Positions 1 to 64,000 of a stretch of DNA of 64,000 bases are shown piece by piece. The position numbers and the translations under genes were made by a program. The notes under the pieces are model-generated. The model made no database searches, had not been told where the DNA came from, and saw nothing but the letters and a program-made list of their open reading frames with translations. The first letter of the stretch is position 1; each line of letters opens with the position of its first letter. The DNA lies in assembly GCA_905116865.2 (NCBI GenBank), contig CAJHNH020002458.1:435402-499401 (forward strand). Direction: 5' to 3'. Source of the DNA: Candidula unifasciata. Taxonomy: Eukaryota; Mollusca; Gastropoda; Stylommatophora; Geomitridae.

Positions 1-46
1 CCAAAATGGAATCCTGTAACCCACACTGGGACTTCAGCCTCATTAA

Positions 47-156
47 CTCTTTGAGTCCCAGGGGATTTATCATCAGAGGCCCAAGGCATCATGCGTTCAC
101 TGGCCTTCTAGATAGGAATCTATGAGCGTGTGATGCGTTCCTTGGGACTCAAAGAG
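47..156. mobile_element. Short TTAA-flanked MITE (piggyBac-like)
   Basis: The element is about 110 bp and ends in near-perfect inverted repeats: CTCTTTGAGTCCCAGG on the left and the complement of CTCTTTGAGTCCCAAGG on the right. Both ends are flanked by TTAA (43-46 and 157-160), the target duplication used by piggyBac and Kolobok transposons. There is no coding capacity, so it is a non-autonomous element. The superfamily is inferred from the TTAA duplication only. Confidence 0.7.
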
Positions 157-504
157 TTAAAAGGGTATTATTGGACTCTTGAAAAAAGGAGCTATATTAT
201 TTTTAGTAGTCAAAGCACCTTTTGAGGTATTCACAAGCATTTACATCAGTATGGTTTGTATTAGTCTGAGCCGCATATTTCATGGTGTGCTTCTGTGTGC
301 AGCATAAACAATATTTATTCAACAGTTATAGTGTGTATCTGAATGTATATATAAAAACTATGTGAGGTAAATTATACATTATAACACAGCTTTCCATTCC
401 CAATCTTCCTGTTAGCGTGTGACTCTGAAATGTTAGCATTATGTGTGTGCAATATGAAATTATGTATGTGTATACAAGACAAACAAGGTGGTCCTCCTTG
501 AGAC

Positions 505-625
505 TGATGTTGAATTAAGAATCAACATCATAGCACTCGGGACACTCCCATAAGCGCTCCGTCTCCATCTTCAGCAGCAAATGAAGAGTTCCAATTCCAA
601 TGGTACTAGTGACTGATTGTACATC
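505..625 (-). repeat. SINE family H fragment (3' domain)
   Basis: The stretch around GCGCTCCGTCTCCATCTTC, preceded by an ACATCATAGCACT motif, recurs at 22590-22790 and 27545-27660. On the minus strand it reads GGAGCGCTTATGG followed by TATGATGTTGA, a tail domain shared with SINE families D and G. The tRNA-like head is missing here. Confidence 0.55.
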
Positions 626-867
626 CGTCAAATTGTGAAAAGGGCTAGAACAAACTACATGTTGGGTGGAATTCACAGAAGTGTTATTCACACATCACAC
701 ATTGTTTGGGACTGAAAGAGACCGTTTTGGCCAACATTATATGTTGTTGTTCATCCATCATGGGTGATGAAGACCACGTGTCATCCAAAATAGTAACTGG
801 TCAGTGATTATGAGTGCGAAAGTGGCTAATTAGTCTAATATGAGTCTGGAAAGTTCTTGAGCAGTGC
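626..867. other. No recognisable feature
   Basis: AT-rich sequence with no coding stretch or repeat relationship that I recognise. Confidence 0.4.
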
Positions 868-1245
868 GGATAACAGGTGGAAACCTCAGTAAGTGTGGGA
901 TTAGCAGTACGATTCCTTCTAGTCTGCCTCCCTTTCTCTGCCTGTGCGACCCCCGCTGCCTGGCAGGCCGATGCACCATGCCTGAGGTATGTACGCCATC
1001 CAGAATTGTCCTGTGCAGCTGCCTCCCACGTCGCTGTGTTGATGCCAAAAGAATTGAGAGCAGTTTTGAGAGTGTCCCTAAAACGCCTTTTCTGTCCTCC
1101 CTGGGACTTCTTCCCTTGCTATAGCTAAGTATATAATAATATACTCTCTTTGAGAGGTGTAAGTCTGGCATGCGGGCTAGGTGACCAGCCCAACACAGCT
1201 GATAATTCTTCAGTATTGTTTGGATGCTAGGCAGGTTTGTCCTGT
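868..1245 (-). pseudogene. LINE reverse transcriptase C-terminal remnant
   Basis: Read on the minus strand, the translation contains LCWAGHLARMPD followed by a basic GRSPREDRKGVLGTLSKLL segment and RRGRQLHRTILDG. These match the familiar tail of non-LTR reverse transcriptases (WAGHVxRMPD, then a K/R-rich linker, then a DRxxWRxxxxxG block). Only the distal end of the ORF is present, with no catalytic FADD box, so this is a 5'-truncated, dead copy. The clade (RTE or CR1-like) cannot be fixed from this fragment. Confidence 0.7.
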
Positions 1246-2095
1246 CAAGAACCACAGTATTTGGGATCTTATCTTGCCATTTGATTTTGAGCAGCCAGCT
1301 TTATATATGGAGCAGATGTAAGGACCATTGTCACGTCTTTAGACATGGTACCCATTTAAGGTTAATAGAGCAGAACTAACACATTTTGAATTTTTCTTAC
1401 AATGTACGGGGTAGATTACGTTGTCACTTTGGACATCATGCTCGATTAAAAATATTATTCCCCTGTGCATAATGCATTTGTTGATGTTAGCATTATAGTG
1501 CACATTTCGCTAACTACAAACAGTCAGCAATATCCAACAGATGTTCCCATCCTTGTAAACGAGTTATATGAGTATAATTTTGTATAGTGGGTGCTGTGTG
1601 TGTGTTTAATATGTAGTGATAGTTTTATATGTGTACTATGTTGAATGATAGCTCTGTGTATGTAAGTGCTTGTGTGTGTGTGCAAACATGCATGCATTCA
1701 AGTATGCCCTGAATGGAATGATAGTTGTTTGTTTACAATGTTTATAACCTTTTTTGTGTTTAATTTGGTAAGATAGTTTGTTGGTGTGTACAATTTAGAG
1801 TAATATCTGTGTGTGTGTGTGCATGCATTATTCCCTGGAATAATAGCTTCATATAACTCTAGTGTGAAATTGTCACTTTATGTGGTGTGCATTATATGTG
1901 CACATGATACAGCAGGATAGTGTTGAGTGCAATGTTACCTTCATTGTTTGACAGCAAAGTGTGCAATTTTAATTAATTTATGTGGTTTTATGTGCCAAAA
2001 TCATATTTCTTCCTACTTATTCACTGCTTTATTGTCTAAATATTGACATGTTCATTTAAATACTGGCTGTCTGAAAAAATGTATACAGATGTGGA
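1246..2095. other. No recognisable gene; GT-rich AT-rich sequence
   Basis: The stretch is AT-rich with scattered short (TG)n runs near 1597, 1673 and 1810. I see no conserved coding segment and no match to the SINE or LINE families elsewhere in the window. Confidence 0.4.
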
Positions 2096-2096
2096 C

Positions 2097-2334
2097 TGCA
2101 CATAAAGTTTGTAGAGGACTGTGTCATGTTTACCTGATAAGTTCTGTAATTTCCTGCACATAAAGTTTGTAGAGGACTGTGTCATGTTTACCTGATAAGT
2201 TCTGTAATTTCCTGCACATAAAGTTTGTAGAGGACTGTGTCATGTTTACCTGATAAGTTCTGTAATTTCCTGCACATAAAGTTTGTAAAGGACTGTGTCA
2301 TTTTTACCTAAAAAGTTCTGTAATTTCCTGCACA
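2097..2334. repeat. 58-bp tandem repeat, about 4 copies
   Basis: Copies begin at 2101, 2159, 2217 and 2275 with CATAAAGTTTGTAGAGGACT. The first three are identical and the last differs at several positions (for example TAAAGGAC for TAGAGGAC). The period of 58 is exact. Confidence 0.95.
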
Positions 2335-2589
2335 TGTGCTATTTTGGATAGATTTTCTAATTTTGAAATCTAACCATGAAGGACCTATCTAGCCGACAGA
2401 TGATAAAAAAAAAAAAAGTTTATACAGGCCTTTCTGTTTTCACCATTATTTGAGAAGATTAGACATCGGTTCACTACTGAAGGATTGAGGAGAGTAAAAC
2501 TTCAGCAGAGCTTAATTTCACATAAGTAATTGTTTACATCAGCTGGTGCCTAAACAGAATAAAGAGAATTAAATGTGTTTTTTCTCCCC

Positions 2590-2740
2590 TGTAAACTCCA
2601 TTTGAAAGTTCTGGTTGTTCGTCCACCTCTGGATTTTGGTTTTGTTCCAGAAACCGAATTTGGCTTGCACATGCATTTTAGAGATTTGACTTATTTGTTG
2701 TGTTCAGATTATTGCTATGAGTAGGTAAGTGCTTGTATAT
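2590..2740 (-). repeat. Family A retroposon, degenerate copy
   Basis: Family A is a dispersed repeat of about 290 bp whose sense strand starts with a CCCGTGTGGGTTCC-like head and ends in (GAA)n. This copy carries the distal part in the minus orientation (GAAAGTTCTGGTTGTTCGTC, then CCACCTCTGGA) and is diverged. The full-length copies are at 9913-10205, 29545-29835, 32640-32935 and 41385-41672. Confidence 0.6.
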
Positions 2741-2744
2741 ATGA

Positions 2745-4290
2745 TCTTGACTATTCCTTCTAAGTAGTGAGCACTACAGAGAGGAAATGTTTTCGGGATC
2801 GAAGACAGCCACATGGTGTTGACATCTCCTATTAAGTGTCAGTTGATCAATTTAAAAAATATGGAGCTAGTACTGTATGCCCAAAAGCCTAAAGGCATAA
2901 TAATGGATAATTTATCTTTTTTTTTTTTTTTAGTTTACAAGGGTCAACTCAACCTCTTTAAATTTGTAACAGCAAATGTTCTTGGAGATGAAGAAGCCTA
3001 TATATATATATATATATGCCAACGGCAGCCTAGTGGTACATGGTTAATAAAATATTTACCTAACACATGTGACCCTCTACAAAGTAGAATCCTGTGGTTG
3101 TTTTGGCTAAACAAGAACACATATGAAGAGCTCAAAAGGCAAACAAAATGCCAACACTGGCAAAAGTGTTCAAAAGAAGAAGGTGGAAATTGGCTTGGAC
3201 ATGTTTGCATAAAGCCTAGTGACAATTTGGCAAGGACAGCTGTCTGGTGGATGGCAAATATAAAATGGGAAAGGGGGGGGGGGGGGGGGGGGGGAGAGAG
3301 GACCTAATGAAACCAGGAGAAGGAGAGCAACCTGTTTCTTATCTATCAGTTCTGGTGACGTATGCAGCATTACATGTGAACTAAGACAGGGGGGAATGTG
3401 AACAACAACACAATTAAATCACTTATTTTGATGGAAGGAGCATATACACAAGCTTTGTCTGAGTAACTCGCCACTGTGCCCAAACTGGCTGTTCTTACAA
3501 ACCACAGAACATATCCTGCCCTGCAAGAGTGTCCCTTGCACAGCCCAGTAAGAAGGTATTACTGGTACAGTGAGTCAACTTCATACATAAAACTGTGTGG
3601 AACCGAAGAGGAATTTAAAAAAAAAAAGTTTTGTTATCAGAACAATTTATCTTTTGGGGGAAAGCAAGGAAGCCATCAAATAAAAGAAGAAACATGCAAT
3701 ATCTGGAAAACCAACATTTTTACATTATTCAGACACCTAGCACAGTATTTGCTATCCTGTCATGTAAATTGACTAGTGATTATTTATCATTGACATTGTG
3801 TGGTTTGCTTCTTATGAGTGTCATGTTTACTGAAATATTATTCAATGATAGACAGTTTTACATTTTATTAGCAGCTTCTGAAAGTTCAAATTCAATAAAT
3901 ATTTAGAAAATGTCAAACCATTTACTATCTTCTTTTTGTTTGTTTTTTTTGCTTTATTTTTTATTATTCATTTCTTTAAACTAATCTTAAGCAGTTGTTC
4001 TCTGCATTTTGTTTTATTACCCATGCACCACTTGTTTGGGGAAGTCACAGTCAGAAGCATAACAAAGTCAGGTGGTACCCACTGTTAACATTTTCCGATC
4101 AACGCCCACACCTTCAAAACAATTTTTTTAACCATTTATTTTTGCCATTTTGTCACCCCATAAATGTGTGTGTGGGCCTATCTGTATATATACATATTCC
4201 AGGGATACCCGCTCTGACAGCAACTCTGCTGGTTAAATGTGTCAGCATATTCATTGATATATTAGCAATGGCTTCAACTTCAGGAATGTA
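2745..4290. other. No recognisable gene; low-complexity tracts
   Basis: The stretch contains a T run near 2917, a short (TA)n at 3000-3017 and a G homopolymer of about 20 bases ending near 3294. Open frames here run through these tracts and show no family signature. Confidence 0.4.
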
Positions 4291-4301
4291 TTACTGACTG
4301 T

Positions 4302-4669
4302 AGGGGCTGTGTGGTCTCGAGGCATGGTTCCAGGTTTAATCCCCGATAAGGGCTGGGATTTTTTCACGTGGACTGGGACTTCTAGGCATCACCCCCCCCC
4401 CCCCCCCCCAGTCTCTGGGTAGTGAGATCGGACACCCGTGTGCATTGTTGCACACGTACAAAAATTCCCTTGGCAGTTGGAAATCGAAAAGAGTAGAATA
4501 ACGCGCTGCCCGGGCCAAATTTGAAGCTAAAAATCTACGCAAAGTATTTCAGGATCCTCGCCGGTGCTACAGAGCCTGTGCACTGTGCTGAGCTTCTTCG
4601 GACTTGGACCTGAGTTAAATGAAAAACGGAGCACTTATGGGTTACTATCCTTGTGCCATGATGTTAACC
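4302..4669 (+). mobile_element. SINE family D, full-length copy
   Basis: The element begins with a tRNA-like head (GGGGCTGTGTGGTCTCGAGG as box A region, GGTTTAATCCCC as box B). The body contains TCGGACACCCGTGTGCATTG, and it ends in a GGAGCACTTATGGGTTACTA domain. It is flanked by TTACTGACTGT (4291-4301) and TTATTGACTGT (4670-4680), an 11-bp target duplication with one mismatch, which indicates LINE-driven retroposition. A C homopolymer near 4390-4409 interrupts it. Confidence 0.8.
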
Positions 4670-4844
4670 TTATTGACTGTCTTGTGCATTTTACTTTACT
4701 TCAGTGTTTTGCTTGTTTTTCACTAGCTGTCCCATAGGACAGGAAAGGACATTTTGTCTGATTTCAGCTGGCTAGGAATGCAGTATAGGGTGACTCATCT
4801 GCAGTGACATTTAAACCTCCACTTATGACTAACAATAAAAACAA

Positions 4845-4935
4845 AAAAGTAAAGATCCCTTTTCACGCCTTTCGGCGCATCGGGCATATTGGCAGAGCGT
4901 CCCATATTTTTACAGACCATCAGCACTCGGTGGAA
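4845..4935 (-). repeat. SINE family B fragment
   Basis: This is the 3' end of family B on the minus strand: AAAGTAAAGATCCCTTTTCA, followed by CGCC, CGCATCGGGCATAT and ACAGACCATCAGCACT. The tRNA-like head is missing. Confidence 0.7.
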
Positions 4936-5084
4936 TAGACAAACCAAAAGCTCTGTTTGCCAGAATAGAAAGGTATGGAAGTGAGGCCTTCAATATGAAG
5001 TAAGCAAACATATACATCACAGTGATGACACCAGATGACAATATGGGAATATAACATTAGAGAAACTATACAGCACCACGATGT

Positions 5085-5272
5085 GTCTATGGTCGAAGCA
5101 GCCAGAATAACACCTCGATCTCTTTAGAGGGGCGCCGCGAAATATTAGAAGATACACGAGTTTTTTTTAATCTCTTACATACAAATAGTCATACTTTTAC
5201 TTAGGTTAAGGCGCCGTGGAAAAATTTAATTGACAAAAGGAGCCGCGACGAAGAAAAGTTGGGGAAACACTG
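5085..5272. repeat. Possible hAT terminal fragment
   Basis: The segment ends in AAAAGTTGGGGAAACACTG, whose complement CAGTGTTTCCCCAAC is typical of hAT termini. GGCGCCG-containing blocks occur twice. No matching opposite end or 8-bp duplication was found, so only one end is claimed. Confidence 0.4.
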
Positions 5273-5787
5273 ACATAGAGGAAACATTGAAAACTGAAAA
5301 ACAGACGATTTACAAATATTCCAGTAATTTAGAAGAGAACGTGTGTACAATACTGCCAGGGCCTATGTAACTTAAAAACACGTAAGTCAGTTTTTAAAAT
5401 CCTCGTTGTGCTGGTCTGCTCCCTGTGTAATTGCGTAAATGTTTACAAGCTTCACTGTTATTTTCGTATTTGTTTTAGTCTTTATGTTTCGCCCTCGACT
5501 TTAACAATAGCAGAATTTTAGGTTCATGACGTTCTCGTGCAGTTTTGGGGAGAGTGCTAAAGTTCGCTTACGCAATATTGAGATACCGAGGTATCAAACT
5601 ACAACAACTTTTGCCAAACAGTAACCGAAGATATATGGCACGGAGATAATGAAATAACCAAGTGCGTAATTGGGGCCAGAAAACGTATTTTTCTCTTCAT
5701 TAAAATTATTGTCGTCATCGTGCTGTGCCGGTAAGCATAGTATGTTTTCGTTTTTCGCCATCTTAGACGATCATCATTCTAGTAATT

Positions 5788-5985
5788 CCGCCTGGTCTCT
5801 GGGAAGTGACATCGGACGCCCGTGTGTATTGTTGCGCACGTACAAATCCTTTGGCAGTTGGACGAGTAGCCTAACATCGCTGCCTGGGCAAAATTTGGAG
5901 TTAAAAATCCACGCAAAAAATTGCAGGATCCTCGCCGTTGCTACAGAGCCTGTGCACTGTGCTGAGCTTCTTCAGACTCAGATTT
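5788..5985 (+). repeat. SINE family D fragment
   Basis: The internal part of family D (CTGGTCTCTGGGAAGTGACA, then CACGTACAAATCCTTTGGCA and CAGGATCCTCGCCG) is present without the tRNA-like head or the tail. It is about as diverged as the copy at 52126. Confidence 0.75.
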
Positions 5986-6197
5986 GTAACTGTTTGACTG
6001 TCACCCTTGAGATGTTAGTACTACAGACGGGTAGCATGGATTAGTATGCACAGGTCCCACCTAAAAAATGGGATATGCCTGGGCGGAACTCATAACCTCT
6101 GCCAGTCAAGTCAACCGTACCTACGCTCTGACGCATAGCAAGTCTCTATCGCTAACAAAATGGACCCGCGATGCCTTCTTCTTCTTCACTTCCTCTT

Positions 6198-6871
6198 TTA
6201 CCGCTGTGGGTGTCGAGGGAGATATAAGGTTCTGTTTCTAGCTCTTCTGGCTGCCTCGACCATAGGCACATCGTGCTGTTGTAGAGTTTCTCTGATGTTA
6301 TTCTTCCATCTTGTTCTTGGTCTACCCCGTGCTCTACGTCCTTCTTCTCTTTCCATGTATGCTTTGTATGGTATGGTGTCACAAGGCATTCTCTCTAAGT
6401 GGGCAAACCATTTCACTTGCTGTCTTTGTATGTAATCCAGAATTGGTTCTGTGCCAACTTGTTCTCTTATGATCTCATTCCTGATCTTCTCTCTTATGGT
6501 CACTCCTATAGCCCTTCTCAGACATCTCATTTCCGTGGTTACTAATTTTTTTTTTAATGGTTTGTTGTGAGTGACCATGTCTGGCACTGGTAGCACAGAG
6601 TTGGAATAAACATGCTTTGAATAAGATGTCTCTTTGTGCTGATTGGGATTGTCTTATGCTGTAAGAGGGGGGCTAGCTGTCCCAATACTTGGTTTGCTTT
6701 ACTGCATCTAATGTCAATTTCTTTATCCAAATTCCCATCTTCGGTAAATGTAGTTCCCAACTGAAGGGGTAAAATACAATGCTTTGGCTGGGGTAAGCCA
6801 GACAGAAACCCTCGGCTGAGTGTGAACTTGCACCCCCACCTACCGTAAGGTGCGACCGATGCTAGGCCCAC
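6198..6871 (-). pseudogene. LINE reverse transcriptase C-terminal region, frameshifted
   Basis: Two minus-strand segments join into the end of a non-LTR retrotransposon ORF. The upstream part (6871 to about 6565) has LGTTFTEDGNLDKEIDIRC, KRHLIQSMFIPTLCY and the CQTWSLT block. The downstream part (6596-6198) has TEMRCLRRAIGVTIREKIRN, DYIQRQQVKWFAHLERMP and GRRARGRPRTRW. Both match the classic thumb and tail of RTE/L2-type reverse transcriptases. A frameshift between them and the lack of the catalytic region make it non-functional. Fragments of the same group lie at 17525, 18540, 28150, 43860 and 57900. Confidence 0.85.
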
Positions 6872-7807
6872 TGGCGCATGGATATGTCCCGATCCCTACC
6901 GAGGTCCCACCCAGGGAGCCCATCCTGGATAATCAAAGGCGGAGAAGGGAAAATCCTACAACCTCTGATTTCTGGCAGTCAGTGTTTGGATGAACCACGC
7001 CCTTCTGGAGCTATGTATATATCTGTAGAGTTGGACGATACCGCTGGGCGGTACTCCGCCGGGGCCTATCAGGGCACTGGTCAGCCAGGGAAGTGAAGCT
7101 TCAGAGGCGGCCCCTGGACCAGACACGGTCACAATAACTGTAGATGGGTGATGCGTCTTGATACTAAAGAAGCTGGCTGGCAGGTCCCAATCTATTGTGA
7201 TTATCTTTGTCGGCTCCTGGAGTAGATTTGGGTATCTCTGCAAAGGTTGATAGAAAACTGGGTATCTGAGCTCGCTGCGCGGGTGTCACGGGCCATGATG
7301 ATGAAACTCAGTGAACAAACTCCGCACGTTTATTCGACGTCTCGGCAAGTCCTCCTTTAGAAATGATCTCCTTTAGAAAGTAATTTTTCCACGTGAGAAC
7401 GTTGTATGTAATAAGTTAACGTGTGCGTGACCTTCTTGCACATCCGTACTCATCTATTTATTGAGAACATAAGGGGAATTAAATCCCCTATCAAGAGAAA
7501 CTTATGCTTGCAAGCACGATGGACCCGGGTCTTCTTACTGTCACCGATAGAAATCTGGAGAACGTAAAATCTTCTGCCATGGAGGGAAAGACTGTCAGAT
7601 CCGGAACAAGCTGCTACTTATGACTCGAGAACTTGTGCTGCAGAACCGTCATCCTAGAGGAGGTTGGTGTTCTCTCTTCTTGCTGCAGAAGGAAATGAGG
7701 TATCAACATCTTCGGGTGGCGGAGTCCCAGAATCGAAGATTCGTCATGCTCACAAGTTCAGCCACTGTTACAGATCTGCAGGAACAAGCGGAGGGGAGGC
7801 AGTATCG
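6872..7807. other. No recognisable gene
   Basis: The GC content is higher than nearby, and open frames on both strands show no family signature. The stretch may include further decayed repeat sequence belonging to the LINE on its left, but I cannot support that from motifs. Confidence 0.35.
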
Positions 7808-9069
7808 GTGCCAAGGCTGTGACACAGCCGGGGTGACAAAGCTGTGACAGCAGCCGGGGTGTCAAGGCTGTGGCCGCAGCCGGGGTGCCAAGGTTGTATC
7901 AGCAGACGGGGCGCCAAGGTTGGATCAGCAGACGCGGTGCCAAGGTTGTATCGGCAGACGGGGTGCTAAGGCTGTATCAGCAGACAGGGTGCCAAGGCTG
8001 TGGCCGCAGCCGGGGTGCCAAGGTTGTGGCGGCAGCCGGGGTGCCAAGGCTGCGGCTGCAGCCGGGGTGCCAAGGATGTGGCTGCAGCCGGGGTGTCAAG
8101 GCTGTGGCCGCAGCCGGGGTGCCAAGGTTGTATCAGCAGACGGGGCGCCAAGGTTGGATCAGCAGACGCGGTGCCAAGGTTGTATCGGCAGACGGGGTGC
8201 TAAGGCTGTATCAGCAGACAGGGTGCCAAGGCTGTGGCCGCAGCCGGGGTGCCAAGGTTGTGGCGGCAGCCGGGGTGCCAAGGCTGCGGCTGCAGCCGGG
8301 GTGCCAAGGATGTGGCTGCAGCCGGGGTGCCAAGGCTGTGGCCGCAGACGGGGTTACAAGGTTGTATCGGCAGACGGGGTGCCAAGGCTGTATCAGCAGA
8401 CGGGGTGCCAATGTTGTGGCCGCAGCCGGGGTGCCAAGGCTGTGGCTGCAGCCGGGGTGTCAAGGATGTGGCTGCAGCCGGGGTGCCAAGGTTGTATCGG
8501 CAGACGGGGTGCCAAGGCTGTATCGGCAGACGGGGTGCCAAGGTTGTGGCCGCAGCCGGGGTGCCAAGGCTGTGGCTGCAGCCGGGGTGCCAAGGCTGTG
8601 GCAGCAGCCTGGGTGCCAAGGTTGTGGCAGCAGCCGGGGTGCCAAGGTTGGATCAGCAGACGGGGTGCTAAGGTTGGATCAGCAGACGCGGTGCCAAGGT
8701 TGTATCGGCAGACGGGGTGCTAAGGCTGTATCAGCAGACGGGGTGCCAAGGTTGTGGCCACAGACGGGGTGCCAAGGCTGTGGCCCGCAGCCGGGGAGCC
8801 CCTCAGCCGAGGAGCCCAGGCTGTGGACCGCAGCCGAAGAGCCCAGGCTGTGGCCCGCAGCCGAGGAGCCCAGGCTGTGGCCCTCAGCCGGGGTGCCGAG
8901 GCTGTGGCCCGCAGCCGAGAATCCCAGGCTGTGGCCCGCAGCCGGGGTGCCGAGGCTGTGTCCCGCAGCCGCGGTGCTGAGGCTGTGGCCCGCAGCCGGG
9001 GTGCCGAGGCTGTGGCCCGCAACCGAGGAGCCCAGGCTGTGGTCCACTGCCGGGGTGCCTAGGCTGTGC
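7808..9069. repeat. 26-bp minisatellite changing to 27-bp period
   Basis: The basic unit is GCCGGGGTGCCAAGGCTGTG plus GCCGCA (26 bp), with variants at fixed sites (GCC/GAC, GGCC/TATC/GATC). A nine-unit block is itself duplicated: the segment at 7897 recurs at 8131, exactly 234 bp (9 x 26) later. From about 8780 the unit gains a C and the period becomes 27 bp (CTGTGG at 8821, 8848, 8875). The unit has no stop codon in any frame, so long open frames appear on both strands; the 499-codon frame at 7870-9369 is a by-product. Confidence 0.95.
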
Positions 9070-9155
9070 CCCTCCCGCCCCCCCCCCCATCCCAAAAAAA
9101 AAGAAAAAAAAAAGGGAAAAAAAAGAACAATTAAAAAAAAAAAAAAAAAAAAAAA

Positions 9156-9194
<39 letters not shown>

Positions 9195-9200
9195 AGTCAA
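9070..9200. repeat. Poly-C, poly-A and (AAC)n tract
   Basis: A C run, A-rich sequence and about a dozen AAC triplets directly follow the minisatellite. The order resembles the A-rich tail of a retroposon, but no body is recognisable. Confidence 0.85.
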
Positions 9201-9455
9201 GACATCAAATTTGCAATTGTGGTTACAGTTTGTCAAATGCATGGTTCTTGGCATAAACTGCTTGATACTTGTTCAATACGTTGCAGGCAGGTATTTATTA
9301 CCCTCGACATTTTACATCATATCTGAACGAGTCATGCTCAACTACTTACGGTTAACACTGAAGAGTTAGACATTTTAATTAAAATGTCAGTTTGAAAATC
9401 AAGTTGACTGTTTTTACAGAACGGTGTGTTGATAAATAATCAGGTTATGTCCCTC
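9201..9455. other. No recognisable feature
   Basis: AT-rich sequence between two low-complexity tracts. Confidence 0.35.
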
Positions 9456-9456
9456 A

Positions 9457-9552
<96 letters not shown>
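9457..9552. repeat. (TA)n microsatellite
   Basis: About 95 bp of alternating TA with one C interruption near 9533. It is followed by trinucleotide-rich sequence (CTACTACGGCTACGACTAC) to about 9615. Confidence 0.95.
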
Positions 9553-9554
<2 letters not shown>

Positions 9555-9912
9555 GCACAATCTACTGTCACTGTTGCTACTGCCGCTACTACTACGGCTA
9601 CGACTACGACTACTAAGGCCTTTTTTAGAAGCAAAGGTGCCGGTATGCACTACAAAGTTTCTAAAATGGTACCGGTATTGCGAACCGCAAAAAACTAGAT
9701 TACTTCTACTAATGTGTCAAACGTGTTGAGCTAAGGTGTGTTCATTTTACGTTTTCCCGGCCCAGAAAGGGAGTGACTTCCCTTACCATTCATGCCTCCT
9801 CCAGTCGCTCAACCTCTCCTATGTTGCGGGAGTGTCATGTTTTCCTTATTGTGAACACTTTACCCGTCCCTATTTCGGCCTTCCATCGCTCGCTTGCATG
9901 ATTGCTTTCACA

Positions 9913-10205
9913 TTCTTCTTCTTTTTTCTTCACGTTCACCAGCTGCAAACTCTGGCGGAAAGTTCCGGTTGTTCATCCACTTCTGGACTGCAGTCCTATT
10001 CCAGAACCTGAGTGTTTCGTGTCCATTCATTTTACAGATCTGACTCACTTGTATGCAGACTGATGGTTCCTTGCCCCTTTCAGATGCACTCCGATTTCAA
10101 AGGAAGCTCCCAATTAGTCGACTCTTACGACATGCTATTGGGTAGCCAGTGAGTCTATTCTTGTTTTCCCTATAAAAGGGCCCCGGAACCCACACGGGGA
10201 TTTTC
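9913..10205 (-). mobile_element. Family A retroposon, near full length
   Basis: On the + strand it opens with TTCTTCTTTTTTCTTCACG and CACCAGCTGCAAACTCTGG and closes with GGGCCCCGGAACCCACACGG. The sense strand is therefore minus, with a (GAA)n 3' tail. I see no tRNA-like boxes, so it could be a SINE with another head or the 3' end of a LINE. Confidence 0.75.
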
Positions 10206-10991
10206 ACGTTCTGCTACCTGCGCTACGGCTCGGGACAATGGAAAGAGCAATATGTTTTCACTCCTACGTTCCTTGTAAGTGGTTTCTTTCTCTCGGAAAA
10301 GGGGGGGGGGGGGGCACTGTCAAAGAACGTATAAATACAAAAACATCTCCGTTTCGATACTTAAGAATCGTCACGACTGAGGCGCTCTCCCCCCCCCCCC
10401 CCCGCAGTACTTCTTACTTGTACACAGGCGCCTGCAGCGCCTTAAATTGACTCACGACAACACAACCTCCCACAACCATTGTATACGCCAAGCGAACATC
10501 ATATCATAACATCCCCTCAGCATAGGAGAGGTCCTGCGACTCGACGAGGCATGAGTGCCAAAGGAAGTCTCTTTCTATGCCCGGAAACGTAAAGGTTTAG
10601 GTTTTAACACGCTATTCTGGAAATAGAGTCGGCCGTGGATGAACCAGGACACGGATAAGAAGTCTTCCCCCAACGAAGACGGACATATCGGCCTGAATGG
10701 CGTGGGCACCTAGTAACGGAAACAGACATCAGCGCAATCTTTTATTAATGAGTATGCTTAGAAACCTTTACCTTTACCTTGCTCCTGTGGACTACTGTCA
10801 GGTGGTAACAGCTCCGGGTTCCGAGCCTCGAAGGAGTCCACCCTAACCGACTGATGATAGCTCTGCGCATCGGCGGACCAGGATTAAGATACCTGGCCTC
10901 AAAAGCAAAGTGTGCAGAGCAAGCTATGGGAACCATAAAGGACCTGCTGCTGACATGCGAGTTCATAGCGGCAACCCAACTGATGGTCTGA
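10206..10991. other. No recognisable gene; G and C homopolymers
   Basis: A G run near 10301-10314 and a C run near 10391-10404 lie in otherwise mixed sequence. A segment at about 10850-10960 is related to 24010-24130 (GACCTGCTGCTGACAT versus GACCTCTGGCTGACAT), so part of it is a dispersed repeat of unknown type. Confidence 0.4.
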
Positions 10992-10999
10992 TCTGAGCA
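10992..10999. repeat. Left 8-bp target duplication of the hAT element
   Basis: TCTGAGCA is present here and again at 14015-14022, immediately outside the two inverted termini. Confidence 0.9.
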
Positions 11000-11524
11000 C
11001 AGTGATGCCACTTTTCTTTGACAGAAAACATCTAGAACCGGGTTTTAAAAATATCTAGAAATATCTAGATTTGCGTGGGAAAACATCTAGAAAAAAACAT
11101 CAAAAGAAACAGTCAGAAATTATATAGCTATTGAAATGACTTACCCTATATAATTATGTTCTTATCTTCAGTTATGTCTGTCTCACAAGATCCACAGGGT
11201 TAACTTAGCTTGGATGATGAAGTTAAAGCTTCAGGTCCAAAACGACTCTGGTATGCTTTAGCAGTTCCAATTTCTTTTAATACACAGAGAGCTGATAAGT
11301 TGAACAGCATGTTCCTACTCTCATCAGGCCAAATTTTATAGTCAAGATAGCATTTGAGAGGTCAAGTTTCATCCTATTTCTTAGGTTAGATTTGATATAA
11401 TTCATAGCACTGAAAAACTCTTTCTACGTCAGCATTTGAAGGGGGTAGTATCATGACAGAGATGGCACATTAAAAGAACTTACAGAATGGACTGATTCTT
11501 CAGGCATCTTTAAATTGTCTCACT

Positions 11525-13110
11525 TCACACCAAAAACGCTTCAGTTTCTGTTTTGTTTGTCCAGTCAACCAAGTTTATTTTGGTTAACTGATATTCTGCT
11601 TCCGCCACACTATTATCAGTAGCCCCTAAATATTTCATATCTTTACAATATTTATCTATGTCCTTTACTGGCTGAAGTATTTTGCTCACGGAAAAGAGTA
11701 AAATGTTTTTCAGTACATCTCGATTCGCAGGAAGTCTCTGCTTCAATTGCTTGAATAATGAGATAAAGAAATCTTGACAGCGCTTTCCAAAGTTGTTCTC
11801 TTCATTTTCTGTTAACAGTCCTTTTGTTTTTAAATCATCAATTGTTTATTTGATTTGATATCCAATGTGTGGCTTAGGAGCCAAATAGCTCTCTCTTTAG
11901 TTCAAGTGAGCAAATCAGCTGGAGAAGTTGGCAACACCAGTCTTTTACCAACTAAGTGAAATAGCAAAGTGAGATCGTCAAGTAATTTAACTTTAACAAC
12001 ATGTTTAGATTCGAAAAGTTTATGAACTTTTTACACTTCCATTAGAATAGGTTGTAAAAAGAGAAGGAATGCCAACTTTTTTTTTTTTTTCTACATTACT
12101 GTACATTCCATATAGTATTTCAGTTGTGTAGCACTTTTCACTTTGTCTTGTTATTTTGAAGTGTGTCTTTAACTCCAACCATTGGCTCACAATTCTTTCA
12201 ACTGCTGGTTGTATTGATAACCATCTAGTTTTGCAATCCGACAGAATTTTTAGTGGTGCGAAAACATCATTTAATGCTTTATGTAAGTTGTATTGCTGTT
12301 GTCTGACATATGATTTGGAAAACCAGTTATGTGTTTCAGCATAAAGGTATTTCAAATTCCTTGGTAAACATTCAGATGAAACATGTGATAATGCTAGCTG
12401 CAAGGAATGTCACACATTGTATTTGGATCAAAGATGAGATATATTCTTTCAATTAAGCATAAACGCCATTGTTGATACCAATCATCAGCGAGTCATTGTC
12501 GGTACCAACTGCAGTCAAACTCTTCGAGTCTAATTGTTTGTTGATTAAAAGTTTCTTCAGTTCCTGAACTATACTTTCTGCATCACACTTTTCCATCCGA
12601 AGATATGTAGAAACTACTTTGTCTTTACAGTTGCTGTAATATATAATACACACAATAAGCACTTTAAGTACAGAAGTGTCATTCGATTCATCTAGTAATA
12701 AATTATATTTATTTATAGAAATATCACAGATCAAATCTTGTTCAAAAGAAAATAAAGTATTTCTTACAATATGTATACACTTGCTGCGATGCATTTTTAC
12801 GTCATCAATAAATTTACTGTCAGAAATAGTGTTTTTAAACAAATCAATCAAATTGTCACAGCTCGAAATTGCACAATGACAACTTAAAAACATTGCGACA
12901 TCCTTCAACTTTTGATAATTCAGTAATCGGTTTAGTTTTTAAAACAGATGTCAGCGGTGAATGGAACTGCAGTTTTATGCTTTTTAGTCTCTGCATGACT
13001 CTTTAAGTCATGTATTGTCGCTTTAATTTCACACTTGCAGTACTTACAACGAGCCTTAGTCGAATCCCCATGAACTGCCATCGCATAGTCATCTTGCAGC
13101 CACTCATTTC
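11525..13110 (-). pseudogene. hAT transposase (BED finger, DUF4371/RNase H-like), broken
   Basis: Read on the minus strand, a BED-type zinc finger lies at about 12978-13052 (CKYCKCEIKATIHDLKSHAE then TKKH), preceded by a WLQDD tryptophan. Next comes the RNase H-like catalytic region at 12908-12453, with LLLDESNDTS and VGTDNDSLMIG, whose aspartates fit the hAT catalytic positions. A segment at 12403-12020 has HNWFSKSYVRQQQY and CKTRWLS, typical of DUF4371-containing hAT proteins. A further open piece lies at 11746-11525. Stops and frameshifts separate these pieces, so no active enzyme is encoded. The C-terminal dimerisation region is not clear. Confidence 0.88.
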
Positions 13111-13439
13111 GAATTTTTTTGCTCTACTGCTTTACTTTTGGCATGTTGAAGGGTTTTCCAGAGTGGAAGACACATATGAAGGTAAGCAATTAAAAAAAAA
13201 AAAACATCGAACCAACCCCCCCCCCCCTCCCCCCCCACAAAGTCAGCATCACAGCTATACTTCACAACACAGTGAGGATACACTTAAAAAAAAAGACAGT
13301 ATGATTTACGCGCGCTCTTAATCAGTACCGGGGCTGCCAGATTGTTGAACTTTGATCCCAGTGAGTTCAAATTTTAAGTAATCGCAGTTACTACAAAGTA
13401 CATGCCCAGACCAAAACAAAACGAAATGTGCAATAAATA

Positions 13440-13850
13440 TTTCATTCAGTCTTCTTCTTCTTCTTCTTCGATCCTTCTGTCAGAAAACTTATATCAGGAG
13501 GCCGGTAGCCTTTATGAAAGCTATCGTGCAATCCATATCCTCTTGTGTACCTTACAGTTTTGTCTTCATTGTGGTTGGAACAGGCCAGATTGCGTCTCTG
13601 TTGTCAGCATACAGTTGACAGTGTTGGAGCACATGCTCAGCATTTTCAGGTGCCACGCTGCAGGGACACGTCTCCGTATTTCCTACACCGAAAAATTTGA
13701 ACATATGTTGACGAAATCTGTTGTGCCCTGTCCTTAGTCTGAATATAATAGACTGTCCCTCTCTAGAGAGGCGATGAAGTGAGTCTTGGGGAGAAAATCT
13801 GGTGTGGGTATCCAGCCTCCTTTCTTGGATACTAGTATTTTCATTCAGTA
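13440..13850 (-). pseudogene. Nested LINE 3' fragment with zinc-knuckle tail
   Basis: The minus-strand reading gives HRLSREGQSIIFRLRTGHNR, then TETCPCSVAPENAEHVLQHC and an IWPVP block. This is the end of a non-LTR ORF downstream of RNase H (the CPCG...TEHLLQxCPLY...WPxP pattern). It ends at GTTTATGAAA-like codons (AFIKATG) and a stop. It lies inside the hAT element and therefore inserted after it. Confidence 0.85.
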
Positions 13851-14014
13851 ATTACTAGAATGAACTGAAATTTAAAAAAAAAATATATTAAATATCTAAT
13901 TCCAAATAAAAACCCATCTAGAATTACATCTACCATCTAGACGTCAAAAACACCATCTAGATACAAGGGAAAACATCTAGATCTGGATGTAAAACATCCA
14001 AAGTGGCAACACTA

Positions 14015-14022
14015 TCTGAGCA
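14015..14022. repeat. Right 8-bp target duplication of the hAT element
   Basis: TCTGAGCA matches 10992-10999 exactly. Confidence 0.9.
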
Positions 14023-14055
14023 TACGAAACCGAACGCAAAGAAGTCCCACAGACT

Positions 14056-14297
14056 CTCTACATCTCGTTGATATACTCATACGTCCTTTTTAGGTCGTAA
14101 TTTTTTGTTATTTAAAGCCCCACTCTGGCTTTTGCCAGGGGCCGCAATATAGGCAGGCCATAAATGTGGCCAATTGTCTGAACGCGGTTTCTGGGACCTC
14201 TCCACGGCGATCCTCATCCACATGGTGGCACTTTGTGTCATCTGGTGTTTATCGCTTGTGTGATGTCCTGGTGGGGTAGAAAGTCAGTCAGTCAGTC
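14056..14297 (+). mobile_element. SINE family E, full-length copy
   Basis: The copy is flanked by the perfect 13-bp duplication AGTCCCACAGACT (14043-14055 and 14298-14310). The head has a hairpin-like TACGTCC/GGTCGTA pair and the body carries GCCCCACTCTGGC opposite GCCAGGGGC. The 3' end is a run of AGTC repeats. No clear tRNA boxes are seen. Other copies are at 37671 (partial), 59171-59392 and 63065-63301. Confidence 0.9.
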
Positions 14298-14310
14298 AGT
14301 CCCACAGACT

Positions 14311-15060
14311 GCAAATCTGCACAGAGAAAAAAAAAAGGGAGGGGGAGGGATAACATATGAAAATAAAATTAGAGGCTTGCTAAAATAGGTTGTGCTGCAC
14401 CATGATATAGCACATGATTGTTGTTAACCACAACGAGCCAAATTTCCTTTTGAGAGAGAATAGAGTCGAAGAAGGAGAAGATGAAATTAATATTGTAGCA
14501 GTTTTCCGTGACAATAGCCAGCCAGGTTCTTATTTTTCCTCCCACAAGAATGACGTCATGGAGACATCAAGATGGCGTCTAAATTAATAATAGTCTTTGT
14601 TTATTACATGAATATCGTATTTCTGACTTAAGCCACGCACATTAGGATACTATTTGTTGTATTGGGGCACTAAGGACACCGAAACAAGCACATCGACTAC
14701 ATTTAACTCGTCAACGCATCATAGGTACTGGTACTGTAATGTAAATCTAAATCTTATTTAGTTAGTTATCATATAGTAACTCTGTTGTCATGATTTATTC
14801 ATTTTTTAAACAGTTTACTTGTTATTCACTTGTAAAGTCGTAGTAGTCTTATGATAATGTGGCAGCATATTTGGGCACGGCCCTTCTGAGGTTTCATTCG
14901 TTGGGAATAATTAGTGTAGTTGTAGTTAAAATCAGTTACTACCCCTACTGTTAGTGTTAGTACTTAGTACGCAGGGATGAATGAATCGGCATGCAGACTA
15001 CTCTACTTCACTATTTTAATGTTGCTAATCACAGGCAAAGATCTATGTGCATGTGTGTAT
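14311..15060. other. No recognisable gene
   Basis: AT-rich sequence with an A run and G-rich patch near 14325-14350. No coding or repeat signature was recognised. Confidence 0.4.
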
Positions 15061-15073
15061 GCTAGAGAGAAAG

Positions 15074-15075
15074 AG

Positions 15076-15137
<62 letters not shown>
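15074..15137. repeat. (GATA)n microsatellite
   Basis: About 15 copies of the tetranucleotide TAGA/GATA. Confidence 0.95.
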
Positions 15138-15309
15138 CATAGAAAGAGCGAGAGAGACGTGAATAGTCAGTTCCTTATAAGACATCTTGGCTCTCCTTTC
15201 AATACCGGACGAGGGCTGGACGGCTTAGTTCAGTTTAGTGGAAGTTCTCTCCCTTGATCGCACTGGAAACAGTGAGCGGAAAAGTCACGAAACAAATCAC
15301 ATACTTACC

Positions 15310-15450
15310 TATCATCATACGGTTGCGTGTAGGGTTGCGTACGCTTGCGTGTAGGGTTGCGTAGTCATTATACGGTTGCGTGTAGGTTTGCGTAGTCATC
15401 ATACTCTTGCGTGTAGGGTTGCCTATCATCATACGGTTGCATGTAGGGTT
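15310..15450. repeat. Subterminal GTTGCGTGTAGGGTTGCGTA repeats
   Basis: Four or more imperfect copies of a unit containing GTTGCGTGTAGG and TAGTCATCATAC lie just inside the left arm of the long-TIR element. Confidence 0.85.
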
Positions 15451-15451
15451 G

Positions 15452-15788
15452 CGTAGAGTTTGGGTTAGGGTTAGCGGTAGGGTTAGGGTTAGATGGGAAA
15501 ATTTTGACGTAGGAGTTCCAAATACTGGCCGACAATCTGATGCTTGTGGGAGTGGCACCAATGAAATTCTGCCAAATATGACGGCAATAGCGCGCGGCTG
15601 GTGCCCAATCGGTGGCGAATTGTCCGTAGCACCCACAGTCCGTCGACTGTTTGGGTGTGTATGTGACTGTGCGCGATTATAGGGAACTCCTGCGTCACAA
15701 TTGTCACATCTAACGCTAAACCTAACCCTACCCCTAACCCTATCCCTACCCCTAACCCTACCCTTAACCCTAACCCTACCCCTAACCA
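15452..15788. repeat. Inverted repeat with telomere-like arms
   Basis: The left arm has GGGTTAGGGTTAG repeats at about 15461-15492, the right arm has CCCTAACCC-type repeats at about 15712-15786. The homology continues inward: GATGGGAAAATTTTGACG and GTAGGAGTTCC on the left match the complement of the right arm at about 15683-15710. The telomere-like repeats are thus part of the inverted arms of a small element, about 337 bp, inside the long-TIR transposon. Confidence 0.8.
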
Positions 15789-16479
15789 CGCAAATTTATT
15801 GGTCATTTATTGTGACAAAACAACGGAATATTTCAGTCCGGCAAGAGTTAATTGCATTTCGTAGCTAGAAGAATTGCGCACTTAAAATAAACATAGTTGA
15901 ACATAGATGCAAGAAGAGTAGAAAATGTACGAAGGCGCACATAATTCATGACGTTTTTGTAGTGTTACTAGGAGACACCCTTAGAGCTAGATTCAACGAC
16001 TGCCCAGCCACACCATCGGCCTAACCCCAAGAAATCACAAATATAATATACGAATTCAGGTGAGATTTATAATGGTAGGGAGTAGCTGAGATCCCCTATA
16101 AGCCTTAGCTGTATCCTAAAATATGTTATCGAGATCCTACTATTCTATATTCTACAATCGTATAAATATTCCGTGACTTCATCAACCTTGATACTTGTCC
16201 GTTGGACAATTGTAACTATTTACTAGTCCCTACCTATTATGACGTTCTTAAAGTTACTATTCACAGTTAGGACTATGCAATAGCGAACCCTCCTTCCCTC
16301 TGTCATCTTTCCAGAAAATATTCATTCGGTCTACTTGTGTAAAGATCTTACAGAATAAACCATCATCCTGTGCCATGTGGTATCATCAGTTGGGTATACA
16401 TTACATTGCCTATGTTTATTATATTATGCAACATATAATTTGAGTAAAAGTCGTCAGCTTTGTGGGCATATAGGGTTGG

Positions 16480-16640
16480 CCTATGTTTTATAGACCAAGT
16501 GGTACCTAGGTGTTGATGTGGTCAACATCACACCTGCTGCCTTTACCCTCCATTACTATACCTGGTGTCCGTTCAAGGCGAAGTCAACCTGGGTTTTGGG
16601 ACTCGAACTAATAATACACATCGGCAAAAACCAAAAAAAC
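16480..16640 (-). repeat. SINE family B fragment, nested
   Basis: The minus strand carries the middle and head of family B (TATAGACCAAGTGGTACCTA, GATGTGGTCAACATCACACC, GGGACTCGAAC as a decayed box B). It lies within the long-TIR element. Confidence 0.6.
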
Positions 16641-16863
16641 ACAAAACCCAGATTTCCCCGCAGCGTAAAAAAAAACCCCCAGATCTGGGGGACACAACCA
16701 AGCATTGGCAGCCCTGATGTCGACCTCACTGTCTTCTTTGATTCGTCACTTTTCCGCTCACTGTTTCCAGTGCGGCCAAGGGAGAGAACTCCCACTAAAC
16801 TGAACTAAGCCGTCCAGCCCGCGTCCAGCCCTCGTCTGGTATTGAAAGGAGAGCCGACATCTT

Positions 16864-17290
16864 CATTACTCTTTTAATCTGTCCAGGGTATTCTCATCAT
16901 TCACTCATAAAACCTAGTCTTCACCACTTTGAAATAATTGTTCACTATCATCCAACTATCATATAACAGGATAGGATTTCTAAAACTCTAGAATGTTCTT
17001 ACTTGTCTCAATTGACAAGGAAAGATTGCAAAGAATAATGAATATTGAATATTCTTTATTTTGTTAAAAAAAAAACTTTTTTTTTGCAGCCATCTACATT
17101 AAACTTCTTAAATACATCTTTCATCTGCTGTTATCAAGGTACCTAAGTACTTAAATGTATCAGCTTACTTGAGGATTGCCCCTTAACTTTGATGCTCCAT
17201 TTTGGAGGTTGAATTTCTTTGTAATTACATTTGCTTCTGTTTTTCTGCTGTTCAAAGACCATTGTTTTGCAGTGATTCACATGAACATAA
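16864..17290 (-). repeat. LINE fragment, minus strand
   Basis: CATTACTCTTTTAATCTGTC followed by CAGGGTATTC is closely similar to 25297-25335, which belongs to a LINE reverse-transcriptase tail. The rest is AT-rich and decayed. The long-TIR element interrupted it. Confidence 0.55.
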
Positions 17291-17524
17291 CTTTTCATTT
17301 AAAAAAAAAACAGTGATAGAGCTGTCTACTCCTCTTAACATCTGAAGTGGTAGAAGAGAAAATAAAGAAGAAGAAAACTTCTGCACCTGATTCTGCCAAA
17401 ATATCTAGCAAAGCACTGCGGGTAGGCTATCACCAGGCAGAACTTCCATGAGAAACAGATGAAAACCAATTACTACCACGACTTCTCTTCTTTTAGATAC
17501 CTCAGTAAGTGTTAGGGGGAGATG

Positions 17525-17900
17525 TAAGGATTATCTGTCAACTATTTTAAATGTGTTGTTTAAAATGGTCTTCATTTTTTTTAAAGGTTGTTCTTTATGC
17601 CATCTTGTGCATCGTCTTCCCCTGGCTCTGTGTTCATTATATTTCTTAAGTGTGGCTCTGGTTGGTAGCTGGTACCAGGGCATTCTCATCAGATAGCCAA
17701 AGTATATCATTTGTTTGCTGATAGCCAAAGTATATCATCTGTTTGCTTTTTAATGAATTGTATGATAGTTTCAGTTTTATTTTTTTTCTAATTTCTTCAT
17801 TAGAATACCAGCTGATTAGATCAATTAAGCAGTAAAGCATTATTAAGCAGATAAAGTAAGCAGTCAAGATTTTCTAGACTTATCTCAGGAGAAATCAGCT
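17525..17900 (-). pseudogene. LINE reverse transcriptase tail, decayed
   Basis: The minus strand reads KQMIYFGYLMRMPWYQLPTR and ARGRRCTRWHKEQ. These correspond to the QQxxWFGHxxRM and RGRPRTRW blocks of the element at 6198-6596. A local duplication of the QMIYFGY segment is visible at 17690-17750. Confidence 0.75.
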
Positions 17901-18094
17901 TGGAAGCCCAATGGCAGCTGTCCTATTTGATTACAAAAGAGTAAGGAGACGACAGTTTAAAAAGTCTTGATGAATTGACCACAGTGCATTGGTGGGACAA
18001 GAACAGAGACCTGATTGGAGACTAGTTGTTGTGTGATATGGAGAAACGTGCATGTCCTGGCATTATAATCATCATCATCATCAAGTATCTTGCA

Positions 18095-18370
18095 GATTGA
18101 CAAGGGCAGTTATGCTTCTCCACAGCCTGCAGCCTCTAACAGCATTCATCAGCTCATGTGCTGACACACTTGCATGCCATGAAAGAAAAGGCTATCAAAA
18201 ATCTTTTTATTTTGTCTTCTCCTGTCTCTTGCTCCGCAAGTTTTTCTAAAGGTCTCACAGCATGTTCCAGTTTCCTTCTTCTCATAACATGGCCATATGC
18301 TACATGATGATAAGGATGTTTAATGGCAAGCTGCTTGGTTTTGGCTTTGAATTGAGAATCATTAATCATT
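18095..18370 (-). pseudogene. LINE reverse transcriptase tail of a second group
   Basis: The minus strand reads AYGHVMRRRKLEHAVRP followed by EKLAEQETGEDKIKRF. This is the GHVMRRxKLEH tail also seen at about 25100-25215. The two copies are independent insertions of one LINE group. Confidence 0.75.
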
Positions 18371-18539
18371 GAGACAATATCTGTCTCTCATCTCATAAAA
18401 TAATGACTAAGTAGATGTGACATTTGTTAGCATTTCATTCATAAACATACAGTAGTATCTTCTTATCTTTGTTCAGTTATTCATCAAAATTTTGGAGGAG
18501 AACGCAAGGATCTTCTATGTGCTCATTCTAATGCATGGT

Positions 18540-18960
18540 ATGAGTTGATCCTCGTGTATTTAAGGTGGTTCCCGTTTTTTATATTTTGTGTGATTTTCCG
18601 CTTGCTCTGTACTCAATATATTTCTTCTGCATTGTTCTCTGTGGTACCAGAACATTCTTGTCAGATGGCAAAACCATTTTGTCTGTTGCTCTTTAATGAA
18701 TTGGATGACTGGTTTCCATCCAAGTCTTCTTCTAATTTCTTCATTTCAGATTGTTACTCCACGAGCTTTTCTAAGACACCTTATGTCTGTTGTTATTATT
18801 TTGTACTTATTAGTTATAGCTTCTACATCAACATGGAATGACATTAGCCATTGCTGCCCATCAAGAATTGATCGCAAACTGTTCCTGTCCTCAACACTTA
18901 ACGGTAGAAGTGAAAATTGATAATGATGGGTTATTGTAAGGGTCCATGTTTGACACTGGT
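18540..18960 (-). pseudogene. LINE reverse transcriptase tail, decayed
   Basis: Minus-strand translation gives MTTDIRCLRKARGVTI, a stop, NEEIRRRLGWKPVIQFIKEQ and QTKWFCHLTRM. It belongs to the same group as 6198-6596 and is broken by stops. Confidence 0.8.
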
Positions 18961-19142
18961 AACATAGACGTGATCAAAAACAAGTACTTGTTAGATTTTC
19001 CTTGGTAAGCACAGGTATGCTTCTGTGTGTCAATAGTTTTATGTTGTCTTGTTGTTGTAGTATCTACTATACAGTAGGGTCATCCTAATGATTTTAAATA
19101 GTAAATTACTTTTTTATATCATAATTTTTCTTTCCTTTTCAG

Positions 19143-19188
19143 CATTTAGATGATTTGAGATTTTTCTGTGGCTTTCTGTGAGTTCAGG
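19143..19188 (+). other. 5' untranslated part of the sushi gene's exon 2
   Basis: A polypyrimidine tract (TTTTTCTTTCCTTTTCAG) ends at 19142, so transcription starts farther upstream and this exon is spliced to at least one non-coding exon. That exon and the promoter were not identified. Confidence 0.65.
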
Positions 19189-19261
19189 ATGGCACTCATT
19201 TATGGTTTACTGTGTCTCCATGTTGTGGCTTCTCTTGACACTACTTTAGCGATGACCGTTG
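19189..19261 (+). CDS. Sushi gene exon 2: start codon and signal peptide
   Basis: The ATG at 19189 starts MALIYGLLCLHVVASLDTTL, a short N-terminus with a hydrophobic core and a small-residue cleavage region near TTLA. The exon ends after the first base of a codon (phase 1) at the donor G|GTAAGT. Phase 1 after a signal peptide is the usual entry point for shuffled extracellular modules. Confidence 0.88.
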
Positions 19262-22200
19262 GTAAGTTATTGTTTAATACATTAATAGTGAAAGTGTTAT
19301 AAATTGTCATGTTGCAGATGTAGTACAGAGATGTGTTAGTGTAACAGGCTTATTTATAAACATAAATATTATTAATATCAGAGCCTCTCAAAGTAAGATT
19401 GTATATATAATAAACAAACAGACATTGTATTGATCAGCACTTATAGAAAGACATAGAAGGATAGAAGGACACACTTGACAATATAAAAATCGAAAGCTAT
19501 AGTTACCATGCCGGGAATCAAACCTGTCACTTCCGGATGGTGTGTGTGCCTCGCTATGAAAACAAGTGTACTAAGAACATGACAAGCTAGGAAGGTGTCT
19601 TCATTGGCCATGTCTGTCTTACAGCCTGGAATCCACAACTGAGGAATATGGACATAATTCATCCCAAAGCATTGAAATGGCACCATAGGTTAGATAAAAA
19701 TGTATTTATATTAACCAATCATAGGTCGAATAACAAACACAGCAACAGTTAAAAGTATGAGTGTGACCTTTGGTTGGAGGTGGGAGCCATTGTTTTGTTT
19801 ATGTGTATGCAAATGTTTATTTGTACGTAAAAATTAAACCTCAGGACAGTAGAGATAGGAAACCATCAGATTCACTGAGAAGAGAATTAGTAACAAAGAT
19901 AAATAGTATGGTATGGACATGGAAGGAGTAGCAGGAGGTATGAACGAACGAACAAACAGACTTTCTTTTTAAAAGGTCACTACAGTAGAACCTCGCTTAA
20001 CAAGCACAATTCGTTCCAGAATCATACTCGTTAAGCGAAACACTCGTTATGCGAAACAGTTTTTCTCACATAAATTAATGTAAAATACGATAATGCGTTC
20101 CATGTCGAAAAAAAAAAAATACTCACGAAATTCTATGTATAACGTTTATTCAAAGAAAATTAATCATCTTTTCTTCAAACGCGGAACGAACCCACCTGGA
20201 ATGCGAATTCGATTTGCAGGGGAAAAAAACTCGAAATAATTATGTTACAAAGCTAAATATTTTTTTTTTACTAGAAAAGATGTCTAGAGACATTTGTTTT
20301 TGCCGACGCTTCAAAATTTGGCAAAAATGCGACACAGCATTATCATTAAATAAATTTGCAACGCGCATAGCCACTTCCTTATTAGGGTGATGCTTCTCAA
20401 TGGAATATGCAACAGTTTGCCATGCTTTCAGCATTTCTCTTATTTCGCCAAAAGATTGTTGCTTTTCCGTTACCTCCTCCTCCTCCTCTGACAAACGTTT
20501 CTCCAAAACTTCTTGCAGTGAAACACAATGCAACTCATTAAGCTTTTGGGTGGTCAGCTCTTGGCTGTGCTCTTCCTCAAGCTCTTCAATATCACTGTTA
20601 TCCACCTAAAATCCCCTGATAGGGGCCAAAGACACAATTTCGTTGACTACAGGTTCCACAGGTACTGTCACTGACACCTTAAAGTCACAAATCAACAACG
20701 CTCTCCGGCCAAAGCTTCTTCCAAACAGAAGTTAGGGTTCTCTTGGTAACTCCCTTCCCCGCCTTGTCGATCATCTTGAGGCAGGCAACGATGTGGAAGT
20801 GATTTTTCTAAAACTCTTTGAGATGTTTGCAGGCATCTTTCATTATGTTTATGTTGTCCGCTGGCATCTTTCATTATGTTTATGCTGTCTGCAGGCACCT
20901 TTCATTATGTTTATGCTGTCTGCAGGCATCCTTCATTATGTTTATTCTGTCTGCAGTTATATTTCATTATGTTTATGCTGTCTGCAGGCACCTTTCATTA
21001 TGTTTATGCTGTCTGCAGGCACCTTTCATTATGTTTATGCTGTCTGCAGGCATCCTTCATTATGTTTATTCTGTCTGCAGGCTTATTTCATTATGTTCAT
21101 GTTGTCTGCAGGCATCTTTCATTATGTTTATGCTGTCTGCAGGCATCTTTCATTATGTTTATGCTGTCTGCAGGCATCTTTCATTATGTTTATGCTGTCT
21201 GCAGGCATCTTTCATTATGTTTATGCTGTCTGCAATTACATTTCACTATGTTTTTGCTTTCTCTACAGGTATATTTCAGTGTCCTACACAGGCCCCACTG
21301 GAGAATGGTAACACTGTAGAGAACAAGCTGCCAACACACATGATGCATTACTCTTGCAAATTTGGCTATCATTTAGAAGGTCCACCCAAACAGGAGTGTG
21401 TTAATGGATCATGGACCCCTGCGGAGGCACCCTTCTGTGTTCCAGACAGTAATGAAGGTATTAGTTGTTTTTGTTTTTCATGTGTGTGCCATAAGGAGTT
21501 CATCACCTGGTCACTGCGCAGTCAGGTTTAACTAACTGAGCTAGCGAGCTGAGCTCTTATAATCATAGAGTGGTTAGTCTCCTCCTATCGCTACCTAATG
21601 GTCCCCCCCCCTCCCCCCCCCCGCCCAAAAATGGAGCCCCAGAACCCACATGTAGAGAGGGGGAAATTACAAGAAAATTATGTTTGTGTGCTATTTTCCC
21701 TGTTTTTGTTCCCCACAAGAAGACTGATTTGACATTAGATGAAATATTTTTCAATTGAGCAGATTTAATTTTTTTTGACTGTTTTTCTTTTCAGTTTCAT
21801 GCATTTCTGGCCCAGTAATTCTGAATGCTAGAGTGGAATACAACAACGGGGACTTCACATTTCCAAAGGTGCAGGGAAGTGTAGCTACCGTGCTGTGTGA
21901 GCATGGCTACTCAAGTGAAGACACATTCCAAACAAGTTACATCATCATGTGTGGTCTCAGTGGATTGTGGGCTTTGCCAGATGGTTCAATCCGTCTGCCA
22001 GCTTGTACAAGTGAGAGCACAGTTTTTTTTTTTACTTGTTTCAGTGGGCATTGGCACATGTCTGGATTTATTAAGGCAGTTTCATAATTTTGACATGCTG
22101 GGTGTTTGATTTGGCACCTGACCTTTTTGCATAAATTTTGACAACAGTATGAGCATCTGCAATAGCATTCTTCTTCTTCACTTCTTGTTTTGCCACTCAG

Positions 22201-25200
22201 AGTGTCAAGGGAGATATAAGTCTCTGCTTCTGCTCCTTTGGCTGCCTCAACCATATACACCTCATATTGTCGTAGAGTTTCTTTAGGAAATTGCTAAACA
22301 TAAAATTGCCTAGTAAAACCACTTGCAGCCAAATAAATTTGTGAGGTTGGTTTGTGACGTCCAGAAAGGATGTGCAACTAACTTTTGTTTTCCCCAACAT
22401 TCTCACAGGTCAGTTGCTGTTAAATTTATTTTATTTATTTTTTTACAAAGTGTTTGCATCTGTTTGAGTCAGGTTTTTGTAGAGCAGTGTTCCTGAACCG
22501 TTTTACATCTGCGGCCCATCAGAACATGGGGATTTGTTTCACGACCCACTTCATTGCTAATTAAACACAAAAACAAAATTGATGCCTTGGAAGTTGAATT
22601 AAGAATTCGACATCATAGCACTTGGGGAACTCACATAAGCGCTCAGTCCCCCATCTTCACCTTTTCCCCTGAGTGTTGAGCATTGGCCAGATCCCCTGGT
22701 AACTCCCTGCAGCTCCACTCTCGGGCTGTAATGATCCATTTGTGCCTCCGTACTGTTTACTAGCACCCAAAGGGCCCTCACAACATCTAGCTTGTCCTAC
22801 ATGAATTCACTACCATGGGGTGCAGAACTGGCTAGTCTGTCTTCCTGCTCATTTCCTAACACACCAGCATCACCTGGAGAAAATATCCAAAAGGCGCTAA
22901 CTACACGGGACCTTTGAAGCGAAAATTGACGCGTACAATGCCATGCTCGTTTGCAGGAATAATAAACCTGCTACATGAGTTACTATCGTTATTTCCTGCC
23001 AAGACTAGACTACGGGAGTCGCCATGGCCGAGCGGCTAGACGCTCATCGCGGATCGGAAGGTCGCGGGTTCGCTCCCAGGTCGATCCAGCCTTGAGTGGG
23101 TACCGGTGCAGTCCCGGGAAAGTAAAGGCGGCCGGCGTGATGCTGACCACATCACCCATCTTGTGCCGATTGGTCTATAAAAATATAGGTCTTGCCCTAT
23201 ATGCCCTATACGCCTAAAGGCGTGGAAAAGGGTCCTTTACTTTACTTTTTTATTTTTTAAGACTAGACTACAGGTTACATAACCATCAGGTGCGATATTA
23301 GTGTATTATTGTTTAAAAAATTTATTTTGTTTAAAAAAAAAACACACACACAATTTAAAAAACCCCCCATTGCTGCTGTATTTACTACTTTTGCAATGTA
23401 AGCAGAAGGGGCCTTCAGAAAATTTCGGGCCACAGGCTGTGTTAGGATTTCATTTTTGCCCCCAAAGAAAAAATCTGCAGTCTTACCGAGGATTCCAACC
23501 CAGGATTCCCCCTTGAGGACTCAGTATAAATAGCTTAAAGAAAAGGTGGATTTCTATAATTGTGCAGGGGTCTCAGGTCACCCAGCCTAAAATGAGTACC
23601 ATGAAATATCAAGGGAATTGAAGGCAGCCGTGGGATGTTGGCCACATTGTGACTACTGTGAAATAATTAGCATAATTCTATTTTCTGCAGGAAAGCACTG
23701 TCCTCCGCCTCCAGAGATCCCTAATGCTTTAGTTCATTATGATACCTACAACCTGCTGATGAGCGAGGGATTTCAGGTTGAGTACATTTGTTCTAGCGGA
23801 TACAGTCTCCTGGATACATCAAATGCTCGTCTCACCTGCCGGAACGGTCAGTGGGAAGGACCTGTTCCCACCTGTGGTACGTTGTTGTTTACTTCAACAG
23901 TAACTTTTTTTTTTTTTAAATTTCATGATATTTTGTTTTTTTCACAGAGACCACATCACAATTTACAAAGTTTGCAATAAAAATTACTGATCAGATAAAA
24001 CTAAGACTGGATCCCACAACTCGGACAGGTCTGCTGTGGGGAACCTAAGAGACCTCTGGCTGACATCCCAGTTTATGGCCCACAGTGGATTAAGCACATG
24101 ACCAGAGATCCCTGGAGAAGAAGAAGAAGAATAGCCTGTACTTTCCAGAACATTTCCTGGTACCCATTTTTAAGCTGAGCCAGCCTCAGAGCTGACAAGG
24201 TTTTTTTTTTTTTTTTTAATCAACACCTCATTAGATATTCAGACATTACAGATTTTCCATAAGCGAGCTTTGAGTTGAAATATTCCTCCGAAGTCGGAGT
24301 ACATCTGCCGGAGAGGCGGGGAACGAGTACAGCAAACAAATAAGCCAGTAAAACGGATGTACACGCAAAACTCAGGTCAAGGTAAAAGCCAAAAGTCCAT
24401 TTTGGACGAACAACCGTGACTTACCGCCGGAATTCACAGCCGGTGAACAAGAAGAAGAAGAAGAAAGAGTTGAAATATCAGACTAAAACATTGAATTTGG
24501 GCTTGAGTAAAGGGTGCAGATTTGCTGAATGACATCATGTGGGGTGCACAGATATTTAAACACATGACACCATTTCCAGTAGGCAAGCTTTGAGTTGAAA
24601 TATCAGACTAAATCATTGAATTTGGACTTCAGAAAAGGATACAGAGTTGTTGAACGACATCATGTGGGGTGCACCAGGACCACTGGTCAAGATTAATCTG
24701 CAGTCATCATAGAACATAAGTTCCAAGATGTTCGCTGGGCCAGTATAGATAGGATCAATATTTCTTTTGAGGTCAGAGTGCATCTGACTGAGAGGAACCA
24801 ACAATCTTTACAGAAATGAGTCAGATTTGCAATGCGCAATATTTAAGTCTTGGAACAAGGCCAAACTTTGCACAGAAGTTTACAGCCGGTGAACAGAACA
24901 CAGAGAAGAAGAAGATGTGTGGACATGTTGTTTCTGTGGAATATATCTATTGGATGTGTTAATTATTGCTGTGTTACCATTCATTTACCTATTGAAGGCT
25001 TGCAGTTGTCTCTTTCTTATAGTCCATCACATGTGGCATTAGTAGTCATGTCTACTCACAACCTTCTGCCTCATATGCTTTCAATCAATTCTGAAAGAGA
25101 TGATCTTCCCTGCCACAATGAACAATCTTCCAGCATCTTCTCTTTCAGTCTCCCTCTGCCTCTTTTCCCCTTCAGCTTTCACACCGTCATGATTTACTCT

Positions 25201-28200
25201 AGTTTTCTCCTTCTCATGATATGACCAGAGAATGTAGATTGTCTCATTCTGATGTGGGCAACCAGTTCTCTCTGTGAGTCAGTTTCTTTCAAACCATCTT
25301 CATTACTCTTTTTATCTGTTCAGGGTATTCCGATGAATAACATCTCCACTACTTGCAATTTTGTTTTCACTTTTAGCCCAATTATCCACGCTTCAATTCC
25401 ATATATAAAATATAAATATATAAAATCTTAAATGTATTCTAACGTTTAATATGTTGAATTACCTTGAGGGTCTTACCTTTCTTATGTTATCATATATTCT
25501 TTTAGTGTTAAAAGCTAACTGTGAGCCTCCTGCTTATGTTCGTAACGGCAACTGGAATCTGGTGGTGAAAACTGGTCGCGATATCACCTTTGAGCAGCAC
25601 GGAGACACACAGTACCCGAAATTTGAAGTGGGCACAGAGATCGAGTACAGCTGCAACCCCGGGTATAAACTGATTGGACACAGGGTGTTTGAATGTCTTC
25701 CTTCACAGATTTGGTCCAGCACTTCTCCGGAATGCATCCCAGAATCAGGTAAATATTGTGAGTAATTTGGTGCTTCGTAAGTATAGTCCTGTCAGTGTCG
25801 GTGATTGAGCTAAGTAATCTTTTTTCTTCTTCTTCTTCATTTGCCCTGAACTTTTTCAGAAATTCAGCAGTGTCTACAAGCTTTGGACAGAAGTCATATT
25901 AATAGCAGTTGAAATATAAGTGGTTAGCATAGCAGAAGAATTGGACATGAAAAGCGGAGGTGTTATTTTAGGAGTAGTAGAAATTTAAATGTTAACATAG
26001 TAGAAGAATCTGACATAAAACTGCGGAGAAGTCATTTTAGTAGTAGTAGAAATTTAAGTGTTAACATAGTAGAAGAATCTGACATAAAACTGCGGAGAAG
26101 TCATTTTAGTAGTAGTAGTAATAGTAGAAAAATAAGTGTTACTTAGCAGATGAATTAGACATGAAAAGTGAAGTTATTTTAGTAGCAGTTGAAATATAAG
26201 TTTTAACAAAGCAGAAAAATTGGTCATGAAAAACAGAGGTGTCATTGTAGTAGTAGTAGAAATAGAAGTGTTAACATAGCAGACAAATTGGACATAAAAA
26301 AGAAGAGAAATCATTTCAGTAGCAGTTGAAATACATTGCCAAATAGATGGACAAGAAAAGCAGAGAAGTCATTTTAGTAGCAGTTGAAAGACATTGCTGA
26401 ATAATTGGACAGGAAAAGCAGAGAAGTCATTTTAGTAGCAGTTAAAAGACATTGCCAAATAATTGGATATGAAAAGCAGAGATGTCATTTTAGTAGCAGC
26501 TGAAATTTAAGTGGTTAACATAGCAGAAGAATTGGAAAGGAAAAACAAAGAGTTGATAACAGGCAGATGTCATGTTGTGTTGGGTTTACAGCCAATCAGC
26601 AACATCCGATTTCAGCAAGCTCCTAATTGGTCACCTTTTATGACATGCTTGTTAAGGATAAGTTAGTCTGTCCTTTTCCTTCCAGAATGGTTCCTCAGAG
26701 CACATACCTTTGAAGGGCAGGCACAGAAGAAGGGGGATTTAACAACTATTAGAGCCAGAAAGTAAAAGGTTTTGACTCCGAAAAACATGGTTCTTGAAAA
26801 GAAATCTGCCCGTCACAAAATTGTTAATTGTCCTGCTGCTGAATTTTGGCTCTTTTGACTAATGAGTTTGCCGACCACTGTTCTAGGCTATGATGTGAGG
26901 CGGAGTTTTTTCCCCAGGCAATTCCCCTATCATTTTGGAAGTTATTTTTTATTGCATTGAGCAGATTAACAAAACTAGTTTAAGAGAACAGAAAGCTCAT
27001 GGTCGAAATAGAAACCCTTGTGTTCTCAGTACTCTTCTGTTCATTACTGAAACTTGGGCAAGAGAAATTGTTATACAGATTTCACCTGTGATGTCTGCGA
27101 CAAATACTTGGCATTAAGTGGCAGGACCAGATCACACACACTGAGTTATTGAAAAGAGCAGGGATTACAATAGTTTTCTCAGTATTCTCAATACACAGTG
27201 TTTGAAGGTTCAGATGGCTGGGACATACTTGAGGAGTGGAGGATGGCGTAGAGTCCATATGGGTGTCCTGTACAGTGAATTACAGATGGGCAGAAGATAT
27301 CATGTTTGGTCTCCACTGTGATATAAAGATGTGTGCAAGTGGTACATGAATGATGCCTATATTGAGGTAGATTCTTGGGACCAGGAAGCCACCTAGGGGA
27401 CAGGATGCCAATTAAAAATCAGGAAGGGAATGGGTATAAAGGAAAACATTATTGCAGAAGGGTTAAGAACTGTGTGTCTGAGAAGAATTATGTGAAATAC
27501 GATGGTGATCATGGCCCTGAGATACTGTGCTGTAATTCTTGAATTATTGAGTGAGTGAATGAGTTAAAAAATGACATCTCTGCACTCCGGACATTCCAAC
27601 ACGTGCTCCATCCCCTTCTTCAGTAGCCAACGAAGAGTTGGTATGCTAATGGTTTAAAAAAAAGTTAAAGCTGAGAGGATCGACTTCATTACACCAGGTT
27701 TTATCCTATATGGCTCGGTCTCTCTCCACAGAACGGATAGCTGCTTTCTGAGAGCATCGCACAGAGCACAGACTCCGTAGCTCCGACGATGATCCCCAGG
27801 GATCTCCTAAATGCTAATAGTACCAGTTGCAACCTGATTAAAAGTCCGCCTGTTTCCCCTTAATGTTGAATATCTTCCAGAACCTCTGCTCACCCCTTTT
27901 TGAGTTCAGATGTTACTTAACATGAGCAGGTCTTGCTTGTCACACGCTCCATGGGCTGTGAGTCTGTCTCCATTCAGTACAATGTGCCAGTGAAACTATC
28001 TGGTACTTGTTTTACATGTGAACTTCAGAGCCTTGTTGATTGGGAAAAAGTCTTACCACTTCTGGGGATCGGATTCTGACCACTCACTGTATTGAGAGGC
28101 AAGAACACTAACCACTATACCACTTCACCTCTTATATTAATATTCAACTTCTTCTGCTTCTACTTCTTCTGCGTTTCACTGTCATGTTGTGAAGAGGCAT

Positions 28201-31200
28201 CGGATGTGAGCTTGATTTATGCTATGTAGTTGCTGGTAATTATAGCTTTGGATATTCCATCTATCCATTGTCTGCGTGATCAACCTCTAGGTGTATTCCT
28301 ATTATGTCTAAGTGTCAGGGCTGTGTATGATGCACTATCTTGTAGTTTTCACACATGTCTAAACCATTTGATCTGTTGTCTCTTGATGTAGTTTAGAACT
28401 GGTTCTATACTATTAATATTAAAATGCCGTAAAATTTGAGCAAAGATTAAGAAAATGTATATGAGTGTGTGTACATTTTGTGTGTGTACATTTTATAAAC
28501 AAAAATGTTTATGTTCTCCAAACCTCTTCTCTTTTCCCACCCCTAACCCCCGCAAAATAATAGAAAACATCTGGTATTGTCCTGACATCGGCCAGATCAA
28601 AAATGGCTTCTGCAAGTGCATGGGCGAGGGCACGGCAGACCTACAACTATGCATGCCCTACCACAGAGGAACTCAAATCCAGTGCACATGTCTCCAGGGT
28701 TACAAGCTGCAGGGAGTAGACACTTTGACTTGCATCCATAGTTCCAACCCCAACATTGGAGTCTGGGACTGGGAGTCTCCCAGGTGTTACAAGGACTTTG
28801 GTCTGTAAATATATTCCTACACTACTCTTTGTATATTTGTGTGTAGCTTAGGCATTGTGAACATGATTAATAATTTTGAGGTACTGGTTAGATTCCAGCT
28901 GGAGACAAGAGTAATTTAGAAAGCAGTGGCAAACTACTGAACACAGAATTGCCTGATAAAAGCAAGACAATCAGCAGATACTGGGGTTTGTTCTGCAATA
29001 TCCTCTAAAGGATGTGCACTCAGCTAAACTCCTTTTTTAACTCATTTGCTACCAAGCAGCTCACCACGCATGTGTTGACTTTTACGTCTTCACAATCATT
29101 ATCGTGCACTTTGTATGCCAGTATGGTTCGCATTTTATTCTACCATTCTGCTGCCATATCCTGTGTAATTGTTTCAAAATGTGTACTTTTGGCCTCTCTT
29201 ATCAACGTTTGTCTTAGGATTTTTTTGGATGTTTCGTTTGTTCAGTACATTTGTTTCCCATTTAGGTCCCTGTTTGATAATTCTCTCTTTGTTTCTCTTC
29301 AGGATGTGCCCAATATAATCCCATCTTTATCCTAATACAGTTCATATCAGCAGTTTTCCAGAAATTTCTCTTACCTCTTTGTCTTTCTTGAATTCTTCCC
29401 ATTTAATATTCATCAATTTCCTTAGCATTTGTTTTCAAATGTATTTACATCTTGTTCCATGTCTTTAATTGTTCTTTAAGATTCACTAACATATGTTGAA
29501 ATAACATTAGAGCTGAAAATATATAACTTAGTTTCTCTGTATGGGTTCCTGAGTCCCATTGTGGGGAAAACAAAAATAAACCTACTCCCCCCCCCCCCCC
29601 CCCCCCTTCCCTCCGACAAGCATGTCATAAGAGTCAACTAATTAGGAGCTTCCTTCAAAGTCGGAGTGCATCTGCCTGAGAGGCAAGGAACCAACAGTCT
29701 GCATACAAATTAGCAAGATCTGCAAAGCGGATGCACACACAGAACTTAGGTCCTGGAACCAAGCCAAAGTCCAGAAATGGATGAACAGCCAGGTCTTTCT
29801 GCCGGGGTTTTCAGCTGGTGAATGTAAACATAACTTGGTTTTAAAAGTATATAATTTACAGTTTCACAGTTTGTTCAGGCTGTTACAAGCTGCAGTGTAT
29901 ATCATAATTTCTTTCATTATGTTCTCTATGACTTTGTTTTGGGGGGGGGGGGGGAGTGCTACGGGTTGCCAGGTATTGGCAGTACCTTTGGTGTTGGGAG
30001 CATGTCATGTCCTTTTCAGGACAGCATACCTGTTTTAAAATAGCCAAAATATCTCCGATTTTGAGGCATGATGCTGTTCTTCTAGATGTTCAGATCATTT
30101 CACTTCAAGTAAAAGCTTTTGGGAGACATTGGGTTCAGTTATATCTGCCTGGTACCGAAGGAGTTAAAATATATTTTTTTCTGTCTATTGTCAGTTTTTA
30201 AATTTAAAAAAAAAATGTTTTTGATTTGGGTAAATGTTTTTCTTTTTTACCTTCAGTGATGTTGGCACATTGTGTTTTTGTGGTTTACAACTTTGTTGTG
30301 ATATCAGTGCCTTTTGGTTCAAGACATCTGATTTAAGTAAACCCTTAATAAGTCACATTTTACAACATGTTTGTTGAGGGGCAGTGTGTCTACTATCTCT
30401 TCCTCTCTCCCCCAGTAGGACCTGCTTAGTACTTTGCCTCTGCTTTCTGAACACTTCAGTGGTCACACCATTGTCAAAATTAATGAAAATTTGTCTGCTA
30501 TTAAATTGCTTCCAGTTGTCTTTGAACCTTGGTATATCAGGGTTGTGAAACTGCATTTATCACCCTTAAGCCACAAATGCCAAAAAAAAAATTATATTTT
30601 TTGTAAATTAAAAAAATATATCTTAGAGATTTCTGTGTCCTTTTTGTAACTCATAAGTTGCCAGTGCCACTTCCAGTATAGAAGTGGACTATTCCACATC
30701 AACCATTGTTTTTCTGATTGTATAACTGCTTTCCCCAATCTTTATTTCTTCTTCTTCGTCCTTCACCGGCTGTGAATTCCGGCAGAAGGTCCCGGTATTT
30801 TGTCCATTTGGACTTTCGGCTTTTACCTGGACCTGAGTGTTGCGTGTACATCCGTTTTACTGGCTTATTGTTTGCCGTTCCCTGCCTCACCGGCAGATGT
30901 ACTCTTAGTCTCTAACTTCGAGGGAATGAAGAACTGATTACCTACATCAGTATGAAGCATTCTACATTTTTTAGTGCACCTTATCGGAAGGGAAAAAACT
31001 GGAGTATGTTGTTAGAGGTGGAAAGTTGCAGAAGAAAACCAAAAGCGAAGATTATTGATTTAATGGCATAGAAGAATATACATGTTTGGAATGACTGATA
31101 CTACAAAAGACAGACAGCTGTGGATAGAAATGATTACCAGTTACCAACATCACATGACATGGATTTTACAAGGAAGGAACTTACCCTTCGTAAAGTAAAG

Positions 31201-34200
31201 ATCCCTTTTTTACGCCTTTGGCGCATCGGGCATATGGGAAGAGCACCCTATATTTTTACAGACCAATCAGCACTACCCCGGCAGTCCTTCACAAAGCATT
31301 GTATTAATTACGTCTGCAATTTTGCTTCATAATTAGTCTATAGTTGATCAACTCTCATGAATAATTTGCTTCCTCTCAGACCCTGGCAGCGATATAGACT
31401 TGCTACCTGATGGACAGAATGGTGGAAAGTCGTTCAATTCTGGGGACATAAATGATGGCAAGAACAAGGTGGGCTGTTCTTTGTTGTGTATGATGCATAA
31501 CACATTTTTTTTAAACTGTTAATCTGTAGAGTTTATAACATTGCCAGTCAGAGGGAAGAAATCTGGAATCTGGTTTACAGTTGCGACCCTGCCTGACAAA
31601 CTATGGGATGTTGGTGAAGACCTCTGGTGCACTGTCCTATTTTGTCACTGATGCTGGAATAGAGTAGCTAATGTTGATCGCTGGAGAAATTCGTTTTTAA
31701 CAGTTATTTATTCATACTCACCAGCAACAATAAGTGTCAGTTTTTCAGAACATAAATAGCAAGTATTTTTAACTCTTGTCTTCTTCTTTACATTTACCAG
31801 CCGTAAAGGCCAGCAGAAAGTTCTGGTTGTTTGCCCACTTCTGGACTTTGATTTTTTTCCAGGACTTGAGTTTGCCTGCACATCTATTTTAATGATCTGG
31901 CATATGTGTATGCAGACTGTTGGTTCCCCACTTCCCAGGCAGATGCACCCCAACTTCAAAGGAAACACCTGTAATTAGTCACCTTTTATGCCATGCTTCT
32001 TAGGGAGCAGCGGGTCTTTTTTTTTTGTCGCCAAAATCTGGCGCCAGAACCCGGACATGGAGCCAAATTATTGCATGACTTTCAGAGAGGCCAAAATATA
32101 GTTCCGGAGTTGTGATTAGGGTAAATGTTTATTAAGTAAGTAAAATAAATAAAGATCCCTGTTCACGCCTTAAGGCGCATTGGGCAAATGGAAAGAGCAT
32201 CCCATATTTTTTATAGACCAATCGGCACTAGGTGGGTAATGTGGTCAGCATTATGGTGGCTGTCTTTACTTATCCAGGGCATATATCCTGGTACCCTTTT
32301 TAGGCTAGGCCGACCTGTGACGCCCCATACCATGATAAAAATCCACACAGCCAGCAGTGGGTTTCGATCGCTGTACGTGTCGGACTGGCAACACCTAAGC
32401 CACGGGTGCTGCTTTTATATACTATTTTTATATTTAAGATTTTATAATTAACTTTGGCTGCCAGTTTGGCCCAGCTTAAAATGAGTACAAGGAAGTGTCC
32501 TGGGATGTAAAGTTGCTTGGCATAATGTTGACCACATAACCATTGAGTGATGATTGGTCTGTAAAATGTCAATCTAGGACTATATGCTCATTGTGCGACT
32601 TGAGTAAAAAAGGTCCTTCTGCTTTCTTACCATTTTATAAAAGATATCCCCCGTGTGGGTTCCGGGGCCCCATTGTGGGGAAAACAAGAATAGACCCACT
32701 CCCTCCCCAAAAGCATGTCGTAAGAGTCGACTAATTGGAGAGCTTCTTTTGAAGTCGGAGTGCATCTGCCGGAGAGGCAAGGAGCCAACAGTCTGTATTC
32801 AAGATAATGAGATCTGTAAAACTGATGCACACGCAACACTCGGGTTCTGGAGCAGGACTGCAGTTCAGTAGTGGACGAGCAACCAGTACTTTCCGCCAGA
32901 GTGTACAGCTGGTGAACGCAAAGAAGATGAAGATAGAAGATATACCTGGATTTTCAGTCAGCGAGCATAATTTAAACTTTGGGATACTTGGATGACGGTA
33001 ACTTGAGGGGGAAATAACCACTGCAGAATATCATTGATGTCAGTCAGGTGAAAGGTGTAAGCTAAAGTTGAGAATATCGACTTCATTGTTATCACATTTG
33101 GCTTGGTATCTCTCTGCAGAGCTGCAAGCCACCAGCCAGAAAAGTTGCACAGAGCACGAACTCCAAAGTTCCAGCATTAATCCCCAGGGATCTCTGTAAA
33201 AATTGCACTCATGAACTAAATGACACATCCGTGAAAGGAACCCATGACCTTCAGAGCACTAGACAAATAGCTTGACCACTACGCCGCAGCATCATGGTGT
33301 TTTAGGGCACAGAATCTTACCACTTTTGAAGATTCACCCAGATCACATTTGTAGTAAGCTAGGACACTAACCGATATGTCACCAGGACTCACAAAGAATC
33401 GGATACGTTACATATTGATAATTGTTTGACTTCATCCAGGTGTCATCTTTGGTGATTGTAGTGACCACTGCTTGTAGTGTTCTTGGAGTGCTACTTCTCA
33501 TCATGGTTATTGTAGTATTTCGGAGAAAAAAGCCACGGGCTCATCTCTTCCAGCAAGGACCAGCCCCTCCGCCCTATGCTCGAGTGCACGACAATTCATT
33601 GGGTAAGACTGTCGATTTTTTGTAGTTCTTTTTCTTCTTTTGTCAATATCTGCTTTGTGTCGCAAGTGTTACAGTTTAACAAAGGATGGATGGCCAGGCT
33701 AGGGTGCACTCGGTTGCTTGGTATGCTGGGATGTTTTGAGGTCTTAGGTTCTTCTGAGCTCCCTCCACTTCGATGTTTCAATTTTTATGTTGTACACACT
33801 ACTGGGGGAGCCTCCGTGATCTAGTGGCTAGAGGCTCGCCTGCAGATCAGAAGGTCATGGGTTCAGTTCCTAATAAGAGCCGGATGTTTTTCAAAAATAA
33901 CCTTGGCTCCCAGGTCAACTCAGCCATGAGTAAGTACCAGGTGCAGTCCTAGGAAGTAGAGGCGGCCGGCGTGATGCTGACCACATCACCCACCAAGTGC
34001 TGTTTGTTCTATTTAATATAGGTCTAGCCCTATATACCCAATAAGCCTGAAAGGTGTGGAAAAGGTTCCTTTTACTTGTATACTCACTACTGGCGTTGCT
34101 GGATTCATTCTCAGGGGTGTTTGAACCATTTCAATCTCAGTTTCACAGTGAATTTAAGAGCGGTTATTGTTCTAATAAATAGTTCTTCAGATTAAATGGT

Positions 34201-36929
34201 TTGAACATGTGTCAAGACTCCACCAGATAAGTGCACCACTGAGAGCCCTGTCACTTAGATGTACTAGAAGCAGACCTAGAGATCGACCACCTGAGCGGTG
34301 AACTGCTGGAATACCCATAACTGTAAACACCAGCATCAACATAGCACATACCAAGGCTCGTACCCCATGTCTCTACAAAACTGGACTCTGAAAGGCAGAA
34401 TAGGACTACAGAAAAAAAAACCAAGATTTAAATTTATATCATATATTAGTATTACATATTTTCATATCCCCCCTTTTAAAAAACTAGTGTATCATATATT
34501 TCTTTCCTAAATCAGATGAGCATGATAGAATGGCATTAATGGCTTATGCAGACGCATCACGGATACACCTTCCTTCCTATGAAGAATCAGTCAGGTCGTT
34601 GAGCAGCCTAGGAAGCAACACACCACCAGGAGGGTCAGTGGCTGGCCCAGGTTCAAGTCCCACAACATCCGAGTACCGAAGACTGCCGAACGTGCCTCCA
34701 GCTATTCGAGCAGCCAACCTGCAACACAGTGTTGGGGGAGACGGCAACAACAACATTAACCACAGCAACCGGCATTCAACTGTTACCACCAGTACCATGA
34801 ACAGGGATGGGGTATCGGAAATATTTGGTTCTCTGGACACAGTAAATGTCAGCATGAGTGATGCTTCAACATCTGTGACAGTAGAGACATTTGATTCAGG
34901 GGTGTCTAACAGATCGATGGCTTCCCAGAGGGCAGCAGCTGGGAGCCTCAACTCTTCTGATGATCACATAGCTAGTGATGGTGAGTCAAACGCATTTTTA
35001 TGTGGTTCTTTTTTGTTTTTGTTTCTTGAATATGCCTCCTGATGATCACATAATTATTGATGGTTAGTCATAACATATTTTGTGTGTACGTGCATGCGTG
35101 CGTGTGCATGCATGCGCACATTTTTGTGTGAGTCGTACACATTTTCTTTTTGTTTAATTTTATTTTTCACGATGCCTCCTTGTGATCACATAATTATTGA
35201 TGCTGATTCATACACATTTTTAATTTAACAATGTCCGTTGGTGTTCACCTAGCTATTGATGGTGCCGCATACTCATTTGACATTTTTTGGGGGGATCAGA
35301 AAGCTAGTGATGTGAGGCATACTTATTTTAATATTTGTTGTTCAGATGTTGTCAAGTAGGAGTTACTATTAAACTATGGCCAAAAAAAGCAACAACAAAA
35401 AATTCCATTTACTTTTTGTGTTTGCCTCTTTTGTGGGGAGGGGTGGGGGGTGTCTTTGAACCTGAGGATTTAGGGGAGGGGTGGGGGGTGTTTTTGAACC
35501 TGAGGATTTAGGGGAGGGGTGGGGGGTGTCTTTGAACCTGAGGATTTAGGGGAGGGGTGGGGGGTGTCTTTGAACCTGAGGATTTAGGGGAGGGGTGGGG
35601 TGTCTTTGAACCTGAGGATTTAGGGGAGGGGTGGGGGGTGTCTTTGAACCTGAGGATTTAGGGGAGGGGTGGGGGGTGTCTTTGAACCTGAGGATTTAGG
35701 GGAGGGGTGGGGGGTGTCTTTGAACCTGAGGATTTAGGGCTGCATGACTAGGACAGTCGCCATTCACTCTGCGGGGTGTTTTTGTTGTTTGTTGGGGTTC
35801 CCAACAACAACAAACAAACACAAAAATATCCACGTTACAGAGGATTCAGACCTGGGTCTCCCACGTGGAAGCTCTGTTAACTATTCTGCCAGCTGCTTCC
35901 CAGATTATGTTATTTACAGAACCAAGCCCACCATTTTTTGGCTGTTGTAGTTTTTCTAGGTAGATTTGACGTTCAGTAGTTTGCTATTGCTTCCTGAAAG
36001 TCAGCTCTCAGTACTACTGTCAAAACCAACGCAAGACAAATCTGATTTCTGATGCTGGGATCAAACCTGGCATTAGGGAAGCACGTTCGATACGCCTAAG
36101 CTATCCACGCCTCAGGATACACAAAGACTTTTTGGGTGTTCTACCCCTGCTCCCTCCTCTATCTTTCTGTCTGACCCCTTTTCTACCCGTCTTTCTTTCT
36201 CATTCTTTAACTTTTCTCCTTTTCTTTCTTGGTACTTCCTCTATCTTTGTATTTTCACTTTACATTCGTTCTGTGAATTTTGATATGTCAACATAACACG
36301 CTTGATATATAAAGTACAATTGCTGTATGAAAGATTAATGCTTAAAAGGGCAGAATGTAAGACGGGCCTGTATGCCCAAATTGTAACCCAATGGAAAAAA
36401 AGTTAATTCATTATTTAGTTTGTTCTCCCTCCTCTTAGTCGCTAAGAGTTCATATGAAGTACACTGCCTATGAGTCGCTGTGGTGTAGCGGCTAGATGCT
36501 CGCCTGCAAATTAGAAGGTCGTGGATTTGGGTTCTGATGGAACCGGGCTTTCTACAAAAATGACCTTGGCTCCCAGGTCGACGCAGCCTTGCCTGGGTAC
36601 CAGGTGCAGCTCTGGGAGGTAAAGGATGCCAGCATGATGTTGACCACATCATCCACCAATTGCCGATTGGTCTATAAAATATAAGTCTAGCCCTACATGC
36701 CCAATACACCTGTAGGCGTGGAAAAGGATCCTTTCCTTTACTTTACTTTACTTTACTTTACTTTACTTTACTTTACTTTACTTTACTTACACAAGCCTGT
36801 ACAAATGTTTACATTTTCTGGTGTTTTCTCTCAACAGATGCTCCACTTCTGGATTCCAACTCCCAGAGAGAAGTGGATGTTGTCAGTGTTAGTTCCAACC
36901 CAAGTCGGTCCAGCAAGGATGACCAGTAG
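19189..36929 (+). CDS. Sushi-domain type I membrane protein, SUSD4-like (10 coding exons)
   Basis: Joined exons 19189-19261, 21269-21457, 21795-22010, 23691-23876, 25506-25748, 28564-28800, 31380-31468, 33440-33602, 34516-34980 and 36838-36929 give 650 residues with consistent phases and GT-AG introns. Residues 1-24 are a signal peptide. Sushi (CCP) modules span about 29-81, 90-158, 163-221, 227-298 and 308-377. A stalk follows, then a transmembrane helix at about 415-438 and an RRKK stop-transfer. The cytoplasmic tail holds PPPY (454-457) and LPSY (484-487). Known: sushi modules bind proteins outside the cell; PPxY and LPxY bind WW domains of NEDD4-family ubiquitin ligases, as shown for SUSD4 and SUSD6. 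Inferred: an adaptor that brings surface partners to ubiquitin-dependent turnover. Orthology to SUSD4 (four sushi modules in vertebrates) is unproven. Confidence 0.9.
19411..19720 (-). repeat. SINE family J
   Basis: On the minus strand the repeat contains GGTTTGATTCCCGGCATGG, a box B-like tRNA element. It also has the pieces TAGCGAGGCACACAC and GACATGGCCAATGAAGACAC. A better-preserved + strand copy is at 53985-54250. It lies in intron 2 of the sushi gene. Confidence 0.7.
19983..20820 (-). mobile_element. Tigger/pogo transposon relic (3' half)
   Basis: The left edge CAGTAGAACCTCGCTTAACA after TA (19981-19982), with CTCGTTAAGCGAAACACTCG, is the characteristic Tigger terminus. On the minus strand the transposase tail reads KKLWPERC at about 20695, then EELEEEHSQELTTQKLNEL and HHPNKEVAMRVANLFND, then SHFCQILKRRQKQMSLDIF (20605-20240). 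The region encoding ACLKMIDKAGKGVTKRTLTS is also visible. The 5' half with the DNA-binding and DDE core is missing; the sequence stops where the 31-bp array begins. It is dead. Confidence 0.88.
20823..21262. repeat. 31-bp minisatellite made of iterated 3' splice-site sequence
   Basis: About 14 copies of a unit TTCATTATGTTTATGCTGTC + TGCAGGCATCT repeat at a strict 31-bp period; CAG trinucleotides end at 20832, 20894 and then every 31 bp to 21204. The array runs directly into the acceptor of the first sushi exon. The unit aligns with that acceptor and with the first exonic bases (CAGGCATCTTTCA versus CAGGTATATTTCA). The reading frame of the sushi exon is open across the entire array. Confidence 0.92.
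21269..21457 (+). CDS. Sushi gene exon 3: CCP module 1
   Basis: The exon encodes 63 codons in phase 1-1, a complete sushi module. Cysteines are C29, C54, C68 and C81, with the conserved tryptophan W73 (VNGSWTP). The acceptor is TTTCTCTACAG and the donor G|GTATTA. A 31-bp array of acceptor look-alikes sits just upstream. Confidence 0.92.
21480..21680 (-). repeat. SINE fragment (family K) with family A head
   Basis: TCACCTGGTCACTGCGCAGTC followed by AGGTTTAACTAACTGAGCTA resembles the tRNA-like segment at 51770-51830. A C-rich tract and AGCCCCAGAACCCACATG, a family A-like end, follow. It is intronic and decayed. Confidence 0.45.
21795..22010 (+). CDS. Sushi gene exon 4: CCP module 2
   Basis: The exon encodes 72 codons, phase 1-1. 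Cysteines C90, C122, C140 and C158 and tryptophan W146 follow the sushi pattern. The acceptor is TTTTCTTTTCAG, the donor A|GTGAGA. Confidence 0.92.
22140..22300 (-). repeat. LINE 3' end fragment
   Basis: Minus-strand translation includes VEAAKGAEAETYISLDTLSG, which parallels VEAARRARNRTLYLPRHPQR at the end of the LINE at 6198. Only the last part of the ORF and its junction are present. It is intronic. Confidence 0.65.
22483..22560 (+). repeat. hAT (Charlie-like) terminal fragment
   Basis: CAGTGTTCCTGAACCGTTTT followed by ACATCTGCGGCCCATC has the form of a Charlie-type hAT terminus (CAGTGGTTCTCAACC...GCGGCCC). No partner end was found. Confidence 0.5.
22590..22800 (-). repeat. SINE family H copy, partial
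   Basis: The copy has ATCATAGCACTTGGGGAACT, CATAAGCGCTCAGTC and CCTGGTAACTCCCTGCAG. On the minus strand it carries the GCGCTTATG...TATGATGTC tail domain. It is intronic. Confidence 0.6.
23014..23258 (+). mobile_element. SINE family B, full-length copy
   Basis: A tRNA-like head has box A (TGGCCGAGCGGCTAGACG) and box B (GGTCGCGGGTTCGCTCCC). The body contains GGCGTGATGCTGACCACATC and CCGATTGGTCTATAAA, and the tail is CCTTTACTTTAC. The perfect 13-bp duplication AAGACTAGACTAC flanks it (23001-23013 and 23259-23271). This is the best-preserved reference copy of family B here. Confidence 0.92.
23440..23535 (-). repeat. SINE family I fragment (tRNA-like head)
   Basis: TCTTACCGAGGATTCCAACC followed by CAGGATTCCCCC is the antisense of a tRNA-like box B region. 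Copies with the same layout are at 35715-35915, 61345-61505 and 63575-63735. Confidence 0.6.
23565..23665 (+). repeat. SINE family B fragment next to exon 5
   Basis: GGTCACCCAGCCTAAAATGA, GAAGGCAGCCGTGGGATGTT and GGCCACATTGTGA correspond to the body of family B, decayed. It ends only about 25 bp before the acceptor of the third sushi exon. Confidence 0.55.
23691..23876 (+). CDS. Sushi gene exon 5: CCP module 3
   Basis: The exon encodes 62 codons, phase 1-1. Cysteines are C163, C193, C209 and C221, tryptophan W214 (RNGQWEGPVPTC). This is the most canonical of the five modules. The acceptor is TTTTCTGCAG, the donor G|GTACGT. Confidence 0.94.
24010..24130. repeat. Dispersed repeat of unknown type
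   Basis: AACCTAAGAGACCTCTGGCT and GACATCCCAGTTTATGGCCC resemble 10910-10990. An AAGAAGAAGAAG end suggests a retroposon tail. The family is not identified. Confidence 0.4.
24255..24470 (+). repeat. Family A retroposon, 3' part
   Basis: GAAGTCGGAGTACATCTGCC, then ACGGATGTACACGCAAAACT and GAATTCACAGCCGGTGAAC, end in (GAA)n. The head is missing. It is intronic and followed by a second copy at 24680. Confidence 0.8.
24680..24915 (+). repeat. Family A retroposon, diverged copy
   Basis: GAGGTCAGAGTGCATCTGAC, CAGAAATGAGTCAGATTTGC and GTTTACAGCCGGTGAACAGA end in an AGAAGAAGAAG tail. The sequence between this and the preceding copy (24470-24660) is partly duplicated: TTTGAGTTGAAATATCAGAC occurs twice. 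Confidence 0.75.
25020..25445 (-). pseudogene. LINE reverse transcriptase tail, decayed
   Basis: On the minus strand, pieces read YGIEAWIIG-like (25405 downwards), then GHVMRRRKLE and KRGRGRLKEKMLEDCSLW. This is the same LINE group as 18095-18370. Stops interrupt it. It is intronic and antisense to the sushi gene. Confidence 0.75.
25506..25748 (+). CDS. Sushi gene exon 6: CCP module 4
   Basis: The exon encodes 81 codons, phase 1-1. Cysteines are C227, C271, C285 and C298, tryptophan W291. The module has a long first loop of 43 residues between the first two cysteines, longer than usual. The acceptor is TATTCTTTTAG, the donor G|GTAAAT. Confidence 0.92.
25895..26545. repeat. Diverged tandem repeat, about 67-bp unit
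   Basis: Units contain GAAGTCATTTTAGTAGTAGT, AGCAGTTGAAATATAAG and GTTAACATAGCAGAAGAATT. Two neighbouring units at about 25985-26110 are nearly identical; others have lost segments, so the spacing varies. It is intronic. Confidence 0.85.
26565..26730 (-). repeat. Family A fragment
   Basis: AGCTCCTAATTGGTCACCTT followed by TTATGACATGCTTGTTAAGG is the head-proximal part of family A in antisense orientation, diverged. Confidence 0.5.
26740..26886 (-). repeat. hAT (Charlie-like) terminal fragment
   Basis: The complement of 26830-26886 reads CAGTGGTCGGCAAACTCATT then AGTCAAAAGAGCCAAAA, a well-known form of Charlie-type hAT terminus. The opposite end was not found, so size and integrity are unknown. 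Confidence 0.65.
26890..27540. other. No recognisable feature (intron 6)
   Basis: AT-rich intronic sequence without family signatures. Confidence 0.35.
27545..28135 (-). repeat. SINE family H, with tRNA-like head
   Basis: The right end on the minus strand reads GTGGTATAGTGGTTAGTGTT and GGTCAGAATCCGATCCC, a tRNA-like box A and box B. The left part contains GCACTCCGGACATTCCAACA and the body CATCGCACAGAGCACAGACT. It is long and may hold another insertion. It is intronic. Confidence 0.6.
28150..28440 (-). pseudogene. LINE reverse transcriptase tail, decayed
   Basis: The minus strand reads IEPVLNYIKRQQIKWFRH, matching EPILDYIQRQQVKWFAH at 6198-6596. It is antisense to the sushi gene and intronic. 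Confidence 0.75.
28564..28800 (+). CDS. Sushi gene exon 7: atypical CCP module 5 with eight cysteines
   Basis: The exon encodes 79 codons, phase 1-1. Cysteines are C308, C319, C321, C332, C343, C345, C359 and C377, with tryptophans W370 and W372. The frame CP...G..NG...C.C..GY.L.G...L.C...W..PRC is sushi-like, but four extra cysteines imply two added disulfides or a different fold. The acceptor AATAATAG has a pyrimidine tract set back by about 15 bases; the donor is G|GTCTGT. Confidence 0.85.
28805..29540. other. No recognisable feature (intron 7)
   Basis: AT-rich intronic sequence. The 29000-29470 part, read on the minus strand, may be decayed LINE, but no diagnostic motif is clear. Confidence 0.35.
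29545..29835 (+). mobile_element. Family A retroposon, near full length
   Basis: The head GTATGGGTTCCTGAGTCCCA and GTGGGGAAAACAAAAATAAA are followed by a C homopolymer of about 20 bases, then AAGCATGTCATAAGAGTCAA and AGTCGGAGTGCATCTGCCTG, and finally TTCAGCTGGTGAA. It is intronic. Confidence 0.8.
29836..30740. other. No recognisable gene (intron 7)
   Basis: The stretch is AT-rich with a G run at 29940-29954. A short family A-like piece (GTCACATTTTACAACATG) lies near 30352. Confidence 0.35.
30744..30910 (-). repeat. Family A retroposon, 3' part
   Basis: TTCTTCTTCTTCGTCCTTCA and CCGGCTGTGAATTCCGGCAG are followed by TGCGTGTACATCCGTTTTAC and CTCACCGGCAGATGTACTC. The copy is truncated at its head. 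Confidence 0.8.
31190..31285 (-). repeat. SINE family B fragment
   Basis: AAAGTAAAGATCCCTTTTTT, CGCATCGGGCATATGGGAAG and ACAGACCAATCAGCACTA are the 3' end of family B in antisense. Confidence 0.75.
31380..31468 (+). CDS. Sushi gene exon 8: stalk
   Basis: This short exon encodes residues 382-411, rich in G, D, N and S (DLLPDGQNGGKSFNSGDIND), a flexible linker between the last extracellular module and the membrane. The acceptor is GCTTCCTCTCAG. The exon ends in phase 0 at AAG|GTGGGC, where the phase pattern changes from the module-bearing exons. Confidence 0.85.
31785..32065 (-). mobile_element. Family A retroposon, near full length
   Basis: CTTCTTCTTTACATTTACCA, GAAAGTTCTGGTTGTTTGCC, GGTTCCCCACTTCCCAGGCA and CGCCAGAACCCGGACATG are in family A order. 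Confidence 0.75.
32136..32410 (-). repeat. SINE family B copy, antisense
   Basis: AAAGATCCCTGTTCACGCCT leads through GACCAATCGGCACTAGGTGG and GTAATGTGGTCAGCATTATG to a tRNA-like antisense end (GTGGGTTTCGATCGCTGTAC, CTAAGCCACGGGTGCTGC). The head is of a different tRNA-like type from the copy at 23014. Confidence 0.7.
32455..32620 (+). repeat. SINE family B fragment, sense
   Basis: GTTTGGCCCAGCTTAAAATG, GAAGTGTCCTGGGATGTAAA and GTTGACCACATAACCATTGA, GATTGGTCTGTAAAATGTCA follow the body of family B. Confidence 0.65.
32640..32935 (+). mobile_element. Family A retroposon, full length
   Basis: The head CCCCGTGTGGGTTCCGGGGC is followed by AAGCATGTCGTAAGAGTCGA, AGTCGGAGTGCATCTGCCGG, GTAAAACTGATGCACACGCA and CAGCTGGTGAACGCAAAGAA. 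It is the best reference copy of this family in the window and is intronic. Confidence 0.85.
33050..33295 (-). repeat. SINE family H copy with tRNA-like head
   Basis: The minus strand opens with CTGCGGCGTAGTGGTCAAGC and GGTCATGGGTTCCTTTCAC, a tRNA-like head. The body includes GGAGTTCGTGCTCTGTGC. It is intronic. Confidence 0.7.
33440..33602 (+). CDS. Sushi gene exon 9: transmembrane helix and PPPY motif
   Basis: The exon starts in phase 0 and encodes residues 412-465. A run of 24 hydrophobic residues (about 415-438, rich in V, I and L) is followed by RRKK, the cytoplasmic flank expected for a type I protein. PAPPPYARV at about 452-460 supplies a PPxY motif that binds WW domains. The acceptor is CTTCATCCAG, the donor G|GTAAGA. 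Confidence 0.92.
33806..34080 (+). mobile_element. SINE family B, full-length copy
   Basis: The tRNA-like head has TCCGTGATCTAGTGGCTAGA and GGTCATGGGTTCAGTTCC. The body has GGCGGCCGGCGTGATGCTGA. It is flanked by TACACACTACTGG (33793-33805) and TACTCACTACTGG (34081-34093), a duplication with one mismatch. Confidence 0.9.
34170..34400 (+). pseudogene. LINE reverse transcriptase tail, sense orientation
   Basis: The + strand reads LQIKWFEHVSRLHQISAPLR and RSRPRDRPPERWTAGIPI, the same tail type as the other LINE remnants. It is one of only two sense-strand copies in the window. Confidence 0.7.
34516..34980 (+). CDS. Sushi gene exon 10: cytoplasmic tail with LPSY motif
   Basis: The exon encodes residues 466-620, phase 1-1. 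It opens with DEHDRMALMAYADASRIHLP then SYEES, giving an LPxY motif about 30 residues after PPPY; paired PY motifs raise affinity for NEDD4-type ligases in known proteins. The remainder is serine-, threonine-, asparagine- and glycine-rich, predicted disordered, with many possible phosphorylation sites. The donor is G|GTGAGT. Confidence 0.92.
35430..35740. repeat. 38-bp G-rich minisatellite, about 8 copies
   Basis: The unit is GAGGATTTAGGGGAGGGGTG + GGGGGTGTCTTTGAACCT. Some units are shortened in the G run. The last unit continues into TTTAGGGCTGCATGACTAGG, the body of a family I SINE, so the unit includes SINE-derived sequence (GAACCTGAGGATTTAGGG). Confidence 0.93.
35715..35915 (-). repeat. 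SINE family I copy
   Basis: CTGAGGATTTAGGGCTGCAT, CAGTCGCCATTCACTCTGCG and GGATTCAGACCTGGGTCTCC (antisense box B) share order with 61345-61505. It is intronic. Confidence 0.7.
35920..36115 (-). repeat. SINE family C copy
   Basis: GCCCACCATTTTTTGGCTGT, TGACGTTCAGTAGTTTGCTA and CTCAGTACTACTGTCAAAAC are followed by GGGATCAAACCTGGCATTAG, an antisense box B. Copies lie at 38158-38335 and 47420-47660. Confidence 0.75.
36472..36790 (+). mobile_element. SINE family B with long (ACTTT)n tail
   Basis: The tRNA-like head is GTCGCTGTGGTGTAGCGGCT and GAAGGTCGTGGATTTGGGTT. The tail is about ten copies of CTTTA (36735-36787). It ends about 50 bp before the acceptor of the last coding exon. Confidence 0.88.
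36838..36929 (+). CDS. Sushi gene exon 11: C-terminus and stop
   Basis: The exon encodes residues 621-650 (DAPLLDSNSQREVDVVSVSS, then NPSRSSKDDQ) and ends at TAG 36927-36929. The acceptor is TTTTCTCTCAACAG. An acidic, serine-rich C-terminal end without a PDZ-binding pattern. Confidence 0.9.
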
Positions 36930-37059
36930 TCACCAGACTCCTAGACCTGTTGTGTCGACATGAACATTTGATTTTTCTACACTATTCACTCCTGCACTTT
37001 CAGAAAGAAGCAATCTTTCTGCTTTTTACTTGCGCACTGTGTATAGATTTACTCTTGCA

Positions 37060-37065
37060 AATAAA
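37060..37065 (+). promoter_or_regulatory. Candidate polyadenylation signal of the sushi gene
   Basis: AATAAA lies 131 bp after the stop codon. It would give a short 3' untranslated region; longer forms that extend downstream cannot be excluded. Confidence 0.5.
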
Positions 37066-37069
37066 GGCA

Positions 37070-37540
37070 TTCATGATTTACTTGGGAGTGAACAGAGGGT
37101 CTTGGAGAAAAGACAAGCAGACTTTTTTTTTTTTCAATCATGTTGCAGCTGACCCCATCAATATGGGATCTCTTTGTTGGCTAATGAGGAAAGAGACAGA
37201 ACACTTGTGAGAATGTCCTGAGTGCAGAGATGTCACTTTTTGATTCATTCATTCATGAAGTATTTTCAAATACTGATGCATGCCACAGGAGTTGACCAGT
37301 CAGGTTTGTTTGCTTCATGAACAATGACCACAGTCGAATACTTCCTGTTGTCTAGACTCATCCCCTAGCAAAGAAATTAATGTATTGTTGTTGATTGCTC
37401 CATGCATCATTCACTGTTGTGTCAAGTTGTGCTTGGGCTTTGAATGGAGGGAGTAACTGGTAAATGTGTTGTGGTCACTTTGTATACAGTGGGTTATGGT
37501 CTGCTGTTGGAATCATGTGTTTTGTTGTTGGCATTGGTGT
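37070..37540. other. No recognisable feature (possible 3' UTR)
   Basis: AT-rich sequence with a T run near 37123. No repeat family was recognised; it may be transcribed 3' sequence if a later polyadenylation site is used. Confidence 0.35.
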
Positions 37541-37544
37541 TGGT

Positions 37545-37950
37545 GGGAACTGACGTGGTGTAGTCTGCAAATCTGAAGGTCGTGGGTTCAGATCTGCATG
37601 TCACCAGATCCTTTTTCTACATGACCCTGTCTCCTAGGATGACCCAGCCTCCATTGGGTGCCAGGAAAAGTCCTTTAAAGCCCCACTCCGGCTGGTGCTG
37701 GGGGCTCTAATGTAACCTCTATGAGTTGAACAGGGTTTCTGGGACTTGTCCCTGAGTGATCCTCATCTTACTGGTGGCACTTTGTGACACAGAGTGTTTA
37801 TCGCTCAGTGTGATGTCCTGGTGGGTTGAACGTCAGTCAGTCAGTCCTGATAGATAAAGGTGACTGTGTGATGTTGACTGCATCACTTATCGCGGGCAGG
37901 GTGGTCTGTACAAATAAGAGTCTGGCCTTATGTGCCAGATGCGCCACAGG
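37545..37950 (+). mobile_element. SINE family B split by a family E insertion
   Basis: The B head (GACGTGGTGTAGTCTGCAAA, GGTCGTGGGTTCAGATCTGC) runs to about 37670. A family E body (GCCCCACTCCGGCTGGTGCT to GTCAGTCAGTCAGT) follows to about 37845. Then B resumes (AAAGGTGACTGTGTGATGTT). AGTCCT is present on both sides of the E segment. E is thus younger than B. Confidence 0.8.
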
Positions 37951-38157
37951 CATGTACAAGGACGTTAATTTGGTGTTTATTTTATGGATATTGTTTTTGT
38001 TGTTGTTGAAACTCTGTTACTATTGTTAATTTTGTTGACGTTGAAACCTTGCCCCAAGCTGTAGGGCTGTAAGAGTTTTCTTTTGTCCAGCAAAGAAGTT
38101 CAGACTTACATATTTGTGACTAAGACCTGTTTTAAGTTAGTTGCATATCCTTTACAG

Positions 38158-38335
38158 GACGTAGCAGAACCGACACCAGCATTTTTTGGCTGTTGTGGTT
38201 TTTCTAGGTAAATTTTACATTCACTAGTTATCTGAATGGTCAGCTCTCAGTACCACTGTCGAAACCAATACAAGACTAATCGTCGGCAGCTGGGATTGAA
38301 CCCAGCACCCTGGCATTACAAAGCACGTTCGCAAC
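38158..38335 (-). repeat. SINE family C copy
   Basis: GACACCAGCATTTTTTGGCT, AGCTCTCAGTACCACTGTCG and GGGATTGAACCCAGCACCCT (antisense box B) are present in family C order. Confidence 0.8.
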
Positions 38336-38604
38336 TTGTTAGCTAACAGTAATTCTTTCTTGTTTGTGACATAGCTTTACAACAAACCAATATCAGCCAT
38401 TCCCCATGTTTTTAATTCATTTGTTTATTATATCTGAATTACTGATGTCTGAATCTGGAAATCCAAATAACACCCAGAGAAGAGAATTAAATGAAAAAGG
38501 TTGGGAAGGACGTGGTGGGCTAGAAGTGGTGAGGCGGCTTGGTGCGAGGTTGAGAAAGGTTTAGTTTTATTGTTGTTTCTAACTCATGTAGCATATTCCC
38601 AGCA

Positions 38605-39194
38605 AAATTAGTTGTTGAAATGTAGGAAAGGATCAGTCCTTTAAAAGAAATTAGTTGTTGAAATGTAGGAAATGATCAGTCCTTTAAAAGAAATTAGTTG
38701 TTGAAATGTAGGAAATGATCAGTCCTTTAAAAGAAATTAGTTGTTGAAATGTAGGCAATGATCAGTCCTTTAAAAGAAATTAGTTGTTAATTTGTAGGAA
38801 ATGATCAGTCCTTTAAAAGAAATTAGTTGTTAATTTGTAGGAAATGATCAGTCCTTGAAAAGAAATTAGTTGTTGAAATGTAGGCAATGATCAGTCCTTT
38901 AAAAGAAATTAGTTGTTGAAATGTAGGAAATGATCAGTCCTTTAAAAGAAATTAGTTGTTGAAATGTAGGAAATGATCAGTCCTTTAAAAGAAATTAGTT
39001 GTTAATTTGTAGGAAATGATCAGTCCTTTAAAAGAAATTAGTTGTTGAAATGTAGGCAATGATCAGTCCTTTAAAAGAAATTAGTTGTTGAAATGTAGGA
39101 AATTATCAGTCCTTTAAAAGAAATTAGTTGTTGAAATGTAGGAAATGATCAGTCCTTTAAAAGAAATTAGTTGTTGAAATGTAGGAAATGATCA
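38605..39194. repeat. 43-bp minisatellite, about 13.7 copies
   Basis: The unit is GAAATTAGTTGTTGAAATGT + AGGAAATGATCAGTCCTTTAAAA. Variant units (GTTAATTTGT for GTTGAAATGT, GGCAATGATC for GGAAATGATC) recur in an ordered way, which implies block duplication. It abuts a family A copy. Confidence 0.95.
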
Positions 39195-39199
39195 AAACT

Positions 39200-39390
39200 A
39201 GCCCTTACTTTGAATTTGGAGTGCATCTGTCTGACAGACAAAGAACCGAGAGGCTGCACAGAAATGAGACAGATCTGTAAAAATGGATGTACATGAAAAA
39301 CTCAAATCCTGGAACAGAGTCCAGATGTGGACAGCAAACAGGACTTTTTTGCCAGAGTTTACATCCAGTGAACGCAAACAACCAACCAAC
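39200..39390 (+). repeat. Family A retroposon, 3' part
   Basis: TTGGAGTGCATCTGTCTGAC, AATGAGACAGATCTGTAAAA and CAGTGAACGCAAACAACC follow family A. The head is replaced by the 43-bp array. Confidence 0.75.
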
Positions 39391-41384
39391 AATCGAAACT
39401 ATTTAATAAGGTCACAGAAAGCATTTTATTGTATGTTAATAGAACAAGTGTGCTACATTATAAAAAACTAAGTATGTGCGCTATTAGTTTGCAGTGTCCC
39501 TGATATATTTTCACAAGCACTTTCACTGAACACAGCGTAAAATATTTTCTTTAGCCTTTTGCCCCCAAAACCGTTGGTAGGAAACAGCCCATAATCTTAT
39601 TTTTAAAGAAATATGTGAAGGAGGGTGAGAATTAAATCGGATACTCTCCCTTGGTCTTTAACAAAATATATATGGTGATTCATATCATGATTCTGTTGCT
39701 ATAGGACCGCTAAGATTAAATTACGACATTTCATTGCCCCTGCCCCCCCGCCTCATGCTAGTTTAGCAAATACAATCATACCTGGTCCTCCTCAACACTG
39801 CGCAGGGGCAAACAGTACCAGTGCCATTGACTAGGCTTTTCAGGGACAGACCGGTACAACAATGCTAGTTTAATGGCGTTTTTAGGGATTTGTAATGGCT
39901 GGCGGCAATTCGGGGTGGTGGAAGGGGGTGGGGATGATGTCTTGGAGCAAAATGTTTAAAGCGGTAAATTGATTTCCTTTCCTTTGTATGGAGACAGTGG
40001 GTGAAACGCCATATTTCAGATGTTTATATTTAGGCTATGGGCTGCTACATGAAAGTTTGACACCCTTAATCAGGGGTGAATCATATCTTGGATGCCACTG
40101 CAACAGTTTAATCCCAGACAGCCTGTTCAGCCTTCTAAGAGGTTGTACCATATTTTTTTTCCATGTTTAAGACTGTATTTTCTCAAATATAAGTTTACAA
40201 TTGGGGTCTGTCTCAAGCACGAAATGTGATTAAAATATGCATTTCTTAATTTGGGTTAAAAATTGATTTCTTAATGTTGGCCTTTAAAAAAAATAGAGGT
40301 CATCTCATACATAGGGACATGTTTTGCATGGAAAAATGTGGTAATCATGCGCTGCCAAAGGCAAGTAAGGATTATATAGACATAATATAAGGAAGACAGG
40401 AGTAATGATAAAGCTAGCATGGGGTCTAAAACAGGAGTCACCATGGATACAAAGTCTTTCACTGTCACTTACCGGGATATTTGTTGATGTGAGTTTGCTT
40501 TGGTGGCTCCATCTGGCCATAGACTTGAATTCTGATTCTCAGTTGTACGCCAAATGCACATGACTATCTGTTTTCATTTTACGTTGGTTTTCACAGGAAA
40601 CACATTTCATTCACAAACCTAATGCAACAGTATGTTTTGAATTTGGTTAACGCTTCCAAATCATTTTTTAATTTCTCATGCCTCATAACTGTGTGCAATG
40701 TTAATTAATTCTTTGCATTTTTATTGTCTGGAATCTGTTAATACCTATATTTTCCTTTATATTTAAACTAATTATTTATATGTATCTGATGTTATAATTT
40801 CAAATACTGTAACTGTTCCCCCTTGCTGCTTTGGTGAATTGTGTCTATGCTAAATTGGTTATTGTTTCGAATGTGTAAACATTTGCACATTGTGTGTGTT
40901 TTTGTTGTTGTTATTGTTGATCATTCAATGTACAAGCTCTTCTTATATTATTGATTTATGTAATTTACATGGGGGGAGACAAACAAGTTGAGAGCACATC
41001 TTTTATAATGAGAATTGTACAGCATGCATTGTTTCGTGATTTAAAATCTTTATAGTGTTTATTGTTTTTTTTTTTTTACTTCTATCAATGCACTAACTTG
41101 TATATGAATTGTTACACTAACTATTTTTAAAAAATAATTATTTGATCAGATTTGTTTGCAGCGGTCACTACTGCTGTGTGGATTTGCTAAAAAAAAAAAA
41201 AGAGAGAGAGAGAACTATTAGAAAAAAAAGACTAGTTTTTTTTAATGCATGCGAGAAAGGGAATAATGCGTTGGGGGGCAACACAATAAAAAAGGGGAAA
41301 AGCAGCTGACACAATACAAAGACAGAGACAAGAGAGATATATAAAAGGACTGACCGTTGCAACAGCGACATTTATTCACATTTC
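39391..41384. other. No recognisable gene
   Basis: A long AT-rich stretch with short A/T and (AG)n runs. Open frames are short and show no domains. I recognise no family member here. Confidence 0.4.
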
Positions 41385-41672
41385 TTCTTCTTCTTCTTCG
41401 TGTTCTTCTGTAAACTCTGGTGGAAAGTTCTGGTTGTTCATCCACTTTTGGACTGCAGTCCTGTTCCAGAAGCTGAGTGTTGCGTGTCCACCCGTTTCAC
41501 AGATCTGACTCATTTGTATGCAGACTGCTGGTTCCTTGCCTCTCAGGCAAATGCACTCTGACTTCAAAGGAAGCTCCGAATTAGTTGACTCTTACGACAT
41601 GCTTTTGGGTAGGCAGTGGGCTATTCTTGTTTTCCCTATAACTGGGCCCTGGAACCCACACGGGTTTATTTA
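41385..41672 (-). mobile_element. Family A retroposon, near full length
   Basis: TTCTTCTTCTTCTTCGTGTT leads through GGAAAGTTCTGGTTGTTCAT and CAGGCAAATGCACTCTGACT to GGGCCCTGGAACCCACACGG. It is among the least diverged copies. Confidence 0.85.
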
Positions 41673-41949
41673 CATTTGTTATAAGTGTTCTCAAAGGATG
41701 AAGTTTACTCCTTAAACTTCCACAATTCCCCTACAAGTTTTTTTTAAAAACTGTTATACAAACTTAATGTTGCTTTTTAAATAATGTAAACCAAAAGTTT
41801 ACATTGTAGTAATTTTCTAGCAGTTTGATATGATCTATTAACTACCCTCTTTTTTGAGTTTATATATGATGAAAATGTAATTCCTGGATCAGTGGAAGGT
41901 ACCTGGAGCACATATGGAGACATTCATGTGTAATGAAGGTGATCTTTCA

Positions 41950-42690
41950 CGGACCAGAAAACCATAATGTTGAGATTTCTTGTGTTGTCATTTTGTAGAC
42001 TTGAGTTCACCTAATCAAATGAACATTTATCTTTTCTGTTCATAATGGTGAGTGAGATTTCTTGTGTTGTCATTTTGCAGACTTGAGTTCACCTAATCAA
42101 AATGAACATTTATCTTCTCTGGTCATAATGGTGAGTGAGATTTCTTGTGTTGCCATTTTGTAGACTTGAGTTCACCTAATCAAAATGAACATCTATCTTC
42201 TCTGTTCAAAATGGTGAGGGAGCTTTCTTGCTTTCTTGGATTATCATTTTGTGGACTTGAGTTCACCTAATGAAGATGAACACTTAATTTCTCTATTCAT
42301 AATATTGAATGAGCTTTTTTGGATTAGCATTTTATAGACTTAAATCCACCTAATCAGAATGAAAACTTAACTTCTCTATTCAGAAGTCACCTAATCAGAA
42401 TGAAGACTTAAAATCTCTATTCAAAATTCACCTAATCAGAATGAAATCTTCACTTCTGTATTTAAAATATTGCATGAGATTTCTTGTATTATCATTTTAT
42501 AGACTTTGGTTCACCTAATCAAAATGAAGACTTAACTTCTCTGTTCAAAAGTCACCTAATCAGAATAAAGACAACTTCTGTTTTCAAAATGCACCTAATC
42601 AGAGTGAAGACTTCTCTATTCAAAAGTCACCTAATCAGAGTGAAGACTCAACTTTTCTATGTAAAATGTAGGGTGAGAATTCTTGTATTA
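41950..42690. repeat. Irregular tandem repeat with CACCTAATCA core
   Basis: The first units are about 84 bp (GAGATTTCTTGTGTTGTCAT, GACTTGAGTTCACCTAATCA, ATGAACATTTATCTTCTCTG). From about 42380 the period drops to about 40 bp (CACCTAATCAGAATGAAGAC + TTAACTTCTCTATTCAAAAG). It is a nested satellite in which a sub-unit amplified on its own. Confidence 0.88.
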
Positions 42691-42799
42691 TCACTTAACT
42701 TCTTAGTTTGCAATGTTGGGTGACATTTCATAAGGTCACCTATAAACTTCTTCTGCTTTCCCTTCCCTTTAAAAAGAAAAAAAAATTGTGAAACTTTAT

Positions 42800-42965
42800 G
42801 TTATGGTTTACAACTAGGCTGCAATATCTTCATCTTTTGGCCTAACACATCCATTTTCAGCAAACCCTGAATAAGTTGCCTTTTACAACATGCTAGTTTG
42901 GAGTCAGTGGATCTTTTTTTTTTCACCCACATAATAGGCTTCAGAACCACACAGGAAGTTGTAGG
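42800..42965 (-). repeat. Family A fragment, diverged
   Basis: AACCCTGAATAAGTTGCCTT, TTACAACATGCTAGTTTGGA and CTTCAGAACCACACAGG represent the head side of family A in antisense. Confidence 0.5.
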
Positions 42966-43855
42966 TTTCATTTTACCTAACCCCAGTGCACATTTTGTGT
43001 CTTTGTTAGCCATTTCCTGTCTTTTAATAGGAATTAACAACTTTTTTTTATGTAAGAGAATAATAATTGTTAAAAAGCATATTAATTTTTAACTTTTTCA
43101 GTGATATACATTGTCATTGTTAAATATGCTTACACATGATTTTTTTTCAAAAATTCAAGTTGAAATTATTATTTTGGGGGGGGGGGGGATTTACAACATT
43201 TAAGCATATACAGCAGCTGATTTCTTATTGCTTCGGCATTTTGTAATTTCTAGTCAACTTATTCTGTGGCCTTGTGTTTGTGAACACACTTTCATAGTCT
43301 TGATATACCAGAATTGGAAGTCAGCTGCAAACAGTTTGGTGCCAGGTTTTTTTTAAAGTGATTTTCACAATGTTATGGGTGCTGTACTGTTTAGAAAACC
43401 AGGGCAATCTACTGGGGGAAAATAAATTTGCCCTGTAAAACCATACAACAGCCAGTAAATCATAGGGTTGGTTTTCAAAGCTTTTTAACTATTTTGTCCT
43501 GAAAAAATCTGGAAAAAATGGCCTTTTTCAAATTTAGTTTTTAAAAAAAGGCATCTTCGAAACTTTCAAACTCTGCATTAAGAAACGAGCAGAAAAAAAA
43601 ACAAGAAATTTGCTGACTTGGTCAGTTAACTGTCTACAAAAATGACAGGCAGGTTTGAAGTCCTCTGCTTCTTTGATGATGTCACGTCATTAATAAAATT
43701 GTAAAAAAAAAATTATTCCAGTCTTTAAGTGTCTAAATCTGGAAAAGTTTTATTTCTACTTGAAGGTAAGTGATAATTAAATACAAATGGAGCAAAGAAT
43801 TCGCCCATTTCCTTCCCTTTAACAGTTTTAGTCACATTCAGTCTTAGATCAGCTA
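42966..43855. other. No recognisable gene
   Basis: AT-rich stretch with a G run near 43175-43188 and several A or T runs. Confidence 0.35.
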
Positions 43856-44154
43856 AACCGTTTATCCATGTCTTTCTTGGCCTTCCTCTTGCCTTCGGCC
43901 CAGATGTTCTGCTGTAGAAGGTCTTATATACAGTTTGGTTTTGGCTTCATTCTTACAGAATGGCCAGACGACTTTGTTCTCTGTCTTTCAATGTAATTCA
44001 AGCACAGTCTTGTTATAACTTTCTCTTTAATGCTGGTATTCATGAACCTGTCCCTTATTGTATTGTTCGTGACCTTTTGGAGGCAGCATATTGTACAGGT
44101 GGTCATTTTTATTCTTGTGATCTGATCATTGTCCATGTTTGGCACTGACAGCAT
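43856..44154 (-). pseudogene. LINE reverse transcriptase tail, decayed
   Basis: Minus-strand pieces read MLSVPNMDNDQ, TIRDRFMNTSIKEKVITRLC and LNYIERQRTKSSGHSVRMKP, matching the VPDMVTH...IRNEIIREQVG...DYIQRQQVKWFAHLERM order at 6198-6596. It is strongly decayed. Confidence 0.75.
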
Positions 44155-44276
44155 AAAGTGGGAACTCGTGTAGTCAGTCAGTTCTAATTTACTTTTTTTG
44201 ATTCCTGGTACAGTGATTCTTCACACTACTGACTGTAATTTTTATTTTACTGATAGTTACTCGAAGTACTTATTGT

Positions 44277-44534
44277 TTGGGGGCAGCATTAGCGCAGTCG
44301 ATAGGAGACTCACTTTCAAATCCAGCTGCGACTCGTTGCAGCCCACGGTCGGTGTTCGAAACCGGGTGGTTCCCGGGGTTCACCCAACCTCTAGGTAATG
44401 GCAGAACATCGCTGTAGCTAAAGAGTTGCGTGCGGACGGCAACACAGGCAGACAGTTTCTTATCGGCTGTCTGTACTGGTGGCAGAGCACTTATGGTTTA
44501 TAACCGTGTGCAGTGACACTGACTTTACTTTTTT
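44277..44534 (+). mobile_element. SINE family G, full-length copy
   Basis: The tRNA-like head has GGCAGCATTAGCGCAGTCGA (box A) and GGTCGGTGTTCGAAACCGGG (box B). The body ends in AGAGCACTTATGGTTTATAA and the tail in GACTTTACTTTTTT. The perfect 12-bp duplication AGTACTTATTGT flanks it (44265-44276, 44535-44546). Confidence 0.93.
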
Positions 44535-44546
44535 AGTACTTATTGT

Positions 44547-44875
44547 CATTAAAACCATTAGGAGACAATACAGGAATGTACTTTTTTTTTCGGATTCTTT
44601 TGTCTCCAGACATTAAAAGTTCACCTCACATTAAATTTGATGATTATGAACAAAAAAGCTTGCTAATATTGTTTCGTAATTGTTGTACTAGCATAGAATC
44701 AAAATGATTGAACACAAGTAACTGTGATACTCTTGAATTGCAATGTCACAAAAATCAACTCCGGACATGTGTGAGCAGCATGTGTGATGAGTGGCAAGCA
44801 TGAACGATGTGTTCGATAACACTGAATTTAATTGTGAACTATGCAGTAGCTTCGCATCATTGTCGCTTATAAGTT
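44547..44875. other. No recognisable feature
   Basis: AT-rich spacer without recognisable motifs. Confidence 0.35.
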
Positions 44876-44947
44876 TAAAAAAAAAAAAAATTATAATAAA
44901 TAGGGTATGTACATTCAGAAGAAGAATATTTTAAAAGTTCTTTATAG

Positions 44948-45150
44948 GTGTGTGTGTGTGTATAGGTATATATATATATATACATACATACATACATACA
45001 TACATACATACACACACACACATACATACATACGCACGCACGCACACACACACACACACACATATGCATACATACATACATACATACATACATACATACA
45101 TACATACATACATACATACATACATAAATACATAGATATATATATATAGA
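44948..45150. repeat. (CATA)n/(CACA)n compound microsatellite
   Basis: Tetranucleotide CATA repeats with embedded CA and CGCA runs span about 200 bp. All open frames here are by-products of the repeat. Confidence 0.95.
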
Positions 45151-45290
45151 CCAGACGGCTCTTGATGGATGATGTCACATCACGCCGGCGGCCTTTACTG
45201 TCCAGGACTTTAGCAGGTACCTACTCAAGGCACACCTTCCGATACGCAGGTGTGGGTCTAGCTTCTAGACCACGGTATCTTCCTATATAT
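45150..45290 (-). repeat. SINE family B copy, antisense, partial
   Basis: GATGATGTCACATCACGCCG, GCGGCCTTTACTGTCCAGGA and AGGTACCTACTCAAGGC are the body of B. CTAGCTTCTAGACCACGG is the antisense box A region. The 3' end is lost. Confidence 0.7.
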
Positions 45291-45349
45291 GTATGTGTGT
45301 GTATGTGTGTGTGTGCGTATATGTATATATATATTTAGGATTATTTTCA

Positions 45350-45720
45350 TTTAATGTCAGTGGTCAGTTTTGTAATGATAGGATTAGTTTTATATTATAT
45401 CAGTGGTGAACCTTTTAGAATAGCATTATTAACAGCATTGTTTTCATCTTATGTCAGTGGTAAGTTTATGTGTTCTATGTTTACTTTCATCTTATGTCAG
45501 TGGTTAGTTTATTTGTTCTATGTTTAGTTTCATCTTTTGTCAGTGGCTAGTTTGTTTGTCCTGTGTTTACCTACATCTTATGTCAGCGGTTACTGTTTTT
45601 ACTTTTTTTTTTGTGTGTGTACGAGAATTACTTTTATGTTATGTTAATGGTTAGTTTCTTGTTCCAAAACTAATTTAACTATACATTGGTAATTAGATTT
45701 TTGTTGTTCTCAGATGAATT
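45350..45720. repeat. Diverged tandem repeat with TCTTATGTCAGTGGTTAGTT core
   Basis: At least seven copies at irregular spacing of about 45-60 bp share CTTATGTCAGTGG and a following TTAGTTT. A further diverged pair lies near 46110-46165. Confidence 0.75.
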
Positions 45721-45724
45721 TCGG

Positions 45725-46855
45725 AAGTTTCTTATGTGCTTGCTTAATATCTTACCCCAAACACGGAACATTCACATGTCACGGAACAGTCCAGTATTTC
45801 AGGGGGTGGTAGATAGGCTGCATGCAGTCGTAGGACCTAGGCTGCAAAAAGTCCTCTGACCTAGGCTGCACTCTCTCGTGCAGCGTAGGTGAGTTGGGGT
45901 TAGGGCCAGTTATAGATGTTTTAGGGTCGTCAGATGCATCCGAAAGCTGGGAAACTCAGTCTTACCACCCTCTAAAATGTTGGACTGTCCTGTAACATCA
46001 TAGGATATTGTGAAAGAACCGTTTCTTGAGTTGACAGTGTACTGTCCATTACGTGTGGTTAATTTTACCTCTTAATATTACTTTTTTTTCTCCAGTGCTT
46101 TTTTTTTCATTGTATTACTCGTTAGTTTCTTGGGCTAGCATTACTTTCAGTGAAAGCTAATAATTAGTTATTTCCAGGGCTTTTGTTTTCTGGAAAAAAA
46201 AAAAAGAAAAAAGGTGCTGGTACTGACCACCCAGTGTCTGCTACACTAACACTGAAAAAAAAATGTTTAAAAAGATGCCAGTACTGTGTACCATTGCATA
46301 CCGTCAGAAAAAAAGAAAAAAAAAAAAACAGTCCCTGGTGATATCCACCAACATGTGGAATTAGCAGGTTTCATGTATTTTAGTGTTTCTTTGAAAACAG
46401 CCTACATACGATACATTTTGTTTCTCCTGAGATGTACATTGTAAACTGATATTATATGAGGGCATACACTGTTTAACTGTTACTGTAGATCAAGTAGCAG
46501 TATTATTTATTAATGCTAGTTATAGATATGAGGTTTTTAAGTTATTCTCTGTTACTGAAGTAATAAATATTTGGACGGGCAACCAAGGCCAGAAGTTGAT
46601 CGGTTTAGAAATGGTTTGGCTATTCATGATTCTTTTTAGAAATGTCAACCATTTCATGTTTTGGCCATTCATGATTTAGAAATGTTGATCATAACATGGT
46701 TTTGCCAGTCGCAGTGATTTATTATAGAAATGGGTTCTCTTGGGAATTGTTAAATGTAGACTGAAGACAGATGAAAGGTGAATGCTGGATTAATAATTTA
46801 AGAATAGACTGGCTGCATCACTGCCATATTTGTATTCCCTTCTCCTCCTCCCACT
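45725..46855. other. No recognisable gene; A-rich runs
   Basis: A-rich runs at 46190-46215 and 46310-46330. No coding or repeat family signature. Confidence 0.35.
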
Positions 46856-46859
46856 TTGG

Positions 46860-47400
46860 GCTTTGGGGTCTCATTTAAGAGAGAGAAAAGGTAGACCCTG
46901 AGTTCTGGGGTCCCATGTTAAAGAGAAAAGGTATACCTTGGGTTCTGGGGTCCCATTTAAGAGAGAGAAAAGGTAGACCTTGTGTTCTGGGGTCCCATGT
47001 AAAAGAGAAAAGGTATACCTTGGGTTCTGCCGTCCCATTTAAGAGAGAAGAGGCAGACCTTGGGTTCTGGGGTCCCATTTAAGAAAGGGTAAAGAAAGAC
47101 TTTGGGTTCTGGGGTCCCATTTGAGAGAGGAAAGGTAATCCTTGGGTTCTGGGGGTCCCATTTAATAAAGGGTAAAGAAAGACCCTGGGTTCTGGGGTCC
47201 CCATTTAAGAGAAAGAAAAGGTATATCTTGGGTTCTGGGGTGCCATTAAGAAAGAAAAAAAGGTAGACCTTGGGTTCTGGCATCCCATTTAAAAAAGGGT
47301 TAAGATATACATTACGTTCTAGAGTCCCATTGAAGAAAAAGCAACGGCAGACCTTGGGTTCTGGGATTCCATGTAAGAGAAAGAAAAAAGTAGACCTTCT
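46860..47400. repeat. About 50-bp tandem repeat with TTGGGTTCTGGGGTCCCATT core
   Basis: About ten units carry CTTGGGTTCTGGGGTCCCAT followed by purine-rich TTAAGAGAGAGAAAAGGTAG. The purine part varies in length. The long minus-strand open frame across it (46957-47655) is a repeat by-product and shows NGTPEPKVYLF-type iteration. Confidence 0.92.
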
Positions 47401-47419
47401 GCCCGCCAGCAAAGTTAGT

Positions 47420-47660
47420 TGCCTGTACTTTGCAGAACCGACCCCAGCATTTTTTTTTAGCTCTTGTGGTTTTCTGTGCAAATTTAAAGTCATTAGTTTG
47501 CCACTGCTTGCTGAGCATTCAACTCTCAATACCACTGTTGAAACCAATGCACAATCTGCTGCCCAATCACCTGCAGCTTGGATTGAAACCGTGACCCCGG
47601 CATTGCGAAGCACATCCACAATGCCTAAGCCACAGATGCCAAACAAACATGTCATAAATG
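47420..47660 (-). repeat. SINE family C copy
   Basis: GACCCCAGCATTTTTTTTTA, TTTGCCACTGCTTGCTGAGC, CTCAATACCACTGTTGAAAC and GGATTGAAACCGTGACCCC (antisense box B) follow family C. Confidence 0.8.
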
Positions 47661-48460
47661 GTGACTAATTAAGGGTATGCTGAAATCACACCCTAGCTGT
47701 AAACTGCAACACAACAGCTAACGACATTTTTTTAAGGACAAATGCAGGTTTTGTGTGTGTGTGTGTGGAGGATGATACCGACTATGATAGCATACATAGG
47801 GCAGTAGGAAAGAAAGATTCAATATCTTCAGTACATGGGTAAATGTTGTTTCTCTTCTCATCAGTTTGAAGTGTAGAGAAAATGCATTAGATGTGAAAAG
47901 GGTTCTGTCATGTGGCAAGCTTTTAGGCTAATTGTCTAAACTAGTGGATGCTCAGTGCTCTTACTTCGTGTCTCTGTGCAAGGTATTGTTTCCAAAGACT
48001 AGTGCGTGCATACACTGCAGTTATCTGCATTGTAGATATGGCACCCAAAAAAAAAAATTTTTTTCTTCTTTTCTTCTTCTTTTTCTTCTTCTTCTTCAGC
48101 TTTCCAAGCCCTTCAGGTTTACTGTGTCACATCCTGCCAATGTTCATCTTTATGATCGGCCTTTTCTTTCCAGTTCGTGTTTGTAAGCTCAGGATCGTTA
48201 TCTGTTTATTTAAATCCATCCAATTTTCAAGCTTAGCTGTATGTTTCTTGGCAAAAGGAGGCATATGTGCTTCTTATATGTCTTTTTGCACACTGTATGC
48301 TATGCTAGTTATATCACTCCTAATTCACTTTTACACAAAGCTAATTTGTGTGTATGTGAGTGCGTATGTGTGGGTGGGGCAGGGGTGATTTGTAAATAAA
48401 CACTTCTGTAAATATTTACCTGTGTTAATATACTAACCAACTTTGTTTCCATATCTCTTT
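47661..48460. other. No recognisable gene
   Basis: The stretch contains a short family A-like piece at 47645-47690, a (GT)n run at 47750 and a CTT-rich tract at 48060-48100. No domain-bearing frame was seen. Confidence 0.35.
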
Positions 48461-48464
48461 CCCT

Positions 48465-48845
48465 ACATGGGTTTCAGGAGCCTATTTTTAGGAGAAAATA
48501 GAATAGACCGACTACTCCTTTCCTCTCCTCGCTGCAGCCACGGTCGGTGTTTGAAACCGGGCGGCTCCCGGGGTTCACCCAGCCTCTAGGAAATGGGTAC
48601 CAGAGTTGCAACTCTGGGGTAAATGGAGGAACATCGCTGTAGCTACAGAGTTACGTGTGAACGGCGACACAGGCAGACAGTTCTTATCAGCTGTCCATAC
48701 TGGTGGCAGAGCACTTATGGTTTATAACCGTGTGCAGTGACGCTGGTTCACATCTCCCGACTTCACTTTAACTTTACTTTCCTTCAACAAGCATGTCTTA
48801 AAAGATGACCGATTAGGATTTTGCTGAAGTCGTCTGGTGTAGAAA
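48465..48845 (+). mobile_element. Family A copy split by a SINE family G insertion
   Basis: The family A head (CTACATGGGTTTCAGGAGCC, AATAGAATAGACCGACTACT) ends at about 48530. A 5'-truncated family G body (GCAGCCACGGTCGGTGTTTG to GACTTCACTTTAACTTTACT) follows to about 48782. Family A resumes with CAACAAGCATGTCTTAAAAG. G is younger than A. The target duplication is unclear. Confidence 0.75.
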
Positions 48846-49029
48846 TGATATCACCCCTTGATTTTACTTCCTGCAGGCATAATGTGCTGTTGTTTTTTTT
48901 AATACTTAGTCAGAACATACTAGAGAAATCTGGCTTTCCAAAATGGTCACAAGTATATTGCCACTCATCATAATTTATTTCTTTAGCTCACATATAACCC
49001 ATAACCAAAAGAGGTTTCCACATCTTGAA

Positions 49030-49245
49030 GCATTGAGCATATGATGCTAGTGCAGTATATTTATAGACCAGTAAACACTTGACTTCCCTGGATATTTTCC
49101 TGGTACCTATTAAGGACTGGGCTGGTCTGGGAGCCTAGATCAAATTACTATTTTTTTTTTTAATCCACCCTAGTTTTGATTGCAGCCTCTGATCGCCATA
49201 TGAGAGTTGAGTGTTGTAACCTTTCAGCCACCCACTCCTCTAACA
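49030..49245 (-). repeat. SINE family B copy, antisense
   Basis: TATTTATAGACCAGTAAACA, CTGGTACCTATTAAGGACTG and GATTGCAGCCTCTGATCGCC are in family B order, diverged. Confidence 0.55.
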
Positions 49246-50430
49246 CCTTCAACAAAACATACAAAGAACAGGATATTGTGCATGCACACATGTTCCATGG
49301 ATGTGGAAGGGTTAAACTGTCAGTGCTCAGAGTACTTATGTATTTGAAAATGTAAATATAAATCACAGTTTTGTTTCAGTGATTTACTCCTTGATTCCTT
49401 TTTTTAAAATTTTTTTGTTTAACTTTTTCAAATACTGAAACACAATGGTATCCTCATTTTCGAGGTTAGTTTTATTTTAAATCCAAAGTGCTTTAAACAG
49501 TTTAAGAATCTTTTGACAGTGGAAAATGTATTTATTAGCTACACCATTATTGAGAAAGTGAGCTGGTTATCTCACATCATAATTTGTGACATATTACGGT
49601 TAAAATATTTCTCGCAAGCCGGGGACTGATAATAATACATCCTTGCTGGAATCAAAATTTGGTTCATGTTAACTGAATATTTTTTTAAACAAGTTTTTGT
49701 TAATGAGATTTTACTATATTTGTGAAGTATTTCAGTTCACTTTTCTGCAGCTGGGGGTTGTATTTTCCATATTTGTTGATGAAGTTTGTAAGCTACCTCG
49801 GCCCTTACAGAAAGCCAAGAATAGTCACATTGCACCTGACCAGGCATGTTGTAATGAACCACTGATGGTAATGGGTACTACTGATAAGAGTCACCCCATC
49901 TCCTGCGCCACAAGATTTTGTAGCGGTTCCCATGGGCTGTCGTAAATTTCTTAGCGGTTCCCAAGGGCTGTCCTATGTTCTAGGGGCAATATGAGATGTT
50001 TTCCTTGGCCGTTCTATGTATATAGCATGCCAAAAAGTGGCTAGGGTTCACTCAACCAGATGAAAGTGCACAACTGATTTTTTTGCAACTCTATTCTGAA
50101 TGACTTTTGTTTCAGCAATATGTTATTGTGAGTAGGTCCCAGGCACCAAAGGCGCCTGTGTGCAAGGAAGAAGTACTATGAGGGGAAGCGTCGGAAGTGT
50201 GATGGTTTCGTGAATATAGATCATTGATATTTTTGTATTATGACGCTTGTTGGCGGTGGCTGTCATCGGTGGTGGATGTGCTTAAAATGTTAAAACAAGG
50301 AACACGTGACACCCCTAGACTATAGTAGTGTCCCAAACATATGCTACAAAATCTTGCAGCAGATGAGATGGTGTGACTTTTATGAGTTTGTACCTGGGTT
50401 GGGTTGGCTGCTTCATCCTTTTCTTCGTGC
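49246..50430. other. No recognisable gene
   Basis: AT-rich to about 49750, then mixed. Short imperfect duplications include GCGGTTCCCATGGGCTGTC at 49922 and GCGGTTCCCAAGGGCTGTC at 49954. Confidence 0.35.
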
Positions 50431-50455
50431 CGGTCTAACCTTCATCTTTGTCCCC

Positions 50456-50911
50456 AGTCATGCAGGTGTTTGAGGCAAGGAGCATACAGATTATTTTGCA
50501 GACACTTGCAGTTGCTATGGCTGGTCTAGCATGGTATTGGACAAAAGAGATGTTATCAATACCATGCGCAGTACTTACCACCATGAAGATAAATACGACA
50601 AAGGGCATGACTGCGTTTCCCTGTCCAGGCTGTTGGAGATGGGCCAGCAGCTTCGAGCAGCCAGAAATGAATATTTCACCAGAGTGACAAGACATTTGAA
50701 CAACCAACACAGAATTGGCTTCAGCAGTCATGTTACACTTGTGGAGTGTTTTAGGAAGAGGTCAGAGCACCTGTTGATCTGTTTGAGGAAGAGATCAGAG
50801 CACCTGTTGATCAGTTTGAGGAAGAGATCGGAGCACCTGTGGATCTGTTTGAGGAAGAGATCAGAGCACCTGTGGATATGTTCAGAGTGCTGTGTTGATA
50901 ATCGTCACTAA
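50456..50911 (+). other. Unrecognised exon-like coding stretch with 11-residue repeats
   Basis: After a good acceptor-like CATCTTTGTCCCCAG (ending 50457), one frame reads MVLDKRDVINTMRSTYHHED, then CVSLSRLLEMGQQLRAARNE and YFTRVTRHLNNQHRIGF from 50531. This composition looks like true protein (charged, amphipathic). It runs into four 33-bp tandem units (50753-50885) that encode LRKRSEHLLIC and variants. A second + frame (50448-50687) and a minus frame are open too, so the reading is not settled. No family is recognised; it may be an exon, a processed pseudogene or part of an unknown element. Confidence 0.3.
50753..50885. repeat. 33-bp tandem repeat, 4 copies
   Basis: The unit is GAAGAGATCAGAGCACCTGT + TGATCTGTTTGAG. 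The period is a multiple of three, so it preserves the frame of the flanking open stretch. Confidence 0.93.
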
Positions 50912-51004
50912 TCGTTGTCTTCTGCATTTACCATAAAAAAGGGGCAATTGACACATTGTGTCATGGTTTACTGCTAGCATGTAAGATATACTCCTAATTT
51001 TAAT

Positions 51005-51365
51005 TAACCCCTAATTAGTAGCCTTTAATTAGACGCTCGCCTGCGGGTCGGAAGGTCTTGGATTTGCTCTCTGGCGGAGCCCGACGTTTTAAAAAAAAAA
51101 TGACCTTGGCTCCCAGATTGACCCAGCCTTGAGTAGGTACCAGGTGTAGTCACAGGAAGTTAAGGCAGCAGGTGTGATGCTGACCACAACACCCGTCTTA
51201 TGCCGATTGGTCTATAAAATTTAGGTCTAGACCTATATGCCCTATACGCCTAAAGGTGTGAAAAAAGGTCCTTTTAGTAGCCTTCAAACAACATGCTTGT
51301 TAGGGAGCAGAGGGTCTGTTCTTTCCCCCTACAAGATGAGGCTCCGGAACCCACTTGGGGAGCTC
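51005..51365 (-). mobile_element. Family A copy split by a SINE family B insertion
   Basis: Family A in antisense (AATTAACCCCTAATTAGTAG) is interrupted by a family B copy at 51026-51273. The B copy has GACGCTCGCCTGCGGGTCGG, GACCCAGCCTTGAGTAGGTA and CGCCTAAAGGTGTG. Family A resumes as GTAGCCTTCAAACAACATGC and ends with GGCTCCGGAACCCACTTGGG. The perfect 11-bp duplication TTAGTAGCCTT (51015-51025, 51274-51284) flanks the B insert. Confidence 0.85.
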
Positions 51366-51659
51366 CTTCCTGTAAAAAGAAAAGCTCCAAAAGCCAATAA
51401 GCAAAGTTGGTTGAGGCATGTGCTTGATTGGGGGATTTTAGAAAAACAAAAGTGGAATTGAGAATGTTAATGTTTATGTGGGTTCGTTTGTGAATCAGTG
51501 TGATTTGTCTTCAATTGTCATTTTCAAATTTTGTGGGTTTTTTTTTAGCATGAAAATCTCCACAGATATGTGAATGTCATTTAGGTACATGTATTTATTA
51601 ATTGATGTTGTTTGTTTTAGTATCCAGAAGCCATGAGTTGTTAACCCTTAGGCTCGGTA

Positions 51660-51835
51660 TTATGGATATCGCAACCTTTTGGCCTTGATTCCATTGTAAA
51701 TACCGTAAATCTGGGCGAAAATGTGGCTTTTCTGCCTACCCCCGGGAGTGAACCCGGACCACAAGAAGTTTGTCACCCGGTCACCGCGCAATCCGGTTTA
51801 GCCAACTACACTAGAGAGCCGTGCTTATTAATTGA
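51660..51835 (-). repeat. SINE family K (tRNA-like head)
   Basis: CCCCCGGGAGTGAACCCGGA is an antisense box B, and CAATCCGGTTTAGCCAACTA, then ACACTAGAGAGCCG, is the box A side. A related fragment lies at 21480-21560. Confidence 0.65.
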
Positions 51836-51879
51836 TATTTGTATCTTTTAGGATTTACTGTATTGTATAAGTCGATCTT

Positions 51880-51985
51880 TATTTCTTCAAAGCTGTTCTT
51901 GATGTTGTTGTTCCATCTTTTGCATGGTCTTCCTGTTGCTCTTTGTTCATTATATTTCTTTAGCATCTCGTAAAATGATTATTAT
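51880..51985 (-). repeat. LINE tail fragment
   Basis: CCATCTTTTGCATGGTCTTC and TCATTATATTTCTTTAGCAT match 17600-17660, the RGRxxTRW to YNE region of the LINE tail in antisense. Confidence 0.55.
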
Positions 51986-52125
51986 ATCTTTGAAAAGACA
52001 TAAACATGTTAAGAATAGTTTGTCTGAAATAATTTGAAACATTGTAGATACAAAAGCAGAAGCAGCAGGAATGTATAACCTACACTTTATGAAAAACAAG
52101 AGAACAATATGAGAAAACATTAGGG

Positions 52126-52490
52126 GGCTGCGTGGTCTCGAGGCACGGCGTGTGCATAGAGTGCTGGAGGTTCAAACCCCGGTAACGGCTGAGATTTTTT
52201 TTTCCCGCATGGACTTCTAGTAATTTCCCCTGGTCTCTGGGTAATAAGATCGGACACCCATATGTATTGTTGTGCACGTAAAATATCCCTTGGAAGTTAG
52301 AAATCAAAAAGAGTAGCCTAACATCGCTGCCTGGGCAAAAGTTGGAGTTAGAAATCTACCCGAAGTATTTCAGAATCCTCACCGGTTCTACGGAGTGCGT
52401 GCACTTCGCTAACATTCTTTGGACTTAGACTTGAGTTAAAAGTAGAACGGAGCACTTATGGGTTACTACCTGTGTGCCATGATGTTAATC
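52126..52490 (+). mobile_element. SINE family D, nearly full length
   Basis: The tRNA-like head is GGGGGCTGCGTGGTCTCGAG with GGAGGTTCAAACCCC as box B. The body has CTGGTCTCTGGGTAATAAGA and GATCGGACACCCATATGTAT, and the end is GGAGCACTTATGGGTTACTA. The target duplication is not clear. Confidence 0.85.
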
Positions 52491-52499
52491 CATTGTTTA

Positions 52500-52925
52500 A
52501 ACCTAAACCTAACCTAGAGAAAATATAATAAAATGAATATTATGCCTCTGAAAAGACACGACTAAACACATGTTAAAAATCCATTGTCTTAAAAAATACT
52601 GTCAAATCTCAGTGTAAGACACACTTTTATCAGATGCATACTTCACTTAGCCCAAAAAGTTATGGTACATTTGACATTTGGAACATATTCATAGTCCTGC
52701 ACTCGGGTTGTAGGAGAATCTGGACTCAGTAAACAACGATGTTCAAAAGAAACCCGATGTTGGATGTTGAAGAGAGGCCAATGGTGCTAGACTGATTTCC
52801 TTGCATGATATTGAAACATTTGCACAGGATAAAAGCGAAGAGAAAAATAAACTCTGGGCCCTGTGCAATATGTAATGGCACAGTAGAGCTGTGATAAAAA
52901 ATATATAAGGAGCACAGTGAGTTAT
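52500..52925. other. No recognisable feature
   Basis: AT-rich spacer without family signatures. Confidence 0.35.
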
Positions 52926-52954
52926 ATTGTGCATATTATGTGCTCGTTTTTTTT

Positions 52955-53135
52955 TTTAAATAACACATAAGAACTCAGAAGGCATATAACCTGCACGATT
53001 TTATGAAAATGACACATAAGAACTCAGAAGGCATAATACATGCAGGATTTTATGAAAATAACACATAAGAACTCATGTGGCATGTTACGTGCACAATTTT
53101 ATGAAAATAACACATAAGAACTCAGAAAGAGTGGG
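52955..53135. repeat. Tandem repeat, about 53 bp, 3.5 copies
   Basis: Each unit contains ACACATAAGAACTCAGAAGG and GATTTTATGAAAATAACAC. The spacing is about 53-55 bp. Confidence 0.88.
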
Positions 53136-53500
53136 AAAAAACATAATTTATTAAATTGTTCAAACTGCAAAGTAATTGAATGGCAAAATACAACCTTAAG
53201 GACAAGGTATTGTTTTTGTTGTTGTTGTTTTTGTAGTTGCTGTTATGGGAATATTGTTTATGTCTTCATTGAATTGTATTATATGTTTATAGTCGCCTAC
53301 AGAAATTCCTGATTTATATGACTCTTTATGTTCATGATGTATGTATGTGAACTGTATAAACTTATGCTCCAATATTGAACATGTACGTTTGAATTTATAT
53401 TAAATCCCTGGTACTGTGAGCTTTGTTGTGTTAATTGTAGCATTATAGCAAAAGCACATTTTGTTTCTTTCTTTTTTTTTAATAGAATTTATTCTATTTA
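53136..53500. other. No recognisable feature
   Basis: AT-rich spacer with a TTGTTGTTG run near 53215. Confidence 0.35.
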
Positions 53501-53504
53501 CAAA

Positions 53505-53570
53505 AAGAAATATGTACAGTAAACAAATAGACATGCATTGATTGGTACTTATAGAGAGAAGTTTCCAGAA
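53505..53570 (-). repeat. SINE family J tail fragment
   Basis: GTAAACAAATAGACATGCAT followed by TGATTGGTACTTATAGAGAG matches the end of the family J copy at 19411-19450. Confidence 0.55.
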
Positions 53571-53630
53571 TGAGTAGTTTTGTCTCAGAAACAGGAGTAC
53601 TTTGACCAAATCAAGCATCCATATAAGAGC

Positions 53631-54098
53631 AAAGAACAGTGATCGAGGATATGGTACCGGGACAGAGAGGTAGGGGCCAAGCAACACGAAAGTAAGCACA
53701 AGATTTAATCTTTGTTAATATAAATATCTGTAACCTATGGTGCCTTTCAATAGTTTGAAATGAATTCTGTCTGTATTATGAAGTTGTGGATTTCAAGATG
53801 TACAATAGACATGGCCAATAAGGCACCTTTTTTGGGGGTGCCTAGTTGACCATGTTCTTGGTGCAAAGAACAGTGATCGAGGATATGGTACCGGGACAGA
53901 GAGGTGGGGGCCGAGCAACACGAAAGTAAGCACAAGATTTATTCTTTGTTAATATAAATTTCTGTAACCTATGGTGCCTTCCAATAGTTTGAAATGAATT
54001 CTGTCCGTATTATGAAGTTGTGGATTTCAAACTGTACAATAGACATGGCCAATAAGGCACTTTTTTTTGGGGGTGCCTAGTTGACCATGTTCTTGGTG
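53631..54098. repeat. 234-bp tandem duplication
   Basis: AAAGAACAGTGATCGAGGAT begins at 53631 and again at 53865. The two 234-bp copies differ at few positions (GGTAGGGGCCAAG versus GGTGGGGGCCGAG). The unit includes the 5' part of a family J SINE (GAAATGAATTCTGTCTGTAT and GACATGGCCAATAAGGCAC). Confidence 0.93.
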
Positions 54099-54250
54099 CA
54101 CTTGTTTCCATAGCGAGGTGCACATGCCATCTGGAGGTGACAGGTTCGATTCCCGGCACGTAACTATAGCTTTTGATTTTTATGTTGTCTAGTGTGTTTT
54201 TCTATCTCTCTGCTTCTTTCTGTGAGTACCGATAATTACATTTTCTGTTA
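53985..54250 (+). mobile_element. SINE family J, best copy
   Basis: The order is TTGAAATGAATTCTGTCCGT, then CATAGCGAGGTGCACATGCC, GGTGACAGGTTCGATTCCCG (box B) and CTATAGCTTTTGATTTTTAT. The 5' half is shared with the tandem duplication to its left. Confidence 0.75.
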
Positions 54251-54414
54251 CTTTATTAATATATAAGATTTATGAGAAACCTGGAGCTCGAAACAGAAGT
54301 GCATACAGTGGGGAAGGTGATGAGGAATCGAATTTCTCTCATGTGAGCTTTGATGAGCGTCTAATACATGTTAATGGATTCGTACAGTAATTTATTGACG
54401 TCTGCCCATCTATC

Positions 54415-54505
54415 CACCCCATCGGCGACGGGGTCGCCCATTGACTCGCCAGTAGTCGCCCATTGGCTCGCCAGTAGTCGCCCATTGGCTCGCCAGTAGT
54501 CGATT
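54415..54505. repeat. 24-bp tandem repeat with GTCGCCCATTGGCTCGCCAG
   Basis: About three and a half copies of a 24-bp unit. A related single unit is at 59828 (GGGTCGCCCATTGGATCGGT). Confidence 0.88.
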
Positions 54506-54555
54506 TCGTCTCCAGTCAGGACATTATTTGAGTCTGTCTCCTTTGGTCGCACCAA

Positions 54556-55374
54556 GATCTAAGAATGAAGCAGGAGAAGTAGGAGCAGGAGTAATAATCC
54601 CAAAGTGGAATATACAAAGAGAATATAAAATAACAGATCATGTGGCAGTATGCACAGCGGAACTAGTCGGCATAATGAAGGCACTAGAGATGGTAATTAA
54701 TAAACCTCCAACTAAATTTACCATACTGACAGATTCATTGTCCTCGGTGCAGACGTCAAAAACACATAAATCTAGCAGTAGACCAGATATTAAAGAGACA
54801 ATCCTAAATTTAACAACCCAGCTCAAGAATAAAGGATGCCAAGTCACTATTGCATGGGTACCAGCACACAGAGGTGTAATAGGCAATGAAAAAGCTGACA
54901 TAGCAGCTAAAAAGGGAGCAAAATGTGATGTTTTAGTAGATGTAGGACTCGGAAAAACTGAAAGGACCAACATAATCAAACGACATATAATTAAAATGTG
55001 GAAACTACAATGGCAAGGGAGCAATAAAGGCAGAGATGCCTACAACAACCTTAAAGAGCCCAGCCTTAACACGCAGGTACGGGACAAACTGAAAATTCCA
55101 GCTAATAAACTACTATGGAGAGCTAGGTTAGGGTGGCATCCAGAGAAATTTACATCTCCACTATGTCTGGACTGCTTTCAAGATAATACAATAGAGCATT
55201 CATTATATATTAAACTGCACTAAATATAAATTGGAGAGGAAACCCATTGAGGAGTATTTTCTAAAACGCAAACAACAAATTACTGCAAACAAATGTTTAA
55301 AGGTAGATAGCAATAGAGACATCCAAAAACTGGTTAAACAATACCCTTTTAAAACAAACCCAAACTAAAAAGAC
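54556..55374 (+). pseudogene. LINE RNase H and zinc-knuckle tail, frameshifted
   Basis: The frame reads GAGVIIPKWNIQREYKITDH at the start of an RNase HI fold. It then has AELVGIMKALEM (the catalytic E region), ILTDSLSSVQ (catalytic D), and WVPAHRGVIGNEKADIAAKK (H, N and D). A CLDCFQDNTIEH block starts the zinc knuckle. A one-base shift near 55205 moves the rest (YILNCTKYKLERKPIEEYFL) to another frame, which ends at the stop near 55374. The RNase H residues look intact, but no reverse transcriptase remains. Confidence 0.88.
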
Positions 55375-57143
55375 CAGATTAAGGATCTACTCAGTATAAC
55401 AGAAGGAACTGATCAGATGGTAACACCGCACACCCAAGCGTCAGAGAGGTAGTGTAAGTATGATGAGTGCATAGATGTGAACTTGGATACATACACAAGG
55501 ATGAGTGAGTGTAGTATGAGTGCATTTATGGATACAGAAGACACAGTGTATGTAGATGGATGGTAAGGGATCACGTATGGATAGGACAGTGGGAATATAG
55601 CTGGGCGAAAGGTACAGATGGATGAGTACATGGATATAAAAATGTAATTACTGTATGCATGTATATGTGGGTATGAGTGTGCATGTGTGTATATATATGG
55701 GAGCGTGATATTTGTGTGTATGAATGACAGTGCACTCAAAGAACCGACAAATTGTGTTGCTGCATGTCTGTTAATTAATGAGAACATGGAATGAGGTGTG
55801 TACGCAGCAAGAAGGTCATCAACACACACCATCCATCAAAACATGGTAAGACAGTACAGGGCAGGTCACATACAAGTAACGAGACATAACTTAAAAGTGA
55901 CACGACCAGACGATACTACAGACATAGCGACACAAAACACACAAGACATGGAAGAGTGAATGTCACCACGTGTGGATGTGCTCGCATATAAAAGAGTTTG
56001 CGTGTGTATGTAATGTCAATTAGGTATGCATACATGGATAAGTATAAAAGGACGTGCAAATATGTAGTGTTGTCTACGTGTATGAGTACTCGAGTGCATG
56101 TACGCATACACCTAGTTGGGTGCGTCCATGTACTCCGGGTATTCATACACAAAACCATACCATTCAACAGCATGCATACAACATGCACATGACCGACAGG
56201 ACTCACAACAAGATACGACTGACAGCAAATAGGGAAAACAAGTGACTCAATAATGACAGGACTAGAACACATAACCACCAATACCACCCCATCACTGTGA
56301 TGATAGCAAAGGTTGGTAACGAGATACACATAGTCCCGGCAAAAGGCCACGCTAGAATCCTGCAAGACGGCAACGACGAGAAATGACTGAATGGCCTCCC
56401 GCCCCCTTTCCCCTTACCCTTCAATAACTTTCGGATTCACTATGAGTTTAACCCCCCAACCCATTCCCACAGAGAGCACTTGAGTTCGTTGTCCAACATG
56501 CCACAGCAATTCTCATCGCCGAACATTTGGATCTCAAAGCGTGAGCTGAATGCTCCGGTTAAATGGTATTTACGTACACCGGAGTTTAGCTGTCAACACA
56601 ACCCGACCACATAATAACAGATGACGACTGGACCCGCTTAAGTCACCATATAAACTCTCACATACATATCCATTACATGACTAACCCGTTCATATTACAG
56701 GAAGACAACTATAAGACCACTATGGTCACATGCGGAACATTTTCACATTTCGGAACTATTCAAATTCAAAACTGTTTTCAGTACTTTTTGGCATAATTTA
56801 AATACTCAAAATTTTAAAACAATAAATGGTGGTCCAAAGGACGTTGTGTATGGAAGCTCGCTCTCCTTCGAGATACGCCTAGCCAGATCAAAGGGAGACA
56901 GAACAAACAGGAAACACCAAGAAAGAAGAAGACATGCACCAGTGACAACAGGACGAGCGGTTTGATTCGGATGGAAGCATCAAGCCCAGAAATGGCACAA
57001 ACACTAAAATTCAGTCACGAAAGTGACGCAAATAACCCAGACCACAAATATAGGCGGAGACTGCTAGTAGCCTAGGCTAGCTAGAAGCAGTCTGAACGTG
57101 GTCGAGCTTTTCTTTTTTTTCTCAAAAGGACTTGGACTTGGAC
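54556..57143 (+). mobile_element. 5'-truncated LINE with RNase H domain and long 3' UTR
   Basis: The insertion is flanked by identical 13-bp TTGGTCGCACCAA (54543-54555 and 57144-57156). It begins inside the RNase H domain, continues through a zinc-knuckle tail and a 3' region of about 1.77 kb, and ends with a short GGACTT repeat tail (57128-57143). The retained coding part is described separately. The clade is probably Jockey/I or CR1-like because of the RNase H after the reverse transcriptase; this is inference. Confidence 0.72.
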
Positions 57144-57159
57144 TTGGTCGCACCAACAC

Positions 57160-57470
57160 TACTGGAGTCCTTTTCAAGGCTTTTGTTAACGTGAATGCTA
57201 AGCCATTTTATATGGCGCACATAACCTTATCACTGGGAGCTGCGACAGAATTGCAGTTAAACGCCAGCCGCAAGGTCTGGTCTGGTCTTCCAAAACATCT
57301 GGGTTGCTCTTCATAGCTGTCCAAGGAATTCTAAGGATTCTTCTGTAAAACCACATCTCTGCGGCTTCAAGATATTGTTCGGTTTGTTTATTAATTGTCC
57401 AAGCTTCACAGCCGTATGTTAAAACTGGCTCTATATAGCATGCGAGAATTCTTTTCCTACCCTCTATTGT
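57160..57470 (-). pseudogene. LINE reverse transcriptase fragment
   Basis: The minus strand reads ACYIEPVLTYGCEAWTINKQ, then EQYLEAAEMWFYRRILRIPW and TAMKSNPDVL. This is the well-conserved YGxExWxL...EMWxxRRxLxIxW segment of non-LTR reverse transcriptases. The open stretch at 57260-57460 is uninterrupted. Confidence 0.88.
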
Positions 57471-57839
57471 TTACTATACATTAAAAAAAAAATACACTTC
57501 ACTTTGTTTGGTTTTCGCCGGAGCAGGAACGGTACAATTATTGCGATGACGTTGAAACCCATACTGATAGTCTGATAACCATCCCCCATCGTGCCATCCA
57601 TCAACCCATCAGTCATTCATCTATCCATTCATATCCATCTCATCTGTCCTTTCTTCCACCCATCTGAACGTTTGAGTGTCTATCAGTCTTCTTCTTCCTT
57701 TTTCTACCCCTGAAATGCCTCGCGGCGTCAGCCTTTCTGTTCGCTTCGTATAACGTACTTTTCAGTGTCTGATATTTCTGCGGTGGATCTTCTGTGTGAT
57801 GGACAACTGGTTCTGTTACCGTTGTATCTGTATAACATT

Positions 57840-57918
57840 GCTCTCTCTCTCTCTCTCCCTACCACCCCCCCCCCTCTCTCTCTCTCTATCGCTTGCTCTC
57901 TCTCCCTCTCTCTCTGGT
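57840..57918. repeat. (CT)n microsatellite
   Basis: CT-rich sequence with an internal C run near 57863-57872. It is inserted in or next to LINE sequence. Confidence 0.93.
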
Positions 57919-57919
57919 G

Positions 57920-58160
57920 CACTGTCTGATGCCAATCTGGTTACATGGCCAAACCGTTTGATTTGTTATCTAACTATAAAGTTCAGTATTGGTTTTGTGC
58001 CGATTCTCCTCCTGATATCATCGTTCCTAAGTCGATCTTTGCTGGTGACACCTAGCAGAGTACGTAAACATTTCACTTCTGTCGTGACTATATTCTTGCT
58101 GTTTCTAAAGACAGTGTCTATATTTGACATTGACAGCACAGCGTTATAAGGAATATTGTG
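57920..58160 (-). pseudogene. LINE reverse transcriptase tail
   Basis: Minus-strand translation gives VTTEVKCLRTLLGVTSKDRL, RNDDIRRRIGTKPILNFIVR, a stop, and QIKRFGHVTRLAS. It is the same group as 6198-6596. It may be the downstream part of the copy at 57260-57470, split by the CT tract. Confidence 0.82.
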
Positions 58161-58164
58161 TTGA

Positions 58165-59159
58165 ACAATGTTCTTTTAGTGTTCATATTCACATGCTTGC
58201 ATTTCATTTCAAAATTGGTGTTCTGAGTGGAGTCTAGTAACATGTTCTTGTAGTTGTAATGCTGCTGGTGTTGTGATTGCGATTTATATAGCTTTTAAGA
58301 ATTCCCTTCCCGACTCAATAGACAGAGAAAGAAAGTAATAAGTAGTAGACAGTATTAAAAGATAGTAAAATAATGTTTCGTTTGAAATAGAAAGTATATA
58401 CGACAATTGCAGCAGTTTCCTGCGCGCGTCGCCACTGTTCAGTAATTTGCCATTGAACCTGAACGGCGGGTGCTCACTGTCGAAATAACGCGTGCAATGT
58501 GGTAGTGATGATGATGCTGTTGTATACATGTCTAGCGTCGTCTGCCAAACCAACGTCTTTACGACATTACATGTTTTCACGATACATCGCAGGCAGCCGA
58601 CCATAACCTTTCACTTTTCGTAATTAATTACAGAGCTTCTGAATGCAGGTATACCGGTCATAGTTCGAACATCGTTCACAAACTGTTGAAAGAGTTCTTG
58701 AGTTCATAGATCAACGTTTGAACATATGCAAGCTGTGATTATTTGAAGTAAAACGTCACTACTGTAAACTTTATGTCGCGTTGACTTTTCGCTAGCACCT
58801 GAGTTAAATTCGCTGTTAACATTCCCAGCTAAACAAATTTAAACTGACGAGTTGTAGAAGACAGTTGTGGGTAATAGGTATATTTGACAAGCTTGTCTCG
58901 CTCGAAGAGAAGCGAGATGTCGGTTGTGACAAGTTCGCGAATCTTCCAGAGGAATTTTAAGTGATTTGTAATTCTACCTCAAGGGAGCAATTTGAATCGC
59001 CAGTTGCGAAAGTCGTGTGAAAACATTGTTCGCTATCTGGTCACTTTCCCAGTTTGAACATTTCAGATGTAAATTTTCTATAATTGTTTTTTTTCTAGAC
59101 GTAAGTATTAGTGAATTTATTGCTTCTAGTTACGTACTTTCATACTGAATATTCTAGAA
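58165..59159. other. No recognisable gene
   Basis: Unique-looking sequence, less AT-rich than its surroundings, with no domain-bearing frame and no repeat-family match. It could hold regulatory or non-coding exon sequence, but nothing in it supports a call. Confidence 0.35.
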
Positions 59160-59170
59160 GTGATTGTAAT

Positions 59171-59392
59171 ATATGTAAGTTTTACCCCCACCAGGACATC
59201 GCACAAAGCGATAAACACCCGGTAACACAAAGTGCCACCATGCGGATGAGGATCACCCGTGAAGAGGTCCCGGAAACCCCGTTGAGCCGTTAGGCCATAT
59301 TTATGGCCCGGTTATATTGAGGGCCTCCGACAAAAGCCTGGGTGGGGCTTCAAATAACAAAAAATTGCATCCCACATGGGATCGGTATTGAT
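59171..59392 (-). mobile_element. SINE family E, full-length antisense copy
   Basis: The perfect 11-bp duplication GTGATTGTAAT flanks it (59160-59170 and 59393-59403). The sense strand (minus) has a head hairpin ATCCCATGTGGGAT and a body ending in GGTGGGGGTAAAAC. It has lost most of the AGTC tail. Confidence 0.9.
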
Positions 59393-59470
59393 GTGATTGT
59401 AATGAGGATTTTGTTGATCTAAAGTGTCTACCATTACCCACCCACACTGGACTAAAAGTTAATTTGTAAC

Positions 59471-59720
59471 CGTTTTATGGCGCCCAGAAAGTAACTGTGA
59501 TGTAAGGCTATCTGGTTAAACGTTTTATGGCGCCCAGAAAGTAACTGTGATGTAAGGCTATCTGGTTAAACGTTTTATGGCGCCCAGAAAGTAACTGTGA
59601 TGTAAGGCTATCTGGTTAAACGTTTTATGGCGCACAGAAAGTTACTGTGATGTAAGGCTATCTGGTTAAACGTTTTATGGCGCACAGAAAGTTACTGTGA
59701 TGTAAGGCTATCTGGTTAAA
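59471..59720. repeat. 50-bp tandem repeat, 5 exact-period copies
   Basis: Copies start at 59471, 59521, 59571, 59621 and 59671 with CGTTTTATGGCGCCCAGAAA or CGTTTTATGGCGCACAGAAA. The first three are identical and the last two share CGCAC and GTTACTG variants, which indicates two rounds of expansion. Confidence 0.96.
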
Positions 59721-59724
59721 CGGT

Positions 59725-60100
59725 GTTTCTGTGAAATTCAAATCTGGAGGGTGCTTAATTTATTTTAAAAAAAGTTTGAATTTATTACGTATCAATCGTT
59801 AAATGCATGGTAAACTCATCGGCCACCGGGTCGCCCATTGGATCGGTGGTAGACGACTTCTATAATTTTCTAAGAGTTTAAAAGAATATCTGGGATTTGC
59901 CCTGTTGGTTTGACATTCTAGGATACGATTCTTGTAGACTCACTGGTGGTTAAACGTTTAGGAGAAAAAGGTACATCAATATAGTATTGTGCGTAGTCGA
60001 TACGTGTGCTTTATTTTTCTAATTTAGGATGTTAACAATGTATCTGCATTTCGTACTGTTTGACTGCGAGGTTCCTAGAGTTGTATGAATATTAAATCTT
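59725..60100. other. No recognisable feature
   Basis: AT-rich spacer, apart from one unit of the 24-bp repeat near 59828. Confidence 0.35.
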
Positions 60101-60106
60101 CAAGCA

Positions 60107-60347
60107 GCAGCCAGCGGATCGGAAGGTAGTGGGTTCGGGTCATGACGAAGTCGGAAAATTTTTAAAAATTGATCTATGCTCCCAGGTCAACCCAGCCTTG
60201 AGTGGGTACCAGTTTCAGTGCTGGGAAGTAAAGGCGACCGGTGTGATGCTGACCACATCACTCACTAAGTGTCGATTGGTCTGTAGATTATAGGTCTAGC
60301 CCTGTATGCCTAATACGCCTAACGGCGTTGAAATGGCCCCTTTTTTT
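60107..60347 (+). mobile_element. SINE family B, 5'-truncated
   Basis: The copy starts inside the tRNA-like head (GCGGATCGGAAGGTAGTGGG, TTCGGGTCATG) and continues with CAACCCAGCCTTGAGTGGGT, GTGTGATGCTGACCACATCA and CGCCTAACGGCG. AAGCAGCAGC and AAGTAGCAGC flank it, a short duplication with one mismatch. Confidence 0.8.
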
Positions 60348-60349
60348 TA

Positions 60350-61020
60350 AGTAGCAGCAAAGACAAAAAAGGCAAACGAAACAAAAGTAAGGCGTTCCAA
60401 AAGGAAGCTCTTTATTATTTACTTATCTATATTACAGCCGTCTTAACAGCATCAAGGGCCTTTGGGCAAACCAGTGTTTCGAGGCCCATACGACAACCGC
60501 TCGCTTCTATATACATCATGGGGCCCCTATGTTGGTAGGGTTCCCTGACAAGTTCCCAGTGCGTTGGGATTACACTGATCGATAGACTGTATATGTACAT
60601 GGTCTATGTATCTTTGTGTCGATATCTAAGGGCTGTAGGTACCACTGACTGTGTTTCTGCTTCGTTTCTGCTTACAGAGTCTGTCTGAGGCCGAGTTATC
60701 TGCTTGTCTGCCTGTTTGTCCACCTCTTCAGGAATATATCTGTATTTATGACTCTATATTAGCCTTTGTATCTGTCTAATTGTTTATAGTTGCGACTTCA
60801 TTCAGAAACTGTCTGCCTAGCCTGTTTGTCTGCCTGTTTCTCTGTCTGACATTGAAGTAGTTAAACTAAATAATAGCATGGATCTGAAGGACCTAAATAA
60901 CAACTGAGATAGAATATGACACACGGTACTCAAGGAATCAAAAAGTAAAACGCAGGAGTTTGACTGAGTGTGGGTTTTTTATATATATTTTTTAAATTAC
61001 CGTTAAAATGTGATTTTTTT
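60350..61020. other. No recognisable gene
   Basis: Mixed sequence with several TGTCTGCCTG-like pieces near 60700-60850. No coding or repeat family signature. Confidence 0.35.
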
Positions 61021-61087
61021 TATAGCCTGGGGAGGTGGGGGGGGGGGGGGTGTGGCCGAGGTAATAACGCAATGTTTTATTCCATAT

Positions 61088-61089
<2 letters not shown>

Positions 61090-61135
<46 letters not shown>

Positions 61136-61143
61136 GTCTCTCT
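61090..61143. repeat. (CT)n microsatellite
   Basis: About 26 CT dinucleotides. A G run of about 14 precedes it near 61037-61050. Confidence 0.95.
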
Positions 61144-61320
61144 GAGGAGCAGCGGGTTGCCTGCCGAGGAACGTCACACAGCGCACAAACTACTCAGCTC
61201 CAGCGACGACCTCTAAGGAACCCCAGGAAACATGCACTCGTGAACTGAATGACACTGTCCCGAAGCAAACCCCAAATCTTCGGATCGAAAGGCTGAACTG
61301 CCATTACTGCCTGTATTTAT
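61144..61320 (-). repeat. SINE family H copy with decayed head
   Basis: CACACAGCGCACAAACTACT, CTCCAGCGACGACCTCTAAG and GTGAACTGAATGACACTGTC match 33120-33240 in order. Confidence 0.6.
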
Positions 61321-61344
61321 TTATTACAACTTTTGTGGTGTAGG

Positions 61345-61505
61345 CAGGGAGTTCTGAGCCTGAGGATCTAGGGCCAAATGGCTAGTGTTGTCGCCATAGA
61401 CTGTGCAAATTATGATTTTATTTTCGTGCCACAGAAAAGAGAAATCCCCAACCTTACCGAGGATTCGAACACGAGTCTCCCACGACGTAACTACTCTGCC
61501 ATTTT
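61345..61505 (-). repeat. SINE family I copy
   Basis: GAGTTCTGAGCCTGAGGATC, AGTGTTGTCGCCATAGACTG and CTTACCGAGGATTCGAACAC (antisense box B) are followed by GAGTCTCCCACGACG. Confidence 0.75.
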
Positions 61506-61509
61506 TAAC

Positions 61510-62855
61510 ACAGAAAAGATATCAAGAACGATAAGCTTCTCCCTTCAATGATGTATGAAGCTGTCCATTAGCACGTCGTTGGTGATGGATGTAGTTGCCA
61601 GATTGGAAAATCTGAACTGAGATGACAAATGGCGCCACTCAAACACTGACTACGTCATTACTTATCGTTAGATCTGAGAGGGATTATTCTTCCAACTCAC
61701 AAAATCACAGCGTTCGGGGATCCGATGGTCGGAGAAAACGGGGGAGGGAACGAAGGGGGTGGCACTGCCCCTTATATGCATGTCATACCGGGGACCGGTT
61801 AATGGTTTGCTGAAATCGGACGTATTATATCTAGGGTGAACATACGTCTTGTTTTCACTGGAACAGTCCAGTTGTTTAGGCGTTCCCGGCCGTCATATTG
61901 GTATTCCACACACACAAAAAAACAGCCTAATGTCCCGTTTTATACAAATCTAGGAATTAGCTCGAGAATAGAACATGCATTCACAGCTATATATGTAGAC
62001 CTTTTTGGTTTAATCGCTTCAAGATATTTCTAATGCTGGAAATATGTTGATGGGATTTTTCATTGCGAAATTGTGCACACACGCGCACACACGCGCACAC
62101 CCCTAACAACCCCCCCCCCCCCCCCCGGATTGTGATTGGACTTCCTTCTATCCGCTGATAGGTATGTGGTAATGTGACTGCGTCACGTCAGTTTCCAATA
62201 TATCAAGGTTTGATTTGAAAACAAAAACAACCCAGCAAAATTGTACTTCAAAATTAGGAACTAAGCAAATGTTACTGAATGAGATTAAGGCCGGACAATG
62301 AAGATAGAAAGAACATGTGAAGAGGCACACCTCATCATTAAAGGGTGTACTGGGGCGAAAAGTGCAGGCAAGCAGCTATGTATGTCAAGAGGAGTATGTC
62401 ACACTTGGCCAGATAAGAGATGGGATGGGAGTAACCTGTATGAGTGCACTTCAATTCGAGGATAGAGGGCGACGGAGTCTTACACAAGGGTCTTCGATGA
62501 AAAATTGTTACTTGTTGATGATCATTTGTTACAGGTAGGGTAACCATAATAGTTTCAGCTGAAAACGGGACATCCCACGAGTAATTTAGTTGAAAATGGG
62601 ACATCTCAAACAAGTTGATTAACCCTCCTCCACAATCCACGGACTAGTAGTTCAGGCTCAAACTAACCTTATGGGAGAAAATATTTTACAGAAATGCTCA
62701 AGGTCAAGTACATGGCTGAACACCAGTTCAAGGACGTTAGTTCAAGATTGCACTTTCATTGAAGAACGTCTAGCGAAACGAGGTCATTATGTACATGTCA
62801 GCCTTGACCTAACGCTTGTAATGCTTAAATATAAATCTTAAAGTCACTTAAGGTT
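61510..62855. other. No recognisable gene
   Basis: The stretch includes a short (CA)n at 62078-62100 and a C run near 62110-62126. I see no domain-bearing frame and no known family. Confidence 0.35.
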
Positions 62856-62861
62856 TTAAAC

Positions 62862-63460
62862 AACAAATGAACATCATGGCACACTGGTGTAACACATAAG
62901 TGCTCCGTTTTTCTTCTAGCTTGTCTGAGTCCGAAGAAGCTCAGCACAGTGCACAGGCTCTGTAGCACTGGCGAGGATCCTGAAATACTTTGGATAGATT
63001 TTTAACTCAAAATTTTGCCCGGGCAGCGCCGTTAGGCTACTTCAATTTCCAAATACCAAGGGATACATCAATAGCTTATATCCTTACGTCCTTTTTAGGA
63101 CGTAATTTTTTGTTATTTGAAGCCCCACTCTGGCTTTTGCCAGGGGCCGCAATATAGGCAGGCCATAAATATGGCCAATTGTCTGAACGCGGTTTCTGGG
63201 ACCTCTCCACGCTGATTCTCACCCACATGGTGGCACTTTGTGTCATCGGGTGTTTATCGCTTGTGTGATGTCCTATTGGGGTAGAAATTCATTTATTCAT
63301 GCCAAGGGATTTTTTACATGTGCAACAATGCACACGGGTGTCCGATCTTACTACCCAGAGACCAGGGGGAATTACTAGAAGTCAAAAGTCCACTTGAAAA
63401 ATCCCAGCCCTTACCGGGGATTGAACCCAGAACCTCCAGCACTAGAGGCGGACTCCCCGC
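62862..63460 (-). mobile_element. SINE family D, antisense, split by family E
   Basis: The 3' part of D (CATCATGGCACACTGGTGTA, CTTGTCTGAGTCCGAAGAAG, CAGGATCCTCGCC-like) runs to 63064. A family E copy follows, then D resumes at 63302 with CAATGCACACGGGTGTCCGA and ends in the antisense head (CCGGGGATTGAACCC). The two D parts join exactly at the duplicated site. Confidence 0.9.
63065..63301 (+). mobile_element. SINE family E inserted in family D
   Basis: CCAAGGGAT is duplicated at 63056-63064 and 63302-63310. The head hairpin is TTACGTCC/GGACGTAA around a TTTTTA loop. The 3' end is a decayed ATTCATTTATTCATG instead of the AGTC repeats at 14290. The body is very close to 14056-14297. Confidence 0.93.
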
Positions 63461-63574
63461 AGTTCTCTATCTTAAGGTCACTAAGATCAAAACTATTCAT
63501 TTCAAGAATACCGAGTTCTTTGTAGGTGTTTGCCACTTTGAGGTGTTTAAAAACAAAGTTAGGGAAGGGGGGAA

Positions 63575-63735
63575 TCTGATCTTAGGGATTTATGGTCTGT
63601 CTCTAGTACTTTCGCCACGGACTGCGCAGGTTAGGATGTTATTTTTGCCCCAACCTTAATGAGGATTAGAACCGAGTTTCACTGCATGGGAACCCCCTGT
63701 TTTCAACTGTACGACCAACGGCTCCCCATTCAAGA
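63575..63735 (-). repeat. SINE family I copy, diverged
   Basis: CTTTCGCCACGGACTGCGCA, TTATTTTTGCCCCAACCTTA and GAGGATTAGAACCGAGTTTC follow the order of family I. Confidence 0.6.
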
Positions 63736-63739
63736 TTCA

Positions 63740-64000
63740 TAAGGCTCTGCTATGGAGACAGACCGAGCCAAATGGAAGCAATCGTTGGTCTTCTCGTTTT
63801 TTACATTTTTTTTAACGTTTCACTATTGTGTCACACGTCTGTCTGCCTTATTATTATGCACGTTCTGGAGTACACCCACAACTACGCGCGCCCGCATTCT
63901 CTGCCCCCCCCCCCCCACTACCACCCCCACACACACATACACAAACACATCAATAAGAGCACAAACACACGTATCATTAAAACTGTTCGCGTTCAACTTA
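63740..64000. other. No recognisable feature to the window end
   Basis: Contains a C run near 63905-63916 and CA-rich sequence. Confidence 0.35.

What the first reader, a model, noticed from the sequence alone, without database searches (positions are those of the whole stretch)
20823..21268. Minisatellite of iterated 3' splice sites directly before the first sushi exon
About 14 units of 31 bp end at the real acceptor. Each unit resembles that acceptor plus the first exon bases: TTTATGCTGTCTGCAG|GCAT against TTTTTGCTTTCTCTACAG|GTAT. Twelve units keep CAG. Three of these CAGs (ending 20956, 21049 and 21142) are in frame with the sushi exon, and that frame is open across the whole array, so their use would add 104, 73 or 42 mostly hydrophobic, cysteine-rich residues after the signal peptide. 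Because 31 is not a multiple of three, the other CAGs would shift the frame. A copy-number-variable tract of decoy acceptors could set isoform ratios, or it may be silent.
Basis: partly seen in the sequence, partly recalled or inferred. Interest (0 to 1): 0.75.

Follow-up and report, generated by a model that had tools for sequence, protein, structure and literature searches.

The report
Repeated splice-site minisatellite in snail gene
In a land-snail gene for a membrane protein, the end of an intron together with the first few bases of the next exon has been copied over and over into a short repeat array, a kind of accident known from lancelets ("mirages") that probably does little harm to splicing, and the same gene carries a second, more decayed one at another exon edge.

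Summary
A 31-bp minisatellite (14.2 copies, 20824-21262) runs into the exon 2 acceptor of a sushi membrane-protein gene, by protein likeness from a land snail (Bradybaena, 87%). Each unit copies that acceptor plus about 10 exon bases: the commonest unit matches the exon start at 8 of 10 positions and the best at 9, against 1 and 0 of 2310 other CAGs. Twelve CAGs remain, three in frame. The open frame is weak evidence: 31 is not a multiple of 3, so all three frames read the same stop-free unit, as would about 18% of random 31-mers. It is a "mirage" minisatellite, a kind described in amphioxus. A second, degenerate one sits at the exon 9 donor of the same gene. Two of 18 exon boundaries have local copies, against 15-17% of random points here, so ordinary tandem duplication suffices (small sample). 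Most likely it arose by slippage between direct repeats flanking the acceptor, and the real acceptor (best of eight scored, 62-nt AG-free tract) is used; nine of 12 decoys would give a premature stop. One protein search for the array peptide found nothing. The decoys score well enough that some use is possible; RNA was not available, so the isoform idea is untested.

The parts
20824..21262 (+). 31-bp minisatellite array, 14.2 copies; each unit resembles the exon 2 acceptor plus the first ~10 exon bases
21236..21268 (+). terminal 33-nt unit holding the real acceptor (TTTTTGCTTTCTCTACAG); branch-point-like TTTCAC, its A 23 nt before the last base of the AG (motif recalled, position from the sequence)
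21269..21278 (+). first exon 2 bases GTATATTTCA, shared with the units (unit 5: 9 of 10; commonest unit 8 of 10)
20957..20987 (+). unit 5 (TTATATTTCA...), closest of the 14 to the exon start; follows the first in-frame CAG (20956)
20954..20956 (+). in-frame decoy CAG, +104 residues
21047..21049 (+). in-frame decoy CAG, +73 residues
21140..21142 (+). in-frame decoy CAG, +42 residues
21205..21266 (+). 62-nt AG-free tract before the real AG; includes the CAA at 21233-21235 where other units have CAG
19189..19261 (+). exon 1 coding part (signal-peptide-like by eye), donor G|GTAAGT
21269..21457 (+). exon 2, first sushi domain
21795..36929 (+). remaining coding exons of the gene: 21795-22010, 23691-23876, 25506-25748, 28564-28800, 31380-31468, 33440-33602, 34516-34980, 36838-36929
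19983..20822 (-). truncated Tigger/pogo-type transposon fragment; its protein homology ends at the array start
34954..35000 (+). exon 9 donor boundary, source of a second mirage
35036..35081 (+). mirage copy of the exon 9 donor (83%), keeps GT
35176..35222 (+). mirage copy of the exon 9 donor (79%), GT lost
35239..35278 (+). mirage copy of the exon 9 donor (78%, E 0.002), keeps GT
35296..35330 (+). possible fourth degenerate copy of the exon 9 donor, GT lost (by eye and alignment; not in the BLAST list)

Best explanation
The array is a mirage minisatellite: a tandem duplication of an intron/exon boundary. Shown: the last copy (ACATTTCACTATGTTTTTGCTTTCTCTACAG|GTATATTTCAG) carries a short direct repeat (ACATTTCA / ATATTTCA) on either side of the acceptor, and the units correspond to the 31-33 nt between such repeats. 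Inferred: replication slippage or unequal exchange between these repeats made the first copies, and later duplications spread unit variants, in a genome region rich in tandem duplications. Inferred: the authentic acceptor is used nearly always, because its score is best, the unit before it has lost its AG, and decoys would lengthen the first sushi exon; rare decoy use would mostly (9 of 12 sites) give a stop in exon 2, at most a small loss of expression.
For: Exon-start match of the commonest unit 8/10 and of unit 5 9/10; of 2310 background CAGs 1 reaches 8 and none 9. Ten places in the array align across the boundary with 76-82% identity over 68-70 columns. Junction position the same in the Bradybaena gene model, from an annotation that used BRAKER3 with RNA-seq (PMC12042801, passages). 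Real acceptor scores 8.22, highest of the eight acceptors scored; nine of 12 decoys 4.58-4.66 (recalled matrix). AG-free tract 62 nt, second longest of nine. Nine of 12 decoys give a stop at 21309 or 21317. A second boundary of the same gene, the exon 9 donor, has copies too, and its exon part is coding and conserved (SSDDHIASD here, SSDDQIASD in P0001, SSDDQLATD in P0002), so there the exon is the source. Boundary capture is not above background: 2 of 18 boundaries, 246 of 1590 random points.
Against: Decoys are not poor: the typical score of 4.66 is in the top 2% of 3995 AGs and above four of the gene's seven other scored acceptors, and one decoy (21080) reaches 6.36; each unit has a TTTCAT branch-point-like motif about 21 nt before its AG, so some use is plausible. 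In an ungapped scan the exon 2 acceptor's best local match is 22 of 30, hardly above the 20 of 30 of the exon 3 acceptor; the case rests on the gapped alignments and the exon-start match. No RNA data, no intron DNA of relatives and no second allele were available (own-genome search unanswered in 11 tries). The scoring matrix was recalled, vertebrate-like, not trained on molluscs. Units are related, so their exon match is one event, not many.
Confidence: 0.75

Rival explanations
1. The array acts as a length-variable splicing rheostat: decoy acceptors compete with the real one, lowering productive mRNA or adding 31-residue steps to the protein's N-terminus.
For: Decoy scores lie within the range of the gene's real acceptors; three in-frame decoys with an open frame; a human donor-side VNTR does change splicing with length (ABCA7 intron 18, PMC5954066, passages).
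Against: No protein with the array peptide in one search (454 candidates, none at E<=0.001; limited to proteins of similar length that share short words); 9 of 12 decoys out of frame; amphioxus mirages reported not to disturb regular splicing; the insert is hydrophobic and cysteine-rich, unpromising between a signal peptide and a sushi domain (inference).
Confidence: 0.12
2. The array is an ordinary intronic minisatellite that happens to end near the acceptor; the likeness to acceptor and exon is chance.
For: The window is full of tandem repeats (56 TRF rows, some overlapping), and 15% of random points have local copies.
Against: The likeness runs through the acceptor into the exon; exon-start match 8/10 for the commonest unit and 9/10 for the best, against 1 and 0 of 2310 CAGs.
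Confidence: 0.06
3. The unit comes from the neighbouring Tigger transposon, which ends where the array begins.
For: The transposon homology ends at about 20822, directly before the array.
Against: All eight relatives that I fetched (of 61 listed) read like NLTLREFWK at the break and share nothing by eye with the array-side residues DACKH of our fragment.
Confidence: 0.04

Closest known systems
Amphioxus mirage minisatellites (Adh3, globins BflGb6 and BflGb9, TnC, PGBD5; PMC3087553 and PMC3902484, passages read)
   Same: Minisatellite-like tandem duplications across an intron/exon boundary; BflGb6 likewise copies the 3' end of an intron plus the 5' part of the exon; splice signals kept in many copies; acceptor and donor boundaries both affected, as here at exons 2 and 9.
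   Different: Snail instead of cephalochordate; unit 31 bp (reported 10-72 bp in Adh3, 150-160 bp in BflGb6, 157 bp in BflGb9); length instability and splicing not tested here.
Human F7 intron 7 (IVS7) 37-bp repeats (PMC6627357, passage read)
   Same: Repeated splice sites at an exon edge, with only one of them used in normal condition.
   Different: Donor (5') sites; human; the most upstream site is used, whereas here the authentic acceptor is the most downstream.
Human ABCA7 intron 18 VNTR, 25-bp unit (PMC5954066, passages read)
   Same: VNTR that includes the splice site of the adjoining exon; retention of one unit gives a frameshift.
   Different: Donor side; up to about 427 units; length shown to go with exon 19 skipping and lower expression, untested here.
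Internal tandem repeats in human genes of segmental duplications (PMC2812944, passages read)
   Same: Some variable repeats lie at exon-intron boundaries and are proposed to create introns.
   Different: Human paralogues; the passages do not describe a unit that copies the splice site itself.

Membership tests
Mirage minisatellite | Tandem, minisatellite-like copies | tested here: met
   TRF period 31, 14.2 copies
Mirage minisatellite | Unit spans an intron/exon boundary and contains both intron and exon sequence | tested here: met
   Alignments running through 21268|21269 to 21278 at ten places; exon-start match 8/10 and 9/10 against 1 and 0 of 2310 CAGs
Mirage minisatellite | Many but not all copies keep AG/GT signals | tested here: met
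   CAG in 12 array positions, lost in two
Mirage minisatellite | Regular splicing not disturbed | not testable with these tools
   No RNA data; only the Bradybaena gene model
Mirage minisatellite | Length instability between haplotypes | not tested
   Own-genome search unanswered in 11 tries; no second allele
Splice-affecting VNTR (F7, ABCA7 type) | Repeat includes the authentic splice site of the adjoining exon | tested here: met
   Acceptor instead of donor
Splice-affecting VNTR (F7, ABCA7 type) | Repeat number changes splicing or expression | not testable with these tools
   Needs RNA and several alleles

The most novel reading that the evidence does not exclude
A copy-number-variable stack of acceptor modules, each with its own branch-point-like motif and AG, that tunes how much functional sushi receptor is made and now and then adds 31-residue hydrophobic steps after the signal peptide.
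Probability: 0.07. Interest if true: 0.7.

Novelty: new member of a known kind. Interest (0 to 1): 0.4.

Why it matters
In the listings of my paper searches (some lists were cut) structures called mirages appear only in amphioxus, with donor-side or boundary repeats known in a few human genes. A snail gene with two of them suggests a by-product of tandem duplication in any repeat-rich genome rather than a cephalochordate peculiarity. The rate seen here (2 of 18 boundaries, random 15-17%) makes that testable genome-wide. Such arrays are also natural tests of how the spliceosome picks one acceptor among a dozen near-copies, and a suggested route to new introns (PMC3087553).

Tried and rejected
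Transposon origin of the unit: judged unlikely, the homology of the Tigger fragment stops before the array. Selection for an open reading frame: rejected as evidence, all three frames are open and about 18% of random units would be. Array unit elsewhere in the window: none, all 12 matches with up to 3 mismatches lie in the array. Protein with the array peptide: none at E<=0.001 among 454 candidates. Special attraction of tandem duplication to exon edges: not supported, 2 of 18 boundaries against 246 of 1590 points (low-complexity filter off, so the random rate includes simple repeats; 18 boundaries are few). Recursive-splice-site idea (AG|GT in each unit): rejected, none of the 12 array CAGs is followed by GT, only the real acceptor is. 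Pfam finds nothing above its cut-off in the array peptide. A higher-order period: only a marginal maximum at lag 124 (0.925 against 0.919 at lag 31). Papers opened but not used in the argument: PMC3778950 and PMC10946897 (passages).

Full report
What the window is. It is an animal genome, by protein likeness a stylommatophoran land snail (inference). The best match to the gene product is a Bradybaena similaris protein (P0001, 87% identity, 97% of the query), followed among named hits by Aplysia, Biomphalaria, Bulinus and Physella (38 proteins at E<=0.001 of 6498 candidates). Ten coding exons (19189-36929) give one uninterrupted ORF of 650 residues with Sushi domains (PF00084, four stretches) and a hydrophobic, transmembrane-like segment (by eye). 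Some sources name relatives 'sushi domain-containing protein 4-like', others CUB and sushi, complement receptor or SVEP1-like.

The observation. TRF reports the array at 20824-21262, period 31, 14.2 copies. Splitting at the conserved core gives 13 units of 31 nt and a last one of 33 nt that ends at the acceptor. The unit occurs nowhere else in the window at up to 3 mismatches.

Why it is a copy of the boundary. After the AG the exon reads GTATATTTCA. The commonest unit has GCATCTTTCA (8 of 10), unit 5, the best of 14, TTATATTTCA (9 of 10). Of 2310 other CAGs on both strands of the window, one reaches 8 and none 9. BLAST aligns 21209/21211-21278, through the acceptor and into the exon, with ten places in the array at 76-82% identity. 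An ungapped 30-mer scan is less telling, 22 of 30 here against 20 of 30 for the T-rich exon 3 acceptor, because the last unit is 2 nt longer. Units 5, 9 and 14 share ATTTCA with the exon where the others have C, which suggests that the exon form is ancestral; this is an inference, helped by the Phe-Gln that Bradybaena keeps there. The last unit carries ACATTTCA about 33 nt before the ATATTTCA of the exon, a direct repeat of the sort that lets slippage start a minisatellite (mechanism recalled, not tested).

The frame argument. Because 31 is not a multiple of three, a stop-free unit leaves all three frames open, and it does (ORFs 20736-21311, 20812-21531 and 20822-21319). In shuffles of the unit 17.7% are stop-free, and 18.0% of 31-mers sampled from the window. 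The open frame is one mildly unlikely event and no sign of coding use.

Which acceptor is used. With a recalled vertebrate-like matrix the real acceptor scores 8.22, the best of the eight scored of the gene's nine acceptors (exon 7 was left out); the other seven range from -6.75 to 7.67. Nine of 12 decoys score 4.58-4.66, the others 0.57, 3.57 and 6.36. Against the silent reading: a score of 4.66 beats four of the seven other real acceptors. For it: the real site has 62 nt free of AG upstream, second longest of nine (the exon 7 coordinate was one base off there), because the unit before it has CAA for CAG; exon 2 would grow from 189 to 253-625 nt; nine decoys lead to a stop at 21309 or 21317 in exon 2; and the Bradybaena model joins MTV-G-VFQCP at the same place. 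That annotation was made by BRAKER3 with RNA-seq (PMC12042801, passages), though I saw no reads for this junction, and the model begins at that internal Met. No protein with the array peptide was found (454 candidates; the search sees only proteins of similar length that share short words).

A second mirage. Comparing all ten exons with 60 nt on each side against the window showed local copies at two boundaries only: this acceptor and the exon 9 donor (E<=0.01). The latter, 34954-35000, recurs at 35036-35081 (83%), 35176-35222 (79%) and 35239-35278 (78%), with a possible fourth copy near 35296-35330. GT is kept in two of these four. The copied exon part codes for SSDDHIASD, conserved in P0001 and P0002, so here the exon is the source. 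Use of the first decoy donor would end the protein after 640 residues with a changed tail.

Is it special? Apparently not. Taking 120-nt pieces at 1590 points every 40 nt, 246 (15.5%) have a local copy spanning the middle, 74 of 444 (16.7%) within the gene; for the 18 boundaries it is 2 (11%) (exon 7 boundaries 1-2 bases and the exon 6 donor 4 bases off the final model; simple repeats not filtered). With 18 boundaries the comparison is coarse, but there is no sign that exon edges are hit more often than other DNA.

The flank. A minus-strand Tigger/pogo-type fragment begins with its terminal repeat at 19983 and its protein homology ends at about 20822, where the array starts; the best relative is 72% identical over 96% of the query. 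How the junction formed is open.

Comparison with the literature. [quoted passage not shown] PMC3902484, passage). Human donor-side parallels are the 37-bp repeats of F7 intron 7, where only the most upstream donor is used (PMC6627357, passage), and the ABCA7 intron 18 VNTR, whose length goes with exon 19 skipping (PMC5954066, passages). Boundary repeats that may create introns are also reported in human duplicated genes (PMC2812944, passages). None of the listings showed a mirage outside amphioxus under that name; three lists were cut (20 of 64, 20 of 24, 25 of 31), and the library lacks most subscription journals.

Verdict. A real, well-read observation with a mostly ordinary explanation: a new member of a known kind, in a mollusc, with a second example in the same gene. 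The functional claim stays open and is easily tested with RNA reads.

Noticed in passing
34954-35330: Second, degenerate boundary duplication (mirage) at the exon 9 donor of the same gene.
   Followed up: yes
19983-20822 (minus strand): Truncated Tigger/pogo-type transposon whose homology stops where the array begins; the named relatives are mostly from a termite and a spider.
   Followed up: partly
36731-36788: CTTTA pentamer array (11.6 copies) about 50 bp before the exon 10 acceptor.
   Followed up: no
15454-15492 and 15710-15787: Degenerate telomere-like hexamer arrays in opposite orientation (TRF units TAGGGT and CTAACC, 78-80% matches); no two perfect TTAGGG or CCCTAA units in a row were found.
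   Followed up: partly
7807-9072: Large GC-rich 26-27-bp minisatellite, about 49 copies, with a 234-bp higher-order period.
   Followed up: no
28552-28564: Exon 6 acceptor (GCAAAATAATAG) scores very low (-6.75) yet its position is fixed by the conserved protein.
   Followed up: no
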